A stretch of DNA of 57,012 nt from Myxococcales bacterium (GTDB lineage: Bacteria; Myxococcota_A; UBA9042). Under the pieces are notes generated by a model, which saw nothing but the letters and a program-made list of their open reading frames with translations, made no database searches and was not told where the DNA came from. The position numbers were made by a program, and so were the translations under genes. The stretch's first letter is position 1, and each line of letters starts with the position of its first letter. Of the stretch, positions 1 through 57,012 are shown piece by piece. The DNA lies in contig SHZF01000024.1 in NCBI GenBank assembly GCA_009692425.1, positions 1-57,012 of the forward strand. Reading direction: 5' to 3'.

Positions 1-225
1 CAGCCGGAGCCGCCGCCGGAGCCGCCGCCGGAGCAGCAGCCGGAGCCGCCGCCGGGTCGGCAGCCGGAGCCGCCGCCGGAGCAGCAGCCGGAGCCGCCGC
101 CGGGTCGGCAGCCGGAGCCGCCGCCGGAGCCGCAGCCGGAGCCGCCGCCGGGTCAGCAGCCGGAGCCGCCGCCGGAGCCGCAGCCGGAGCCGCCGCCGGG
201 TCAGCAGCCGGAGCCGCCGCCGGAT
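1..225. repeat. 24/48-bp GC-rich tandem repeat encoding Ala-Pro-Asp
   Basis: The basic unit is about 24 bp of CCGGAGCCGCCG-type sequence. Asp codons (GTC on this strand) recur every 48 bp after a first 24-bp interval, which gives a higher-order 16-residue period. Every unit keeps the minus-strand reading frame, so copy-number change would lengthen or shorten the lipoprotein without frameshift. The array continues to the window edge. Confidence 0.9.
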
Positions 226-355
226 CGGCCGGAGCGGTCGCCGCAGCGCCCTCCTCGGCTTTGGTCTCAGCCTTCTTCTCGCACCCAGCCATGCCGACGG
301 CCAGACCGAGAGCCGTGACAGCGAACACCATCCGATTGAAACGCAGAGCAGCCAT
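1..355 (-). CDS. Ala/Pro-repeat lipoprotein, 3' end beyond the window
   Basis: An open frame starts at ATG 355 and runs off the left edge with no stop. The N-terminus has a charged start (MAALRFNR), a hydrophobic stretch and a lipobox-like MAGC (Cys25) followed by EKK. This fits a lipoprotein exported and anchored to a membrane. After about residue 43 it consists only of Ala, Pro and periodic Asp, in blocks such as PAAAPAADP, probably an extended periplasmic spacer. AGGAG lies about 10 nt upstream. An in-frame ATG at 364 is the alternative start but sits too close to that SD. It is divergent from uvrB. The C-terminal domain, and so the function, is outside the window. Confidence is good that it is a lipoprotein; the role is unknown. 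Confidence 0.72.
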   Translation of the reverse strand, partial: MAALRFNRMVFAVTALGLAVGMAGCEKKAETKAEEGAAATAPADPAAAPAADPAAAPAAAPAAAPAADPAAAPAAAPAAAPAADPAAAPAAAPAAAPAADPAAAPAAAPAAAPAAAPA

Positions 356-631
356 TTCCTTCATTCTCCTGAAACCTGGCAACGCTCATCCCTGCAACCT
401 CCGACTATCGGAAGTTGAACTTCATGGATTGAAGTGGAAGGGGTGATGCGTGGACTGAGTCGGTACCTACCGCGAAACACCGATGCTTGCGGTGGAACTC
501 CCCCCGCCAGGCTGCGGTAATGGTAGCCCTCGGCCCCGCAGTGTCAATAGGATTCGTAGCCGTGCCCCCCGACAAGCCTTGCCGTGCCCGAATGCGTGTG
601 GTGCGATGCCTGCCCGACGGAGGGAGGAACG
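356..631. promoter_or_regulatory. Divergent intergenic region, lipoprotein / uvrB
   Basis: These 276 bases separate two divergent genes and must hold both promoters. They are less GC-rich than the flanks around 360-440. The right end carries a strong Shine-Dalgarno (GGAGGGAGGA) 4-5 nt before the uvrB ATG at 632. I see no convincing -35/-10 pair, LexA-like palindrome or sigma-54 site. No further gene is supported here. Confidence 0.4.
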
Positions 632-2614
632 ATGACGCAGCGGTTCGAACTCGAGGCCGAATGGCAGCCGGCGGGCGACCAACCGGCCGCGATCGAAGCG
701 CTGGCCGACGCGCTGGAGAGGGGAGAGCGCGCCCAAGTGCTGCTCGGCGTCACCGGCTCGGGCAAGACGTTCACGGTCGCCCACATCATCCAGAAGCTGC
801 AGCGGCCCGCGCTTGTGTTGGCACCGAACAAGATCCTGGCTGCCCAACTGCACCGGGAGTTGAAGGGACTGTTCCCGAAAAACGCAGTCGAGTTTTTCAT
901 CAGCTATTACGACTACTACCAGCCCGAGGCGTACATCCCGTCGACCGACACCTACATCGAGAAAGACTCGATGATCAACGACGAAATCGACCGGATGCGC
1001 CATGCCGCGACGTTTGCGCTGCTCGAACGCACGGATGTCGTGATCGTGGCGTCGGTGTCGTGCATCTACGGGATCGGAGCCGCTGAATCTTACATGGGAA
1101 TGCGGACGCAATTGGCGGTGGGCCAGCGCATTCGGCGCGATGATCTGCTGCGGCAGTTCGTCGACATCCAGTACGAACGCAATGACTACGAACTGGCGCG
1201 CGGCAGCTTTCGCGTGCGCGGCGACGTGATCGAAATCCAGCCGGCCTACGCCGATGACAAGGCGATCCGCCTGACCCTGTGGGGCGACGAACTGGAGCGC
1301 ATCGAAGTGGTAGACCCGCTGCGGGGGCGCGTGATCGAAGCGACCGACGCGATCAGCATCTATCCGAATTCGCACTACGCCACGCCCGTGGAGCAACTCA
1401 CGAAGGCGATCGTGACGATCCGCGAAGAACTCGACGTGCGCCTGGTCGAATTGCGCAGCCAGGGCAAGCTGCTCGAGGCCCAGCGCTTGGAGCAACGCAC
1501 GCTGTTCGACATCGAGAACCTGCAGAGCCGCGGGCACTGCCAGGGCATCGAGAACTATGCGCGCCACCTGTCGAATCGCGAGCCCGGACAGCCGCCGCCG
1601 GTGTTGATCGACTATTTTCCAAAGAACTTTATGACGTTCGTCGACGAGTCGCACGTCACGGTCGGCCAGGTCGGTGGCATGTTCCGGGGCGACCGCGCGC
1701 GCAAGGAGGTCTTGGTCGAGCACGGGTTTCGCCTGCCGAGCGCGATGGACAATCGGCCGCTGCGATTCGAGGAGTTCCTGGAGCGGGTGCCGCAGGCCGT
1801 GTTTCTGTCCGCGACGCCGGGTGACTGGGAGTTGGAACAGACCCAAGGGGTCGTGGTCGAGCAACTGGTGCGGCCGACCGGGTTGGTGGACCCCGACGTG
1901 ACGATTCGGCCCGTCGGACATCAGGTCGATGATTTACTGGGAGAAATCCGCCAGAGCGTGGTGCGCGGCGAACGCGTACTCGTCACGACGCTGACCAAGC
2001 GCATGGCCGAGCACCTGACCGAGTACTACGACGACCTTGGCGTAAAGGTCCGCTACATGCACTCCGACGTGGAGGCACTCGAGCGGATCGAACTCATCCG
2101 GGGCCTGCGGGCCGGCGACTTTGACGTGCTGGTGGGCATCAATCTGCTGCGCGAAGGGCTCGATCTGCCGGAGGTTGCGCTCGTCGCGGTGCTGGACGCC
2201 GACAAGGAAGGGTTCTTGCGCTCGCGGCGGTCGCTGATCCAGACGATCGGCCGGGCCGCCCGCAACGTGGACGGTCGCGTGATCTTGTACGCCGACAGGA
2301 TCACCGACTCGATGGCGGCCGCGATTCAGGAGACGGACCGCCGGCGCACGGCCCAGGTGGCCCACAACCTCGCGCACGGGATCGTGCCGCGCAGCATCGT
2401 GAAGGCCATCGAGGCCGCCCCGGGCAACGTGCAGCCCCCGACCGCGACGCTGGCGGCCAGGATGGCGGGCCTCGGCCGGCGCGAACTGGAGGGGCAGGTC
2501 AGTGAGTTGCGCAAACAGATGAAGACAGCAGCGGCGAACCTCGATTTCGAGCGGGCGGCCCGGCTGCGCGACGAGGCGAAGGCGCTGGAAGTCGTCCTGA
2601 TCGAGATCGTGTAG
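632..2614 (+). CDS. uvrB: Excinuclease ABC subunit UvrB
   Basis: UvrB is the damage-verifying helicase-like subunit of nucleotide excision repair. UvrA loads it, and it recruits UvrC for incision. The protein is 660 aa, close to the usual length of about 670. Walker A GVTGSGKT is at residues 39-46. The beta-hairpin signature [12 protein letters not shown] is near residue 92, VDESHVT near 340, and helicase motifs including QTIGRAARN are in the second RecA-like domain. The C-terminal UVR domain that contacts UvrC carries [14 protein letters not shown]. The start at ATG 632 is preferred over an ATG 48 nt upstream because GGAGGGAGGA precedes it and homologues begin at this point. It is monocistronic here and ends 10 nt before the convergent radical SAM gene. 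Confidence 0.97.
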
Positions 2615-2624
2615 GCCGCGACGT

Positions 2625-4001
2625 TCAGCCGCAGCTGTCAAGCGCGAGGACCTCAGCCTCGTGGTAGTCGTCGATCACCGTGCCGGGGTCGGGCCGATCC
2701 GTGATCGCGTGCAGCTCGCCTGCGCCGAACACGTCGAGATAGCGCTGCCACACGCCGGTGCAGATGCGGTCCCACTTGCAGCCGCCGCATACGTCGGGTG
2801 GTTTGACGCGCTCCGGGTCCGTCACCTTGCCGCCGCTGTAGTCGCCGTAGAGATCGTAGTGATCGACGTAGTCCGGCATCACGCACGGAGGGATGCACGC
2901 GCTCTGCGACGTCTCGATGCGCAGGCCGGTGCGGCGGCCGAGTTCGAAGGCGGCGGCGAACGCCACCGTGCATTCGGAGAAGCGCGCGATCAGGTGCTGG
3001 TTGAGCCACGCATTGCCGCGCGGCATCGCATAGCTGAACTGCAGGCGGTGCAGCCCCAGACCCCAGCGGTCCCAGCACCACTGAGCAAATGCGGGAACCT
3101 GCGCGAGGTTGGGGCGCATCACGACGCACGTCACCTTGACGCGGAAGCCGAGCGCAATCGCCTTGTCGATCGCCCGCAACTTCGCCGGGAATCGGTCGAT
3201 GTCGGCGTGGTCGATCATCGCCGCCGACAGGCCCGGCTCCATGGCATGCAACGAGAACCCGATGCCGAGCCGATCGCGGTACGGCAGATACGCTTCGAGC
3301 GCGCCGGGAGCGGCCAAGGCGACGCCGTTCGTCTGCAAGATGATGTCGCGCGCGCCGCGATCGTAGGCGAGCCCGACGAGTTCGGGCAGGCCCTTGACCA
3401 GCGTCGGCTCGCCGCCAGAAAAGATGATCTGCGCCAGGCTGCCCACCGGCATGCCGCGCAGCACGTCGGCGACGCCCGATCGCGCCGGCATCACGTTGCT
3501 GACACCTTCGGTCGCGTTGCAGAACAGGCAGGCTTCGTCGCAGTGTTCCGTGACGCGCACATACAGCTTGCGGCCCGGCGACACTTCGAGCACCTCGTCC
3601 TTGGTCGGGCGTTCGTAGTAGCGGCGCTGCAAGTCGGCGGCGTCGAAGCCTAGGTCGAGTGCCACACGCTCAAGGCGGTCCCCGATGGCCTGCAAGGCGC
3701 GGGCGAGGTCGCCGTCGAAGCCGTCGCCGCGGTACGAGACGTTCCACCGCTCTGTGCGCAGGAAGGCGGAAAACGCGGCATCGTGAGGCCGCACGAGGAT
3801 GGTGCGCTCGACCAGGCCCGCCGCGTGGCGCATTTCGATGCGGGCGTGATCGCCTTCGTGGGCCCACGCCGTGATGTCCCATCCGTCGAAGTGGGCGCCC
3901 GGGCCGAGTCCGGCAGGACCCAACAGGTCTGCGGCGACCTTGTCGGGGCGCGCGATCGAGCCTGGGCGGCGCTCGAGAACCGTCACGTCGCGCGCTTGCA
4001 T
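2625..4001 (-). CDS. Radical SAM protein with SPASM-like C-terminus
   Basis: The 458-aa protein has a radical SAM 4Fe-4S motif, CDEACLFC (Cys154, 158, 161), followed by FSGGEPTLVKG, the SAM-binding GGE motif. The C-terminal fifth holds extra cysteines, CIPPC then CGGCKWDRICTG, as in SPASM/Twitch proteins that bind auxiliary clusters. Such enzymes often modify ribosomal peptides or proteins. About 140 residues precede the radical SAM motif and match nothing I recognise. No peptide precursor is evident next to it. The start is uncertain: ATG 4001 begins sequence that looks coding, whereas the upstream extension to 4088 is Arg-rich and unconvincing. The substrate is unknown. Confidence 0.82.
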   Translation of the reverse strand: MQARDVTVLERRPGSIARPDKVAADLLGPAGLGPGAHFDGWDITAWAHEGDHARIEMRHAAGLVERTILVRPHDAAFSAFLRTERWNVSYRGDGFDGDLARALQAIGDRLERVALDLGFDAADLQRRYYERPTKDEVLEVSPGRKLYVRVTEHCDEACLFCNATEGVSNVMPARSGVADVLRGMPVGSLAQIIFSGGEPTLVKGLPELVGLAYDRGARDIILQTNGVALAAPGALEAYLPYRDRLGIGFSLHAMEPGLSAAMIDHADIDRFPAKLRAIDKAIALGFRVKVTCVVMRPNLAQVPAFAQWCWDRWGLGLHRLQFSYAMPRGNAWLNQHLIARFSECTVAFAAAFELGRRTGLRIETSQSACIPPCVMPDYVDHYDLYGDYSGGKVTDPERVKPPDVCGGCKWDRICTGVWQRYLDVFGAGELHAITDRPDPGTVIDDYHEAEVLALDSCG

Positions 4002-4137
4002 CCGTTTTCGCCGCCACCGCGCGCCAAGCCGGCTCGCGCCCGTGCAGTGTTGCACCCGAGCCGACGGTGGGCAAACGATGCGGTGCATTTCCCAGTCGTT
4101 GCTCAGGATTGTCTCGGGGCGGATCCGCTTCGCCCGG

Positions 4138-6885
4138 TCAGCGTGCCCCGCCCAGGTCCCACCAGCGCGCCGCGACGGCCCGACCCAGCCGAATCCGCCG
4201 CAGGCCGACGTCGAGGATCAGCAGGATCAGCGCCCAGCGCAGCACGTCGGGCCACAATGGCTGCCAGCGCTGCACGCGGGCGCCACCCGTGTCCGTCCAA
4301 TCGCGCGCCGTGGCCCCCGCGACCCCGCCGGTCCGGCGCGCCAGTTCGTCGAGCGTCGCCAGCGCCGACGCGTCCGGCAGGCGGTACTCGTCGGCGTAGG
4401 GATGCACCGTCGTCGCGCGCCCCGACGCCAACGGCCGCGCCGCGCCTACCGCGGTCAGATCGACCCGCACGTCCCACGCGCCGACGGCCGCCAGTGCAAT
4501 GTCGCCTTCGTAGCGTCCCGCGGCCACCTCGGCGAGCGCGACGCTATGGTGGCGCCCCGCGGGGTCCTGCACGTCTGCGCGTGCGATCAGCCCCGTCAGC
4601 CAGGCGTCCGCCTCGTCGACCGCATCCGTGGCGATCAACAGCCGGTCGCGCTCGCGCTGCAGTTGCACATCGACGTGGAGGCCCGTCTCCTCCTGCAAGG
4701 CGTCGCGCACGAGCTGGCGCGCGAGCACCGCGTAGCCGGGCCACGGCACCCACGCGGCGGCCCAGCGGTTTTTCAGGTCGCTCGTCCACACACCGACCTT
4801 GCCCGCGCCCAGTTTCCAGCGCACGTACAGGGGCGCACCGGTAGTCAGGCGCAGGAGCTCTTCGGCACCGGCCTTCACCTTGGTGGGCAGGTAGCCGGTC
4901 AGCGCCGGCGCGGACTCGAACGGCACGCCACGCAGCGCGTCGATGCGGCCCAGGCCCGGCGCCCGCATCGCGCGCACCACCTGCTCCTTGACCGTCTCGC
5001 CCGCGATCAACTTGGTCTCGCGCACGAAGATGCGGGGCAGCGTTTCGGGTCGATCGGTGAAATACGCCCGTCCGCCGCCACGGTCCGCGATCGCCTCGAG
5101 TAGTCCGCGGTCCACGTCGGTGCCGACGCCCACGGCCGACACCGTGATCGCCGCCCGCCGCATCTGCCGCACCAGCGCATCGATGCCGGCGCGCGGGGCC
5201 TGGCCATCGGTCATCACAATCACATGCTTGACCTTGGCTTCGGCCGCGACGAGGGTCTGGTGCGCCTGTTCGAGCGCCGGGTAGATGTGCGTGCCGCCCG
5301 AAGGTTGCAACTTGCTGATGTCGGTGGCGATACGATAGCGGTTGCCAGCACGCTGGAGCCGCACGGCGGTGCGCGCCTCGCTGTCGAACGCAACGACGCC
5401 GATGCGGTCTTCGTGCTGGAGGGATTCGGCCGTGGCGCGCGCGGCTTCCTTGGCCAACTCCATCTTGCCGCCCGCCATCGAACCGGACTTGTCGATGCAC
5501 AGCACCATTGCGATCGTCGGTGCCTCCATGCGGCTCTCGACGTCGAGGCGCACCGGCAGCACGTGGCGATCGAGCCAGGTGTCCTGGTAGCCGCCTGAGC
5601 CGAGGCTGTTCTCGCCGCCGACCACCAGCAGGCCACCTCCACCGCGCACATAGGCGTCGAGGTTGCGCATGTCGCCGTCGGTCAGCAGGGGCACTCCCGC
5701 CGCCGAAACGCGGGGCACGTCGGACACGATCACGGCCTGGTAGCGGCGCAGGCCTGCGAGCGAGCGTGGCAGGCCGTCGGCGGGCAGGACCTCGAGATCG
5801 AACGCGTCCTGCAGCGCCCGCGCGAGGTGGCTCGACTGGCCTGCAGCCCCTTCGACATAGAGCACGCGCGGTCGGGCATCGACGATGATGCGGCCGCGCA
5901 GTTGGTTGTTCTCGCCGAAGCGGTCGGCCCCCGCGATCACGTCGCAACGGGCGGAGATTTCGTGGACGCCCGGCGTGGCCAGCGTGAGTGCGCCGAGCTC
6001 GACACGCGTCGGGCCGATGGGCAGGTCCACCACGACAGGCGGCAGTCGTGCGTCGCCCGCGATCAGCGCACAGCGCGCCCGGGCCAGCCCCGACGCCTCG
6101 ACGGTCATGGCGACTGCAAACGGGACGCGCGCCCGCACCCGCGGCGGCACTTCGAGACGCGCCGCGACGACCTCGCCGAGCGGTGGCGCGCTGCTCAGGG
6201 CGGCCCGATGCACGCGCACCCCGGCTGCGCGCAAGGTGGGCGCCAGCGCCGCTGCGTCGCCGACGGTCTCGAGGCCGTCGCTCCACACGACCACGTGGCG
6301 CACGGAGTCGGGGTCCAACATGCCGAGGGCCGCGTTCAGGGCCCCTTCCAGATCGGTGGCGTCTGCTGTCGACGCGTGGCGCGGCAACGCGACGGCAGAC
6401 CCAGCAGGCCCCCGGGTCACGGGCACGACCGCAGCATCGAACAGCAGGGCATCGGTGCGCGACGAAACCCCTGCGGGTGTGCCTAGGTCCGTCTGACCGA
6501 CGACTTCGGCGGCGGCGACCAGCAGCGCATCCGGAACGGATCGCGACCGGTCGATCAGGTGGACCGTGTGCAAGGACCGCGCCGCGTCCTGGCGCGACTG
6601 AGGCCCCGCCGCTGCCACCACCAGGGCGGCGAGCAGCCCACAGCGCGCGACGGCCTGCAGCCCCACTTGCCAGCGCGGCAGGTCTGCCAACGAGTACACG
6701 GCGAGCGCCGGCACCGTTGCCAGCAGCGCCAGCCCGACCAGACGATCCGAGTGACTCCAATGGATGCCGCGTGCGCCCGACGCCTGCACCAGTTCGGCGA
6801 GCCAGGCCGGTGCAGCGAACAGGGCGACGGCGGCGCCAACGCCCCAGGCTCCGAGCCACGCCCACCGGTGGGCGCGCGCGCTCAC
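4138..6885 (-). CDS. VWA and glutamine-amidotransferase-like membrane protein
   Basis: The 915-aa protein has N-terminal membrane segments (about 11-29, 48-65 and 78-94). A first VWA-like region follows with IDRSRS, matching the DxSxS metal site, near residue 111. Next comes a type-1 amidotransferase-like fold (RVLYVEG, later GGGGLLVVGGENSLGSGGY) interrupted by a second VWA with LCIDKSGSM. A hydrophobic helix (RWALILLILDVGL) lies near the C-terminus. No catalytic Cys of a true amidotransferase is apparent, so a binding or scaffold role is likelier. GTG 6885 is preferred because it overlaps the upstream stop as GTGA and has GGAG 6 nt before it. It is the last gene of the MoxR/DUF58/Bat-like operon. 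Related proteins are thought to act with MoxR ATPases at the membrane; the role is inferred. Confidence 0.85.
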   Translation of the reverse strand: MSARAHRWAWLGAWGVGAAVALFAAPAWLAELVQASGARGIHWSHSDRLVGLALLATVPALAVYSLADLPRWQVGLQAVARCGLLAALVVAAAGPQSRQDAARSLHTVHLIDRSRSVPDALLVAAAEVVGQTDLGTPAGVSSRTDALLFDAAVVPVTRGPAGSAVALPRHASTADATDLEGALNAALGMLDPDSVRHVVVWSDGLETVGDAAALAPTLRAAGVRVHRAALSSAPPLGEVVAARLEVPPRVRARVPFAVAMTVEASGLARARCALIAGDARLPPVVVDLPIGPTRVELGALTLATPGVHEISARCDVIAGADRFGENNQLRGRIIVDARPRVLYVEGAAGQSSHLARALQDAFDLEVLPADGLPRSLAGLRRYQAVIVSDVPRVSAAGVPLLTDGDMRNLDAYVRGGGGLLVVGGENSLGSGGYQDTWLDRHVLPVRLDVESRMEAPTIAMVLCIDKSGSMAGGKMELAKEAARATAESLQHEDRIGVVAFDSEARTAVRLQRAGNRYRIATDISKLQPSGGTHIYPALEQAHQTLVAAEAKVKHVIVMTDGQAPRAGIDALVRQMRRAAITVSAVGVGTDVDRGLLEAIADRGGGRAYFTDRPETLPRIFVRETKLIAGETVKEQVVRAMRAPGLGRIDALRGVPFESAPALTGYLPTKVKAGAEELLRLTTGAPLYVRWKLGAGKVGVWTSDLKNRWAAAWVPWPGYAVLARQLVRDALQEETGLHVDVQLQRERDRLLIATDAVDEADAWLTGLIARADVQDPAGRHHSVALAEVAAGRYEGDIALAAVGAWDVRVDLTAVGAARPLASGRATTVHPYADEYRLPDASALATLDELARRTGGVAGATARDWTDTGGARVQRWQPLWPDVLRWALILLILDVGLRRIRLGRAVAARWWDLGGAR

Positions 6886-8903
6886 AGGGTTCTCCGGCGC
6901 AGGTAGGCGGGCCACTCCAACAGGAGGAGTCCCAGCCCCGCGAGGACGAGCCACGCCCACCGACCCGTCCCTGCGTCGGGCGATGACGCCGGCCGCGCGA
7001 CCGGCAGCGCGCCGACGGACGCCGGAGCGAGGCGCGCCGGATTTTCCGAGGCTGCGAGCTGCGTGGGGCGGGCCACCGTGCGCCCGTCGTCAGCGGTGAA
7101 GGTGTGGATGCCGTGGACCTCCGAGGAGCCCACCACGCGGTCGCCCGCCAGCCGTGCGGGACGTGGCGGGCGGCCGGGTTCACGCCACTGCCAGCCGCGG
7201 CCACCCGCCGGTACCGCGATGGACCACGGCCGGCCGGGCTGCAGCGGCACGATCTGGCCGCCCGCATCGCCTGCCAGCCATCCGAGTGCATTGTCGATCA
7301 AGATCGGCATCGCGTACCGCAGCGGCAGGTCCGTGGCGTCGAGGTCGATGCCCCACTCGATGCGCGGCGGTGGCCCGGCGCGTGCCACCATCACCGGACC
7401 CGCGCCGCGCGCGTCCGCGAGTACGACGTCGCCCGCCCGCGCCCCCAGCACGCGCACATTGTCGAAGTTCGTGTCCTGGAAACTCACCCCTCGCATCGCT
7501 GCATGGCCGGCGTCGCGGGGCACGACCTCGGGGCCGCGAGCGAACCGGGCCGTCGCGGTCGCGTCGGCGGGTGGCTCGAAAGAAATCCACAGGGCCGGCA
7601 GGTCGGCGGGCGGCGGCACCGCCATTGCGTGCCAGACGACGACATCGGGCGCGCCAGAACCTTGCAGCGCCCGCGTCCAGCGTGCCGCGTCGGGCGGACC
7701 CGGCGGCGCTTCGATCACGTCGAGCCGGGGATTCGCGGCGAGTGCGGCGCCCAGGAGCGCGTGCGTCGGTCCGGCGACCAGCACGCGCAGGCGCCGGCGC
7801 TCCGCCATGACGGCAAAGCCCCAGTCGTTCCACGGCGCGACATCGACCAGCGTCCGGTCCGCGCTCTCGACGCGCACGGCAACGCGCGGCGCCGACACGT
7901 CGAGGTCAGGCATTTCGTGGCGACTGGTTCCCGGCGGCAACGTGATCAGCAAGACGCGGCGTGTGCTGGCGTCTGCGGCGAACTCGTCGCCATTCTGGGC
8001 TGCTGCCGAGGTCGCGATCACGAGCCGCGCGGCGTGGGGTCGGGCACTGCGGTTGTCGACGTGCGCGATCAGCATCGTGCGCCCAGGGTCGCCCGGGTTG
8101 GCCCGCAAACGCACGGAGCCAATGGCCAGATCGGCCAGATCCGCCAGACCTGGCGCCGCCGCCGGCAGCGGTCCGGCCCGCACGACCTCGATCGGGTGGC
8201 CCGCCGGCGTGCGCGTCTGGACGACGCCGTCAGGTCCCCCATCCGTCACCCACAAGACGGAGGTGTGCCCGCGGCCGGTCAACGCGAGGTCGGCCATGGC
8301 GAGCGCACGGGCCGGATCACACGCCGAGGCCGTGGGGTTGAGCCCGGCCGCCGCCACGTCCGCCGCCGGTCCGAGTGCCGCCGCCAACAAGTCGAGGGCG
8401 GCAGCGCCCGTGCCCCAACCTCCAATGACGCGCGCCGCCCCGCTTGCCGCGAGCAGGAGGAAGCGCTCGTCGGGCCGCGCACCCTCCAGCCGACTCCGTA
8501 CTCGCTCGCACGCGGCGTCGATGCGCCTGCGCGGTGCGGTCTGCCCGGCCGCAGGTGGCCCGTCGCGCGTGGCGGTCGAGGCAGACGTGTCGATGCCGAT
8601 CACGATGTGATGCAGGCGGGCCTGCCGTTCCGCCGCAGTCGGCTCGTGGCGCCACATCGGCTCCGCCAACGCACCAATCAGGAGAGCCGCCACACCCAAG
8701 AACAAGGCCCACGACGCCAGCCTGCGCCAGCGCCCCCCGATCGTCCGCATCTCGTGTTCGGCGAGTACGCGCCGCCACAGCCCGGCATAGGGCACCTCGA
8801 CCTGGCGCCGGCGCGGCCTCAGCAGGTACAGCAACGTCAGCGCCACGGAGACAAAGCCCGCAGCGGCCGCCAGCGCCGCGCCGTCGGTGATGGGACCCGT
8901 CAA
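6882..8903 (-). CDS. BatA-like membrane protein with VWA-like domain
   Basis: The 673-aa protein begins with two transmembrane helices (about 8-29 and 63-82) flanking an Arg-rich loop, the arrangement of BatA-type N-terminal double-transmembrane proteins. A VWA-like strand with IGIDTSAST (a DTSAS metal-site variant) follows. A C-terminal helix (WAWLVLAGLGLLLLEW) ends in a basic tail. The large domain between is probably periplasmic. The start is TTG 8903, overlapping the DUF58 stop as TTGA, with GGGGGA 8 nt upstream. It lies between DUF58 and the large VWA protein and overlaps both by 4 nt, so the three are probably made together. Confidence 0.82.
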   Translation of the reverse strand: MTGPITDGAALAAAAGFVSVALTLLYLLRPRRRQVEVPYAGLWRRVLAEHEMRTIGGRWRRLASWALFLGVAALLIGALAEPMWRHEPTAAERQARLHHIVIGIDTSASTATRDGPPAAGQTAPRRRIDAACERVRSRLEGARPDERFLLLAASGAARVIGGWGTGAAALDLLAAALGPAADVAAAGLNPTASACDPARALAMADLALTGRGHTSVLWVTDGGPDGVVQTRTPAGHPIEVVRAGPLPAAAPGLADLADLAIGSVRLRANPGDPGRTMLIAHVDNRSARPHAARLVIATSAAAQNGDEFAADASTRRVLLITLPPGTSRHEMPDLDVSAPRVAVRVESADRTLVDVAPWNDWGFAVMAERRRLRVLVAGPTHALLGAALAANPRLDVIEAPPGPPDAARWTRALQGSGAPDVVVWHAMAVPPPADLPALWISFEPPADATATARFARGPEVVPRDAGHAAMRGVSFQDTNFDNVRVLGARAGDVVLADARGAGPVMVARAGPPPRIEWGIDLDATDLPLRYAMPILIDNALGWLAGDAGGQIVPLQPGRPWSIAVPAGGRGWQWREPGRPPRPARLAGDRVVGSSEVHGIHTFTADDGRTVARPTQLAASENPARLAPASVGALPVARPASSPDAGTGRWAWLVLAGLGLLLLEWPAYLRRRTL

Positions 8904-9808
8904 CCGAGAAATCCCCCCAGGCGAAAAACCCGCATGACGACATCATCGAACGGCACGCTGAGATCGACGTGGAGGCAGCGGGCGCCGACCTCGCGCGCGG
9001 CCCGGTCGATCTCGCCGCAAAACGCTGCGAATGCTCGGCGATACCGATCCAGCAGGTCGGGTGTCAGGCACACCTCGCGCAAGTCGCCGGTCTCCGTGTC
9101 GAGCAGCGTCATGTCGCCGTACGCGTCCGTTTCGAGCAGCGACAGGTCGTGCAGGTGGAGCACCATCGGCTCGTAGCCACGCAGGTGCAGTGCCCGCAGC
9201 GCGTCGCCGAGACCCGCCGGGTCGTACAGGTCGCTCAACACGACTGCGAGCCCACGGCGCGGCTGGCGGCGCACGAAAGCGTCGATCGAAGCCGCCACTG
9301 CAGTCCGGCCGGTTGCCTCGAGTTGCGACAGGGCGCGCAGCACGCGGAAGTACTGACCGCGCCCGCGCAAGGCCCGGCCCGGCGCTTCGGCCGTCTGACT
9401 GAAAGGCACTACGGCGACGCGGTCGAGATTGCCCAGTGCGATGTAGGCGAGCGCCGCGGCAACCTGCAGGGCCCGGTCGAGCAACGTCTTGCCGCCCGGT
9501 CGCGCCATCCCCATCGACGCGGAGTGATCAACGAGGAAGTACACGCTCAGGTCTTCCTCCTCTTCGTACAACTTGAGGCTCAGGCGTTCGGTGCGGGCGA
9601 ACAGCTTCCAGTCCAGCGCACGCACGTCGTCGCCGGGCGCATAGTCGCGGTGGTCGGCAAACTCGATTCCGCTGCCAACCTTGCGTGAACGCCGCTGGGC
9701 GCGCTGGCCCGACGTCGCCATGCGCCGCGCCAACAGCGCGAGTTGCTCGACGCGGCCGAGGAACGCCGGATCGAACAGGTCGTCGCGAATGCCGCTGTGC
9801 GCCGCCAA
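8900..9808 (-). CDS. DUF58 domain protein
   Basis: The 302-aa protein matches the DUF58 family, which accompanies MoxR ATPases. Family features include an N-terminal region ending GSGIEFADHRDYAPGDDVRALDW. That block is followed by a VWA-like portion with FLVDHSASMGM (DxSxS) and later VVLSDLYDP. There are no transmembrane helices. TTG 9808 is preferred over TTG 9847 because GAGG sits 5 nt before it, within the end of moxR, and it removes a long overlap. It is the third gene of a five-gene operon. In better-known systems DUF58/VWA partners assemble or activate protein complexes with MoxR; the client here is unknown. Confidence 0.9.
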   Translation of the reverse strand: MAAHSGIRDDLFDPAFLGRVEQLALLARRMATSGQRAQRRSRKVGSGIEFADHRDYAPGDDVRALDWKLFARTERLSLKLYEEEEDLSVYFLVDHSASMGMARPGGKTLLDRALQVAAALAYIALGNLDRVAVVPFSQTAEAPGRALRGRGQYFRVLRALSQLEATGRTAVAASIDAFVRRQPRRGLAVVLSDLYDPAGLGDALRALHLRGYEPMVLHLHDLSLLETDAYGDMTLLDTETGDLREVCLTPDLLDRYRRAFAAFCGEIDRAAREVGARCLHVDLSVPFDDVVMRVFRLGGFLG

Positions 9809-9818
9809 GCCGACCTCA
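9809..9818 (-). promoter_or_regulatory. Ribosome binding site of the DUF58 gene overlapping the moxR stop
   Basis: On the minus strand the moxR stop TGA (9818-9816) partly overlaps GAGG (9817-9814), which lies 5 nt before TTG 9808. A ribosome finishing moxR would cover the DUF58 initiation site, so translational coupling is likely. This is the reason for choosing TTG 9808. Confidence 0.6.
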
Positions 9819-10832
9819 GTTCTTGGTGCCGCGATCAACGGCCGCAAGCAGTTGGTCGATGACCTGGTCCGTGCGAACTCCGTCGGCTTCGGCGTCGAAG
9901 TTCAGCAGCAGGCGGTGACGTAACACGGGATGCGCCAAGGCCTTCACGTCGTCGATCGATGCCTGAGGTCTGCCGTCGGCGAGTGCGCGCAGGCGGGCGC
10001 CCAGCACCAGCGCCTGCACCGCGCGAGGGCTCGCACCGCTGCGCAGGTACTGGTGCGCCGGCGGCAGGGTGCCATGGCTGCCGTGCACGAGGCGCACGGC
10101 GAAGTCCGTCACGAAGGGCGCGATCGGACAGCCCAGGGCGAACCGCCCGATGCGCAGGATGTCTTCGCCAGACAGCACCGGATTCGACTCTGCGACATCA
10201 AGTCGCACTGTGCGCGCGACGATCTCGTGCAACTCCTCCGGGCTTGGGAGCGGCACATGGAGCTTGAACAGGAACCGATCGAGTTGCGCTTCGGGCAGCG
10301 GGTACGTGCCCTCCATCTCCAGCGGGTTCTGCGTGGCCAGCACGCAGAAGGGTGCGGTCAGCTTGTGCGTCTGGCGGCCCACCGTGATCGAGCGCTCCTG
10401 CATGGCTTCGAGCAACGCGGACTGGGTCTTCGGCGTCGCCCGGTTGATCTCGTCGGCCAGCAGCAGGTGCGTGAACACGGGACCGGGCTGAAACGTGAAC
10501 GTGCGCGCGCCCCCGGCCCCTTCGCCGAGAACCGTCGCGCCCACGATGTCGGACGGCATCAAGTCGGGCGTGAACTGGACCCGGGCGAAGTCGAGGTGGA
10601 CGGCCTGGGCGAGGGTGCGCACCAACAGCGTCTTGCCGAGGCCTGGCACGCCCTCGAGCAACACGTGGCCGCCCGCACACAAGGCGAGGATCACGCCTTC
10701 GATCACATCCTTCTGGCCCACGACGACCTTGCGCAGTTCGGCGCGCAAGGCCTGCAGGCGCTCTGCCATCCACAGCATTTCGCGTTCGATGTCGGCAGCA
10801 CTCGCAGGCGCCGGATGGGTCGCGGACGGCAT
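9816..10832 (-). CDS. MoxR-family AAA+ ATPase
   Basis: The 338-aa AAA+ ATPase has Walker A GVPGLGKT (61-68), Walker B LLADEINRA (124-132) and the MoxR-typical QFTPDLMPSD. MoxR proteins act as chaperone-like ATPases with VWA partners, which are encoded immediately downstream. ATG 10832 is chosen because AGGAG lies 7 nt upstream. A GTG at 10853 overlaps the previous stop but has no SD. It is the second gene of the operon, between a coiled-coil membrane protein and DUF58. Confidence 0.93.
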   Translation of the reverse strand: MPSATHPAPASAADIEREMLWMAERLQALRAELRKVVVGQKDVIEGVILALCAGGHVLLEGVPGLGKTLLVRTLAQAVHLDFARVQFTPDLMPSDIVGATVLGEGAGGARTFTFQPGPVFTHLLLADEINRATPKTQSALLEAMQERSITVGRQTHKLTAPFCVLATQNPLEMEGTYPLPEAQLDRFLFKLHVPLPSPEELHEIVARTVRLDVAESNPVLSGEDILRIGRFALGCPIAPFVTDFAVRLVHGSHGTLPPAHQYLRSGASPRAVQALVLGARLRALADGRPQASIDDVKALAHPVLRHRLLLNFDAEADGVRTDQVIDQLLAAVDRGTKN

Positions 10833-10849
10833 GGGGGAACTCCTCGCGT

Positions 10850-13156
10850 TCACAGGGGAGCCGGCGGGGCCGGGCGGATCTGCTCGAAGTACCGGCGCAC
10901 GAGCGCACGGCGGCCGGGGGGCAGCGCCTCCTTGTCGAGCATTTCTTCTGCGACCTCGCTGTACTCGCCATAGACCTCGCGCCAGCCCTGGCGCGCAAAG
11001 CCCTTGCGGGCGACGTCGGTAAACACCTTCTTGACGTCGGGCCCGGCCCCTTGGGCGCCGCGCAGGTGCGTGTCTTGGCCGGTCTTGGTGCGCTTGGCGT
11101 CTGCACCGTCATTCCCTGTGCCAGGCCCGTCGCCGCTGCCGGAGCCCGCACCGGCCTCGCCTGCCGTCCCTGCGCCGCCGCTCCCCGTGCCCTCCTTGCC
11201 GCCGGGTGGCGCTGCGCCGGAGCGCGCGACCGCGTCGCCCTCGCCATATCCCTCGCGCAGCAATTCCATCCGTGACTTGTCGCGCAGGTCGCCCTTGCCG
11301 AGCGCGAACCGACGCGCGCGGCTCGGGACACTCCCACCCGCGCCGGCTGTGCCTCGGGTGCCCTTGCCGGGTTCTTCGCCGTCGCTGCCCGCCCCGCCGT
11401 CGCCGCCCGCCCCGCCGTCGCCGCCCGCCCCGCCGTCGCCGCCCGTCCCCGAGCGCTTCGCCATCCGCTCGAGCGCATCGCGCAGGTCGCGCAGGCGGGC
11501 CTCGCCCATGCGGCCGGCCTGGCGACTTTGCTGATCGCCTTGCTCACGCCGCATCTCTTCCGCCGCCGCGCGCATCTGGCGCTGCAAGACCGCGCGGCCG
11601 CGGTCGGAGCCGGACCCCGCATGACGCCCCCCTGACGCGGACCGGTCACCCGCTCCGCCGCCACCGTCCTCGGTGCCACGCGCGCCCGCGCCACTGCCGC
11701 CCTCTTGGTTGCCGCGGTCGGTTGCTCGCGCGGCACTGCCCGCTCCAGCCGAAGGGCTGCGCTCGCGCCGCAATTCATCGGCCGCGCCCCGCGCCTGGCG
11801 TTCGAGCCGTTCGACCTGGCGCTGTGCCGCCTGCGCATCGCCCTGATCGCGCCGGAGTTGGTCGAGTTCGCGCCGGGCCTGGTGCAAACGCTCCTGATCG
11901 TTGTGGCCGAGCCCTCCTTCGGCGGCGCGTTTTTCCTGCAGGCGCCGGATGCGGTCCGCCAGCGCCTGAAACTGCTCAGGAATCTTGCGATCCGCCAAGG
12001 CGTCCGCGAACTTTTCGACGGCGCGCACCCACTTTTCGAGTTCGCCGTCCGACAAGTCCTTGCCGGCAACGCGCTCGGCGACCTTGGCGAGCGCCGCCAG
12101 ATCGCGGGCTTCGGCGGCTTGCTTCAGTTCGTCACGCTCGGCCGACGGCGGGCCGGCCGCTGCGGCTGCCGCCGCCGCTCGGGAGATGGCGCTGCGCAGG
12201 GCAAGGTCTTGCAGTCGCTCGGCTTCCCCGGCATCGGCCGTACCTGGCTCGCTGGACGCGGCCTGCGCGCGCGTCGGCTCCTGCGCCGGCTGAGCGAGGT
12301 CGCGCGGACGCTGGGCTTCGAGCGTCGCCAGCGCGTCGAGTGCGCTGCGTCGGTCGAGGCGGCCCGCAGCGACGGCATCGACCAGCGATCGCACGTCCTC
12401 GACCCAACGTCGCGTGGGCGCGTGAGGTGTCTGGGCTGCGATGTCGTCGAGCAATCGGCCGTCCAGCCGCAACAGGTCAAGCTCCCGCCCATCGACGCCC
12501 GCTGCCGCGACCCGCACCGACGGCGTGCCGACGGGCAGGCCGACTGCGACCGCGTACGCCAGCATGGCGCGGCTCCACGGCGCGCGCGCAGGCAGCGGCG
12601 AGCCCCAGGCCGCTCCGAGGGCGCCGACCGCCAAGCCCAGCTTGACGATGCCGTGCGGCGCGCGCCACGGCAGCGCACGACCGCAGTCGACGGACGCTGC
12701 CAGCGCATTGGCAGCCAGCGCCTGCACGGCGCGCCACGGCGCGGCAGGTTCGTTCGCACTTTGGCGGGCGGCAAACCACAGGGCAGTTGCAAGGGCATCG
12801 TGCGAGCCTGCGTGCTCGTCGATTCTCCGTGCGGTCGCAAGGCGGCCAGCGCGCGGCCATCCGGCGTAGACCGCGAGCCCCACGGCGGCGGATGCACCTG
12901 CCCCGAATGCCCAGGCATCGAGCCCGTCGGGCAATCCACCAACGCGCGCCAGGACGATCACGGCGGCGCACGCGCCGACCAGCCACGCCAACGGAACGGG
13001 CAGCCGCGCAACTGCCTGCTGTGCCCACAACCGCCGCCGCGAGCGCTCGATCAGGGCCACCACCGGCGCCACGGCGGCGCGCCGGTGCGGCTCCCACGAG
13101 CGCGGCGCCGGAATCTCGGCAGTCCCTCGGTCCATGCGTGTGGCAGGCGGTCCCAT
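10850..13156 (-). CDS. Membrane-anchored coiled-coil protein, Gln/Arg- and Gly-rich
   Basis: The 768-aa protein has hydrophobic helices near residues 48-65 and 75-95 and another weak one near 165. A long charged region follows, rich in Gln, Arg, Glu and Ala (QAQRQVERLERQARG-like), that should form coiled coil. Gly/Asp/Ser-rich low complexity comes next, including GGDGGA repeats, and the C-terminus is folded-looking (FARQGWREVYGEY). It is the first gene of the MoxR/DUF58/Bat operon, so it probably belongs to that envelope system. I do not recognise a named family. The start is uncertain: TTG 13165, ATG 13156 or ATG 13135. ATG 13156 has GGAG only 3 nt upstream. Confidence 0.75.
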   Translation of the reverse strand: MGPPATRMDRGTAEIPAPRSWEPHRRAAVAPVVALIERSRRRLWAQQAVARLPVPLAWLVGACAAVIVLARVGGLPDGLDAWAFGAGASAAVGLAVYAGWPRAGRLATARRIDEHAGSHDALATALWFAARQSANEPAAPWRAVQALAANALAASVDCGRALPWRAPHGIVKLGLAVGALGAAWGSPLPARAPWSRAMLAYAVAVGLPVGTPSVRVAAAGVDGRELDLLRLDGRLLDDIAAQTPHAPTRRWVEDVRSLVDAVAAGRLDRRSALDALATLEAQRPRDLAQPAQEPTRAQAASSEPGTADAGEAERLQDLALRSAISRAAAAAAAAGPPSAERDELKQAAEARDLAALAKVAERVAGKDLSDGELEKWVRAVEKFADALADRKIPEQFQALADRIRRLQEKRAAEGGLGHNDQERLHQARRELDQLRRDQGDAQAAQRQVERLERQARGAADELRRERSPSAGAGSAARATDRGNQEGGSGAGARGTEDGGGGAGDRSASGGRHAGSGSDRGRAVLQRQMRAAAEEMRREQGDQQSRQAGRMGEARLRDLRDALERMAKRSGTGGDGGAGGDGGAGGDGGAGSDGEEPGKGTRGTAGAGGSVPSRARRFALGKGDLRDKSRMELLREGYGEGDAVARSGAAPPGGKEGTGSGGAGTAGEAGAGSGSGDGPGTGNDGADAKRTKTGQDTHLRGAQGAGPDVKKVFTDVARKGFARQGWREVYGEYSEVAEEMLDKEALPPGRRALVRRYFEQIRPAPPAPL
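11381..11448. repeat. 18-bp tandem repeat encoding GGDGGA
   Basis: About 3.8 copies of an 18-bp unit (GTCGCCGCCCGCCCCGCC) lie in frame within the coiled-coil membrane protein. On the minus strand they read GGDGGA. The first copy has one substitution and the last diverges. The period is a multiple of three, so copy changes keep the frame. Confidence 0.85.
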
Positions 13157-13382
13157 CGACTCCAACGGCTGCGTTCGCGTGCGGCGACGGTCCGGTCAAC
13201 ACGGCGGGCAGCCGGGCCCATTCCGCGGCTGCGGAGCCGGTTGATCTTCCGCGCCGGCGTGTTGCTCGCGGCCGGCAGGCGCAGCGCCACGCCTGCAACT
13301 GCGCGAAGGCTCCGACGCGCCAGGACGTTTCGCGATTCAGCCCGAACGGAAGGATGGGGTCAAACCGGACATCCGCGGCGGG

Positions 13383-16382
13383 TCACGGTCGCGACGTGCG
13401 GGGCCGCTTCGCGACAACCACCGCCACCTTGGGAGCGGCGTGCCGTTGCGGCGCCGTTGCCTTGGAGCCGAGCCGCTGTGCCTTGCCGTGGGTCATCTTG
13501 GCGTGTCGGTTCGCGTGGCCCGGCTTGTTCAGCTTGACGTGGTGGGTGCGCTTTTTCGTCGGTGCCGTCCCAACCGACTTCACCCGCCCACCTGCCGCAG
13601 TGCGATGCGTCGCGTGCGCCTGGCGTGGCGCAGAGTGCGGCGCCGTCCTCGCATCTCGTGGGGCCTTGTGCGTGTCCGTCGGTGCCGGCTGTGCGCGCAG
13701 CGGTGCCGGTTGTGCGCGCAGCGGTGGCGCCTGGGGTGCCGCGGGCGCGGCCGGTGCCGACCGGGTCGTCTCAGCCCCGCGAGTCGGCTCCGTAACGGGT
13801 TCATCGCCGACGGGAACCGGCTTTTGCGTGAGCGCAGCGACGTCCGGCGGCGCCGCGTCGTACAGCGTGCGATACACGGCTATCGAGGCGACCACACGCT
13901 TCGCATAGTCCCGTGTTTCCCGAAACGGGATGGCCTCGACGAACAGGTCCATTGGCCATTCGCCGCGCTGCTTGCGCCAGCGCCCCACCGCGCCACCGCC
14001 TGCGTTGTAGCCTGCCGCCATCTGCGCATCGCGCTCGAAGCGGTCGTGCAGCGAACGCAGGTAACGCGCCCCGAGCCGGACGTTGACGGCCGGCTGGCGC
14101 AAGGTCTGGGCGTCGGCCTGAAGCCCCAGCGTCTTGGCCATGGCCTGCGCGGTCGGCAGGATCAACTGCAGCAAGCCGATCGCGTGGGCGTGCGACTCGA
14201 CACGCGGGTTGAAGCCCGACTCGCTGCGTCCAATCGCATACAGTACGGCGGGGCGCAGGCCGGCCTCTTGCGCGGCGGCGTCCATCAGGGTGCGAAAGGC
14301 GCGCGGGTAGGCCAGTTCCCACGCCAGCCGGTTTGCCGCGCTGGGCACGTTGCGGGCAAACCGCCGCGCCGCGTCACGCCCAACTGAATGCGACGCAGTC
14401 CACCGACCGGCCTCGTCGTCGAGCGCCGCTCGCGTCCATACGCCGCCCGGATCGCCGGCAGCCCAGCGCTCCACTGCGGGGTCGCCGGCGAGCCCGGCCA
14501 GATCGAGTTCGTCGGTGGCCTCGTCGTGCCAGCCCAATTGCCCGAGCCGGCGGGCCCGCTGCACCGCGGGGCCGCGCAACGTCGTTTCGAGGTCGCGCGG
14601 TCCGGCGAACGCGTCCAGGTCCGGGCGAGGGGCCGGCGGCACGGCGCCCATGGCAGCGAATTGGGCGCGCGCCAACTCGGCGAACCACGTCAGCGGATGG
14701 CGCTCGATCACGCGCGCCCAGCGCGCCTGGGCTGCCTCGGGCTTGCCGAGCGCCTGCAGTGCGCGGCCCGCGAAGTAGTCGGCGCGGCCGCGGGCCCAGT
14801 CCCGATCGTCAAAACGCAGCCCCGGCGGCCACGCGTCGCCGCTGCCAGGCGGCGCATCCCGATCGCGCACGGCAGCCAGTCGGTCGAGCAGCGGCAACGC
14901 GTCGGACCAACGACCCGCCACGATGCGCTCCTGGGCCAGGCGCCACACCACGACATCGACGATGTCGCGCTCAGCATAGTCCTGAGCCGTGCTTGGGCCG
15001 TATTGGGCGACCCACCTGGGAGCGTCGGCGGCCACCGCAAGTGCCATCAGCAGCGTGCGCGCGTCGTCGGCGTCGAGGCCCTTCAGCCCGATGTCGAGTG
15101 CGCGCTGCACGTGGGCCGCGGCGTCGGGCTGCCCTGACAGCGCGAGGGCCCGCCCCGTCCGCCATGCCAACTCGCCGGAGCCCAGCCCGCCCTCGTCGAC
15201 GCGGAGGCGCGCCGTGTCCGGACTGCTGGCGCAGCCCTTGGCGAGTTCGGAATAGTGCACCAGGGACTTGGCAAACGCGCCGCGGCGATCGTGCGTCCGC
15301 GCGGCCCACGACCGGGCGTGGCAGCGGACACCCTGGGCAATGCCGGGGAACTCGGCGAGCAATTCGAGGGCCGGCGTCGCCCGTTCGTAGCGCCGCCGCT
15401 GTGCGGTGTAGATCAGGGCGTCGAGCACTGCGGCGGCGTCGGCTGGCTGGCGCGTAAGCCGCTGCTGCCAGGCCGGGTCGCTGGGCCCGAGAAGGAAATC
15501 GACGGCCTCTTCGGCCTGAATCGACTTGGCAGCGATCAGCGACGCTGCCGTCGCAGCCGCTTCGCTGGCGTGTCCCGCAGCGTGCTGGACGCGCATCCGT
15601 TCCAGCACCGCCCGGCGCGCCAGCGCGGAATTGCGTGGCACCGACACCGTCTGACTCGGCGCTCCCCCGCCGCCTGTTCGCGCGGCATCTTCTGCCCAAG
15701 TGAGCGCGTCGAGGTGCCGGGCCGCCGCCTCGACGTCTCCTGAGCGCCGCGCCGCACGCGCGAGCAGGACACGCGCCGCCGGATCGGTACGGCCAGCGAG
15801 CAAGCCCGCCACGACACCCGACAGCCCCTGCTCATCCGCTCGCGCGGCCAGCCAGCGCAATGCGTGGAGGCCGAACGTGCGGTGTTGGGTGGCCACCCGC
15901 GCAGCGACGATGGCCCCGTCGCGATCGCCGGTCGCGCTGCGCAACTGCGCCAGCAGGAACGCAAACAACGCCCGTTCATCCGGCGAGGCGGCGGCAAGCT
16001 CAGGCCAGATCCGCTCCGCGCGCGCCGCGGCTTCGACCTGACGGCCCGTGCGCAGCAGATCGAGCGTTTCCCGGGCGCCCGGCAGGTTGAACGGGTTGTC
16101 GAGGCTGCCGAGCGGCGCCTTGATCTGCGGGTCGCCCGGTTCGCGTGGGACGAGGGCCGCATCGACCCGCCACGCAGCCGGTAGGTCTGGCGCGAGCCCC
16201 AGAAGTGCGCGCGCACGGTCCAGCCACGCGCCACCGTGTCCCGGCAGCCGCGGCGGTGTCGGCGTAGTGACGAGAAACGCCACGCCGGCCAAGGCCAGCA
16301 CGAGCCCCGCTCCTGCGACGAACGCGGAGCAGCGGTGGCCTGGACTCCGGCTAGCGAATGGTAGGAAGCGAAACTTTCTCAC
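13383..16382 (-). CDS. Soluble lytic murein transglycosylase (Slt-like)
   Basis: The 999-aa protein has a basic N-terminus (MRKFRFLPF) and one hydrophobic segment (about 20-40), so it is exported or anchored. A long alpha-helical TPR-like region (roughly 80-680) follows, like the Slt70 U-shaped domain. The SLT catalytic domain contains GRSESGFNP with the acid Glu at residue 721, then HAIGLLQLILPTA and MAAGYNAGGGAV. It cleaves peptidoglycan to 1,6-anhydro products. The last 170 residues are an Ala/Pro/His/Lys-rich basic tail (KKRTHHVKLNKPGH) absent from classical Slt, possibly for wall binding. Start alternatives are GTG 16382 (good signal sequence, overlapping the small ORF by 32 nt) and GTG 16301 (better SD, AGGAG, but weaker signal). 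Confidence 0.9.
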   Translation of the reverse strand: MRKFRFLPFASRSPGHRCSAFVAGAGLVLALAGVAFLVTTPTPPRLPGHGGAWLDRARALLGLAPDLPAAWRVDAALVPREPGDPQIKAPLGSLDNPFNLPGARETLDLLRTGRQVEAAARAERIWPELAAASPDERALFAFLLAQLRSATGDRDGAIVAARVATQHRTFGLHALRWLAARADEQGLSGVVAGLLAGRTDPAARVLLARAARRSGDVEAAARHLDALTWAEDAARTGGGGAPSQTVSVPRNSALARRAVLERMRVQHAAGHASEAAATAASLIAAKSIQAEEAVDFLLGPSDPAWQQRLTRQPADAAAVLDALIYTAQRRRYERATPALELLAEFPGIAQGVRCHARSWAARTHDRRGAFAKSLVHYSELAKGCASSPDTARLRVDEGGLGSGELAWRTGRALALSGQPDAAAHVQRALDIGLKGLDADDARTLLMALAVAADAPRWVAQYGPSTAQDYAERDIVDVVVWRLAQERIVAGRWSDALPLLDRLAAVRDRDAPPGSGDAWPPGLRFDDRDWARGRADYFAGRALQALGKPEAAQARWARVIERHPLTWFAELARAQFAAMGAVPPAPRPDLDAFAGPRDLETTLRGPAVQRARRLGQLGWHDEATDELDLAGLAGDPAVERWAAGDPGGVWTRAALDDEAGRWTASHSVGRDAARRFARNVPSAANRLAWELAYPRAFRTLMDAAAQEAGLRPAVLYAIGRSESGFNPRVESHAHAIGLLQLILPTAQAMAKTLGLQADAQTLRQPAVNVRLGARYLRSLHDRFERDAQMAAGYNAGGGAVGRWRKQRGEWPMDLFVEAIPFRETRDYAKRVVASIAVYRTLYDAAPPDVAALTQKPVPVGDEPVTEPTRGAETTRSAPAAPAAPQAPPLRAQPAPLRAQPAPTDTHKAPRDARTAPHSAPRQAHATHRTAAGGRVKSVGTAPTKKRTHHVKLNKPGHANRHAKMTHGKAQRLGSKATAPQRHAAPKVAVVVAKRPRTSRP

Positions 16383-16512
16383 CCAGCGCCAGCTCAAGCT
16401 TCTGCTCAGCAAGCTTGCGTTGGGCGCGGGCGTTCTCGCGCTTGCGGGTTTGGCCGACCGCGGTGGCCTTGGCCTTGCGGACGCGCTCGGTGACTCGGGA
16501 TTTCGAAGCCAT
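16351..16512 (-). CDS. Small basic protein, 53 aa
   Basis: The ORF starts at ATG 16512 and encodes a Lys/Arg/Ala-rich helical protein (MASKSRVTERVRKAKATAVG at the N-terminus, then ELALGEKV). There is no signal peptide or cysteine. Its amino-acid composition is protein-like rather than that of an antisense shadow, and its stop lies 32 nt inside the transglycosylase reading frame, which suggests coupling. The SD is weak (CGGAA). A nucleic-acid or ribosome-associated role would fit the charge, but no function can be assigned. Confidence 0.6.
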   Translation of the reverse strand: MASKSRVTERVRKAKATAVGQTRKRENARAQRKLAEQKLELALGEKVSLPTIR

Positions 16513-16601
16513 GGGATGTTCCGCAGGTCTGCCGACCAAGAATCGGGCGCAGGAGCGTGCCCGGGAAGCGCCGGGCTGTCAAGAGCCACCGGCGCCATCG
16601 G

Positions 16602-16961
16602 TCACGCCCGCGACGGTCCGCCCAGCTTGCGCAGGCGTGCGATGGCGGTCGTCCGGCGCGCAACATCGACGCCCGACTCTTGCAGGTGGGCGAGCGCTGC
16701 GTGTTCCATGCGCGCCAGTACGGTCCGCGTCTCAGCGTGCGCCTGGCCCCTCGCCTCGAGCGGCGCGCGGGGGTCGAGCGGGATGCCGTAGCGCATGCGC
16801 AGCACCTTCTCCTCTTCATCGGCCAATCCCACCTGCCGCAACGCGACGTCGGCTTCGGTCCGCGTGTGCACCCTCGTTTCGGTCCTCGTCTTGCTCACAT
16901 CTACCTTCGATGCGCCACCGGGCGCAGGGCGGGGCTCAGTCGATTCGGCGCCCGTCGCCAT
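16602..16961 (-). CDS. Small sigma-70 region-4-like protein
   Basis: The 119-aa protein has a disordered, charged N-terminus. Residues 46-92 then resemble region 4 of primary sigma factors. DEEEKVLRMRYGI (48-60) matches the REEKVLRMRFGI pattern of region 4.1. PLEARGQAHAETRTVLARME (67-86) lines up with the LEEVGQ...TRERIRQIE helix-turn-helix of region 4.2. Regions 2 and 3 are absent, so it cannot be a full sigma factor; it could bind RNA polymerase or -35-like DNA as a regulator. The recognition helix is not well conserved. ATG 16961 is favoured; TTG 16991 is in frame. Neighbours are a small basic protein and a sigma-54 activator. Confidence 0.62.
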   Translation of the reverse strand: MATGAESTEPRPAPGGASKVDVSKTRTETRVHTRTEADVALRQVGLADEEEKVLRMRYGIPLDPRAPLEARGQAHAETRTVLARMEHAALAHLQESGVDVARRTTAIARLRKLGGPSRA

Positions 16962-17125
16962 CCAGCGTAATCCACTCCGGATCCTGCGCAACTTTTTTGC
17001 GATCGCGCCCGTTGCTTCGCACGGTTGTCGGCGAATTGCCGGCGGCGATCGGTGGCCCTGCGCGGTCTAGCGCCAAGAAGTTGACCGACAGATCCCACGC
17101 GGGTCAGGTTCCGTTGCGCGGGCCG

Positions 17126-18496
17126 TCAGGCTTCGTCGGGCCGCTTCAGGTCCAACTTCTTCATCAGGTACTCAAGCGACTTGCGGTGGAGCCCCGTGGC
17201 CCGCGCCGCGCCCGATACGTTCCACTGGTGCGCGTCGAGGGCCCGCTGCCAGTACACGCGCTCGAACCGCTCGATCAGGCGCGACTTGGCGTCCTTGAAG
17301 GGCAGGGCCCAGTCGACCGCCAGTTCGCCCAGGTCGGTGGCACCGCCAAGTGCCACGCGTGGCTGGCGGGTCTCCTCCAGTTGGACTTCAAGCTCGCGCC
17401 CCTCGGACAGGACGGCGGCCCGCTCGATGTGGTTGCGGAGTTCGCGGACGTTGCCGGGCCACGCATAGCTCTGGAGCTGCTGCATCGTGTCGAACGACAC
17501 CGTCATCGGACCGGCACGCCCGCTGCGCACCTGGGCCGACTCCAGGAAGTGATTGACCAGCAAAGGGATGTCCGTGCGTCGCCGGCGCAGCGGCGGCAAC
17601 TGCACGCGCAACACGGCCAGGCGGTAGTACAGATCCTCGCGAAAACTGCCCTCGCGGACCATTTGCTGCAGGTCCCGGTTCGTCGCTGCGACGATGCGGA
17701 CATCGACGGGCACCCGCTCGTTGGACCCGACCGGCTTGATCTCCCGCTTTTCGAGCGCCCGCAGCAATTTGGGCTGCACATCGAGCTCGAGTTCGCCGAT
17801 CTCGTCGAGGAACAGCGTGCCCCCTTGGGCATCGGCCATGGCACCGCGCCGGGTCGCGAGCGCCCCGGTGAACGCGCCCTTCACGTGGCCGAACAGTTCC
17901 GACTCGACGAGGTCGCGCTGCACCGCCGAGCAATCGAACACGACGAACGGCCCCTGGGCGCGCCGGCTGTGCTGGTGCAGCGCCTCGGCCACGAGTTCCT
18001 TGCCGGTGCCCGACTCGCCATCGACGAGCACGGTCGCTTCCGCCGGGGCAGCGCGCGCCAAAATAGCAAAAATCTCACGCATTTCTGGCGAGGTTCCGAG
18101 CAGGTCTCCGAACTGTGGTTCGCGCGCCAACGCGACCTCATGCAACTCCGGCAGGTGTTCGAAGTGCAGTTCCGTCTGGCCCAGACGCAGCACGGCCTGC
18201 GTGCCGAGTACGGCTTCCACCAGCCGTGCACCCGCGAACCACGTGCCGTTCTTCGATTCGAGGTCCTTAATGCGGTAGCCGGTGCGCTCCCCATCGATTT
18301 TCATGTGGTTGCGTGACACGGACGGATCGTCAAGAACGAGGTCGTTGTCGGGCGCCGACCCGATGTACACGAGGCGCCGGTCGAACACGCGCTCGAGCCC
18401 GGCGCTCGGACCCGCGGTGACGCGCAGGCGGTACTTCGGCAGCGTGTAGCGTTCGGCGAAGGTTGCGGCGGTCAAGGTGCGGGTAGCCGATTGCAT
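17126..18496 (-). CDS. FHA-domain sigma-54-dependent transcriptional activator
   Basis: The 455-aa protein has an N-terminal FHA phosphothreonine-binding domain (about 24-112, with GSAPDNDLVL, SRNHMKI and SKNGT). The AAA+ sigma-54 interaction domain has Walker A GESGTGKE (160-167), the sigma-54-contacting GAFTGA (207-212) and Walker B TLFLDEIGEL (227-236). A C-terminal Fis-type helix-turn-helix (AARATGLHRKSLEYLMKKL) completes it. It activates sigma-54 promoters and probably senses a Ser/Thr-phosphorylated partner through FHA. A Ser/Thr kinase gene lies 69 bp upstream on the same strand and is a plausible partner. This domain order is typical of myxobacteria. ATG 18496 is chosen; upstream codons are Arg/Cys-rich and not convincing. 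Confidence 0.95.
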   Translation of the reverse strand: MQSATRTLTAATFAERYTLPKYRLRVTAGPSAGLERVFDRRLVYIGSAPDNDLVLDDPSVSRNHMKIDGERTGYRIKDLESKNGTWFAGARLVEAVLGTQAVLRLGQTELHFEHLPELHEVALAREPQFGDLLGTSPEMREIFAILARAAPAEATVLVDGESGTGKELVAEALHQHSRRAQGPFVVFDCSAVQRDLVESELFGHVKGAFTGALATRRGAMADAQGGTLFLDEIGELELDVQPKLLRALEKREIKPVGSNERVPVDVRIVAATNRDLQQMVREGSFREDLYYRLAVLRVQLPPLRRRRTDIPLLVNHFLESAQVRSGRAGPMTVSFDTMQQLQSYAWPGNVRELRNHIERAAVLSEGRELEVQLEETRQPRVALGGATDLGELAVDWALPFKDAKSRLIERFERVYWQRALDAHQWNVSGAARATGLHRKSLEYLMKKLDLKRPDEA

Positions 18497-18564
18497 GCGA
18501 CGGGACGATAGCGGTGCGGAGCGCGGATGAAAACTGGCGCAACCCCGAGCGCACCCCGAGCGCA

Positions 18565-20304
18565 CTACAAGCAGTCGCTCCCCAGGCATACGCCGCCCAG
18601 CAGCGGCCGCACCTCGCCCTCGCGCAAGCCGTCAAGCCTTACGCGCTTGGTCAGTCCCGACATCGGGTCGCGCACCACCAGTTCATGGTCGCCCGGCGCC
18701 AGCCTGACGACGTAGGCACTGCCAGCGCCGGGACGCTGCAACTGTCCGTCGATGCGAACGCTGCAATCGACGGGCTGCACGCGGAAGGTGACGGTGGCGG
18801 AGCGCGGCTCATGGTTCTTGCGCGCCGCAGGCTCCCGCAGGGAATCGACGTCGGTTGCTGGAGTCGCCGATTCCGCCTCGCTCGCTGCGGCAGCGACGGG
18901 CGTCGCGTTGCGGGGCAGCCCACTTGGAGGCGGCGCTGGCCACGGCGCGTGCGGCTTGCTTGGTCCAGCGACGAGCACCGCCGGGTCGGGAAGCCGCGCG
19001 GACGGCACTCCTGGCGGCGCGACGGTGGAGGGAGCGGCGGGTCGCGCTACGGCCTGCGGCACCGGCGCAGACGAAGCAGGTTGCAGGGAAGCCAGCGCCG
19101 CTTCCTCAGCGGTCCCGCGTGCCCCCAGCCACCAGCCGCCGACGCCACTCAGCACAAGCAGCGCCACCGCCGCCGTCACGACCCGCTTGCGCAGTCGCCG
19201 CTCCGGCGCGACGACGGGCTGCGGCTCCGCCCGTGCGCTCTCTGCTGCAATCGCGACGGCTTCCGCGCCGGGCAAGCTGAGCGTTCCCGTAGCGTCCTGC
19301 GGCGCCGTACCCGCGACACCGATCATCTGCGCCAACGTCTGGTCGAAACTGCGTGACTTCGCCTCCAGTGCGTCGAAGGCGCCGGCCAGTTCTGCCGCGA
19401 GCGCTCGCGCCGGACTCGCCTCGCCGAGCCCCACCAGCAACTGTTGGGCGCGTGCGGCGACAGCCTCGGCTCCGTCGGGACGTCGATCGCGCTCGGCCGC
19501 CATCATGTCGTGCAGGAGTGCCACGCAGCCAGGGCCCAGCCGCGCCGCTTCCGCCACGGCGTCGAGGCGCGCCGGCAGCCGGGCGTGCGCCGCCTGCAGC
19601 GCGTCGACCTCCCCGATGTCGAGCGCGCGCTGCCCGCTGAGCAGTTCGAACGCCACGAGGCCCAACGCGAACAGATCCGCGCGCCCATCGATGCGGCCGT
19701 GCGCCACGTGCTCCGGACTCAGGTACGAAAGCTTGCCCCGCAACGCACCCGGTGCGAGGCGCCCGAGCAGGGCCGAATGGGCGACGCCGAAGTCGACCAA
19801 CTTCACGTGGCCGTCGCGCCGTACCATGATGTTCGACGGTGACACGTCGTGGTGGACGATCCGCAGCGGGCGGCCATCCGGTCCGCGGCGCGACTGTGCG
19901 TGGTCCAGCGCGTGGGCGACACACGCCACAATGTAGAGCACCGACGCCTCACCGAGCCGCTGTCGATCGCCCATGCCCGTCGGCACTGCGCGCTGCAGGG
20001 CCCGCAAGTCGAACCCCTCGACGAGTTCCATCGCGAGAAAATACGTGCCGTCGGCGTGCCCGAGGTCGAGAATCTGCGCGATGTTCGGGTGGTCCAGCGC
20101 TTCGAGCAGGCGCCCTTCGTCGATGAACTGGCGCACGAGATCGGGGTCGCGGGCGAGTTCCTCGCGAACGGTCTTGATGACGACGCGCTTGGCAAACCCG
20201 GCTGCGCCCGGCGCTTCGGCGAGAAACACCTCGCCCATGCCTCCCGAAGCGAGATGGCGCAGCAGGCGGTATCGGCCGAGTTCGCGCTGCACGATCACGC
20301 TCAA
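18565..20304 (-). CDS. Membrane Ser/Thr protein kinase
   Basis: The 579-aa protein has a kinase domain at about 10-290: glycine loop LASGGMGEV (18-26), Lys44, Glu63, catalytic loop HHDVSPSN (Asp153) and DFG (171-173), all intact. HHD in place of HRD is common in myxobacterial kinases. One transmembrane helix (375-394) follows a juxtamembrane basic stretch. The outer part has an Ala/Pro-rich linker and a PEGA-like beta domain (VTFRVQPVDCSVRIDG, APGDHELVV). The C-terminus ends in a pair of cysteines. The start is TTG 20304 (TTGA overlap with the hydrolase stop); GTG 20298 is an alternative, and neither has an SD. It may phosphorylate the ligand of the neighbouring FHA activator, which is an inference from position. 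Confidence 0.94.
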   Translation of the reverse strand: MSVIVQRELGRYRLLRHLASGGMGEVFLAEAPGAAGFAKRVVIKTVREELARDPDLVRQFIDEGRLLEALDHPNIAQILDLGHADGTYFLAMELVEGFDLRALQRAVPTGMGDRQRLGEASVLYIVACVAHALDHAQSRRGPDGRPLRIVHHDVSPSNIMVRRDGHVKLVDFGVAHSALLGRLAPGALRGKLSYLSPEHVAHGRIDGRADLFALGLVAFELLSGQRALDIGEVDALQAAHARLPARLDAVAEAARLGPGCVALLHDMMAAERDRRPDGAEAVAARAQQLLVGLGEASPARALAAELAGAFDALEAKSRSFDQTLAQMIGVAGTAPQDATGTLSLPGAEAVAIAAESARAEPQPVVAPERRLRKRVVTAAVALLVLSGVGGWWLGARGTAEEAALASLQPASSAPVPQAVARPAAPSTVAPPGVPSARLPDPAVLVAGPSKPHAPWPAPPPSGLPRNATPVAAAASEAESATPATDVDSLREPAARKNHEPRSATVTFRVQPVDCSVRIDGQLQRPGAGSAYVVRLAPGDHELVVRDPMSGLTKRVRLDGLREGEVRPLLGGVCLGSDCL

Positions 20305-21194
20305 GCGGGCTGGGGCGAGCGCGCATCAAACCACGCGATGATGTCGGCGATCACCAAGCGGCGCTCCGCTTCCGGCTCGTTGAGCAGTTCATGGTAGTAG
20401 CCCGGATAGCGCCGAATCGTGCAAGCACTGCCACCGACGCGCTCGAAGAACGCCAACCCGACGGCAGGGTCGATCACCTGGTCGCCGTCACCGATCAAAG
20501 CGAGAACCGGCAGGCCCGCCAACGCGGTCGGCTGGGAGAGCGCAGCGACCTGGGCCCTGAGGAATTCGGTGTACCAACGCGCCGTCGCCACCTTCGATAC
20601 GAGCGGGTCGTCGCGATATGCCGCGACTTCGGCCTGGTCGCGGCTGATGTGCTCTGCCGGCAGCCCGGTCGGAACCGCCAGACCCGGCGCCGCACGCGAG
20701 GCGACCTTGGCGAGCGCCACCTTCCACGGCGGCACGGCGACCTTGGCCGTCAGCGACGGATTTGAGAACACGACGCCGTCGAGCGCTGGAGCCGTGCCCT
20801 GCAACAGGCGGATGGCGACGAGGCCACCCATCGAGTGGGCGAACACGAAGAGGGGCGCCGCGAGGCGACGCTCTGGATTCTGTTCAGGCGCCGCCACGCG
20901 CCGCCGGGCCACCGCGATCGCGGCCGCCAGATCCGCGACGTACTCATCGAAGCGCTCGACGAACACGCGGCGCCCGGCACTGCGACCGTGGCCGCGCGCA
21001 TCATAGGTCATGCACGCGTACCCCGCCGGCACGAGGCCGTCGACGAGGTGGCGGTAGCGCAGTCCGTGTTCCGCAAAGCCGTGCACAATGAGAACGCCGG
21101 CGCGCGGCACCCCGGCTGGACTTGAGACGCGGTACTCCAGTTGCAGGCCGTCGTGTGTGGCGAACGTGGCGATGTCGGCAGCGGGCAGGGTCAT
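20301..21194 (-). CDS. Alpha/beta hydrolase, monoacylglycerol-lipase type
   Basis: The 297-aa protein has the oxyanion motif HGFAEHG (38-44), YDARGHGRS, and nucleophile elbow AHSMGG (Ser121). The likely triad partners are Asp238 (GDGDQVID) and His268 (YYHELLNE). The pattern resembles monoacylglycerol lipase and lysophospholipase-type serine hydrolases. No signal peptide is present, so it is cytoplasmic. ATG 21194 has GAGG 6 nt upstream; the extension to 21386 is Arg-rich and unsupported. Its stop overlaps the kinase start by 4 nt, so the two are cotranscribed. The substrate is probably a glycerol ester but is not determined by sequence. Confidence 0.9.
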   Translation of the reverse strand: MTLPAADIATFATHDGLQLEYRVSSPAGVPRAGVLIVHGFAEHGLRYRHLVDGLVPAGYACMTYDARGHGRSAGRRVFVERFDEYVADLAAAIAVARRRVAAPEQNPERRLAAPLFVFAHSMGGLVAIRLLQGTAPALDGVVFSNPSLTAKVAVPPWKVALAKVASRAAPGLAVPTGLPAEHISRDQAEVAAYRDDPLVSKVATARWYTEFLRAQVAALSQPTALAGLPVLALIGDGDQVIDPAVGLAFFERVGGSACTIRRYPGYYHELLNEPEAERRLVIADIIAWFDARSPQPA

Positions 21195-21283
21195 GCGTGG
21201 CCTCGGCGCTCTCGGTGCAAGTTCGGAATCAGCCGTCGGCGTCCGAGACCAGTCAGGTGACTCGGCTCCGCCTCGGGCAGGTA

Positions 21284-22411
21284 CTAGGGCGCAGTGGGCG
21301 TCGCGATGCCAGGTGCTGCCGTGGGTTCGACGCGCTCGGCGCGCCAGGTTCCCTTGAGCTTGCGAAAGTTGAACTCTGCCTTCCAAGTGCCCGTCAGGCC
21401 TGTCGGAAGGCGCTTGCCCTCAAGCCGTGCCCAATCGTCGCCCGCCTGCCCGAACAACGACACGGTGTCGCCGGCAATCTGGCCCGCCAACGGGAGGGCG
21501 GCCTGCTCGGGTTGGCCGTTGGCCTTGCGCGCGGTCGCTCCCAACCACTGCAGCCCGCCTGTGAGCGCACCCGCCGCCGCCGTGAGTTGCAACGTGGCGT
21601 TGCGGTCGCCAGACAGCGAGCCGTTAAATGCGCCGGTCCCGGCGCGTGCGGCCTCGGCGATGCGCGGATCGGGGCACGACTCAGCCTTCGCCGCGTGAAT
21701 GCGCGACTGCACGGCGGGGAAGTTGCCGAGCGCGACGCCGATGCGCGCAAAACCGCTTGCCTTGAACCCCTTTTCGGTGAAGACCTTGCCCGCCGCGTGA
21801 GCATGCGCGACGACATCGAGCTTGCCGTCAGGGCCTGCCAACTGTCGCTGCAGGCACGCAATGGCAACGAACGCCTGCTGGTAGCGCTCCAGCAAGTCCG
21901 CTGTCAGGATTCCCACAGCGGGCGCATACAAGCAGTCGTGCGTCGCCGTGTCCAACCTCACCGCGGTCGGCGTGTGTGCCTCGCCGAGCGCAACGGTGGC
22001 CTGCCACGCTTCGGCCGCCAGCGGGTCGAGGGGAGCCGGCGCGTCGGCCGTCGTGCCGGTTGCCGCCAGTTCCGCCGCGTCTGGGACCGCCTGGCCGTGG
22101 CTGCGAGCGACGCCCAAAGCGCGAGCGACCGGGACGGCCTCGCCATTGGCCAGCGCACATCGCTCCAAGGTGCGCCCCGCCAGAAACGCATCGAGCGGCA
22201 TGCCGAGGTCAGGCGGCGGCGGCGGCGGGGTCGGCGCAACGGGGGCGTTCGCGTTCGCGTTCGCGGTGGGCGGCGGCGGCAAGGCGGCGGGCTGCGTCTG
22301 ACGGGAGCACGCCTCCGTCGGGGCGGTCAGCGCGAGCAGGACGAATGCGGTGCAGACCGGACCCGTCGGGCGAACGACCTCCACCAAGGCTGTCTGGGCA
22401 CTCGATCGCAT
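21284..22411 (-). CDS. Secreted hypothetical protein with Asn/Pro/Ala linker
   Basis: The 375-aa protein starts at ATG 22411 with AGGAG 4 nt upstream. A hydrophobic segment (VCTAFVLLALTA) is followed by TEACSRQ. This may be an imperfect lipobox, so it is secreted or lipid-anchored. A linker of Pro, Asn and Ala (NANANA) comes next, then a mixed helical domain with four spaced cysteines (about 70-250). The C-terminal third is beta-rich (GTWKAEFNFRKLKGTW) and resembles the repeated beta strands of small binding domains. I recognise no family. It lies 89 nt upstream of the hydrolase gene and may share its transcript. Confidence 0.7.
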   Translation of the reverse strand: MRSSAQTALVEVVRPTGPVCTAFVLLALTAPTEACSRQTQPAALPPPPTANANANAPVAPTPPPPPPDLGMPLDAFLAGRTLERCALANGEAVPVARALGVARSHGQAVPDAAELAATGTTADAPAPLDPLAAEAWQATVALGEAHTPTAVRLDTATHDCLYAPAVGILTADLLERYQQAFVAIACLQRQLAGPDGKLDVVAHAHAAGKVFTEKGFKASGFARIGVALGNFPAVQSRIHAAKAESCPDPRIAEAARAGTGAFNGSLSGDRNATLQLTAAAGALTGGLQWLGATARKANGQPEQAALPLAGQIAGDTVSLFGQAGDDWARLEGKRLPTGLTGTWKAEFNFRKLKGTWRAERVEPTAAPGIATPTAP

Positions 22412-22548
22412 GGCACTCCTCGGCCCGCCGACTCTCGGGCCGGCGCGTGCAGTGTGCCACCGACGGAGCCGATGCTCCAAGGGGCTGCCGCGCGCACGTC
22501 GACGCGGCTGCCCGGGTGGGGCGCGATGGTGTACAGTGCGCGGTCCCC
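22412..22548. promoter_or_regulatory. Divergent promoter region, 22411 / 22549 genes
   Basis: These 137 bp separate divergent starts and must hold promoters for the secreted hypothetical (minus) and the DUF4159 gene (plus). I see no clear -35/-10 or sigma-54 element. The assignment rests only on gene orientation. Confidence 0.35.
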
Positions 22549-23367
22549 ATGTCGTGCCCTCGTCCCCGTCACACCGATTTTCGCATCTGGCGCTGGGCCT
22601 GGCTGGTCGGCCTCCTGTCGGCGGGGGCGTGGCCCGGCGGAGCGCGCGCGGCCGAACCACTCAGCGGCGGCGTGCACATCGCCGTACTGCGAGTCGGCAG
22701 CGCCGGGCCCGATGTCGCCAGCGCGGTTGCATCCTGGGCGCAAGAACTGCGCCTGCGCACAAGCATCGAAGTCGTCGCGGCGGCGCCGAGCGTTCGCCCC
22801 GACGAGCCGGCCCTGTTTGCGTATCCGCTCTTGTACTGGGCCGGCGACCGTGCCGCTCCCGCGCTGACCGACCTTGCCGTCGTCCAGTTGCGCCACCACC
22901 TTGCGACGGGCGGCAGCTTGATCATCGACAATACGGGTCGCGCCGAAGCGTCGCAGGCCTTTGATCAGTCCGTCCGCCGCGAACTGCTCCGCGTGTTTCC
23001 GCAATCGTTGCAGCGCGTGCCCGCCAACCATGTCCTGTTCCGCTCGTTCTACCGGCTGGACCGCGCGGTGGGACGCCGCGCCGACACGCACGATGCCGAG
23101 GGCGTGCGCGTCGGCGACCACTACGCCGTGATCTACACGCGCAACGACCTCGCTGGTGCCTTGCTGCGTCTGCCACTGGGTGGCTTTGCGCTGCCGGTGG
23201 TGCCGGGCGGCGAGGCCCAACGCGAGCACGCCATGCGCTTCGCGATCAACACCGTCGTCTATGCCCTGTGCCTAGACTACAAAGACGATCACACGCACGT
23301 CATGCACCTGTTGCGGCATCGGCGCAGCACCCGCGCCCCGGTCACGCCGGTGACCAATGCGCCCTGA
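22549..23367 (+). CDS. DUF4159 secreted protein
   Basis: The 272-aa protein has a signal peptide (WRWAWLVGLLSAGAWPGGARA, cleavage near AEP). The body matches DUF4159: FAYPLLYWAG, LRHHLATGGSLIIDN and a C-terminal MRFAINTVVYALCLDYKDDHTH. DUF4159 proteins resemble an amidotransferase-like fold and accompany MoxR/VWA (Bat) gene sets. It overlaps the following VWA gene by 11 nt, so they are translated together. The usual MoxR and DUF58 partners lie 10 kb away on the opposite strand. The ATG 22549 start places the signal peptide at the N-terminus; the SD is weak. Confidence 0.88.
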   Translation: MSCPRPRHTDFRIWRWAWLVGLLSAGAWPGGARAAEPLSGGVHIAVLRVGSAGPDVASAVASWAQELRLRTSIEVVAAAPSVRPDEPALFAYPLLYWAGDRAAPALTDLAVVQLRHHLATGGSLIIDNTGRAEASQAFDQSVRRELLRVFPQSLQRVPANHVLFRSFYRLDRAVGRRADTHDAEGVRVGDHYAVIYTRNDLAGALLRLPLGGFALPVVPGGEAQREHAMRFAINTVVYALCLDYKDDHTHVMHLLRHRRSTRAPVTPVTNAP

Positions 23368-25645
23368 CCTTGCGGCAGCGGCGGACCACGTGGAGTGGGC
23401 GGTCGCATTCGGGTGGGGCGGCCGCATCGCCGTTGTCGTCATGTTGGCGGCAACGGTCGCGCTCGCCGCATGGAACGTACGCACGCTGGCTTCGAAACGG
23501 CGGCGGGCGGCGCTGCTCGGCCTCCGGCTCGCCACTGCAGCCGCGTTGGGCCTCGTGATTGCACAGCCGACGTGGGTCAGCAAGGTTGAGCACGCCGGCG
23601 GTCGGCGTGTGGCCGTGCTCGTCGATGCGTCCGCTTCCATGGCGCAGGTCTCGGCCGGAGCCCGGCGGTGGGATGCCGCGGCGCGTGCCGTGACCGAACT
23701 GGCCCGCTTGCACCCCGTCGATGTCCACACTTTTGGCACCCGCACCGAGCACGTCGGCGCCCTGGCCGGGTTGCAAGGCGTGCTGCCCGACCAGGCGCAC
23801 ACCGATCTGGTGGCTGCGTTGGGGAGCCTGGTCGATACGCGAGGACCGCGGGGAATCGCCGCCGCCGTCGTGATCAGCGATGGCTTGGACACCGAACAAC
23901 TTGCCGTCAGCGGTTCCGGCGAAGCGCCGCCGCTCGATTCCGCGGTGACGGCGCTGATCGAGCGACTCCGGGTGCCCGTGCACGCCGTCTTCATCGGCGA
24001 CCGCGCTCCGGTGCGCGACGTCGCCGTCGTTGCTGCGCGCGCTGCACCGTTCGGCTTCACCCGCACGTTCATGCCGTTGGACGTCGACATCGAAGTCTCC
24101 GGCTATGGGGGCCGGCGCGAGGCGCTGACAGTCACCGTGGCCGACAACGGCCGGCCGGTGCTGACGCGCGAGGTGCCGCTCGACGGTCCGCCGCGACGCA
24201 CGGTGTCCTTTGAATTTCAGCCGTTGCACGTGGGCGTCCATGTCATCGAGGCGACCATCGCCGCGCTGCCCGACGAAGCGACCGCGGCCAACAATCACGC
24301 CTGGGCCGGTCTGCGCGTCGTGCGCGACCGCCTGCGCGTGCTGCATCTTGCCGGGCACCCGTCGTGGGACACCCGCTTTCTGCGGCTACACCTGCGCGGC
24401 AGCCCGGCGGTCGATCTGGTGTCGTTCTACGTGATGGTCGGGCAGGGCGCCGGGGCCTACGTCTCTGCGGACGACACGACGCTGATTCCCTTTCCCAACC
24501 GCGAGATCTTCGAGGAGTCGCTGACGAGCTTCGACCTCGTGATCTTCCAGGACTTTCCGCTCGGCCCGTTCCAAGTCGAACAATACCTGCCGCAGTTGCG
24601 GGAGTACGTCGTGGGCGGGGGTGCATTCCTCGTCGTCGGAGGGCGCCAGGCTCTCGCAGCGGGCGGGTACTATGGCACGCCGCTCGCCCAGTGGCTCCCC
24701 GTGCGACTGGCCTCCCTGGCCGGTGACGACGTCGGCTATGTCGATGCCGCGACGTCCCTGGCCCTGACTCCTGCCGGCCAGCACCATCCGGTCACGGCGC
24801 TGGAGTCCGGGGTCGACGCCAATGCGGCCGCTTGGACGCGCCGCACGCTGGCCGGTCGCAATACGGCGCTGGCTGCCGGTGAGGGGGGCAGCGTGCTGGT
24901 CACCGATCAGGGGGGTCACCCTGTCATCGCGGTCGGCGAAGTCGGCGAGGGACGCAGCGCGGTCATCGGCACGGACTCGCTGTGGACGTGGGCCTTTCCG
25001 CCGACGGCCGGGTCCGAGGCGCGCGATGAGACGCGCACACACTACCACCGCTTGCTGGACCAACTCACGGCGTGGCTGCTGCACGACCCGGACCTCGACC
25101 GTGTCAGGATTGAGGTGCCCGTCGACCCGGTCGACCTCGGCAGCGCGGCTCTTGTGCGCGTGCAGGTGCGCGGCGGCGATGGCGCCGTACTGCCCAACGT
25201 GCTGCTGCGCTACGGATTGGCGCCGCTGCACGAACCGCAGGTGGAACCCGCGCAATGGAGCCCGCCGCTGACGACGAACGAGCAGGGCGATGCCGACCTG
25301 CGCATCCAACCGCCCGGCGCGGGGCTTTGGCTGCTGACAGTCGAAGCGTCCATCGCCGGTCAGCCGGTGCGTGCCACCGCTCCCTTGGGTGTCGATGCCA
25401 GCGGTCGCGAACGGGCCCGCTGCATTCCCGACGACCGCGCCTTGGCTGCTGTGGCCCGTGCTGCGGGCGGCAAGGTGTGGCCCTGGGTGCCGCCGCGCAC
25501 CGGTGTGCCGATTGCTACGGCGGAGTTGGCCGATGGTGGCGAACGCATCCACACCGACTTGTGGAGCCATCCGGCGGTGCTCACCGTCCTCGTGGCGCTG
25601 CTCGGGGCCGAATGGGTCTTGCGTCGGCGCTGGGGACTCGCCTGA
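23357..25645 (+). CDS. VWA and amidotransferase-like membrane protein
   Basis: The 762-aa protein has two N-terminal transmembrane helices (about 20-39 and 52-70). A VWA-like domain carries VLVDASASM (DxSxS), and an Ig-like beta region follows. The amidotransferase-like fold has DLVIFQDFPLG and GGGAFLVVGGRQALAAGGY, and a C-terminal helix (VLTVLVALLGAEWVL) has a basic end. The layout parallels the protein at 4138-6885, except that only one VWA is present. The start at ATG 23357 overlaps the DUF4159 gene by 11 nt. It is probably an envelope component that works with DUF4159 and a MoxR ATPase. Confidence 0.86.
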   Translation: MRPDLAAAADHVEWAVAFGWGGRIAVVVMLAATVALAAWNVRTLASKRRRAALLGLRLATAAALGLVIAQPTWVSKVEHAGGRRVAVLVDASASMAQVSAGARRWDAAARAVTELARLHPVDVHTFGTRTEHVGALAGLQGVLPDQAHTDLVAALGSLVDTRGPRGIAAAVVISDGLDTEQLAVSGSGEAPPLDSAVTALIERLRVPVHAVFIGDRAPVRDVAVVAARAAPFGFTRTFMPLDVDIEVSGYGGRREALTVTVADNGRPVLTREVPLDGPPRRTVSFEFQPLHVGVHVIEATIAALPDEATAANNHAWAGLRVVRDRLRVLHLAGHPSWDTRFLRLHLRGSPAVDLVSFYVMVGQGAGAYVSADDTTLIPFPNREIFEESLTSFDLVIFQDFPLGPFQVEQYLPQLREYVVGGGAFLVVGGRQALAAGGYYGTPLAQWLPVRLASLAGDDVGYVDAATSLALTPAGQHHPVTALESGVDANAAAWTRRTLAGRNTALAAGEGGSVLVTDQGGHPVIAVGEVGEGRSAVIGTDSLWTWAFPPTAGSEARDETRTHYHRLLDQLTAWLLHDPDLDRVRIEVPVDPVDLGSAALVRVQVRGGDGAVLPNVLLRYGLAPLHEPQVEPAQWSPPLTTNEQGDADLRIQPPGAGLWLLTVEASIAGQPVRATAPLGVDASGRERARCIPDDRALAAVARAAGGKVWPWVPPRTGVPIATAELADGGERIHTDLWSHPAVLTVLVALLGAEWVLRRRWGLA

Positions 25646-25742
25646 ATTGGCTGCGCGCAGCAGGGCTGGCGAATTCGCGCGCGTTGCCCTACCTTGCCGC
25701 CCCGTGCATGGGCGCGCGGCATCGGCGCGCCGAGGAGCGTCC

Positions 25743-28322
25743 ATGTCGTGCTGCGAGCGAGGTTTCGAGGGCATCTGCGCGGTCGAGGCAGTCAGCCTGC
25801 GCCACCTTTTGCGCGCACCCCGCGACTTTGCCGGCGTCGACACGCCCGAGCAGTTCCCGCCCGATGTGCCGGTGGATTGGACCGATCTCACGCTCGTCGT
25901 CGAACTCGACCTGGAGGCGCGGCGCGTGTGGGGTACCGCAACGTATGAAGGGACGGTGCGCCGCGACGAGGTGGCACGCCTGCGCTTCGACGCCGACGCG
26001 ATCACGATCGGGCGCGCGTTCGACGGCGGGGGCCGGGCGCTGGCATTTGAACACGACGGGCGCGCACTGTACGTCGAGCTCAGCGGCACCGCACGGCGGG
26101 GCGACGCGCTCCGCGTGGCACTCGATTTTGACACGCGCGAACCGCGGGCCGGCATCTACTTCCTGTTGCCCGATTCCGACCATCCGGGCCGGCCGATGCA
26201 CGCGTGGACCCAAGGCCAGGACGAAGACTCGCGCTTCTGGTTCCCCTGCCACGACAGCCCCAACCAGAAACTGCGGCTGCATGTGGTGGCGACCGTGCCC
26301 GACGGCCTCGTCGTGTTGTCCAACGGCGTGCTGCGCGACATCTTCCGCGCCGCCGACCCGGGCAAGCGCATCTATGACTGGCAACTCGCGCGCCCGGTAC
26401 CGACGTACCTGCTGACGCTCGCCGTCGGGCCTTTCGTCGAGGTCCGCCAGCAGGAAGAGCCGGTGCCGGTCAGCTATTGGGTGTTGCCGGGCCGCGAAGC
26501 CGACGGCGAACGATCGTTTGGCGCCACGCCAGCCATGATCCGCCACTTCGAGGGGCTGCTCGGGGTGCCCTATCCGTTCGAGAAATATGCCCAGGTCGCC
26601 GTGCAGGAATTCGTGTTCGGGGGCATGGAAAACGCGTCGATGACCACGCAGACCGACCTGACCCTGCACGACGAGCGCGCGCACCTCGATTTCTCGTCAG
26701 ACCCGCTCGTCGCCCACGAACTCGCCCACCAGTGGTTCGGCGATCTCGTCACGTGTCGCACCTGGGCGCACGGCTGGCTCAACGAAGGGTTTGCAACGTA
26801 TTTTGAGCAGTTGTGGAGCGAGCACACGCATTCATCCGACGAGTTCGACCACCACCGGCTGCTGTCGCGGCGCGCCTACCTGGCCGAAGACGCCGGCCGC
26901 TATCGGCGTGCCATCGTCACGAACCGGTGGCAGGAGCCGATCGACGTGTTCGACGCCCACCTGTACGACAAGGCCGGTGCGGTGCTGCACATGCTGCGGC
27001 GGCAGCTCGGCGATGCGACGTTTTTTGGCGGGCTGCGCAGCTATTTGCAAACGCACGGTGACGGTACCGCCGAGACGCCCGACCTGCGCCGCACGCTCGA
27101 AGTGTTCAGTGGCGTCGATCTGGGCCGCTTCTTCAGCCAGTGGTTGGAGGTTGGCAAGGGCCATCCCGAGCTCAAGGTGTCGGGCGGTTGGGACGGCGAC
27201 GACAAGCAGTGGAAGCTCACGCTCGAACAAAAGCAGGACACCGCGCACGCGCCCTTGTTCGCCTTGCAGGTGCCGATGGAAATCCACGTCGCCGGGCGCG
27301 ATCCGCTGCGCCGGACCTTGGCTTTCGACCGCAAGCAGCAGACGTGGTGGTTCGATTTGCCGGTCGCGCCGACGCTGGTGCTCGTCGACCCCCGCGGAGA
27401 TGTGCTGGCGACCGCTGAGTGGGATTTCGGTGACCCGATGCTGCGGGCCACGCTGGCGCACGCGCCGCAGGGCTTTGCCCGTGTCCAGGCGGCCATCGCG
27501 CTCGGGCGTCGGCCGTCGGCGCAGAACCTCGACGCCTTGGGGACGGCCTTGCTGCACGACAGTTGTTGGTGCGTCCAAGCCGAGGTCGCGCGGGTGTTGG
27601 GCAAGGTGGGCAGCCAACGGGCGTTCGATCACCTGGCCGGCGCCGCAGCCGTACCGCATCCCAAGGCGCGGCGGGCGGTCATCGCAGCGCTTGGAGCGTT
27701 CCCGTCCGACACGGCGGGGCGCTTGCTGGCCGACATCGTGGCGCGCGGCGACCCCTCGTACCTCGCCGAAGCCGAGGCGTGCGCCGCCTTGGGACGCACC
27801 CGCTGGGGCGGCGCCCTGCCGGCGCTCAAGCAGGCCCTCGATCGGCCCAGTTGGAACGAGACCGTGCGGATCGGGGCTCTCGATGGCCTCGCCGCGCTGC
27901 AGGACCCCGCAGCGATCGACCTGATGCGCCCGCTGCTGGCGCGCCACCACCCCACCTTGTTGCGCTGTGGCGCCGTGCGGGCCCTGTGCGCTTTCGTCGG
28001 CGAGCCGGCCCGCGTGGTCGATGCCCTGCAGCCGTGGACGGCCGACCCGAACTTCCGATTTGGCCTCAACGTCGCCCAGGCACTCGGGGGCCTCGGCGAT
28101 GCGCGCGCGCTGCCCCTGCTCGAAGCCGTGGCCGAGCGTGCGGTCGATGGGCGCGTCAAGCGGCGCGCCCGCGAGTCGATGGCCACGGTTCGTGCTGGCC
28201 TTGGCGCCGGGCGGCAGGTGGACGCCTTGCGCACCGATGTCGATGCCCTGCGCAACCAACACCGCGACCTGCTCGACCGGCTCGACCGCGCCGACCGCGT
28301 CCGCACCGCCACACCTGGTTGA
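25743..28322 (+). CDS. M1-family zinc aminopeptidase with HEAT-like C-terminus
   Basis: The 859-aa protein has the M1 exopeptidase motif GGMEN (293-297, for GAMEN). The zinc site is HELAH (325-329) with third ligand Glu348 in NEGF, 18 residues on, as in all M1 enzymes. The upstream beta-sandwich has FPCHDSPNQK. After residue 600 the protein turns into Ala/Leu helical pairs (ALGRRPSAQNLDALGTALL, then repeated LG/GA units) like HEAT or PBS-lyase repeats. The end is a short coiled coil. No signal peptide is visible, so it is probably cytoplasmic. ATG 25743 follows GAGGAG at a good spacing. The next gene starts 10 nt downstream. Confidence 0.94.
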   Translation: MSCCERGFEGICAVEAVSLRHLLRAPRDFAGVDTPEQFPPDVPVDWTDLTLVVELDLEARRVWGTATYEGTVRRDEVARLRFDADAITIGRAFDGGGRALAFEHDGRALYVELSGTARRGDALRVALDFDTREPRAGIYFLLPDSDHPGRPMHAWTQGQDEDSRFWFPCHDSPNQKLRLHVVATVPDGLVVLSNGVLRDIFRAADPGKRIYDWQLARPVPTYLLTLAVGPFVEVRQQEEPVPVSYWVLPGREADGERSFGATPAMIRHFEGLLGVPYPFEKYAQVAVQEFVFGGMENASMTTQTDLTLHDERAHLDFSSDPLVAHELAHQWFGDLVTCRTWAHGWLNEGFATYFEQLWSEHTHSSDEFDHHRLLSRRAYLAEDAGRYRRAIVTNRWQEPIDVFDAHLYDKAGAVLHMLRRQLGDATFFGGLRSYLQTHGDGTAETPDLRRTLEVFSGVDLGRFFSQWLEVGKGHPELKVSGGWDGDDKQWKLTLEQKQDTAHAPLFALQVPMEIHVAGRDPLRRTLAFDRKQQTWWFDLPVAPTLVLVDPRGDVLATAEWDFGDPMLRATLAHAPQGFARVQAAIALGRRPSAQNLDALGTALLHDSCWCVQAEVARVLGKVGSQRAFDHLAGAAAVPHPKARRAVIAALGAFPSDTAGRLLADIVARGDPSYLAEAEACAALGRTRWGGALPALKQALDRPSWNETVRIGALDGLAALQDPAAIDLMRPLLARHHPTLLRCGAVRALCAFVGEPARVVDALQPWTADPNFRFGLNVAQALGGLGDARALPLLEAVAERAVDGRVKRRARESMATVRAGLGAGRQVDALRTDVDALRNQHRDLLDRLDRADRVRTATPG

Positions 28323-28332
28323 CCTGCGTCGG

Positions 28333-29523
28333 ATGACCCACGGGTGGCTGACGCCGCGCCCCTTCGCGGTTGCGGAGCGCTTGCTGCGGGGCGCGGTGGC
28401 CAATCGGCTGGGTTCCGCCGCGCAGGCCGCCGTTAGCATCGGGGAGCACAAATGGCAGGCCCACGCGGGGCGCACTGAACGCGAGCGGCAGGTGCTGGGT
28501 GTCGGGCCGTCGGCGCGCGTCCAACCGAGTCCCGGGCGGCCGATCGACGCGACGACCGCTTTCGACCTCGCGTCGCTGACCAAGCCGATCGCCACCGTGA
28601 CGCGCTGGGCGCAGGTCCTGTCGCGCCGGGGCGCTGACCTGCGGCTCGACGCGGCGCTCGACGACGTGCTGCCCGACGCACGCGGAACACCGCTCGGCGC
28701 CTCGACGTTGCACCACTTGCTCGGCCACGCGTCGGGGGCGCCAGCCTGGTTGGATTTCTGGTCGGCAATCGCTTCCTTGACCCCGCCGGAGCGAGCCGAC
28801 CGCGTGCGCAAGGCAGTGCTCGCCACGCCGCTCGACCGACCGGCCGGGGCCAAGGCCGTCTACAGCGATGTCGGCTACCTTGCCCTCGGGTTCGCGCTCG
28901 AGGCGCTAGACGGCCGGCCGCTCGACGACCAGTTCGCCGCCGAGATCGCCGCCCCGCTGGGTTTGCACCTCCACTTCCGGCGTCGCACTGCGGCGCTGCA
29001 AGAACCGCCGGGAGGAATCGCCGCCACGGAGATTGACCCTTCGCGCCGCCCGGACGGCCGCGCCCTGCGGGGCGAAGTGCACGATTCGAATGCCGCCGCG
29101 CTCGGCGGAGTGGCAGGCCACGCTGGACTCTTCGGGTCCGCCGGCGATGTCCTGACCTGGGCGCAGGCGTGGCTCCACCTGTTGCGCGCACCACCCGGTC
29201 GGCTGGCCGGGCCCTTGGGCATCGACCCTGCCGTCGCGCGGCACTTTGTCGCGACATCGGCCGCATCGAGTACGTCCTGGCGCCTCGGATGGGACACGCC
29301 CTCGCAGCCCGGCTCGACGGCCGGAGCGACGGCCCCGACGGACGCGATCGGCCACCTCGGGTTCACAGGGACAAGCATCTGGATGGCACCCAGCGCCGAC
29401 ACGTGTGCCGTCCTGGTCACCAACCGCGTCCATCCCTCCCGGCTGGACGTCGCGCGCATTCGCGACATGAGACCACGGTTTCACGACGCAGTGTGGGCGT
29501 CTGCGAGTGCGCTGGTGCGTTGA
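28333..29523 (+). CDS. Serine beta-lactamase-fold hydrolase (class C / EstB type)
   Basis: The 396-aa protein has SLTK (81-84) as the SxxK nucleophile motif, YSD (177-179) as the YxN-equivalent and HLGFTG near the C-terminus in place of KTG. This pattern is seen in class C beta-lactamase relatives, including esterases and peptide hydrolases, so beta-lactam resistance should not be assumed. No signal peptide is evident. It follows the M1 aminopeptidase by 10 nt, so the two form an operon. The SD is weak. ATG 28333 keeps the start next to the previous stop. Confidence 0.9.
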   Translation: MTHGWLTPRPFAVAERLLRGAVANRLGSAAQAAVSIGEHKWQAHAGRTERERQVLGVGPSARVQPSPGRPIDATTAFDLASLTKPIATVTRWAQVLSRRGADLRLDAALDDVLPDARGTPLGASTLHHLLGHASGAPAWLDFWSAIASLTPPERADRVRKAVLATPLDRPAGAKAVYSDVGYLALGFALEALDGRPLDDQFAAEIAAPLGLHLHFRRRTAALQEPPGGIAATEIDPSRRPDGRALRGEVHDSNAAALGGVAGHAGLFGSAGDVLTWAQAWLHLLRAPPGRLAGPLGIDPAVARHFVATSAASSTSWRLGWDTPSQPGSTAGATAPTDAIGHLGFTGTSIWMAPSADTCAVLVTNRVHPSRLDVARIRDMRPRFHDAVWASASALVR

Positions 29524-29641
29524 CCGCGGTTGCGGACCATGCGTATTCTCGCCCGGCGCGATGGCCTCCCGGTCCGCCTCACGGCGCGGGACCCGACGCA
29601 GCAACGGACCGATGCGGGGCGCTGCCCGCGGAGGAAGGCGT

Positions 29642-31195
29642 TTGTCGGACGCTCGGCCCATCACGAACATCACCGATTACGTCTGCAGCAACTGCTGGAA
29701 TTCGTTCAGTCGCAGCGATCCCGGCGTCCAACGCGGGAACTTGCTCATCTGTCCCCATTGCAGTCACAAGTTGCCGGTGGGGGTCGCGCAGGAAGGCCTT
29801 GCCGCCACCGTCATGGCCGCGGCCACCACACCCGACCGGGACTCCGACAACTACGGAGTATCCCAAATCCCGGAGACGAACGAGGGCTTTCCTGAACTGG
29901 ACGCCGACGTTCTGACCGACTGGCCCGCGGCAGGCAGCGAACAGGCAGGATTCGTGATGGGGGAAAGCGACGATTCGGCCGGGTTCTCGTTCGACGGACC
30001 CGTCGTTGGTCCCGATAGAGATTTCCGGACCCTGATGGACAGGGTCGTGCGCGCGCCGTCGTCCGTTCCCACGCTGACGCTCGACTCGTCCGGCGCCGAC
30101 TCGTCTGGGTTCTCTGGCGGCTCTGAGGGCTTCTTGGTCGGCGAGGAACTGGGCGCAGACACGCAAGAAAAAACGCCCCTCGAGACGGACTTCGACAGCA
30201 AAGGTAACCGCATCGTGGGCCGATTCAACCCGACCGATGGCGACCTCGACGGTCCCATGGTGCGCGAGCGTCGCCCGACGGCCGCGGCGGCAGACGTCGC
30301 CGCCAGTTTGTCCCCTGCGCTCAGCCACGACACGCCGCACGACAGTCTTGAACAGGAGTTTGCCGACTTGGCTGCCGCGTTCGGCATGAAGCCGCCCCCA
30401 GCGTCGCCGTCCTTGGGCGATGCGGGGGTCGTCGTCGGCCGCGATGGTGCCCCCCTTGCCGCGACGTTGGCCGGCGCCGCGGGAGCCGAAGCGGCCATTG
30501 TCGGCGGTGCGGAGGTCCTGCCCGGCGCCGACGAAGTCGAAGACGCGACCCTCGAGTTGCGCGACTGGAAACTCAAGGCAATGGGCCTCACCTACAATTT
30601 CCATGGACTGGACGCGTTGATCGGGTGGGCGACGAACAAGGTCGGACAATCGCTGGCGATGTCTAATGATGGCGTCGTGTGGCGCGACTTTGCGACGTTC
30701 TTCGAGGCGTACCGCTCTGGCGTGCCGGCAGGCAAGGCGTTCGAAGGCGCCGCCGATGCGAGTGCGGTCCCGGCTGCCGCGGCCTCCTCGGCCGCGAAGG
30801 CGGCAGTGGGGCGGGCAACGGGGACGATGAAGGCCGCTGCAGCCCCGAACGAGCCCGCCAAGGGCGGCGCGCCGCGGTCGCCGCTGCCACCGGGATTGGA
30901 CGACAAGGCTCTGGCCGGTGGGGAAGCGGTTCCTGCGACACCGACAGGTCGGATGCCATCGATCGGGGCCGCAGCGCGCGCCGCCTCCACGGCACCCACC
31001 CATGGCTCCTCGACCGGTGGCGGCAAGGCGCTCGGCCCCGCGACGTCGCCCTCGCGCCGCGCCCAACCGGCGGCGACGGCAACGGCGGCCTCAGGGCCCG
31101 CGGCAAAAGTCGCCGTGGCAGTGGTCGGCGCCGCCGTCGTCGTGCTCGCGGTCCTGCACGTCTTGCAGATCGTTCGGATTCCCGGCCTGCCGTAG
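29642..31195 (+). CDS. Zinc-ribbon protein with one C-terminal membrane helix
   Basis: The 517-aa protein begins with a CSNC...CPHC zinc ribbon (about residues 14-38), similar in pattern to MJ0042-type finger domains of myxobacterial envelope proteins. A long acidic, Ser/Gly-rich disordered region follows. A compact conserved-looking block (GLTYNFHGLDALIGWA, DGVVWRDFATFFEAY) is near 310-370, and an Ala/Pro/Gly-rich linker leads to a single hydrophobic helix (VAVAVVGAAVVVLAVLHVL) at the end. The tail-anchor orientation places the rest in the cytoplasm. TTG 29642 is preferred because GGAGG lies 7 nt before it. The family is unknown. It converges on the 31226 gene. Confidence 0.78.
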   Translation: MSDARPITNITDYVCSNCWNSFSRSDPGVQRGNLLICPHCSHKLPVGVAQEGLAATVMAAATTPDRDSDNYGVSQIPETNEGFPELDADVLTDWPAAGSEQAGFVMGESDDSAGFSFDGPVVGPDRDFRTLMDRVVRAPSSVPTLTLDSSGADSSGFSGGSEGFLVGEELGADTQEKTPLETDFDSKGNRIVGRFNPTDGDLDGPMVRERRPTAAAADVAASLSPALSHDTPHDSLEQEFADLAAAFGMKPPPASPSLGDAGVVVGRDGAPLAATLAGAAGAEAAIVGGAEVLPGADEVEDATLELRDWKLKAMGLTYNFHGLDALIGWATNKVGQSLAMSNDGVVWRDFATFFEAYRSGVPAGKAFEGAADASAVPAAAASSAAKAAVGRATGTMKAAAAPNEPAKGGAPRSPLPPGLDDKALAGGEAVPATPTGRMPSIGAAARAASTAPTHGSSTGGGKALGPATSPSRRAQPAATATAASGPAAKVAVAVVGAAVVVLAVLHVLQIVRIPGLP

Positions 31196-31225
31196 TGTGA
31201 TCGCCCGTCCGACGGCGCTCCCCGC

Positions 31226-32041
31226 TCACGGCGCGCAGATGCCAGCGTCGTTCGGGAAACTCACCCTACTGGTCGCCGTCAGACAGTAGCACTGCAGGCC
31301 TTGGGGGCACGCCGTCGCGGATACGGGCTTGCACGTGCAGGTGCGGTAGCACTTCTTGTCTTGCGTGTCGCAGACCAAGGGGGTGCTGTCGATCGCGCGG
31401 CCACAAACCGGCGCGGCTGCGGGGTCAGGGTCACAGGGTGCGCCCTCGCTGACCCCGCCATGTTTGGCACAGAACGTCACCTTCGTCGACACGGCGTAGT
31501 AGCAGCCGCGCGCGCCGACGCAGGGCTTCCAGTCGGCAAGGTTGCAGGCTCCCGTGTGCAGTGTGGGTCCGGCGTCGAGGTCGGCAGCCGCCGCATCCAT
31601 GGGTTGTGTATCGCCCGGCTTGGGCGCATCGGGCACATCGACCGAATCGACGAGTGGCGCCGCATCCGTGCCCGGGGCGCTGTCCGCCGGGGCCGCATCG
31701 GCACAGATGGGTGGGGAGCCGGCGGAAGAGCACAGCCCGCATACGCACGCGAAGCCTTCGAGGCAATCCGCCGCCGTGGCGCAACCATAACGCGCGTTTG
31801 CGTCGTGCGCGGTGCGACCGTCGCTGCAGGCCCACCCGCAAGCCGTCACCGCGACTGCCGTCCATGTCCACCCGCCTGCGCGGGTTAGGGCCCGAGCAAG
31901 AATTACCGACTCGACGGCTTTCTGCGAGTTGAATCCGGAAAGAATTTCGACACGGTCCCTTGTCGCTGGTTGGGCCGCCGAGTTCGCGGCTGAAGCCGAC
32001 TCACGGCAACACGAAGGCGATCGACTTGTTTTTGCACGCAT
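31226..32041 (-). CDS. Cys-rich putative lipoprotein with unresolved start
   Basis: The frame ends at 31226 and its C-terminal 190 residues are convincing. They include a Cys-rich region (ATAADCLEGFACVCGLC), an Asp/Ala/Pro linker, GACNLADWKPCVGARGCYY, and a C-terminal set of cysteines (CYRTCTC, CYCLT). A signal-like segment (GGWTWTAVAVTACGWAC) with lipobox-like VTAC precedes it. However, there is no ATG, GTG or TTG close before that segment. ATG 32041, 3 nt after the upstream stop, would add about 46 poor-looking residues; an in-frame ATT at 31903 would give an ideal lipoprotein signal. It resembles the other Cys-rich surface proteins of this window but lacks DGN repeats. The start is reported with low certainty. 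Confidence 0.6.
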   Translation of the reverse strand: MRAKTSRSPSCCRESASAANSAAQPATRDRVEILSGFNSQKAVESVILARALTRAGGWTWTAVAVTACGWACSDGRTAHDANARYGCATAADCLEGFACVCGLCSSAGSPPICADAAPADSAPGTDAAPLVDSVDVPDAPKPGDTQPMDAAAADLDAGPTLHTGACNLADWKPCVGARGCYYAVSTKVTFCAKHGGVSEGAPCDPDPAAAPVCGRAIDSTPLVCDTQDKKCYRTCTCKPVSATACPQGLQCYCLTATSRVSFPNDAGICAP

Positions 32042-32043
32042 CC

Positions 32044-33027
32044 TTACCAGCGCCACGCGACCTCCCACAGCACGCGGCCGCTGGACCCATCGTAGCTCGG
32101 GACCACGGCAGCGCGCGGCATCTCGGGTTCGGAGCGGCCCAGCCACAGCCACGCCCCGACTGTAGCGGCTCCGGCGCCGACGACGAGCAGGCCCGTGCCC
32201 CAGGCGCGGCGTGTGTCGTGCGCAGTCAACGCGGCATCGGCGTCGCGCTGGGTCACATCGAGGTAGCCCGTGGTGCCCGCCGCGCTCACTTTGCGACTGG
32301 CCGTGAGGCGGTCGTCGAAGTCGGCCCGTCCGCTGCCGGCCACGACATGCAGCGCGATGCCCGCCAGCACCAGCGCGCCGCCACCGCCCAGGCACGTGAG
32401 GGCCGCCACCGAACTGGCGGTGCCGTCGGGGGTGCGCACCCGCGCGAACAGGCCCGGGCGCCGCACGGTGGGGCGCTCAGCCGGGGCGTCGGCAGCGGTT
32501 GCCGTGGGCGTCGGAGCGGCGAGAGGTGGCTTGGCAAGAGGCGGCTTCGTGTCGGCCGGCGCTGCGGCCACGACCGGGTTCGGCACGGGGTGCTGGACCG
32601 CGCGCTGGGCGCGCTCGAGTTCTGTGCGGATTGCAGCAAGATGGCGCTCCGCGTCGCGCCGGCCCGCCACCGAGTCGGAGTCGTCGAACGTGTCGAGGCG
32701 CAGGTAGAGCTCGAAAAGGGGTACCGCCTCGCGCAGACGGCCGCCCTCTTGGTAGGCGCGCGCCGCATTGAACAGTAATGTCGGCTCAGGTACTTGCGCG
32801 TAGGCCTCCATGAACAGGGAAGCCGCTCCGAGGTAGTCCTTGACGTCCCAGCGGGCCCGCGCGTGCGCTGCGGTGGCGAGAGCCAGGGCCTCCTTGTCGT
32901 GCGGTGTCCCGGCTGTGGCTTCCGCGCTCCCCGCCGCGATCGCATGGCGTGGAACACTCGCGATCGCGATCGCCGAAGTACCGGCGCAGACCAAGGCGAG
33001 GAGGCGGGGCGATCGGGGCCAGTTCAT
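32044..33027 (-). CDS. Signal-peptide TPR-like membrane protein
   Basis: The 327-aa protein has a signal peptide (PRLLALVCAGTSAIAIAS, cleavage near AIAAGS). A short TPR-like helical region (about 45-135) has YLGAASLFMEAYAQVPEPTLLFNAARAYQEGG. A Pro/Ala linker is followed by two hydrophobic helices near 208-228 and 275-298. This layout is common in myxobacteria, often beside Ser/Thr kinases, but its role is not known. It is probably periplasmic and membrane-attached. ATG 33027 is the first convincing start. The 31226 gene follows closely on the same strand. Confidence 0.8.
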   Translation of the reverse strand: MNWPRSPRLLALVCAGTSAIAIASVPRHAIAAGSAEATAGTPHDKEALALATAAHARARWDVKDYLGAASLFMEAYAQVPEPTLLFNAARAYQEGGRLREAVPLFELYLRLDTFDDSDSVAGRRDAERHLAAIRTELERAQRAVQHPVPNPVVAAAPADTKPPLAKPPLAAPTPTATAADAPAERPTVRRPGLFARVRTPDGTASSVAALTCLGGGGALVLAGIALHVVAGSGRADFDDRLTASRKVSAAGTTGYLDVTQRDADAALTAHDTRRAWGTGLLVVGAGAATVGAWLWLGRSEPEMPRAAVVPSYDGSSGRVLWEVAWRW

Positions 33028-33097
33028 CGCATTGCAGCATCGCGCGAGCCCCGCGCGAGGTCAAATCAGCCCGGCCCGTGCGCAGACGCGCAGAAGT

Positions 33098-34279
33098 CTA
33101 CGCGACCGCCCGCACGACGGCATCGAGCAACCGTACGGCGCTTGGGGCCACTTGGAGGCGATCGCCGGCGAGTTCGACCGGCACACGCCGCGCTTGCGCC
33201 AACACCACCCGGGCGCGCAGGGCGTCTACCCGCGCCAGCCCCACGCGGTCGGCCAGTGCCACCAGATCGACGCCCTCAGACAGCCGCAGGCCCGTCATCA
33301 CTCGCTCGGTCAGGTGCGCGTCGAGGTCGATGTCCTCATGCAGCGCTTCCGCTACGCGCCCACCTTCGAGCGCGTCGAGCCACGCCTCGTGGTCGCGGAC
33401 GTTGCCGTAGCGAGTGCCGGCGTGGCGCGGGTCGTGCGTGGAAGCGGGCACGAAGCCGTGGGCGCCCATGCCGACCGCGAGCCAGAAATTGCCTCGCCAG
33501 TATGCGAGGTTGTGGCGCCCCTCGTGGCCGATCCGGGCAAAATTCGACACCTCGTAGCGTTGCAGGCCCCAGGGCGCGACCAAGCCGGGCAGCGCGTCGA
33601 GTTGATCGGCCTGCGCGTCCTCGTCCGGCCGAGCGGTGAGCCCGCGCTCGACGCGCACCTGCAAGGGCGTGCCCGCCTCGACCGTCAGCGCGTAGGCCGA
33701 CAGGTGCGGCACGCCGCTGTCGAGCACGCCCGCCACGTCGTGGGCGAGGTCTGCGGCGGTCTGCCCCGGCACGCCGAACATCAGGTCGGCACTCGCGCTG
33801 CGCAAGCGCCCACGTGCCAGCAACCGACCCAGGTCCGCCAACGTGGCGCGTGCGGCGGCCACATCGTGCACGCGATCGAGCCACCGCAGGCGCCCGGCGT
33901 CGAGAGACTGAATGCCGACCGACACGCGATGGATGCCCGCGGCAGCATACCCATCGAGATCACCCGCCTCGAGCACGCCCGGGTTCGCTTCGAGCGTGAC
34001 CTCGGCATCTGCCGCGAGGCCGCCCCAATCGTCGAGCCAACGCAGCACCGTGCCGACATGGGCAGGTCCCCACAGCGACGGAGTTCCCCCGCCGAAAAAG
34101 ACCGTCGCGATCGGGGCCGGCTCGAGCGTTGCGGTGCGCAGCGCCAGTTCCCGCAGGATGGCCCGTGTGTAGCGATCGCGCGGAATGTCGCGGACGGCGG
34201 CCGTAGCGAAATCGCAGTATGCGCAGCGCTTGGCGCAGTACGGAAAGTGCACGTAGACCGACCAGCATGAGGGGGTCAC
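33098..34279 (-). CDS. hemW: Radical SAM heme chaperone HemW
   Basis: The 393-aa protein has the radical SAM motif YCAKRCAYCDF (Cys15, 19, 22). The residue after the third Cys is Asp, not the extra Cys of coproporphyrinogen oxidase HemN, which points to HemW. Further HemW/HemN features are FFGGGTPSLW, TLEANPG, GIQSLD, LMFGVPGQT and YEVSNFARIGHEGRHNLAYW. HemW binds heme and delivers it to respiratory enzymes. GTG 34279 overlaps the upstream stop as GTGA and has AAGG 7 nt before it. Its cotranscription with a degenerate phosphoesterase-like protein is unusual. Confidence 0.92.
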   Translation of the reverse strand: MTPSCWSVYVHFPYCAKRCAYCDFATAAVRDIPRDRYTRAILRELALRTATLEPAPIATVFFGGGTPSLWGPAHVGTVLRWLDDWGGLAADAEVTLEANPGVLEAGDLDGYAAAGIHRVSVGIQSLDAGRLRWLDRVHDVAAARATLADLGRLLARGRLRSASADLMFGVPGQTAADLAHDVAGVLDSGVPHLSAYALTVEAGTPLQVRVERGLTARPDEDAQADQLDALPGLVAPWGLQRYEVSNFARIGHEGRHNLAYWRGNFWLAVGMGAHGFVPASTHDPRHAGTRYGNVRDHEAWLDALEGGRVAEALHEDIDLDAHLTERVMTGLRLSEGVDLVALADRVGLARVDALRARVVLAQARRVPVELAGDRLQVAPSAVRLLDAVVRAVA

Positions 34280-35631
34280 CGCCGCACCTTGCCCACTTCT
34301 GCCGGCAACGTACCCGGCGGCACGGCGCGCTCGAAGGTCGGACCCGCGAGCGTGTGCACGGTCACACGGCCGCGCGCTCCGATGTCGATCGCCGTCAGCG
34401 TGGCGGGCTGGCAACGCCCGTCGCCGGCCAGGTGCACGCAGCCCGCGTCGCTGGTGAGACCGATCGAAGCCAGCCGCACACCGCCGAATCGCCCGTCGAA
34501 CGCGACGCCCGACGCGGCCGACACCACCACCGAAACCGACGCCCGCATGGCATGCTCGTAGATGCGGTAGGCGCGGTCTGCAATGAGTTCGCCGTCTCGC
34601 AGCACGGCCAGCGGACGCGCGGTCCACAGGACGACGCTCGGATACGCCGTCGCCACTTGCAACGCCGTGCGCAGGCGCTTGAGCGCCGCTTCATCGATGG
34701 CGTCGGCGCGGGTGTCAAGGCTGACAATGGCGACATCGTTCCACGCCCAGATGCCTGCCGCCTGCCCCGATCGCTCGATTTCGACGAACCCACCTGGCCG
34801 GATCAGCGCAAGCGCCGGCAGGCCACCGTCGAGCGTCGTCGGCGCGTGGATCACCGCGGTGTCCGAGCCTCGCCCTTCCAGACGGCGTGCCACTTCCCAT
34901 GCGACGGGGCGCCCGCTCGCAACCACCACGGCGCCCGCCCCAATCCGCTGCGCTACCGACACCAGGAGTTCCGCATCGCCCGCGTCGTTGCCCGCACACA
35001 GCAAGCGCAGGCCGTCATGCGCCGGCCCCAGCGCAGTCGCTTCGGCACGTGCGCCCTCGACGTGCGCGATGTCGAGGCGCTCCACCGGCAACCGCAGGGA
35101 GACGACGATCGGCGGTCCCGCCGCAGCAAACGCTTCGACGGTGACATGGCGGTCCCGCACGCTCTCGGCAAACACGTGCTCGACGGCCGGCGCGGTGGCG
35201 GGTGGGCTGCCGTCTTCGAAATGCCAGACGAAGCGTTCGAACGCCACGGCGCCGGGCTCGATGTACAGGCGCACCCGCGTGTTGTCCCAAACGCGCAACA
35301 GCGCAGGCTCGGCCACGATGCGGAAGGCCGGCTCGGCCGGGCCCGATCGAATCGCTGTCGCCGCCGCCACGTTGTCGCCAGTTGAGACGCCCGCCGACCC
35401 GCCGGCTCGCGTGGCCGAGACTTCGGTAGGTGTCGTCACCGCATCGGTGCCAGACGCTGCGGCCGCCTTGGCGTCGGCGACGTCCGGCCGTTGCAGACCT
35501 GCCTCCGGTGTGGGCCGGCCCTGTGCAGGCACCGAACGGCGCGACCATGCGTCCAAGCCCACGAGCGTGCCTGCGCCGATCGCCGCGATGGTCGCGAGCC
35601 AGGTCAGGAGATGCGTACCGGAAACCTTCAC
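34276..35631 (-). CDS. Membrane-anchored protein with PKD-like and phosphoesterase-like regions
   Basis: The 451-aa protein has an N-terminal signal anchor (HLLTWLATIAAIGAGTLVGLD) and a Pro/Ala/Thr linker. A PKD-like beta region (FERFVWHFEDGSPP) follows. The C-terminal region has strand and helix spacing like calcineurin-type metallophosphoesterases: LLCAGNDAGDAELL, VVVASGRPVAWE, IVSLDTRADAIDE and VVLWTARPL. The metal-binding D-x-H, GD and GNH motifs are missing or altered, so it is probably catalytically dead. It is exported or anchored. GTG 35631 has GGAG about 10 nt upstream, and the stop overlaps hemW by 4 nt. The domain assignment is tentative. Confidence 0.68.
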   Translation of the reverse strand: MKVSGTHLLTWLATIAAIGAGTLVGLDAWSRRSVPAQGRPTPEAGLQRPDVADAKAAAASGTDAVTTPTEVSATRAGGSAGVSTGDNVAAATAIRSGPAEPAFRIVAEPALLRVWDNTRVRLYIEPGAVAFERFVWHFEDGSPPATAPAVEHVFAESVRDRHVTVEAFAAAGPPIVVSLRLPVERLDIAHVEGARAEATALGPAHDGLRLLCAGNDAGDAELLVSVAQRIGAGAVVVASGRPVAWEVARRLEGRGSDTAVIHAPTTLDGGLPALALIRPGGFVEIERSGQAAGIWAWNDVAIVSLDTRADAIDEAALKRLRTALQVATAYPSVVLWTARPLAVLRDGELIADRAYRIYEHAMRASVSVVVSAASGVAFDGRFGGVRLASIGLTSDAGCVHLAGDGRCQPATLTAIDIGARGRVTVHTLAGPTFERAVPPGTLPAEVGKVRR

Positions 35632-35737
35632 GTGCGCGCTGCTCCCGGGCTGTTCCGGCGCGCGCGATTGACCCTGCGCTCGCGGCCCGCGTAGTATCGA
35701 CCGCCCGCCGGTCAGGCCGCAACAGGAGACGTCGGCC
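35632..35737. promoter_or_regulatory. Divergent promoter region, 35631 / 35738 genes
   Basis: This is a 106-bp gap between divergent starts. AGGAG lies upstream of ATG 35738. No clear -35/-10 hexamers are visible. Confidence 0.35.
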
Positions 35738-37033
35738 ATGCGCCAGACCCGCTTTGCCCGCTCGTTGACCCGCTCTACGTCTCGCGTCGCCGTCCTCGTG
35801 ATGGGCGCCGTTGCCGGTGTCGTCGCGATCCCGACCACGGGGCACGCCGGCGAATGGGACGACCGCCAAAAGGACTGCCTCGCCAGCTTCGCCGAGCCCG
35901 CTAAGGCCGACGACAAGAAGCTGTTGGCGTGCGCGGACCTGTTTAGCGCCGAAGCCGGCATCGAGAAACTGTCGGGCGGCGAGAAGAAGTCAATCGAGAC
36001 GGGCCTGCGCTACATGTACGACAACGGCTCCGATGTCGCGGCGAGGCGGGCGCGCGAAGGCCTGTTCCGGCTCGACGTCCGCGTGCCGGTGCGGGCCAAC
36101 CGCGACGGCGGTGGGGCCAAGGAATCGGCACCCTCCGAGCGCAAGCGCTACGACCCGCAGGAGGCAAAAAGTGCCGACCGGGCCGAGTGCGACAAGCTGG
36201 CAAAGGACGGCGTCAAGCAAATCAAGGCCAAGAAGTTCGGCGCCGCGATCGGGTCGTTGGAAAAGGCGCTGCAGAAGGACGGGCGCAGCGAATTCGCGCT
36301 CTACAACATTGCCTGCGCCGAGGCGCACATCGACGGCAAGAAGCCGAAGGCGTTCGAGCACCTCCAAAACATGGCCGATCTCGGCACCGACGCGAGTGCC
36401 GAACGGCTCATCAAGGCGCGCACCGACCTGGACTTTGAAGACGTGCGCGACGAGTCGGAGTTCAAGCGGATCACCGGCTACGCCCGCATCCAGATCGTGA
36501 ACACGCTGGGCAAGTCGGGCGAAAAGGGCGTCGAGAACATCGAGAAGGTCTTGGTCGGCATCGGCCACCGCAAGCCCGACCACACCGAAGAGGACAAGTT
36601 GCTCGAGGCGCCGGTCATCGTGTTCAAGGGCCACAGCAAGGCGCAGGTCGCGCTGATCGCGGAAATCCTCGGCAACACGCAGACGCGCCTCGATCCGATG
36701 AGCGGCGAGTCGAAGTACGACATCATCGTGAAGTGGGGCTCGAAGGTGAACAAGGAGACGGGCAAGGCCGACTCCGAGGGCCCCGCCAACGTCGATGAAG
36801 CCATGGCGGACGCGCGCAAGTCGCAGAACAAGACCCTGGCCAAGCCCGAGGCGGCGATCAACCAGGTCAACAAGGTCGTCGATACGCCCAACCGTGTCGT
36901 GTCGAACGTCGAGGGCATGAAGAGCCGCGTCGAGATGACGGGCAACAAGATCAAGGGCGTCGGCGACAAGGTCAAGGCGTTGTCTGAGATGCCCGGCAAG
37001 CTCGAGGGTCTCACGAAGATCAAGGGTTTGTAG
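35738..37033 (+). CDS. Secreted Lys-rich TPR-like protein
   Basis: The 431-aa protein has a signal peptide (VAVLVMGAVAGVVAIPTTGHA, cleavage near AGEW). Short helical repeats follow, resembling TPRs: EALYNIACAEAH-type pairs near 185-225 (LYNIACAEAHIDGKKPKAFE), preceded by KQIKAKKFGAAIGSLEKAL. The later region has a beta-like stretch (PVIVFKGHSKAQVALIAEIL). A C-terminal Lys-rich coiled coil (KVKALSEMPGKLEGLTKIKGL) ends the protein. AGGAG precedes ATG 35738. It heads a plus-strand run of genes. The function is unknown, probably periplasmic. Confidence 0.82.
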   Translation: MRQTRFARSLTRSTSRVAVLVMGAVAGVVAIPTTGHAGEWDDRQKDCLASFAEPAKADDKKLLACADLFSAEAGIEKLSGGEKKSIETGLRYMYDNGSDVAARRAREGLFRLDVRVPVRANRDGGGAKESAPSERKRYDPQEAKSADRAECDKLAKDGVKQIKAKKFGAAIGSLEKALQKDGRSEFALYNIACAEAHIDGKKPKAFEHLQNMADLGTDASAERLIKARTDLDFEDVRDESEFKRITGYARIQIVNTLGKSGEKGVENIEKVLVGIGHRKPDHTEEDKLLEAPVIVFKGHSKAQVALIAEILGNTQTRLDPMSGESKYDIIVKWGSKVNKETGKADSEGPANVDEAMADARKSQNKTLAKPEAAINQVNKVVDTPNRVVSNVEGMKSRVEMTGNKIKGVGDKVKALSEMPGKLEGLTKIKGL

Positions 37034-37048
37034 GCCGAAGGGGCGGCT

Positions 37049-37312
37049 GTGATCGACTTCCTCGCGCAGGTCACCGCCGTCGAATGGGGCGTCGTGGCGC
37101 TCGCGACGTCGACGTGCCTGTTGGGTGCGCTGCTGCCGGCGATCGGCAACCTGCTCGGGGGGCTGTTTCTCGGCGAGGACCCGTTGCTGGAGCGTTGGAA
37201 GCATGCACGTGCCCTGCGCAGGCTCGAGGTACGGGCGGTGCGACAGCAGCGGCGCGACGCGAAACGGGCCGCCAAGGCCGCGAAGGCCGCAGGGAAAGGG
37301 CTCCGTCGCTAG
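37049..37312 (+). CDS. Small membrane protein with basic tail, 87 aa
   Basis: It starts at GTG 37049 with AAGGGG 5 nt upstream. One hydrophobic segment (about 13-42, LATSTCLLGALLPAIGNLLGGLFLG) is followed by a Lys/Arg/Ala-rich helical tail (RRDAKRAAKAAKAAGKG). The topology and composition are those of a real small membrane protein rather than a shadow. It lies 15 nt after the secreted TPR-like gene and 56 nt before maf. No function can be assigned. Confidence 0.62.
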   Translation: MIDFLAQVTAVEWGVVALATSTCLLGALLPAIGNLLGGLFLGEDPLLERWKHARALRRLEVRAVRQQRRDAKRAAKAAKAAGKGLRR

Positions 37313-37368
37313 GCCGCGGACCGCATCGCCCGCCAAGGACCGCCCGCGCTTTCCAAGGACCGCCAATC

Positions 37369-38067
37369 ATGGCCGCACCGCTCGCCCTCGCCTCCAGCTC
37401 CCCGCGCCGCAAGGAACTGCTCGAGCGCCTTGGTCTGACCGTGCGCGTGGTGCCGTCGAATATCGATGAGTCGCAACTGCCGGGCGAACTGCCCGAAGAC
37501 TACGCCAAGCGTGTCGCGCGCCAGAAGGTGCTCGCTGCGGTCAAGCGGCTGCAGGCGACGCTGTATACGACTGAACAGGAGGCGCGCCGCCATTTTGCGC
37601 AGGGCTCGTTCGGCCTCGGCGCCGGCACCGTCGGCCGCGGCGACGAACCGGTGCGCTGGGTGGTGGGCGCCGACACGGTGGTGGTCGTCGACGACGTGAT
37701 CTTTGGCAAGCCGGCCGACCCGCAGGAGGCGCGCGAGATGCTGGTGCGCCTGTCGGGCCGCGAGCACCTCGTGATCTCAGGCTTCTGCCTCTTCGACCTG
37801 CGCCGCAACCGCGAAGGGCTGCAGGCGGTGACGACCGTGGTCAAGTTCAAGGAGCTGACCCGCACCGAGATCGACCAGTACGTCTCCGTCGGCGAGAGTC
37901 TCGACAAGGCCGGCGCCTATGCGGTGCAGGGCGTCGGCTCCTACCTGGTGGAGTATGTGCGCGGATCGTACACCAACGTCGTCGGGTTGCCGCTGTGTCA
38001 GGTTATCGAGATGATGGAAGAAATGGGCGCGCGCGAAGTCCTGCCGTGGGGAGTCCGCGAGCCGTGA
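37369..38067 (+). CDS. maf: Maf-family nucleoside-triphosphate pyrophosphatase
   Basis: The 232-aa protein has SSSPRRKELL (9-18), ADTVV (101-105), FGKPADPQEA and LSGREH, and near the end DKAGAYAVQGVGS and GSYTNVVGLPL. All are Maf hallmarks. Maf hydrolyses non-canonical or modified nucleoside triphosphates. A stretch of about 35 residues (61-95) with LYTTEQEARRHF and a Gly-rich loop is inserted before the ADTVV strand, so it is longer than the usual 190-200 aa. ATG 37369 has AAGGA about 9 nt upstream. It overlaps yggS as GTGA. Confidence 0.92.
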   Translation: MAAPLALASSSPRRKELLERLGLTVRVVPSNIDESQLPGELPEDYAKRVARQKVLAAVKRLQATLYTTEQEARRHFAQGSFGLGAGTVGRGDEPVRWVVGADTVVVVDDVIFGKPADPQEAREMLVRLSGREHLVISGFCLFDLRRNREGLQAVTTVVKFKELTRTEIDQYVSVGESLDKAGAYAVQGVGSYLVEYVRGSYTNVVGLPLCQVIEMMEEMGAREVLPWGVREP

Positions 38068-38813
38068 CGCAGCCCGGCCCGCGAGGTCCCGCATCCGAGC
38101 ACGCCGCGGCCCTGCCGGATCGGCTTGCCGACGTGCAGGCCCGCATCGCCGCAGCGGCCACCGACCACGGGCGCGCGCCGGCAGACGTGAGGCTGATCGC
38201 CGTATCCAAGGGCCAACCTGTCGCGGCGATCGAGGCGGCGTGGACGGCTGGCCAACGCGACTTCGGCGAGAACTACGTGCAGGAGTGGCAGGCCAAGGCC
38301 GCCGCGCTCGCCCACCTGCCCGACCTGCGCTGGCACTTTCTCGGCCACCTGCAGCGCAACAAGGGCAAGCTTGTGCTCGGCCGCGTCGCCGTACTGCACT
38401 CCGTCGACGACATGGTCGGCATCGATGCGCTGGCTCGCGCCGCCCACGAGGCCCACGTCGCGCAAGATGTGTGCCTGCAGATCAACCTGGCCGAAGAGAC
38501 CTCGAAGCGCGGCTGTACCGCCGACGATGCCGAGTTGTTCTGCGATGTCTTGCTGCGCAGCCCCGGCCTGCGCCTGCGCGGGCTGATGACACTGCCGCCG
38601 CCGCGGGACGCCGCGGAGTTCGCGCGCCCCTGGTTTGCCCGGCTGCGGACCCTGCGCGATCGCCTGGCGCGGACGCTGGCCGGTCGCCCTGGCGTGCCGC
38701 CACCGCACGACTGGTGGCTTTCGATGGGCATGAGCGGCGATTTCGAGGTCGCGATCGCCGAAGGCGCGACGCATGTGCGCGTGGGGACCGCGATCTTTGG
38801 TCCGCGCGCCTGA
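38064..38813 (+). CDS. yggS: YggS-family PLP-binding protein
   Basis: The 249-aa protein has IAVSKGQP (PLP-binding Lys49), DFGENYVQEW, WHFLGHLQRNKG, RGLMTLPPP, LSMGMSGDFEVAI and GATHVRVGTAIFG. This is the full YggS/PROSC signature. The family controls pyridoxal-phosphate homeostasis; it is a single TIM-barrel without known catalysis. GTG 38064 overlaps the maf stop and has GGGGAG about 10 nt before it. Confidence 0.95.
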   Translation: MTQPGPRGPASEHAAALPDRLADVQARIAAAATDHGRAPADVRLIAVSKGQPVAAIEAAWTAGQRDFGENYVQEWQAKAAALAHLPDLRWHFLGHLQRNKGKLVLGRVAVLHSVDDMVGIDALARAAHEAHVAQDVCLQINLAEETSKRGCTADDAELFCDVLLRSPGLRLRGLMTLPPPRDAAEFARPWFARLRTLRDRLARTLAGRPGVPPPHDWWLSMGMSGDFEVAIAEGATHVRVGTAIFGPRA

Positions 38814-38937
38814 TCGCGGCCAACCGTGTCGCACAATCGTTGCAAGCAAGGCCAACCTCCGGCCTTGACGCGGTCGGAGCCGGGTGGTTCGCTCCGGGCC
38901 CGTTCGCGAACTGGGTGCGCCGGAGGAGCCGATCGAG

Positions 38938-39756
38938 ATGGGCGAAACCTGTTACCACCACGTTGACGTCACCGGCGGCGAGATGGGTCACGGCTACGGT
39001 GCCCACGTGCACCTGCTCCATGATCCGCTGGCGCTGACGTGGCTCGCACGCCTGTGCCACCCCGCCTGCGTGCAGCCTGAGGTCAACCGCATCATCGGCC
39101 AGTTGTACCGGGGTCTGGTGCGCGAAGTCATCAATCGCGAGTTCCCACGCCGCATCGTGCGCAGCGAGACGCGAATGCGCGAGCACACCGAGCACGGCCA
39201 CTACGAGGGGCTCATCGTCGACCCAGCGACAGAGGTGACGACCGTCGACATCGCGCGCGCCGGCATCCTGCCGTCGATGGTGTGCTTCGAGTCGCTGTGC
39301 GAAATCCTCGACCCGACCCGTGTCCGGCAAGACCACCTGATGATGAACCGGCTCGTCGACGAGCGCGCCCAGGTCACCGGCGCCGGCATGCTGGGCAGCA
39401 AGATCGCGGGGCCGGTGGCGGGGCGCTTCCTGCTGTTTCCCGATCCGATGGGCGCCACGGGCGGCTCACTGACCGAGGCCATCCGGTTTTACCTGCGCGA
39501 GCTCGACGGCGCCCCGCGGCACGTGTACGCGTTGAACTTGATGGTGACGCCGGAGTTTGTGCGCCGGCTGACGAATGAATTCCCCGGCCTCGTCAGCATC
39601 TACGCCTATCGGCTCGACCGCGGCCTGAGTGACCCCGACGTCTTGCAGAAGATGCCGGGCGCGGATTGGCTGCGCGAGCGCGGCCTGACCGACCACCAGT
39701 ACATCGTGCCGGGTGCGGGCGGCATGGGCGAGATCATGAACAACGCGCTGTCGTGA
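38938..39756 (+). CDS. Uracil phosphoribosyltransferase-like protein
   Basis: The 272-aa protein has TTVDIARAGILPSM (101-114), the PRPP loop DPMGATGGS (169-177, UPRT consensus DPMLATGGS) and IYAYRLDRGL. The C-terminal VPGAGGMGEIMNN (257-269) replaces the UPRT uracil-binding PGLGDAGDR pattern. It is about 60 residues longer than classical UPRT, mainly N-terminally (HHVDVTGGEMGHGYGAHVHLL). Therefore it belongs to the UPRT fold, but its base specificity is doubtful. ATG 38938 has GGAGGAG 9 nt upstream. It precedes hpt by 39 nt and may form a nucleobase salvage operon. Confidence 0.85.
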   Translation: MGETCYHHVDVTGGEMGHGYGAHVHLLHDPLALTWLARLCHPACVQPEVNRIIGQLYRGLVREVINREFPRRIVRSETRMREHTEHGHYEGLIVDPATEVTTVDIARAGILPSMVCFESLCEILDPTRVRQDHLMMNRLVDERAQVTGAGMLGSKIAGPVAGRFLLFPDPMGATGGSLTEAIRFYLRELDGAPRHVYALNLMVTPEFVRRLTNEFPGLVSIYAYRLDRGLSDPDVLQKMPGADWLRERGLTDHQYIVPGAGGMGEIMNNALS

Positions 39757-39795
39757 CGGCGCCAGCGTGACGGCACAGCGACGGGAGGCAGGGTC

Positions 39796-40359
39796 ATGAC
39801 GGCAACGGCAGGCGGCACGGCGACCGTGGAGCGCGTGGAGTCCTACCTCGACGCGGGCCGCATTGCCGCGAGGGTGGCAGAATTGGGCGCGGAGATCAGC
39901 GCGCGCGGCTGCAGCGATCAGCCGTTGGTCGTCGTGTGCGTGCTCAAAGGGTCGGTGATCTTTTTTGCCGACCTCGTGCGCCACATCCGCCAGCCGACCA
40001 ATCTCGTCTTCCTCGGCGTCTCGAGCTACGCTGGGGCCTTGGAGACGTCGGGCGCCGTGCGGCTGACCCACGACCTCACCATCGACATCGCTGGGCGCGA
40101 CGTGATCGTGGTCGAGGACATCGTCGACACCGGCTTGACCATGGGCTACCTCGTCGGTCTGCTCGCCCAGCGCGGACCCCACTCCCTGCGCGTGTGCACG
40201 CTGCTGCACAAGCCCGCCCGCAAGCGCGTCGATGTGTCGCTCGATCAGGTCGGCTTCACCATCGACGACGTGTTTGTGGTGGGCTACGGCCTCGACTTCG
40301 ACGAGCGCTACCGCAACCTGCCGTACATCGGTGTCATGCACTTCGACACCGCGGGCTGA
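39796..40359 (+). CDS. hpt: Hypoxanthine phosphoribosyltransferase
   Basis: The 187-aa protein has the PRPP-binding motif VIVVEDIVDTGLT (103-115), VVCVLKGSVIFFADL and YGLDFDERYRNLPYIG, all typical of Hpt. It converts hypoxanthine or guanine with PRPP to IMP or GMP in purine salvage. The length is normal for bacterial Hpt (about 180). GGGAGG precedes ATG 39796. It lies 39 nt after the UPRT-like gene and 5 nt before the MBL-fold gene, so a shared transcript is likely. Confidence 0.95.
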   Translation: MTATAGGTATVERVESYLDAGRIAARVAELGAEISARGCSDQPLVVVCVLKGSVIFFADLVRHIRQPTNLVFLGVSSYAGALETSGAVRLTHDLTIDIAGRDVIVVEDIVDTGLTMGYLVGLLAQRGPHSLRVCTLLHKPARKRVDVSLDQVGFTIDDVFVVGYGLDFDERYRNLPYIGVMHFDTAG

Positions 40360-40364
40360 GCGTC

Positions 40365-41009
40365 ATGTCCCCTGCGAACCTGCGCTGGCTCGGCCACGCG
40401 GCCCTCGACGTGCGCTGGGGCGGCGTGCGGCTGTGCATCGACCCGCACCGGCCGGGGGCGCTGGGAGGCCGGTTCCAACTGCCCGAAATCCAAGGACCGT
40501 TTGACGCGCTGGTCTCTACCCACTTTCACGAGGACCATGCAGGCTGGACGCCGGCGCTCGGCACCACGCTCCGGCTTGATCCGCCGTGTCGCATCGGTGG
40601 CCTGGAACTGACGGCGCGGCCCGCGCTGCACGACGCCGAGGGCGGCCTGCGCATGGGCCTCGTCCGCATGATTGCCGTGAGCGACGGCAACACCCGGCTG
40701 GTGCACGCCGGCGACCTGGGCCACTTCGATGGCGCCGACGTCGCGTGGCTGGCGGGCTGCGACGTCCTCGTCGTGCCGGTAGGCGGCACCTACACGCTCG
40801 ATGCCGAGGGCGCCGCGGCACTGTGCCGCGCCGTGCAGCCCCAGGTCGTCGTCCCCGTGCACTACCGCGACGCGCGCATCGACCTGCCGCTCGCCGCCGT
40901 CGAGCCGTTCCTTGGTGCGCTGGGCTGGCCGGTGGTGGGTCCGCAGGTCGCGCTCGACATGGCGAATCTGCCGTCCTCGCCGTCGATTGTACGCCTCGCC
41001 GGGCCGTGA
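40365..41009 (+). CDS. MBL-fold metal-dependent hydrolase
   Basis: The 214-aa protein has metallo-beta-lactamase motifs: the metal-binding STHFHEDHAG (HxHxDH, 53-58), LVHAGDLGHF and VVPVHYRD. The N-terminal LRWLGHAAL is typical of UPF0173/UlaG-like cytoplasmic hydrolases. It starts 5 nt after hpt (ATG 40365) without a strong SD, so it is probably cotranscribed with the nucleobase salvage genes. The substrate is not evident; RNase or lactonase activities occur in the superfamily. Confidence 0.88.
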   Translation: MSPANLRWLGHAALDVRWGGVRLCIDPHRPGALGGRFQLPEIQGPFDALVSTHFHEDHAGWTPALGTTLRLDPPCRIGGLELTARPALHDAEGGLRMGLVRMIAVSDGNTRLVHAGDLGHFDGADVAWLAGCDVLVVPVGGTYTLDAEGAAALCRAVQPQVVVPVHYRDARIDLPLAAVEPFLGALGWPVVGPQVALDMANLPSSPSIVRLAGP

Positions 41010-41165
41010 AACGGGGTGCAGCAGCGCTTGCTTGCGCGCAAGTCGGCCGCTAAACTGCTGCGTTCGATTGCGGGGGGTGGGTCGGTCGACCACTGCCGCA
41101 TGGGTTCCGCGCTCGATTTCGGCCCCTTCTCGCTGCTGCCAACGCGGGCGCGACCGAGGCATTGC

Positions 41166-43388
41166 ATGTTCCGCGCTCCCCGGTTCGCTGGTGCCTTGTT
41201 CATCTGCGGAGTCCTCGCACTCGGGTGCTCCGTCGAACCGCCCGCCGCGCAGGTGCCGGGCGCCGGTGGCGGCACGGAGAAGGCTGACGCAAGCGTGGGT
41301 GGCGACGCGAGCGGCGATGGCGCCGGTGGTACGGGCGATGCGGCGGGCGCCGGCGTCGATACGATCTCCGTCGATGTCTTGGGCGACGTCGACGTCGCGG
41401 AGAGCGGCGACGCCACGGCTACGACCGGCGACGGAGGTGCGGGGGACACGACCGCCGCAGACGACCTGATGGGTGACGCGGTCGCTGACACCGGCCTCCA
41501 CGACACCGCGCCCGATGGCGTGGCCACCGACGCCGCCAAGGACACGACCGTCACGGACACCGCCAAGGACACCGTGATCGACAGCGCCGCCGGGTGGAAG
41601 TGCTTGTCCGATACCGACTGCAAGGGTGTCGCGATGGGCGCCTGCTGGACGCCGAAATGCAACGCCAACAGCGGCAGTTGCGAACTGGCCAAGGCCGCGG
41701 ACGACGCGGTGTGCACGGTCAAAGGGTTGTGCGGCGGCCCAGGCACGTGTGCGGCGGGTGCGTGCAAGGTCACGACCGCTAGTTGCGCGCCGGCGGCGTG
41801 CGAGCCTGCCCCGATCAAGTGCGGGGACACCGTAAAGATCGACCTCGCCACGCTCGGCGCGTCCAAGTTCAAGGTGTGGCTCTGCTCCGGCATCGACTGG
41901 GAGGGCGGCGAAAAGGGCTACCTGCTGCCGCTGGACGCCACAGGGACGGTCAAGGTCGAACTCGCGCAGGACGGCACGCCGTCGGCCATGGTTGTCAGCA
42001 TCCCCGGACCCAGCGTCGGCCCCGGACCTACAGCGGGCCAGTGCAACCCGACGCAATGCGATGCCGTCGGCAAGAAACTCGTGTTCGGTGTAAGCGGCAG
42101 CCCCGGGCGCGCGGTGTACGTCGAGACGCTGAAGGGCGCGGTCGGCTCCGTGACCCTGTCCGTCAGTTGCACGGTCACCGACGTGTGCGGCGACAAGGTC
42201 TGCGCGCCGAACGAGAAATGCTCGACCTGCATGAAAGACTGCGGCGCGTGCAGCGTGTGCGGCGACGGCAAGTGCGACCTCGCGTCGGGCGAAAACTGCA
42301 CCGACTGCGACAAGGACTGCGGCGCGTGTCCGACGGAGTGCAAGCAGAAGAAGCCCGCGGACCCCGATGCCAAGGGCTGCACCGGCTGCGCGTGCGAAAA
42401 GTGCGTGTGTGCCCAAGATGGCTATTGTTGCAACACCGCGTGGGACTCGCTGTGCGTCGGCGCCTGCGAGACGAAGTGCGGCGGGCCCAAGTGTGGCGCG
42501 GGCGGCTTCTGCGGCGACGACGACTGTGAGCCGGGTGTGGAAGACGCCACGACATGCCCGAACGACTGTGCGACCGGCAAGTGTGGCGACGGCAAGTGCA
42601 CCGCGCCCGAGAGCTGCGACAAATGCACCGTCGACTGCGGGTTCTGCACGAGCGGACCCACGGCGCCGACGTGCGGCAATGGCAAATGCGACGGCAAGGA
42701 GCACTGCGGGTCGTGTCCGCAGGATTGTGGCGCGTGCGGCGATGTGGCCTGCGTGTGCGCGGCCGACCCCTACTGCTGCAAGACGGCCTACGACTCCACG
42801 TGCCAGAACGCCTGCGCCAACTGCGCCGGGGGCGCTTGCCCCAAGCCGACGTGCGGCGACGGCTCCTGCGACGCGAACGAGAAATGCTCCAGTTGCGCGG
42901 CGGACTGCGGTCCGTGCCCGCCGACGTGTGGCGACTTCACGTGCACCGCGCCGGTCGAGAACCTGACGACGTGCGCGAAGGACTGCGCGAAGTGCGGCGA
43001 CAGCGTGTGTTCGGCGGGCATCGAGACGTGCAAGACGTGCCTGAAGGACTGCGGTGAGTGCCCGCCCGAGTGCGGCGATGCGAAGTGCAATGGCACCGAA
43101 ACCCTGGAGACCTGCCCGAAGGATTGCGCGAAGTGCGGTGACGCCAAGTGCTCGGCACCAAACGAGAACTGCAAGACCTGCGACCAGGATTGCGGGGCGT
43201 GCGTGTGTGGCGACGGCCAGTGCGACGACCCCAAGGAGACCTTCCAGACCTGCCCGGCCGACTGCGCCGGCTGCCAGAGCAAGTGCGGCAAGTCGAGCAA
43301 AAACGCCAACGGTAGCGTCTGCTGGTGCGACGGCCTCTGCGAAGCACAGGGCGACTGCTGCGACGACAAGAAGCAGTTCTGTCCGTAG
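41166..43388 (+). CDS. Cys-rich lipoprotein with CGDGKC modules and somatomedin-B-like C-terminus
   Basis: The 740-aa lipoprotein has the classical lipobox LALGC (Cys21) after MFRAPRFAGALFICGV. A Gly/Asp/Ala/Thr-rich linker (about 22-135) follows, then a first Cys-rich segment. Next is a beta-sandwich-like domain (GDTVKIDLATLG ... VTLSVSC, about 215-340). Eleven CGD-x-x-C ... C-x-x-DC modules follow, with two CxCAxDxYCC segments between. The last 40 residues (about 701-740, C-x3-C ... CWCDGLC ... DCCDD) match the somatomedin-B cysteine pattern. It is probably an outer-surface adhesion or matrix protein. ATG 41166 has GAGG 6 nt upstream. polA follows. Confidence 0.88.
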   Translation: MFRAPRFAGALFICGVLALGCSVEPPAAQVPGAGGGTEKADASVGGDASGDGAGGTGDAAGAGVDTISVDVLGDVDVAESGDATATTGDGGAGDTTAADDLMGDAVADTGLHDTAPDGVATDAAKDTTVTDTAKDTVIDSAAGWKCLSDTDCKGVAMGACWTPKCNANSGSCELAKAADDAVCTVKGLCGGPGTCAAGACKVTTASCAPAACEPAPIKCGDTVKIDLATLGASKFKVWLCSGIDWEGGEKGYLLPLDATGTVKVELAQDGTPSAMVVSIPGPSVGPGPTAGQCNPTQCDAVGKKLVFGVSGSPGRAVYVETLKGAVGSVTLSVSCTVTDVCGDKVCAPNEKCSTCMKDCGACSVCGDGKCDLASGENCTDCDKDCGACPTECKQKKPADPDAKGCTGCACEKCVCAQDGYCCNTAWDSLCVGACETKCGGPKCGAGGFCGDDDCEPGVEDATTCPNDCATGKCGDGKCTAPESCDKCTVDCGFCTSGPTAPTCGNGKCDGKEHCGSCPQDCGACGDVACVCAADPYCCKTAYDSTCQNACANCAGGACPKPTCGDGSCDANEKCSSCAADCGPCPPTCGDFTCTAPVENLTTCAKDCAKCGDSVCSAGIETCKTCLKDCGECPPECGDAKCNGTETLETCPKDCAKCGDAKCSAPNENCKTCDQDCGACVCGDGQCDDPKETFQTCPADCAGCQSKCGKSSKNANGSVCWCDGLCEAQGDCCDDKKQFCP
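42185..43265. repeat. Eleven CGDGKC-type cysteine modules
   Basis: Within the lipoprotein gene, CGD/CGN-x-x-C modules recur about every 60-90 bp, most with C-x-x-C-x-x-DCG-x-C at the end. Two additional C-VCA-x-D-x-YCC segments interrupt the series. Protein-level repetition is clear; nucleotide identity between units is moderate. Confidence 0.8.
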
Positions 43389-43409
43389 GGCAGCAAGCGG
43401 GGGACTGCG

Positions 43410-46178
43410 GTGGCCGACAAGCGTCCCCTGCTCGCGCTCATCGACGGCTCGCACGCCGTGTTTCGCGCCTACTTCGCGGTGCGCGGGCTGACGGCACCCG
43501 ACGGACGGCCCACCGGTGCGCTGTTCGGCTTCGTGTCGATGTTGATGAAAATCCAGCGCGAACGGGCGCCGACGCGACTCGCCGTGTGCTTCGACACCGC
43601 GGCCCCGACGTTTCGCCACCACCTGCTGCCGACGTACAAGGCGAACCGGCCCGCGATGCCCGAGGACCTGGCGGCGCAGTGGCCCATCGCGCTCGAACTC
43701 GTCAAGGAACTTGGGCTGCCGCTGCTCGTCCAGGACGGGCTCGAGGCCGACGACCTGATTGCGACGCTCGCCGTGCGCGCCCATGCCGCCGGTTGGGACG
43801 TTCTTGTCGTCTCCTCGGACAAGGACCTCATGCAACTCGTCGTCGATGCCCAGGACGGTGGCCCGCGCATCGCCCAACTCGATGACCAGAAGGAGACGAT
43901 CTTCGACGCGGCGGGCGTGACGGCGAAATGGGGCGTGCCGCCCGACCGTGTGGGCGATCTGCTCGCGATCATGGGCGATGCCTCGGACAATGTGCCCGGC
44001 GTCAAGGGCGTGGGTGAGAAGGGTGCGGTCAAGCTGCTGCAGCAATTCGGCTCGCTCGATGCGATCTACGCCCGCCTCGACGAGGTCGAGTCGCCGCGCA
44101 CCCGCGAGCTTCTGCAGCAGAGCGCCCAGGCTGCCCGCACGGCCCGCCAGGTCGTCGCGCTGGTGACCGACGCTGCGGTGCCGTGGACGCTCGATGATCT
44201 GGCGCCGCGCGAACCCGATCGGCCGGCGCTCGTCGAGCGTTTTGCCCAGCTCGGCTTCAAGCGGTTGTTGAAGGATCAACAGGACCACGGCGCCGCGCCG
44301 ACCGCCGCCGTGCACCACAGCGTGGTGACCGACGCCCTCGAGATGCAGGGCATCGCCGAGCAGATTCGCGCCAGCCGCTGCGTCGCGCTGTGCACCGTGA
44401 CGAACCGCGCGGACCCCGAGCGCGTGCTGCCGATGTGGGGCGACCTCGTCGGCGTCGGCCTGCAGTGGTCGCCGCTCCACACGGCGTACCTGCCCTTGCG
44501 GCCTGGCCCGACCACCGCGCCGCTGTGGGCGCCCGGCCCGTCGACGCCAGCGACACTGGACCTGTTCGCAGCCCCGCAGCCGCCCGCGCGTTCGCCGGTG
44601 CTGACGGCGCTGGCGGCGGTGCTCGAAGACGCGGGCATCGCAAAGGTGTCGCACCACGCGAAGTATGACGACCTCGTGCTGCGGCGCCACGGCGTGCGGG
44701 TGCGCGGCTGGGCGGGCGATCCGATGCTGGCCAGCTACCTGTGCGAGCCGGAGAAATTCACGCATTCGCTGCGCAACATCGCGTTCCACACGCTCGGGGT
44801 GCAACTCGCCGACGACGCGGATGTCCTGGGCCGGGGCAAGGCACAGGTGCAGTGGGGTGCGCTCGACCTGCACAAGGCCGCCGACCACGTGGCCGAACGC
44901 GCCGCGCTGGCGGGCAAGTGCGAGCGGGCGCTGCGCAGCGTGCTCGACGCCGCCGGCACGCGCGCGCTGTACGACGACCTCGAAGTGCCGCTCGCAACCG
45001 TGCTGGCCGACTGCGAATGGGCCGGCATCGCGATCGACGTCGGCCAACTCGCCGAGCAGAGCCTTTGGCTGGAGCAAGAGGCCGCGGTCGAGGAGCGCGC
45101 CATCCACCAACTCGCCGGCCGCGCGTTCTCGATCGGCTCGCCGCAGCAGTTGGGCGTCGTGCTCTTCGAGGAGTTGAAGCTGCCGGCGAAGAAGCGCACG
45201 CAGACCGGCTGGTCCACCGACCAGAGCGTGCTTGAAGCGTTGCACGACGCCCACCCGATCTGTGCACGCGTGCTGCGCTGGCGCCAACTGAGCAAGCTGA
45301 AAGGTACGTACACCGACGCGCTGCCTGCGCTCGTGCACCCGCAGACCGGGCGGCTGCACACGTGCTTCCAGCAGGCGGTCGCCGCGACGGGGCGGCTGGC
45401 CTCGACGGACCCGAACCTGCAGAACATCCCGATCCGGACGCCGGAGGGTCGGCGCATTCGTTCGGCCTTCGTGGCGCCGCCAGGTCATGCTCTGATGAGC
45501 GCCGACTACAGCCAGATCGAACTGCGCGTGATGGCCCACTTGGCCGACGACCCCGGGCTCATCGGTGCATTCCGCAGCGGCCACGACATCCACCGCCAGA
45601 CCGCCGCGCAGATTTTCGGCGTGATGCCGGCGCTGGTGACGACCGAGCAGCGTGCCGCCGCCAAGACGATCAACTTCGGCGTGCTGTACGGCATGGGCCC
45701 CCAGCGGTTGGGGCGCGAGATCAATGTGTCGCTGAAGGAAGCCAAGGCGTTCATCGACCGGTATTTCGAGCGGTTTCCGGCCGTGAACGCCTGGATCGAG
45801 GGCACCCTCGAAACGGCGCGCCGTACGGGCGAAGTGCGCACGCTGTTTGGCCGCCGCCGGCCGGTGCCGGGGCTGGTGTCGAACGCGCCGGCCGAGCGGG
45901 CAGCGGCTGAGCGGGTGGCCGTCAATACGCCCGTGCAGGGGACGGCGGCCGACCTCATCAAGCGCGCGATGCTGGCCGTGCACCGCGACCTGGGCCGGGC
46001 GGGGCTGCGGGCGCGGTTGCTGCTGCAGGTCCACGACGAACTGGTGCTTGAAGTGCCGCACGCCGAGATTGACGACGTGACGGCCTTGGTGCGGGCGGCG
46101 ATGGCCGGGGTGGCAGACCTGAAGGTGCCGTTGCAGGTCGACGTGGGGACTGGGCCGAACTGGGCGGACGCGCACTGA
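43410..46178 (+). CDS. polA: DNA polymerase I, apparently without proofreading residues
   Basis: The 922-aa protein has an intact N-terminal 5'-nuclease (LIDGSHAVFRAYFA, VVSSDKDLMQLV, GDASDNVPGVKGVG). Its polymerase motifs are motif A DYSQIELR, motif B RAAAKTINFGVLYG and motif C QVHDE. It acts in repair and Okazaki maturation. The middle 3'-5' exonuclease domain is degenerate. By-eye alignment puts CTVT where E. coli has DTET (Asp355, Glu357) and HVAER where it has YAAED (Asp501); Asp424 may survive in KYDD. GTG 43410 is preferred, with GGGGGA upstream. It converges on the epimerase gene. Confidence 0.95.
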   Translation: MADKRPLLALIDGSHAVFRAYFAVRGLTAPDGRPTGALFGFVSMLMKIQRERAPTRLAVCFDTAAPTFRHHLLPTYKANRPAMPEDLAAQWPIALELVKELGLPLLVQDGLEADDLIATLAVRAHAAGWDVLVVSSDKDLMQLVVDAQDGGPRIAQLDDQKETIFDAAGVTAKWGVPPDRVGDLLAIMGDASDNVPGVKGVGEKGAVKLLQQFGSLDAIYARLDEVESPRTRELLQQSAQAARTARQVVALVTDAAVPWTLDDLAPREPDRPALVERFAQLGFKRLLKDQQDHGAAPTAAVHHSVVTDALEMQGIAEQIRASRCVALCTVTNRADPERVLPMWGDLVGVGLQWSPLHTAYLPLRPGPTTAPLWAPGPSTPATLDLFAAPQPPARSPVLTALAAVLEDAGIAKVSHHAKYDDLVLRRHGVRVRGWAGDPMLASYLCEPEKFTHSLRNIAFHTLGVQLADDADVLGRGKAQVQWGALDLHKAADHVAERAALAGKCERALRSVLDAAGTRALYDDLEVPLATVLADCEWAGIAIDVGQLAEQSLWLEQEAAVEERAIHQLAGRAFSIGSPQQLGVVLFEELKLPAKKRTQTGWSTDQSVLEALHDAHPICARVLRWRQLSKLKGTYTDALPALVHPQTGRLHTCFQQAVAATGRLASTDPNLQNIPIRTPEGRRIRSAFVAPPGHALMSADYSQIELRVMAHLADDPGLIGAFRSGHDIHRQTAAQIFGVMPALVTTEQRAAAKTINFGVLYGMGPQRLGREINVSLKEAKAFIDRYFERFPAVNAWIEGTLETARRTGEVRTLFGRRRPVPGLVSNAPAERAAAERVAVNTPVQGTAADLIKRAMLAVHRDLGRAGLRARLLLQVHDELVLEVPHAEIDDVTALVRAAMAGVADLKVPLQVDVGTGPNWADAH

Positions 46179-46187
46179 TCGCGCTGC

Positions 46188-46595
46188 CTACGCCTTCTCC
46201 AACAACTCCACCAGCACGCCCGCCGTCGACTTCGGGTGCGCGAACCGCACAGGAAAACCCTCCGCACCAATCGACGGCCCGGCTCCCAGCATCTTGGTGC
46301 CCGCGGCTTCGGCGTGCCCGGTCGCGGCAGCCAGGTCCACGACTTCGACGCACACGTGGTGGATGCCCGGCCCACGCTTGGCCAGGAATGCGCTGACCTC
46401 GGAGTCGTCGCGCAACGGCGCCAGCAACTCGATCATCGTCTCGCCGCACGGCAGGAACGCGATGCGCAGGCCTCGCTCTGGCAGTTCGACGACTTCGTGG
46501 ACGGCGAGGCCAAGCTGATCGCGCCACACCTTCAGGCCCTCATCGAGCGAAGCGACGGCGATGCCGAGGTGGTTGAGGCGGCGCGGCGGCGTCAT
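46188..46595 (-). CDS. mce: Methylmalonyl-CoA epimerase
   Basis: The 135-aa glyoxalase-fold protein has RLNHLGIAVASLDEGLKVW, GIHHVCVEVVD and GVLVELLE. These give the His, Gln/Glu, His and Glu metal ligands of the epimerase. It interconverts (R)- and (S)-methylmalonyl-CoA in propionate metabolism. The length matches the family. ATG 46595 has GGAG 6 nt upstream. It converges with polA (9 nt between stops) and is divergent from mlaF. No mutase gene is in the window. Confidence 0.9.
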   Translation of the reverse strand: MTPPRRLNHLGIAVASLDEGLKVWRDQLGLAVHEVVELPERGLRIAFLPCGETMIELLAPLRDDSEVSAFLAKRGPGIHHVCVEVVDLAAATGHAEAAGTKMLGAGPSIGAEGFPVRFAHPKSTAGVLVELLEKA

Positions 46596-46680
46596 CGGCG
46601 GCTCCACCCGCTCGCCGGCGGGGAGGTCGCAGCGTACACTGGGCGCCGTCGGACGCCAGCGCGGGCGGGCGCACACGGTC
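46596..46680. promoter_or_regulatory. Divergent promoter region, mce / mlaF
   Basis: This is an 85-bp gap between divergent starts. It must hold both promoters or overlap the coding ends. Its right half is GC-rich and no clear hexamers are visible. Confidence 0.35.
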
Positions 46681-47424
46681 ATGATCGAGTTCCGCAACAT
46701 CCACAAGTCCTTCGGCAACAAGCACGTACTCAAGGACGTGTCGCTGACGGTCGAGAAGGGCTCGATCCTGTTCATCGTCGGCTCGTCGGGCGCGGGCAAG
46801 TCCGTGCTCGTGAAACACCTCGTCGGCCTGCTGCGGCCCGACAAGGGCACGGTGCTGCTCGACGGCCGCGACATCACGCGCCTGAGCGAAAAGGAGTTTT
46901 ATCCGGTGCGGATGCGCTGCGCGATGGTGTTCCAGCATTCCACACTCTTCGACTCGATGTCGCTGATCGAGAACGTGATGCTGCCGCTGCGCAAGCACAA
47001 GGGCCTGGTCGGTGCACCGGCGCGCGAGGCGGCGCTGGAGTTCTTGCGCCGCGTGCACATGGACCACCTCGCCGACCGGTTTCCGTCCGACATTGGCGAC
47101 GGCCTGCGCAAGCGCGTGGCGATCGCGCGGGCCCTGACCTTGGGACCCGACTTCGTGATTTTCGACGAGCCGACCACCGGTCTCGATCCGCTCGCAGCGG
47201 CCAACGTGGACCAGTTGATCCGCGAACTGTCGGACGTGCAGGGCGTGACCAGCATCGTCGTCAGTCACGATCTGCGCTCGATCTTCTCCGTCGCCGACCG
47301 CATCGCGATGATCTACCAGGGCGAGGTGCGGATGGACGGCACGCCGGAGCAGTTCCGCAACACCGACGACGGGGTGGTGCGTCAATTCATTCGGGGTCTC
47401 GCCGAAGGTCCTATGGTGATCTGA
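46681..47424 (+). CDS. mlaF: MlaF-like ABC transporter ATPase
   Basis: The 247-aa ATPase has Walker A GSSGAGKS (34-41), Q-loop Gln85, Walker B FVIFDE (158-163), D-loop TTGLDP and switch His196. The whole pattern matches MlaF of the phospholipid-transport (Mla) system. The ABC signature is IGDGL (138-142) where LSGGM is expected, followed by normal RKRVAIARAL. The partner MlaD-type gene follows after 97 nt, but the MlaE permease is not adjacent. ATG 46681 lacks a strong SD. Confidence 0.88.
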   Translation: MIEFRNIHKSFGNKHVLKDVSLTVEKGSILFIVGSSGAGKSVLVKHLVGLLRPDKGTVLLDGRDITRLSEKEFYPVRMRCAMVFQHSTLFDSMSLIENVMLPLRKHKGLVGAPAREAALEFLRRVHMDHLADRFPSDIGDGLRKRVAIARALTLGPDFVIFDEPTTGLDPLAAANVDQLIRELSDVQGVTSIVVSHDLRSIFSVADRIAMIYQGEVRMDGTPEQFRNTDDGVVRQFIRGLAEGPMVI

Positions 47425-47521
47425 CCGACCGCAAGACCTGCCGCGATCTTGCCCCACACCCGCATGCAAGCCACACTGTGGCCGCCCGGAACCTCGCCTT
47501 CCGGTCCAGACGTGACGGCCC

Positions 47522-48589
47522 GTGAAGGAGAAGTCCATCGAGGTGAAGGTCGGCGCGCTCGTGCTCCTGTGCACGGCGTTGCTCGTCGCGTTCATTATCG
47601 TGCTGGGCGACATGGGCGGCGGGGGCGGCTTTCCCGTGTTCGCCGACTTCCCCACGGCCAGCGACATCAAGCCCGGTGCGCCGGTCAAGATCGCCGGCGT
47701 GACGGCGGGCCGGGTCATCGGCATCGAGTACTGGGGCGGCCGCAAGGACCCGAAGTCGGGGCAACGCGTCACCGTGCGCATCCTCCTCGACGTCGACCCG
47801 GGCAAGGGGCAGACGCTGCACGACGACGCGCAGTTCTTCATCTCCACCCAAGGCATCCTGGGCGAGAAGTACATCGAGGTCGATCCCGGCAACTACGAGC
47901 GGCCGGCGCTCAAGCCCGGCGCCGTCGTCCACGGCGTTCCACCACTGCGGCTTGAAGTGCTCGGCCAGCAGTTGAGCAAGGTCGCCGGGGCCGTGTCGCG
48001 CCTGCTCGAATCGAACGAGAAGACGATCGGCGAAATCCTCCTGCACGCCGACGAAGCCGTGCTGACCGGCAAGAAGACGCTCGAAGATGCCGACAAGCTC
48101 ATCGTGGACAACCGCGACACCGTGGCCGACACGCTTGCGAAGCTGCAACTCGCTGCAGATCGGGCCGAGAAACTGGCGGCGGCGCTGCAAGGGGCGGTCG
48201 GAGACGGCAAGGCCATCCGCCGCACGATCGCCCACGCCGAAGCCGTCGCCGCCGAAGTGGACGCGAACACGGGGCCGCTGCTCAAGGACGTGCGTGCCGT
48301 CGCCCGCAACGCCAAGGGCCTCAGCGAACGCCTGCGCGACGAGCCGACCGTCGAGGTGCTGCTCGGCAACAAGGGGCACGCCAAGGTGCTGGCGATGGTC
48401 GACAAGATCGGCGGCGCGGTCGACAAGGCCGAGGGCGCGGTCGACGACGTCAAGGCGGTCACGAAGAACGCGCGCGACGGCCGCGGCACGGTCGGTGGCC
48501 TGCTCATGGACAACGAACTGTTCATGGACCTGAAACTGCTGCTGAAGGACCTCAAGCGGCATCCATGGAAGTTCATCTGGCGCGAATGA
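47522..48589 (+). CDS. mlaD: MCE-domain MlaD-like substrate-binding protein
   Basis: The 355-aa protein has one N-terminal helix (about 9-28, VGALVLLCTALLVAFIIVL). The MCE domain (about 36-115) has GAPVKIAGVTAGRVIGI and DDAQFFISTQGILGEKYIEV. A long helical C-terminal part (about 140-330) of heptad-like Ala/Lys/Asp repeats, probably a coiled coil, follows. MlaD forms a hexameric lipid-binding ring with MlaF and the permease. It is longer than the E. coli protein because of the helical tail. GTG 47522 is used. Its end overlaps the next gene as ATGA. Confidence 0.9.
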   Translation: MKEKSIEVKVGALVLLCTALLVAFIIVLGDMGGGGGFPVFADFPTASDIKPGAPVKIAGVTAGRVIGIEYWGGRKDPKSGQRVTVRILLDVDPGKGQTLHDDAQFFISTQGILGEKYIEVDPGNYERPALKPGAVVHGVPPLRLEVLGQQLSKVAGAVSRLLESNEKTIGEILLHADEAVLTGKKTLEDADKLIVDNRDTVADTLAKLQLAADRAEKLAAALQGAVGDGKAIRRTIAHAEAVAAEVDANTGPLLKDVRAVARNAKGLSERLRDEPTVEVLLGNKGHAKVLAMVDKIGGAVDKAEGAVDDVKAVTKNARDGRGTVGGLLMDNELFMDLKLLLKDLKRHPWKFIWRE

Positions 48590-51504
48590 CCCGCACAAAA
48601 GCTCACCCCTGCGCTGCCAGGAGTCTGGCACGATGCGACCGCGGACGCAGGACGCACCGGGGGTCCGAAACGACGCGCACCCACCATCAGGGTCGGTCAA
48701 GCATTGCCTGGGCGCTCGCGTCATTGTGGGCGTTTGGTTGCAGTGCCGATGCGAGCGTCGAGGGGGCCGTCGATGCAGGTGCCCGTACCTCCGACGCGGC
48801 CGCTGCCCAAGATGCCATGGCTCCGCCAGGTGACGCAGCGGGTGCCGACGCGAGCGGACTCGACACGGACTCCGACGCGCCCGGCACCGACGCGAGTGCG
48901 CGCACACCTGCCGACTCCCGCGCGGCCGCCGACGCCAAGCTGTCTGTCGACGACGGCGATGCTGCCAGGGGGGGCGGACCAGACGCGGCGCCGACCATCC
49001 TGGCTGCCTGCGTGACCCAGGCGACGGCTGTGTGCGACGACGCCAACCCGTGCACGACCGACACTTGCCACGCCACGCTCGGCTGCACCCACGAAGCGAA
49101 CCTCTTGCCTTGCTCTGACGGCAATGCGTGCAGCGACGGCGACTCATGCCAGGCCGGCGCATGTGCGACCGGCAAGAGCAAGCTGTGCGCCGACGGCAAT
49201 GCGTGTACGGCAGACGGCTGCGACCCGAAGCTCAGCTGCGTCTTTACCGCCATGACGGCGCCCTGCGAAGACGGCAGCGTCTGTAGCCTCGGCGACGGAT
49301 GCAGCGGCGGCGTCTGCCTGCCCGGCGCCCCGACCGCCTGCGACGACGGCAACCCGTGCACGGCCGACGCCTGTGACCCGACAGCGGGCTGCCTGCACGG
49401 GGCGACCAGCAACGCGTGTTCGGATGGCGACGCCTGTACGGTCGGCGATCAGTGCAGCGGCGGCCTGTGCGCGGCCGGCACAGCGCTCGCGTGCATCGAT
49501 GGCAACGCGTGCACGACCGACGGCTGCCTGCCGGCGAGCGGCTGCGTCTGGGGCAACAGCGGCGGACCGTGCACCGACGGCAACGCGTGCACGCTCGGTG
49601 ACCAGTGCGCCCAAGCAGCATGCGTGGGTGGGCCTGGGCTCGATTGCGACGATGGCAAGGCGTGCACGGTCGATGGCTGCGACGGCAAGCTCGGGTGCCA
49701 GCACGCAGCGTCGAGCCAGGCGTGCGATGACGGCGACCCGTGCACGATCGGAGAGGCGTGCCTGGCGAATGGCTGCAAGGGCGGCAAGCTGGTCGCATGC
49801 GCAGACGGCAACCCGTGCACGGCCGACTCGTGCAAGGCCGACGTCGGCTGCCAGAACTTGCCCTTGAGCGGCGCGTGCTCTGACGGCTCAGTGTGCACGA
49901 CGAACGACACCTGCCTCGACGGTGCGTGTGTGCCCGGCGCGCCGCTGGCGTGCGACGACGGCAACCTGTGCACGCTCGACGGGTGCGGGGCGACGGCCGG
50001 CTGCAAGGCGACGTTCGTCGCGGCGGCTTGCAGCGATGGCGACCCGTGCTCAGCCGACGACGTCTGCTCGGGCGGCACCTGCAAGGCGGGCGTCGGCGTC
50101 GCCTGTTCCGACGGCAACCCGTGCACGACCGACGCGTGCAAGGCCGGCGCGGGCTGTACGGCGGCGAACAACACCGCGGCCTGCAGCGACAGCAACGTGT
50201 GCACCGCGGCCGACGCGTGCCAGGGCGGCGCCTGCGCGCCCGGCGCGGCGACCGTGTGCAACGACGGCAACGCGTGCACGCTCGACCTGTGCGACGCGGC
50301 GAAAGGGTGTGCGAGCCAGGCCGTCGCGTTTGCGTGCGACGACGGCAACGTGTGCACGTTGGGCGACAGTTGTTCCGGAGGCAAGTGCTTGGCGGGCAAG
50401 GCCACCGTCTGCCAGGACGGCAACGCGTGTACCGACGACGCTTGCGATGCCAAGGTCGGCTGCATCACCGCGTTCAACTCCGTGCCGTGCAACGACAAGA
50501 ACGCGTGCACGAGCGCCGACGCCTGCAAGACCGGCTCCTGTGCCGGGGCGGCGGTCGAGTGCAACGACAGCAACGTCTGCACGACCGACGTGTGCGATGC
50601 CGCCAAGGGGTGCGTCGGTGTGCCGGCGGCGGGCGTGTGCTCCGACGGAAACAAGTGCACCCACAGCGACGCGTGCCAGGACGGCGTGTGCGTGGGTGCG
50701 GCGATCGGGTGCGACGACGGCAATCCGTGCACCGCGGACGCCTGCAAGCCGCTGCTGGGTTGTGTCGCGCCGAATGCGCCCGGGGGTGCCAGTTGCGGGC
50801 CCGGAGCGTGCAACGCCGGTAAGTGTCTGTTCGGGACGCCGACGCATCCTGCGGAGTCGTGCAAGCAGGTCCTCGCCGTGGCGGGCAAGGTGCCGTCGGG
50901 GCTGTACTGGCTCGACCCGGACGGTGCCAGCGGAGCCAACGACAAGTTTCAGGCGTGGTGCGACATGACCGGCGACGGCGGCGGTTGGACGTTGGTGTTG
51001 AAGGTCAACGGCCAGAATGTGACATTCGGTCACGCGTCGCCGCTGTGGGATACGAGCGCGGTCTTGAACGGGGGTGCCCCCGACTTCGATCTGAACGAGG
51101 CACGCCTACCGGGCTACGGCAGCGTGGCGTTCTCCGAGGTGCGCGTGGGCATGAAGGAGGGCGCGGCCGACCCGAAGTTCCTGGTGCTGTCGATCGGCGC
51201 CACCTCTCTCGGTTACCTGATCGGCCAGGGCAAGGTCGTCGCGACGAAGGCGGGCCGCGAAGCGTGGAAGGGCCTGTTCGGTACCGGCTCGCTGCAGACC
51301 TTCTGCAACCAGGAGGGCTTCAACACGCTGCGTTGCCGCATCGGCATCGTCGGCAACAACGAAAACGACTGCAACACGCCCGACTCGTGGCTCGGCATCG
51401 GCTGCGCGGGCGGCTTCGCGGCAGGCAACTTTGCGGACGGCAACTGGGGCGCGGACAATGGCGGCAAGGCGACGAAGGCCTTTGGCTATGTGATGGTTCG
51501 GTAG
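48586..51504 (+). CDS. Giant Cys-rich lipoprotein with DGN-CT repeats and fibrinogen-like C-terminus
   Basis: The 972-aa protein has a lipobox-like AFGC (Cys52) after a hydrophobic segment and a long Asp/Ala/Ser linker. Residues about 150-725 are 23 modules of two alternating types, CxDGNxCTxDxC...GC and CxDGxxCTxGDxC...GxC. The C-terminal 220 residues (about 753-972) begin PSGLYWLDPDG and WCDMTGDGGGWTL, the N-terminal signature of fibrinogen-related domains. It is probably a surface lectin-like or adhesive protein. ATG 48586 overlaps the mlaD stop as ATGA. The 50-residue region before the lipobox is long, so an alternative start closer to it is possible. Confidence 0.87.
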   Translation: MTRTKAHPCAARSLARCDRGRRTHRGSETTRTHHQGRSSIAWALASLWAFGCSADASVEGAVDAGARTSDAAAAQDAMAPPGDAAGADASGLDTDSDAPGTDASARTPADSRAAADAKLSVDDGDAARGGGPDAAPTILAACVTQATAVCDDANPCTTDTCHATLGCTHEANLLPCSDGNACSDGDSCQAGACATGKSKLCADGNACTADGCDPKLSCVFTAMTAPCEDGSVCSLGDGCSGGVCLPGAPTACDDGNPCTADACDPTAGCLHGATSNACSDGDACTVGDQCSGGLCAAGTALACIDGNACTTDGCLPASGCVWGNSGGPCTDGNACTLGDQCAQAACVGGPGLDCDDGKACTVDGCDGKLGCQHAASSQACDDGDPCTIGEACLANGCKGGKLVACADGNPCTADSCKADVGCQNLPLSGACSDGSVCTTNDTCLDGACVPGAPLACDDGNLCTLDGCGATAGCKATFVAAACSDGDPCSADDVCSGGTCKAGVGVACSDGNPCTTDACKAGAGCTAANNTAACSDSNVCTAADACQGGACAPGAATVCNDGNACTLDLCDAAKGCASQAVAFACDDGNVCTLGDSCSGGKCLAGKATVCQDGNACTDDACDAKVGCITAFNSVPCNDKNACTSADACKTGSCAGAAVECNDSNVCTTDVCDAAKGCVGVPAAGVCSDGNKCTHSDACQDGVCVGAAIGCDDGNPCTADACKPLLGCVAPNAPGGASCGPGACNAGKCLFGTPTHPAESCKQVLAVAGKVPSGLYWLDPDGASGANDKFQAWCDMTGDGGGWTLVLKVNGQNVTFGHASPLWDTSAVLNGGAPDFDLNEARLPGYGSVAFSEVRVGMKEGAADPKFLVLSIGATSLGYLIGQGKVVATKAGREAWKGLFGTGSLQTFCNQEGFNTLRCRIGIVGNNENDCNTPDSWLGIGCAGGFAAGNFADGNWGADNGGKATKAFGYVMVR
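49033..50762. repeat. Twenty-three alternating DGN-CT cysteine modules
   Basis: Alternating A-type (GC end) and B-type (GDxC...GxC end) modules of about 25 residues each fill this stretch. I count 12 A and 11 B, which start and end with A. The pair repeat is about 150 bp. The same modules occur in the next gene, so recombination between the two genes is possible. Confidence 0.85.
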
Positions 51505-51584
51505 AGCCACCGCGCCCGCGTTGGATTTCGTCCGACGCAGTCGCGCGGGCGCACACCCAGGCTTCAACGGCGACCGGGGGCAGG

Positions 51585-54500
51585 ATGAAGGCTTGGGCGC
51601 TGGCAGGAGCGGTAGGGACCATCGTGGCGGTGTGCGGTTGCGGCAACCCGGACGCCGTGGTTGCGGCCGCGGCGGCGCAGGCAGACACCGACGCGGCGCC
51701 GCAACCCGACGTGGGAACTGCCGTCGATGCGGCCCCCGGGGCAGACGTCGGCATCGCGCCGGACGAAGTGGCAGCGGACCTGGCAGTCGGGCGCGGCACA
51801 GACGTCGGCTCCCCCGACCGCACTGCCCCCGACGGTGCTTCGGCGCCCGACGCCCCGCCGGGCGACCGGGCCACCTGCGACCCGTGCAGCGCCAGCGCCC
51901 AGTGCCAGGACGCGGCCGCAGCGTGCGTTGCGGTCGGCACGCCAGCCGGCTCGGCGGGCTTCTTCTGCATGGGGGCGTGCGGCCCCGACGGCTCCTGCCC
52001 GGCCGGCAGCGCCTGCGAGACGCGGACGACCGCCGAGGGTGCCAACGCCAACGTCTGCATCCCCACCGCCGATGCGTGCGGCTGTGGCGCCCTGGCCAAG
52101 GCGGCGGGCTGGACGACGCCGTGCTTCCAGCCAGCGATCGACGCCGCAGGCCTCGTCGTGGGCAACTGCGCCGGTACCTGGTCGTGCGCTGGCGGCGGCT
52201 GCGATGCGCCCAAGCCGGCGCCCGAGTCCTGCAACGGCAAGGACGACGACTGCGACGGCCAGACCGACGAAGGCGACCCAGCGGGCTTGTGCGACGAAGG
52301 CAACCCGTGCACGCAGGGTGCGGCATGCGTCGCTGGCACGTGTAAGGCGGGCCCGGATTTGTGCGCGTGCCACGCGGACGCGGAGTGCGGTCTCGCGAAC
52401 CTGTGCCAGGGCAAAGCGATCTGCGACAAATCGACGCTTCCGTGGGCGTGCAAGGTCGTGCCCGGCAGCGCGGTGTCGTGCGACCTGACGAAGGCCACGG
52501 CGTGCGCGAGCCCGGCGTGCGAGCCGACGAGCGGCCAGTGCAAGGCCAAGCCCCAAGCCGACGGCACGCCGTGTGACGCCGATGCCAGCGCGTGCACCGC
52601 GGGCGACAGTTGCCAGGAGGGGAAATGCAAGCCTGGCGCAGCGGTGTCGTGCGACGACGGCAATCCGTGCAGCCACGATGCGTGCGGTGCGACGGGATGC
52701 AGCCACCTGCCCCAGGTCGGCCCGTGCGACGACGGCAACGCGTGTACGGGCGCCGATGCGTGCAAGCAAGGCGTGTGCCAGGCCGGCCCGGTCAAACCGT
52801 GCAGCGACGGACTGCCGTGCACGGTCGACGGGTGCGACGCGAAGACCGGCGGCTGCACGGCGAAGCCCGGGATCGACGGCGCCGTGTGCGACGACGGCAA
52901 CGCCTGCACGGTTGCCGAAACGTGCCAGGCGGGGGCGTGCCAGGGCGGGGCGGCCAAGGCCTGCAGCGACAGCAATCCATGCACGGCCGATGGTTGTGCG
53001 GCCCAAAGCGGGTGCACGCACGAGTTCACGACCCAGGCGTGCGAAGACGGCAGCCCGTGCACGATCGGCGACACATGTGCGGCCGGGCAATGCAAGGCGG
53101 GCACCAACAACTGTACCTGCGCGACAGTGGCCGACTGTCTCGCCACGCAGAACAAGAATCCGTGCGCGGGGGCGTTTCAGTGTGACACCAAGGCGAGCCC
53201 GCCGAAGTGCGTGGTCGTCCCCGGCTCGGCGCCCGTGTGCCCCGCCGGCGGACCGTGCACCGTGGGCGTCTGCAACCCCGTCAGCGGGGCGTGCGCCAAG
53301 CAAACGCTGGCGGTGGGCGCTGGCTGCGACGACGGGGATGCGTGCACGGCAACCGAAAAATGCGACGCGGGTGCCAAGTGCGTGGGCACGGCGGCAGCGT
53401 GCAGCGATGGACTGCCGTGCACGGTCGATGCCTGCGACAAGCTGAAGGGATGCGCCCATACGCCGATGACGGGGCCCTGCAACGACGGCAACGCGTGCAC
53501 TGCCGGCGACACCTGCGCGGGCGCTGCGTGCGTGCCCGGCCCCGCCCAGGTCTGCGCTGACAATTCGGCATGTACGCTGGATGGTTGTGCGCCGGCGACC
53601 GGCTGCACGCACGACGCCAAGCCGTTCGAGGGCAAGGTGTGCGGCTCCGGCGCGGGGGCGTGCGGCCCCGCCGCGTGTGCGGCTGGCGTGTGTGTCGGGA
53701 TCGGCGCGAACCCGTGCAACGACGGCAACCCGTGCACCGACGACAGTTGCATCAGCGGTCAGGGCTGCTCTCACGCGGCTAACGCTGCCGCGTGTAGCGA
53801 TGGCAACCCGTGTACGACCGGCGACGGCTGCGCGATTGGCGCCTGCAAGCCCGGCGGCCCGACGCCGTGCGGCGACGGCAACTCGTGTACAGACGACAAC
53901 TGCACCAAGGCGACCGGGTGCACCCACGCGCAAAACGTGGCCACTTGCGACGACGACGACGCTTGCTCAGTGACCGACACCTGTGCCGCGGGCGCGTGCA
54001 AGGGGTCGCCCAAGGTTTGCGACGACGGTGTCGCGTGCACGCTCGACGCTTGCATCCCGGGCGGCATGTGCTCGGTGTCGGCGGCTGCGATGGAGGGCAA
54101 GGCCTGCCCGCCGCCCGGCGCCTGCAACGCGAACGGCACGTGCGGCGCGGGCAAGTGCACCACCCCGGCCTCGCACTGCCCGGTCAAGAAGGGGCGCGAA
54201 ATCTGGCCGCCGATCTTTCCCAAGACGCTCGGGCCCGCGCAGACGATGTACGACCCGGTGGGTGTGCATACTGCGTACGTGACCGTGGCACCCGACGACT
54301 GGACGAAGTACCTCGAACTCGTGGCGTCGAAGAAGCAGACGAACACGTTCTTTCCCGCCGATGTCACGATCGACGGCGTTGCGTACGGTCAGGTCGGCAT
54401 CCGCACGTTCGGCTACGGCAGCCTGTTCTACAACCCGAACAAGCCGAACATCCGCGTCAAGTTCGACGCGTTTGTCGCAGGCAAGCAGGGGCCCGACGGC

Positions 54501-55376
54501 CTGCACAGCGTGCGGTTCAAGTCATCGGGCCAGGATCGCACGTACCTGAAGCAGCCGCTTAGCCAGATGCTGGTGCAGCTCAACGGCGGCTACGCTCCGC
54601 GGTTTTCATGGGTGCGCGTGTGGGTCAACGGGCAGCCGAAGGGCCTGTACCAGTTGTTCGAGCACGTCGACAAGAAGTTCTACCACGCCAACTTCGACAA
54701 TGACGACGGCAACGAATACCAGCGCAAGACGACGTGCATGGGGCTGAACTGCCCGCCGGCCGGCTGCGACGCGCTCGCGGGCTACTACCTGGGTGACCCC
54801 GGCGACGCGAAGGATGTCGTCGCGCTCGCCAAGGTCGGCAAGCTGAGCCCAGACGCCTCGTGGGCCCAAGAAGCGGACGGACTGGTCAACTTCGAGTCGC
54901 TGCTGGCCGAATACGCCTGGGAGGCGGTGAGCAGCGACATCGACAGCCTCGCGGCGGCCGGGCAGAACTTCACAATCTACCACAACCTCGACACGAACAA
55001 GCTGGAGTTCATCCCCACCGGCCAGGACCTCGTGATGGGAACGAGCGGCGCCTGGTACGACGTGTGGAAGCCGTGGGGGCCGCCGAACTCGTGGTGCAAC
55101 GGCCGCGTCGACCAATTCTTCACGCGCATCGTGGCGACACCGGGCTTGCAGGCCAAGCTGCTGGAAAAACTGAAGTTCTTGCGTTGCGGTCCGTTTGCGA
55201 CGGCGACGTTCAACGCGGTCATCGACAACTACCGGGCGCTGCTGAAGCCCGATGTCTACGGCGACCCCGCCGGGAAGGCGACGGCGGCGGAACTCGATGC
55301 GGCGTATGCGAGCCTCAAGAAATACGTGGTGGACCGCAACAAGTACCTGGATGGCGTGGTCGGGGCCTGCCCGTAG
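51585..55376 (+). CDS. Cys-rich lipoprotein with DGN-CT repeats and CotH-kinase-like C-terminus
   Basis: The 1263-aa protein has signal and lipobox-like VCGC (Cys19). A CNGKDDDCDGQTDEG motif (about 216-231) is like the MopE-type metal-binding motif. About seventeen DGN-CT modules follow (about 236-825). The C-terminal 370 residues (about 895-1263) match CotH kinase folds: TAYVTVAPDDWTKYL, GQVGIRTFGYGS, YLKQPLSQMLVQLNGGYAPR, WVNGQPKGLYQLFEHVDKKF and YHNLDTNKLEFIPTGQDLV. CotH proteins include secreted kinases; whether this one is active is unknown. ATG 51585 follows GGGGGCAGG. It lies 80 nt after its sister gene. Confidence 0.9.
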   Translation: MKAWALAGAVGTIVAVCGCGNPDAVVAAAAAQADTDAAPQPDVGTAVDAAPGADVGIAPDEVAADLAVGRGTDVGSPDRTAPDGASAPDAPPGDRATCDPCSASAQCQDAAAACVAVGTPAGSAGFFCMGACGPDGSCPAGSACETRTTAEGANANVCIPTADACGCGALAKAAGWTTPCFQPAIDAAGLVVGNCAGTWSCAGGGCDAPKPAPESCNGKDDDCDGQTDEGDPAGLCDEGNPCTQGAACVAGTCKAGPDLCACHADAECGLANLCQGKAICDKSTLPWACKVVPGSAVSCDLTKATACASPACEPTSGQCKAKPQADGTPCDADASACTAGDSCQEGKCKPGAAVSCDDGNPCSHDACGATGCSHLPQVGPCDDGNACTGADACKQGVCQAGPVKPCSDGLPCTVDGCDAKTGGCTAKPGIDGAVCDDGNACTVAETCQAGACQGGAAKACSDSNPCTADGCAAQSGCTHEFTTQACEDGSPCTIGDTCAAGQCKAGTNNCTCATVADCLATQNKNPCAGAFQCDTKASPPKCVVVPGSAPVCPAGGPCTVGVCNPVSGACAKQTLAVGAGCDDGDACTATEKCDAGAKCVGTAAACSDGLPCTVDACDKLKGCAHTPMTGPCNDGNACTAGDTCAGAACVPGPAQVCADNSACTLDGCAPATGCTHDAKPFEGKVCGSGAGACGPAACAAGVCVGIGANPCNDGNPCTDDSCISGQGCSHAANAAACSDGNPCTTGDGCAIGACKPGGPTPCGDGNSCTDDNCTKATGCTHAQNVATCDDDDACSVTDTCAAGACKGSPKVCDDGVACTLDACIPGGMCSVSAAAMEGKACPPPGACNANGTCGAGKCTTPASHCPVKKGREIWPPIFPKTLGPAQTMYDPVGVHTAYVTVAPDDWTKYLELVASKKQTNTFFPADVTIDGVAYGQVGIRTFGYGSLFYNPNKPNIRVKFDAFVAGKQGPDGLHSVRFKSSGQDRTYLKQPLSQMLVQLNGGYAPRFSWVRVWVNGQPKGLYQLFEHVDKKFYHANFDNDDGNEYQRKTTCMGLNCPPAGCDALAGYYLGDPGDAKDVVALAKVGKLSPDASWAQEADGLVNFESLLAEYAWEAVSSDIDSLAAAGQNFTIYHNLDTNKLEFIPTGQDLVMGTSGAWYDVWKPWGPPNSWCNGRVDQFFTRIVATPGLQAKLLEKLKFLRCGPFATATFNAVIDNYRALLKPDVYGDPAGKATAAELDAAYASLKKYVVDRNKYLDGVVGACP
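52290..54053. repeat. About seventeen DGN-CT modules in the CotH-like protein gene
   Basis: The modules follow the same alternating pattern as in the preceding gene but are less regular. Two spacer segments (NNCTCATVADCLA and GSGAGACGPAAC) interrupt them. The C-terminal modules end just before the CotH-like domain. Confidence 0.8.
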
Positions 55377-55465
55377 CGAGCCCGGAAATCTTGCCGGCGC
55401 ACGGCACGCTGCCTATCCTCTGCAGTCGGCGCCGCGCTGAGACTGGCGGCGTTGAGGAGGCCAAG

Positions 55466-55567
55466 ATGCCCAAGGGCGAACAGAAAGCACCCAAGAACAA
55501 CAAGCCAAAGCTGTCGACGGCAGAAAAGCAGAAGAAGAAGAAGGAGAAGGCGGCGGCCAAAAAGTAA
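55466..55567 (+). CDS. Lys-rich small protein, 33 aa
   Basis: A short ORF starts at ATG 55466 with a strong SD (GAGGAGG about 5 nt upstream). It encodes MPKGEQKAPKNN followed by KPKLSTAEKQKKKKEK and AAAKK. About half the residues are Lys. Similar small basic ORFs occur elsewhere in the window. The protein may bind nucleic acid or polyanions, but no function is assigned. It is 89 nt downstream of the CotH-like gene. Confidence 0.55.
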   Translation: MPKGEQKAPKNNKPKLSTAEKQKKKKEKAAAKK

Positions 55568-55584
55568 CGGCGGCCAAGAAGTAG
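55551..55584. repeat. 17-bp near-perfect tandem duplication at the end of the 33-aa ORF
   Basis: CGGCGGCCAAAAAGTAA and CGGCGGCCAAGAAGTAG lie head to tail (55551-55567 and 55568-55584), differing at two bases. The first copy ends the ORF with TAA. The period is 17, so the copies are out of phase, and the second stop codon is in a different frame. Confidence 0.8.
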
Positions 55585-55659
55585 CGCCGACCGGGGCGAC
55601 CCGGTTGTCGGTATGCTGGCAACCTGTCTCGGTACCCTGGCTACGACCGCCAGCGTGGG

Positions 55660-57012
55660 CTACGAGCCTGAGCCCGGCTCGCGGTCCAGGCCGTCGATCA
55701 ACGCGCCAAGCGAGTGCGTGAGGCGGTCGAATTCGCGGCGATCGTGGGCGGGCACTGGCGCGCGCAACTCGTCCTCGACCGACTGCGGATCGACGTAGCG
55801 GCCGTTGCGCCTCACGCCAAAGTGCAGGTGCGGGCCCGTCGAGCGTCCAGTCGTCCCCACGAATCCGATCGTTTCGCCCTTGCCGACCCGCTCGCCGGCC
55901 CGCACGCCGAGGGCGAACTTCTGCAAGTGCATGTACTCCGTGGCCCAGCCGCTGTCGTGGCGCAAGCGCACGAGATTGCCCGCTGCGCCCGCACGCCCCA
56001 CCGCAGTCAACACACCGTCGGCCGCTGCGAACACCGGTGTGCCCCGCGCTGCGCCGAAGTCGACCCCGTAGTGCGCTTTCAACTTGTGCAGGATCGGGTG
56101 CAGGCGCATCCCGAACGTCGATGTCGTGTGGCCACTGCGCAGGGGCTGGCGCAAGAACAGGCTCTCGAGCGACTGGCCATCGGCCGCGAAGTAGGCGCCC
56201 CTTGTCGGGCCGGGCGTGCCTGCGCCGCCTGCCGCCGCCGTCGAGTGCGTCGGGGCGAACCAGAAGGCTGTCACCCGGTCGCCTGCCACGGCGGCACGCC
56301 ATTGCAATGCCACGAGGCGGTGGTAGCGCAGCAGTTGCTCGCCATCCATGAGCTTGTCGACGACAAGACGCAGTTCATCGCCGGTGCGCGGTGCGATTTC
56401 TTCCGCCAGTCGCTCACCCAGCACGGCACCCACCGCGAGCGCCAGTCCGTCGCCCTCGCCACACCGCCGCAGCGAGCTTTCGAGCGAACCGATCACGCCG
56501 CACCGCAGCGCCGTCCGCACCAACGTGCCGGGCAGGCCGCCTTCGCGGGCCTCGTAGCCGCCACCCGGCGCGCGCTCGACCGTCACGCCCTCGCCATGCT
56601 GCGGCGCTACGACGAGGGTTGCGAGCCCGCCCGCGTCCATCACGCCCGCGCCGTCGAAGCGGCCCCACAGGCGCCAGCCCGCCTGCAGTTTCGTCGGTGC
56701 GCGCACGGTTGCGTAGGCATCGACGACCGCCCGTGCGACGGACGGCGTCAGGTAGAGCCGACCCAGCGCTGCGGTCAGGCCCTCGCCCGGCTGGACGACC
56801 CACGACCGCGTCAGCGCCCCGGGTGCTGCAACATCGCTCGCGCCCAAGTGAACGGTTCGGCGTGCGGTCGGCGCCTCGACGAATCCCAGTGGCGCCTCGA
56901 CGAATCCCGGTGGCGCCTCGACGAATCCCGGTGGCGCCTCGACGAATCCCGGTGGCGCCTCGACGAATCCCGGTGGCGCCTCGACGAATCCCGGTGGCGC
57001 CTCGACGAATCC
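55660..57012 (-). CDS. M23 metallopeptidase, 5' end beyond the window
   Basis: The C-terminal half carries an M23 zinc peptidase domain: STFGMRLHPILHKLKAHYGVDFGA (zinc His and Asp), RLRHDSGWATEYMHLQKF, VGTTGRSTGPHLHFG (HxH). These ligands cleave peptidoglycan cross-links. The N-terminal portion resembles OapA/Csd3-type domains (SWVVQPGEGLTAAL). The frame has no stop upstream and continues past TTG 56847 through a 21-bp repeat to the right edge. The seven-residue repeat unit reads GFVEAPP. So the protein is longer than the TTG start would suggest, and its N-terminus is outside. It may be an LytM-like hydrolase with a repetitive linker. Confidence 0.9.
   Translation of the reverse strand, partial: GFVEAPPGFVEAPPGFVEAPPGFVEAPPGFVEAPPGFVEAPLGFVEAPTARRTVHLGASDVAAPGALTRSWVVQPGEGLTAALGRLYLTPSVARAVVDAYATVRAPTKLQAGWRLWGRFDGAGVMDAGGLATLVVAPQHGEGVTVERAPGGGYEAREGGLPGTLVRTALRCGVIGSLESSLRRCGEGDGLALAVGAVLGERLAEEIAPRTGDELRLVVDKLMDGEQLLRYHRLVALQWRAAVAGDRVTAFWFAPTHSTAAAGGAGTPGPTRGAYFAADGQSLESLFLRQPLRSGHTTSTFGMRLHPILHKLKAHYGVDFGAARGTPVFAAADGVLTAVGRAGAAGNLVRLRHDSGWATEYMHLQKFALGVRAGERVGKGETIGFVGTTGRSTGPHLHFGVRRNGRYVDPQSVEDELRAPVPAHDRREFDRLTHSLGALIDGLDREPGSGS
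56870..57012. repeat. 21-bp tandem repeat encoding GFVEAPP
   Basis: Six complete and one partial copies of GGCGCCTCGACGAATCCCGGT run to the window edge. The first copy has CAGT in place of CGGT. On the minus strand each copy reads GFVEAPP in frame with the M23 peptidase. The uniformity of copies 2-7 suggests recent expansion. Confidence 0.92.

Follow-up and report, generated by a model that had tools for sequence, protein, structure and literature searches.

Does the CotH-type fold at the end of a stalked Myxococcales lipoprotein still serve as a kinase, or has it been put to another use outside the cytoplasm? The question is raised by one gene in the window, the whole 57,012-nucleotide stretch of DNA analysed here, whose C-terminal part had been described in an initial annotation as a CotH-kinase-like domain displayed on a DGN-CT repeat arm.

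The gene, its product and the adjacent partner

The gene extends on the forward strand from an ATG at 51585 to a stop at 55376 and encodes a predicted lipoprotein of 1263 residues with a DGN-CT stalk and a CotH-fold head. It lies inside a stop-to-stop frame of 1517 residues, and the frame 54262-55376 corresponds to the C-terminal 371 residues of the protein. Since six other genomes encode the protein over most of its length (50-54% identity), we regard 51585-55376 as a real gene, an assignment also backed by the open reading frame, its GC3 of 0.87 and the Pfam matches. An NCBIfam search gave no match to the CotH protein, and a plasmid search returned a weak Paenibacillus match and nothing else. 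Named relatives come mostly from lake and groundwater Myxococcales metagenome-assembled genomes (MAGs). One record, CAMDBH010000066.1, is titled as a Klebsiella pneumoniae MAG and carries the Myxococcales CotH gene pair; the bin appears to be misnamed.

By pattern, the N-terminus holds a putative signal peptide with a lipobox (MKAWALAGAVGTIVAVCG followed by Cys19; 51585-51641, forward strand) that reads IVAVCG/CGNP around the cleavage point, and similar lipoboxes occur in several orthologs. This agrees with the earlier description of the product as a lipoprotein, and the CotH protein is predicted to be exported, probably to the outer surface.

The upstream gene (48565-51504, forward strand, start codon uncertain) encodes a probable lipoprotein of the same build, in which a DGN-CT stalk bears a fibrinogen-like head (GGGWT / Fibrinogen_C) matching PF00147 and NF040941. 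The two genes are adjacent in all six genomes that have sequence on that side, and their spacing, from a 4-bp overlap to an 80-bp gap, suggests that they form one transcript. The fibrinogen-like head is 57-63% identical among genomes, a conservation equal to that of the CotH head, and no other shared neighbour of the CotH gene was found across the compared genomes. Elsewhere, the window contains a 1955-residue open frame without a Pfam match (40308-46175, minus strand) and, at 56865-57012, a tandem repeat of 21 bp in 7 copies (97% match) that codes for GFVEAPP units; the repeat lies where an M23 peptidase frame begins and is cut by the contig end.

The repeat arm of the CotH protein consists of alternating DGN-CT units of about 25 residues, 15 by pattern, at residues 356-835 (52650-54089, forward strand). 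The units follow the family pattern CxDGNxCTxxxC and match PF00526 (Dicty_CTDC) at 68.4 bits against a cut-off of 27, which bears out the earlier identification of the arm. Among seven genomes an aligned arm segment of 496 residues spans 494-496 residues, and all 119 Cys columns past residue 100 are invariant; the partner's arm measures 581-582 residues across six genomes, and each of its 101 Cys columns is invariant. From these constant lengths and invariant cysteines we infer that the repeat number is held fixed. In many repeat-bearing surface proteins it is not. We make no claim about the shape of the stalk, because the AlphaFold model of the arm reached a pLDDT of only 46.7.

The CotH-fold head and its active-site residues

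The head occupies residues 888-1263 (54246-55373, forward strand). PF08757 matched residues 952-1255 over nearly the full profile (positions 12-322 of 322) at 96.2 bits (E 3.6e-27; cut-off 23.8 bits), and a search of the genome for CotH found the same place at 100.7 bits. An AlphaFold model of the head, built on a 19-sequence alignment, had a pLDDT of 91.5 and a pTM of 0.90; in this model the fold begins near residue 888 (54246), slightly upstream of 54262. Foldseek against the PDB returned Bacillus cereus CotH 5jda as the top match (E 1.3e-20, TM 0.83-0.87), and VIA-align superposed the model on 5jd9 with a Z score of 37.1 and an rmsd of 2.2 over 341 residues; PI4K type II, the family ranked after it, scored Z 11.7. 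By sequence alone, the solved CotH matches the window protein weakly (E 0.006). Judged by profile and model, the C-terminal head has the CotH fold, as had been proposed. Comparison of close orthologs gave dN/dS values of 0.075-0.25 for the head, indicating purifying selection.

Roles of individual CotH residues were taken from PMC7821199 and PMC12189002. The B. subtilis CotH variants D228Q and D251A are inactive (PMC7821199), equivalents of PKA D166, N171 and D184 have been described, and Tyr142 and Trp245 sandwich the adenine (PMC12189002). The numbering of the solved B. cereus chain begins at residue 0, which puts the W of PWDYD at 245; in this chain 5 positions separate Asp from Asn and 23 separate the two Asp residues, in agreement with D228/D251. 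The window protein retains both catalytic-loop residues, D1120 (54942-54944), equivalent to PKA D166 and B. subtilis D228, and N1128 (54966-54968), equivalent to PKA N171 (all codons given here are on the forward strand). At 55017-55022, T1145 and G1146 replace Trp245 and the Asp that is D251 in B. subtilis and D184 in PKA; since this Asp is Gly, we do not file the protein as a CotH kinase. The aromatic sandwich is likewise lost: besides Trp245, Tyr142 is probably replaced by Gln, Q1046 in the alignment, an equivalence that depends on a one-residue numbering offset. An Asp, D1148 (55026-55028), follows G1146 by two residues. A three-residue catalytic-loop insert was considered as a clade-specific trait; since Myxococcota CotH proteins usually have a spacing of 8, the idea was abandoned.

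The kinase-like character given to the module in the initial annotation therefore holds for the fold, D1120 and N1128, and fails for the D184 equivalent, Trp245 and probably Tyr142; the loss of all ATP-contact residues, against which that proposal was to be checked, did not occur. The likeness to the Bacillus spore-coat kinase (PF08757; 5jd9, 5jda) covers the whole fold (Z 37), the catalytic-loop Asp and Asn and the GxY..E motif. Unlike that protein, the window protein has Gly for the Asp of PWDxD and Thr for Trp245, and it is a predicted lipoprotein whose stalk is Cys-rich and whose head has six invariant cysteines.

The replacements are shared across a lineage. Sixty-eight distinct CotH domains comprised 13 with Asp at the D184 position, 26 of the PWGxD type, 27 with Gly and no Trp, and 2 others. 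Where the position is Gly, the +2 residue is Asp without exception (53/53, D1148 among them), which leaves room for the metal ligand to have been displaced; where it is Asp, the +2 residue is Asp in 8, Asn in 4 and Glu in 1 (Fisher p 1.4e-4 for +2 Asp with Gly versus Asp, a value that ignores kinship among the sequences). The D1120 position is Asp in 27 of 27 xGxD sequences, and D1120, N1128 and D1148 are all invariant in the subfamily, whose members are 39-60% identical to the window copy.

In a CotH tree built without the motif columns, 25 xGxD rows formed one clade with a support of 100/99. All 25 belong to a single GTDB family, have Gly in place of the D251-equivalent Asp and have lost the adenine-stacking Trp. 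The same tree set apart a group of 16 rows that are PWGxD for the most part (one row is WDxD and one HGxD). The wider Myxococcota group has PWGxD and keeps the Trp in most of its proteins. Tree and motif counts together indicate that the loss of the DFG-type Asp is an older feature that predates the window gene, not a fault of its own, and that the Trp loss is a further step. The genome also encodes another CotH (5943-8597 of its stretch), which keeps a canonical PWDLE motif and provides a natural internal control.

Stalks, heads and fusions in related genomes

The DGN-CT stalk is common in the host genome, where 1621 loose repeat candidates were found; the 150 that were scored and listed all lie above the cut-off. 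In a survey restricted to genome stretches picked for strong repeats, 48 frames had at least three repeats. Heads on the stalked proteins were LamG3, RCC1, NHL, SBBP, LTD, EGF, fibrinogen-like and Somatomedin_B, mostly interaction-type modules, and CotH is one among many heads on this stalk. This genome-wide expansion with varied C-terminal interaction domains may outrank the CotH head in interest. Because the stalk is so common, its presence on the partner says little by itself.

The joining of repeats and CotH, which the initial annotation took for a possible new architecture, is not unique to this gene: within the same family, eight other genomes hold at least nine more genes that combine the two. 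Outside this family, DGN-CT repeats were absent from the approximately 45 CotH frames scanned. Among 42 other Myxococcota CotH proteins, fused domains included Lectin_C (6), NPCBM (6), TSP_3 (6), MopE (4) and LTD (3). With fusion elsewhere and gene pairing here, the association of CotH with a lectin-type partner is recurrent. Some Myxococcota proteins fuse a PWGxD CotH with a C-type lectin, and three of them also have MopE modules. Myxococcota PWGxD proteins resemble the window protein in the Gly at the DFG Asp, the invariant +2 Asp and the association with recognition modules; they differ in keeping the Trp, in carrying the lectin, where present, in the same chain rather than in a paired protein, and, among those scanned, in having no DGN-CT stalk.

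Stalkless short CotH genes were also considered as possible bearers of the window's neighbours, and this was dropped; stalkless xGxD CotH lipoproteins are instead divergent from a polysaccharide deacetylase gene and a conserved lipoprotein gene, an arrangement that counts as indirect evidence only. The product of the latter has no Pfam match and looks hydrolase-like by eye. For a conserved-looking open reading frame beside one stalkless CotH locus, Pfam gave no match; the frame probably lies antisense to a real gene.

Two known systems invite comparison. TraA, the recognition receptor of Myxococcus and the subject of PMC6372800, is one of them. At the cell surface, TraA presents its recognition head from a stalk rich in Cys; the window protein would follow the same general plan with a different head, different repeats and a different anchor. 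CotH-like proteins also adjoin pel exopolysaccharide genes in streptococci and clostridia (PMC7112168, PMC12345266); these too have the CotH fold outside spores, and in S. intermedius the protein is secreted and tied to surface polysaccharide and aggregation. Their accessory domains are FN3 rather than DGN-CT, and beside the window gene the fibrinogen-like partner is the sole conserved neighbour. Searching the literature for a link between CotH and deltaproteobacterial lipoproteins or myxobacteria yielded nothing.

Possible roles of the CotH head

We favour the reading, with a probability of about 0.5, that the CotH fold has been redeployed as a stalk-borne extracytoplasmic module for ligand binding or atypical transfer, and not as a canonical ATP kinase. 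The exported lipoprotein would hold its head off the membrane on a long disulfide-rich stalk and work with the upstream-encoded partner and its fibrinogen-like head. Canonical ATP protein kinase activity is unlikely, since throughout the clade other residues stand in place of the DFG-type Asp and the adenine-stacking Trp, and ATP should be scarce outside the cytoplasm. The conservation of D1120, N1128 and D1148 nevertheless suggests a working pocket, which would probably bind a metal together with a ligand other than adenine, or carry out an atypical transfer. Together, the pair would most likely recognise or modify extracellular matrix, or glycans or proteins on sibling or prey surfaces. Several points weigh against this reading: the invariant D1148 could stand in for the lost Asp, most CotH proteins lack a fused lectin, and the stalk shared with the partner is, as noted above, too common to say much by itself.

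The first of these points leads to a possible but rather unlikely alternative: the head could be an atypical protein kinase that is active and phosphorylates extracytoplasmic proteins, its metal-binding Asp having shifted by two positions in the series PWDxD, PWGxD, xGxD. CASK has Gly at the equivalent position and is nonetheless an active kinase. The intact fold, purifying selection on the head, the retained D1120 and N1128, and the strict pairing of Gly with the +2 Asp (53/53, compared with D/E/N at 8/1/4 beside an Asp) all fit such an enzyme, although the motif counts are phylogenetically non-independent. The Trp, which most PWGxD-group proteins keep, is moreover gone in the xGxD clade, and the supply of ATP outside the cytoplasm is unclear.

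A more specific picture, of which we are doubtful, is that the pair forms a surface device of two stalks of set length. Its CotH domain, lacking the adenine clamp and with its metal ligand displaced, would act on an extracellular substrate by way of a compound other than ATP, in tandem with the fibrinogen-like lectin. Slightly less probable again is a pure pseudokinase, in which the fold would be only a rigid protein- or glycan-binding head and the pocket conserved for structure; loss of the D251 equivalent, of Trp245 and probably of Tyr142, and the lectin-type modules associated with CotH, are in keeping with this, yet invariance of D1120, N1128 and D1148 at 39-60% identity exceeds the needs of a dead pocket. 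It is very improbable that the gene has no set function and is only a CotH remnant, in decay or joined by chance to a stalk whose repeats are abundant in the host genome, as seven genomes keep the architecture, length, register and every Cys, and dN/dS is far below 1.

In the favoured reading, the changed ATP- and metal-binding residues and the adjoining fibrinogen-like partner suggest that a kinase fold has found another use beyond the cytoplasm, in recognition or in work on the cell-surface matrix. CotH proteins are also common in organisms that form no spores. The PWDxD, PWGxD and xGxD series within one lineage shows which parts of the active site are dispensable, and both gene pairing and fusion tie the fold to lectin-type partners. 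The kinase status of non-spore CotH proteins thereby becomes directly testable with one small, well-predicted domain.
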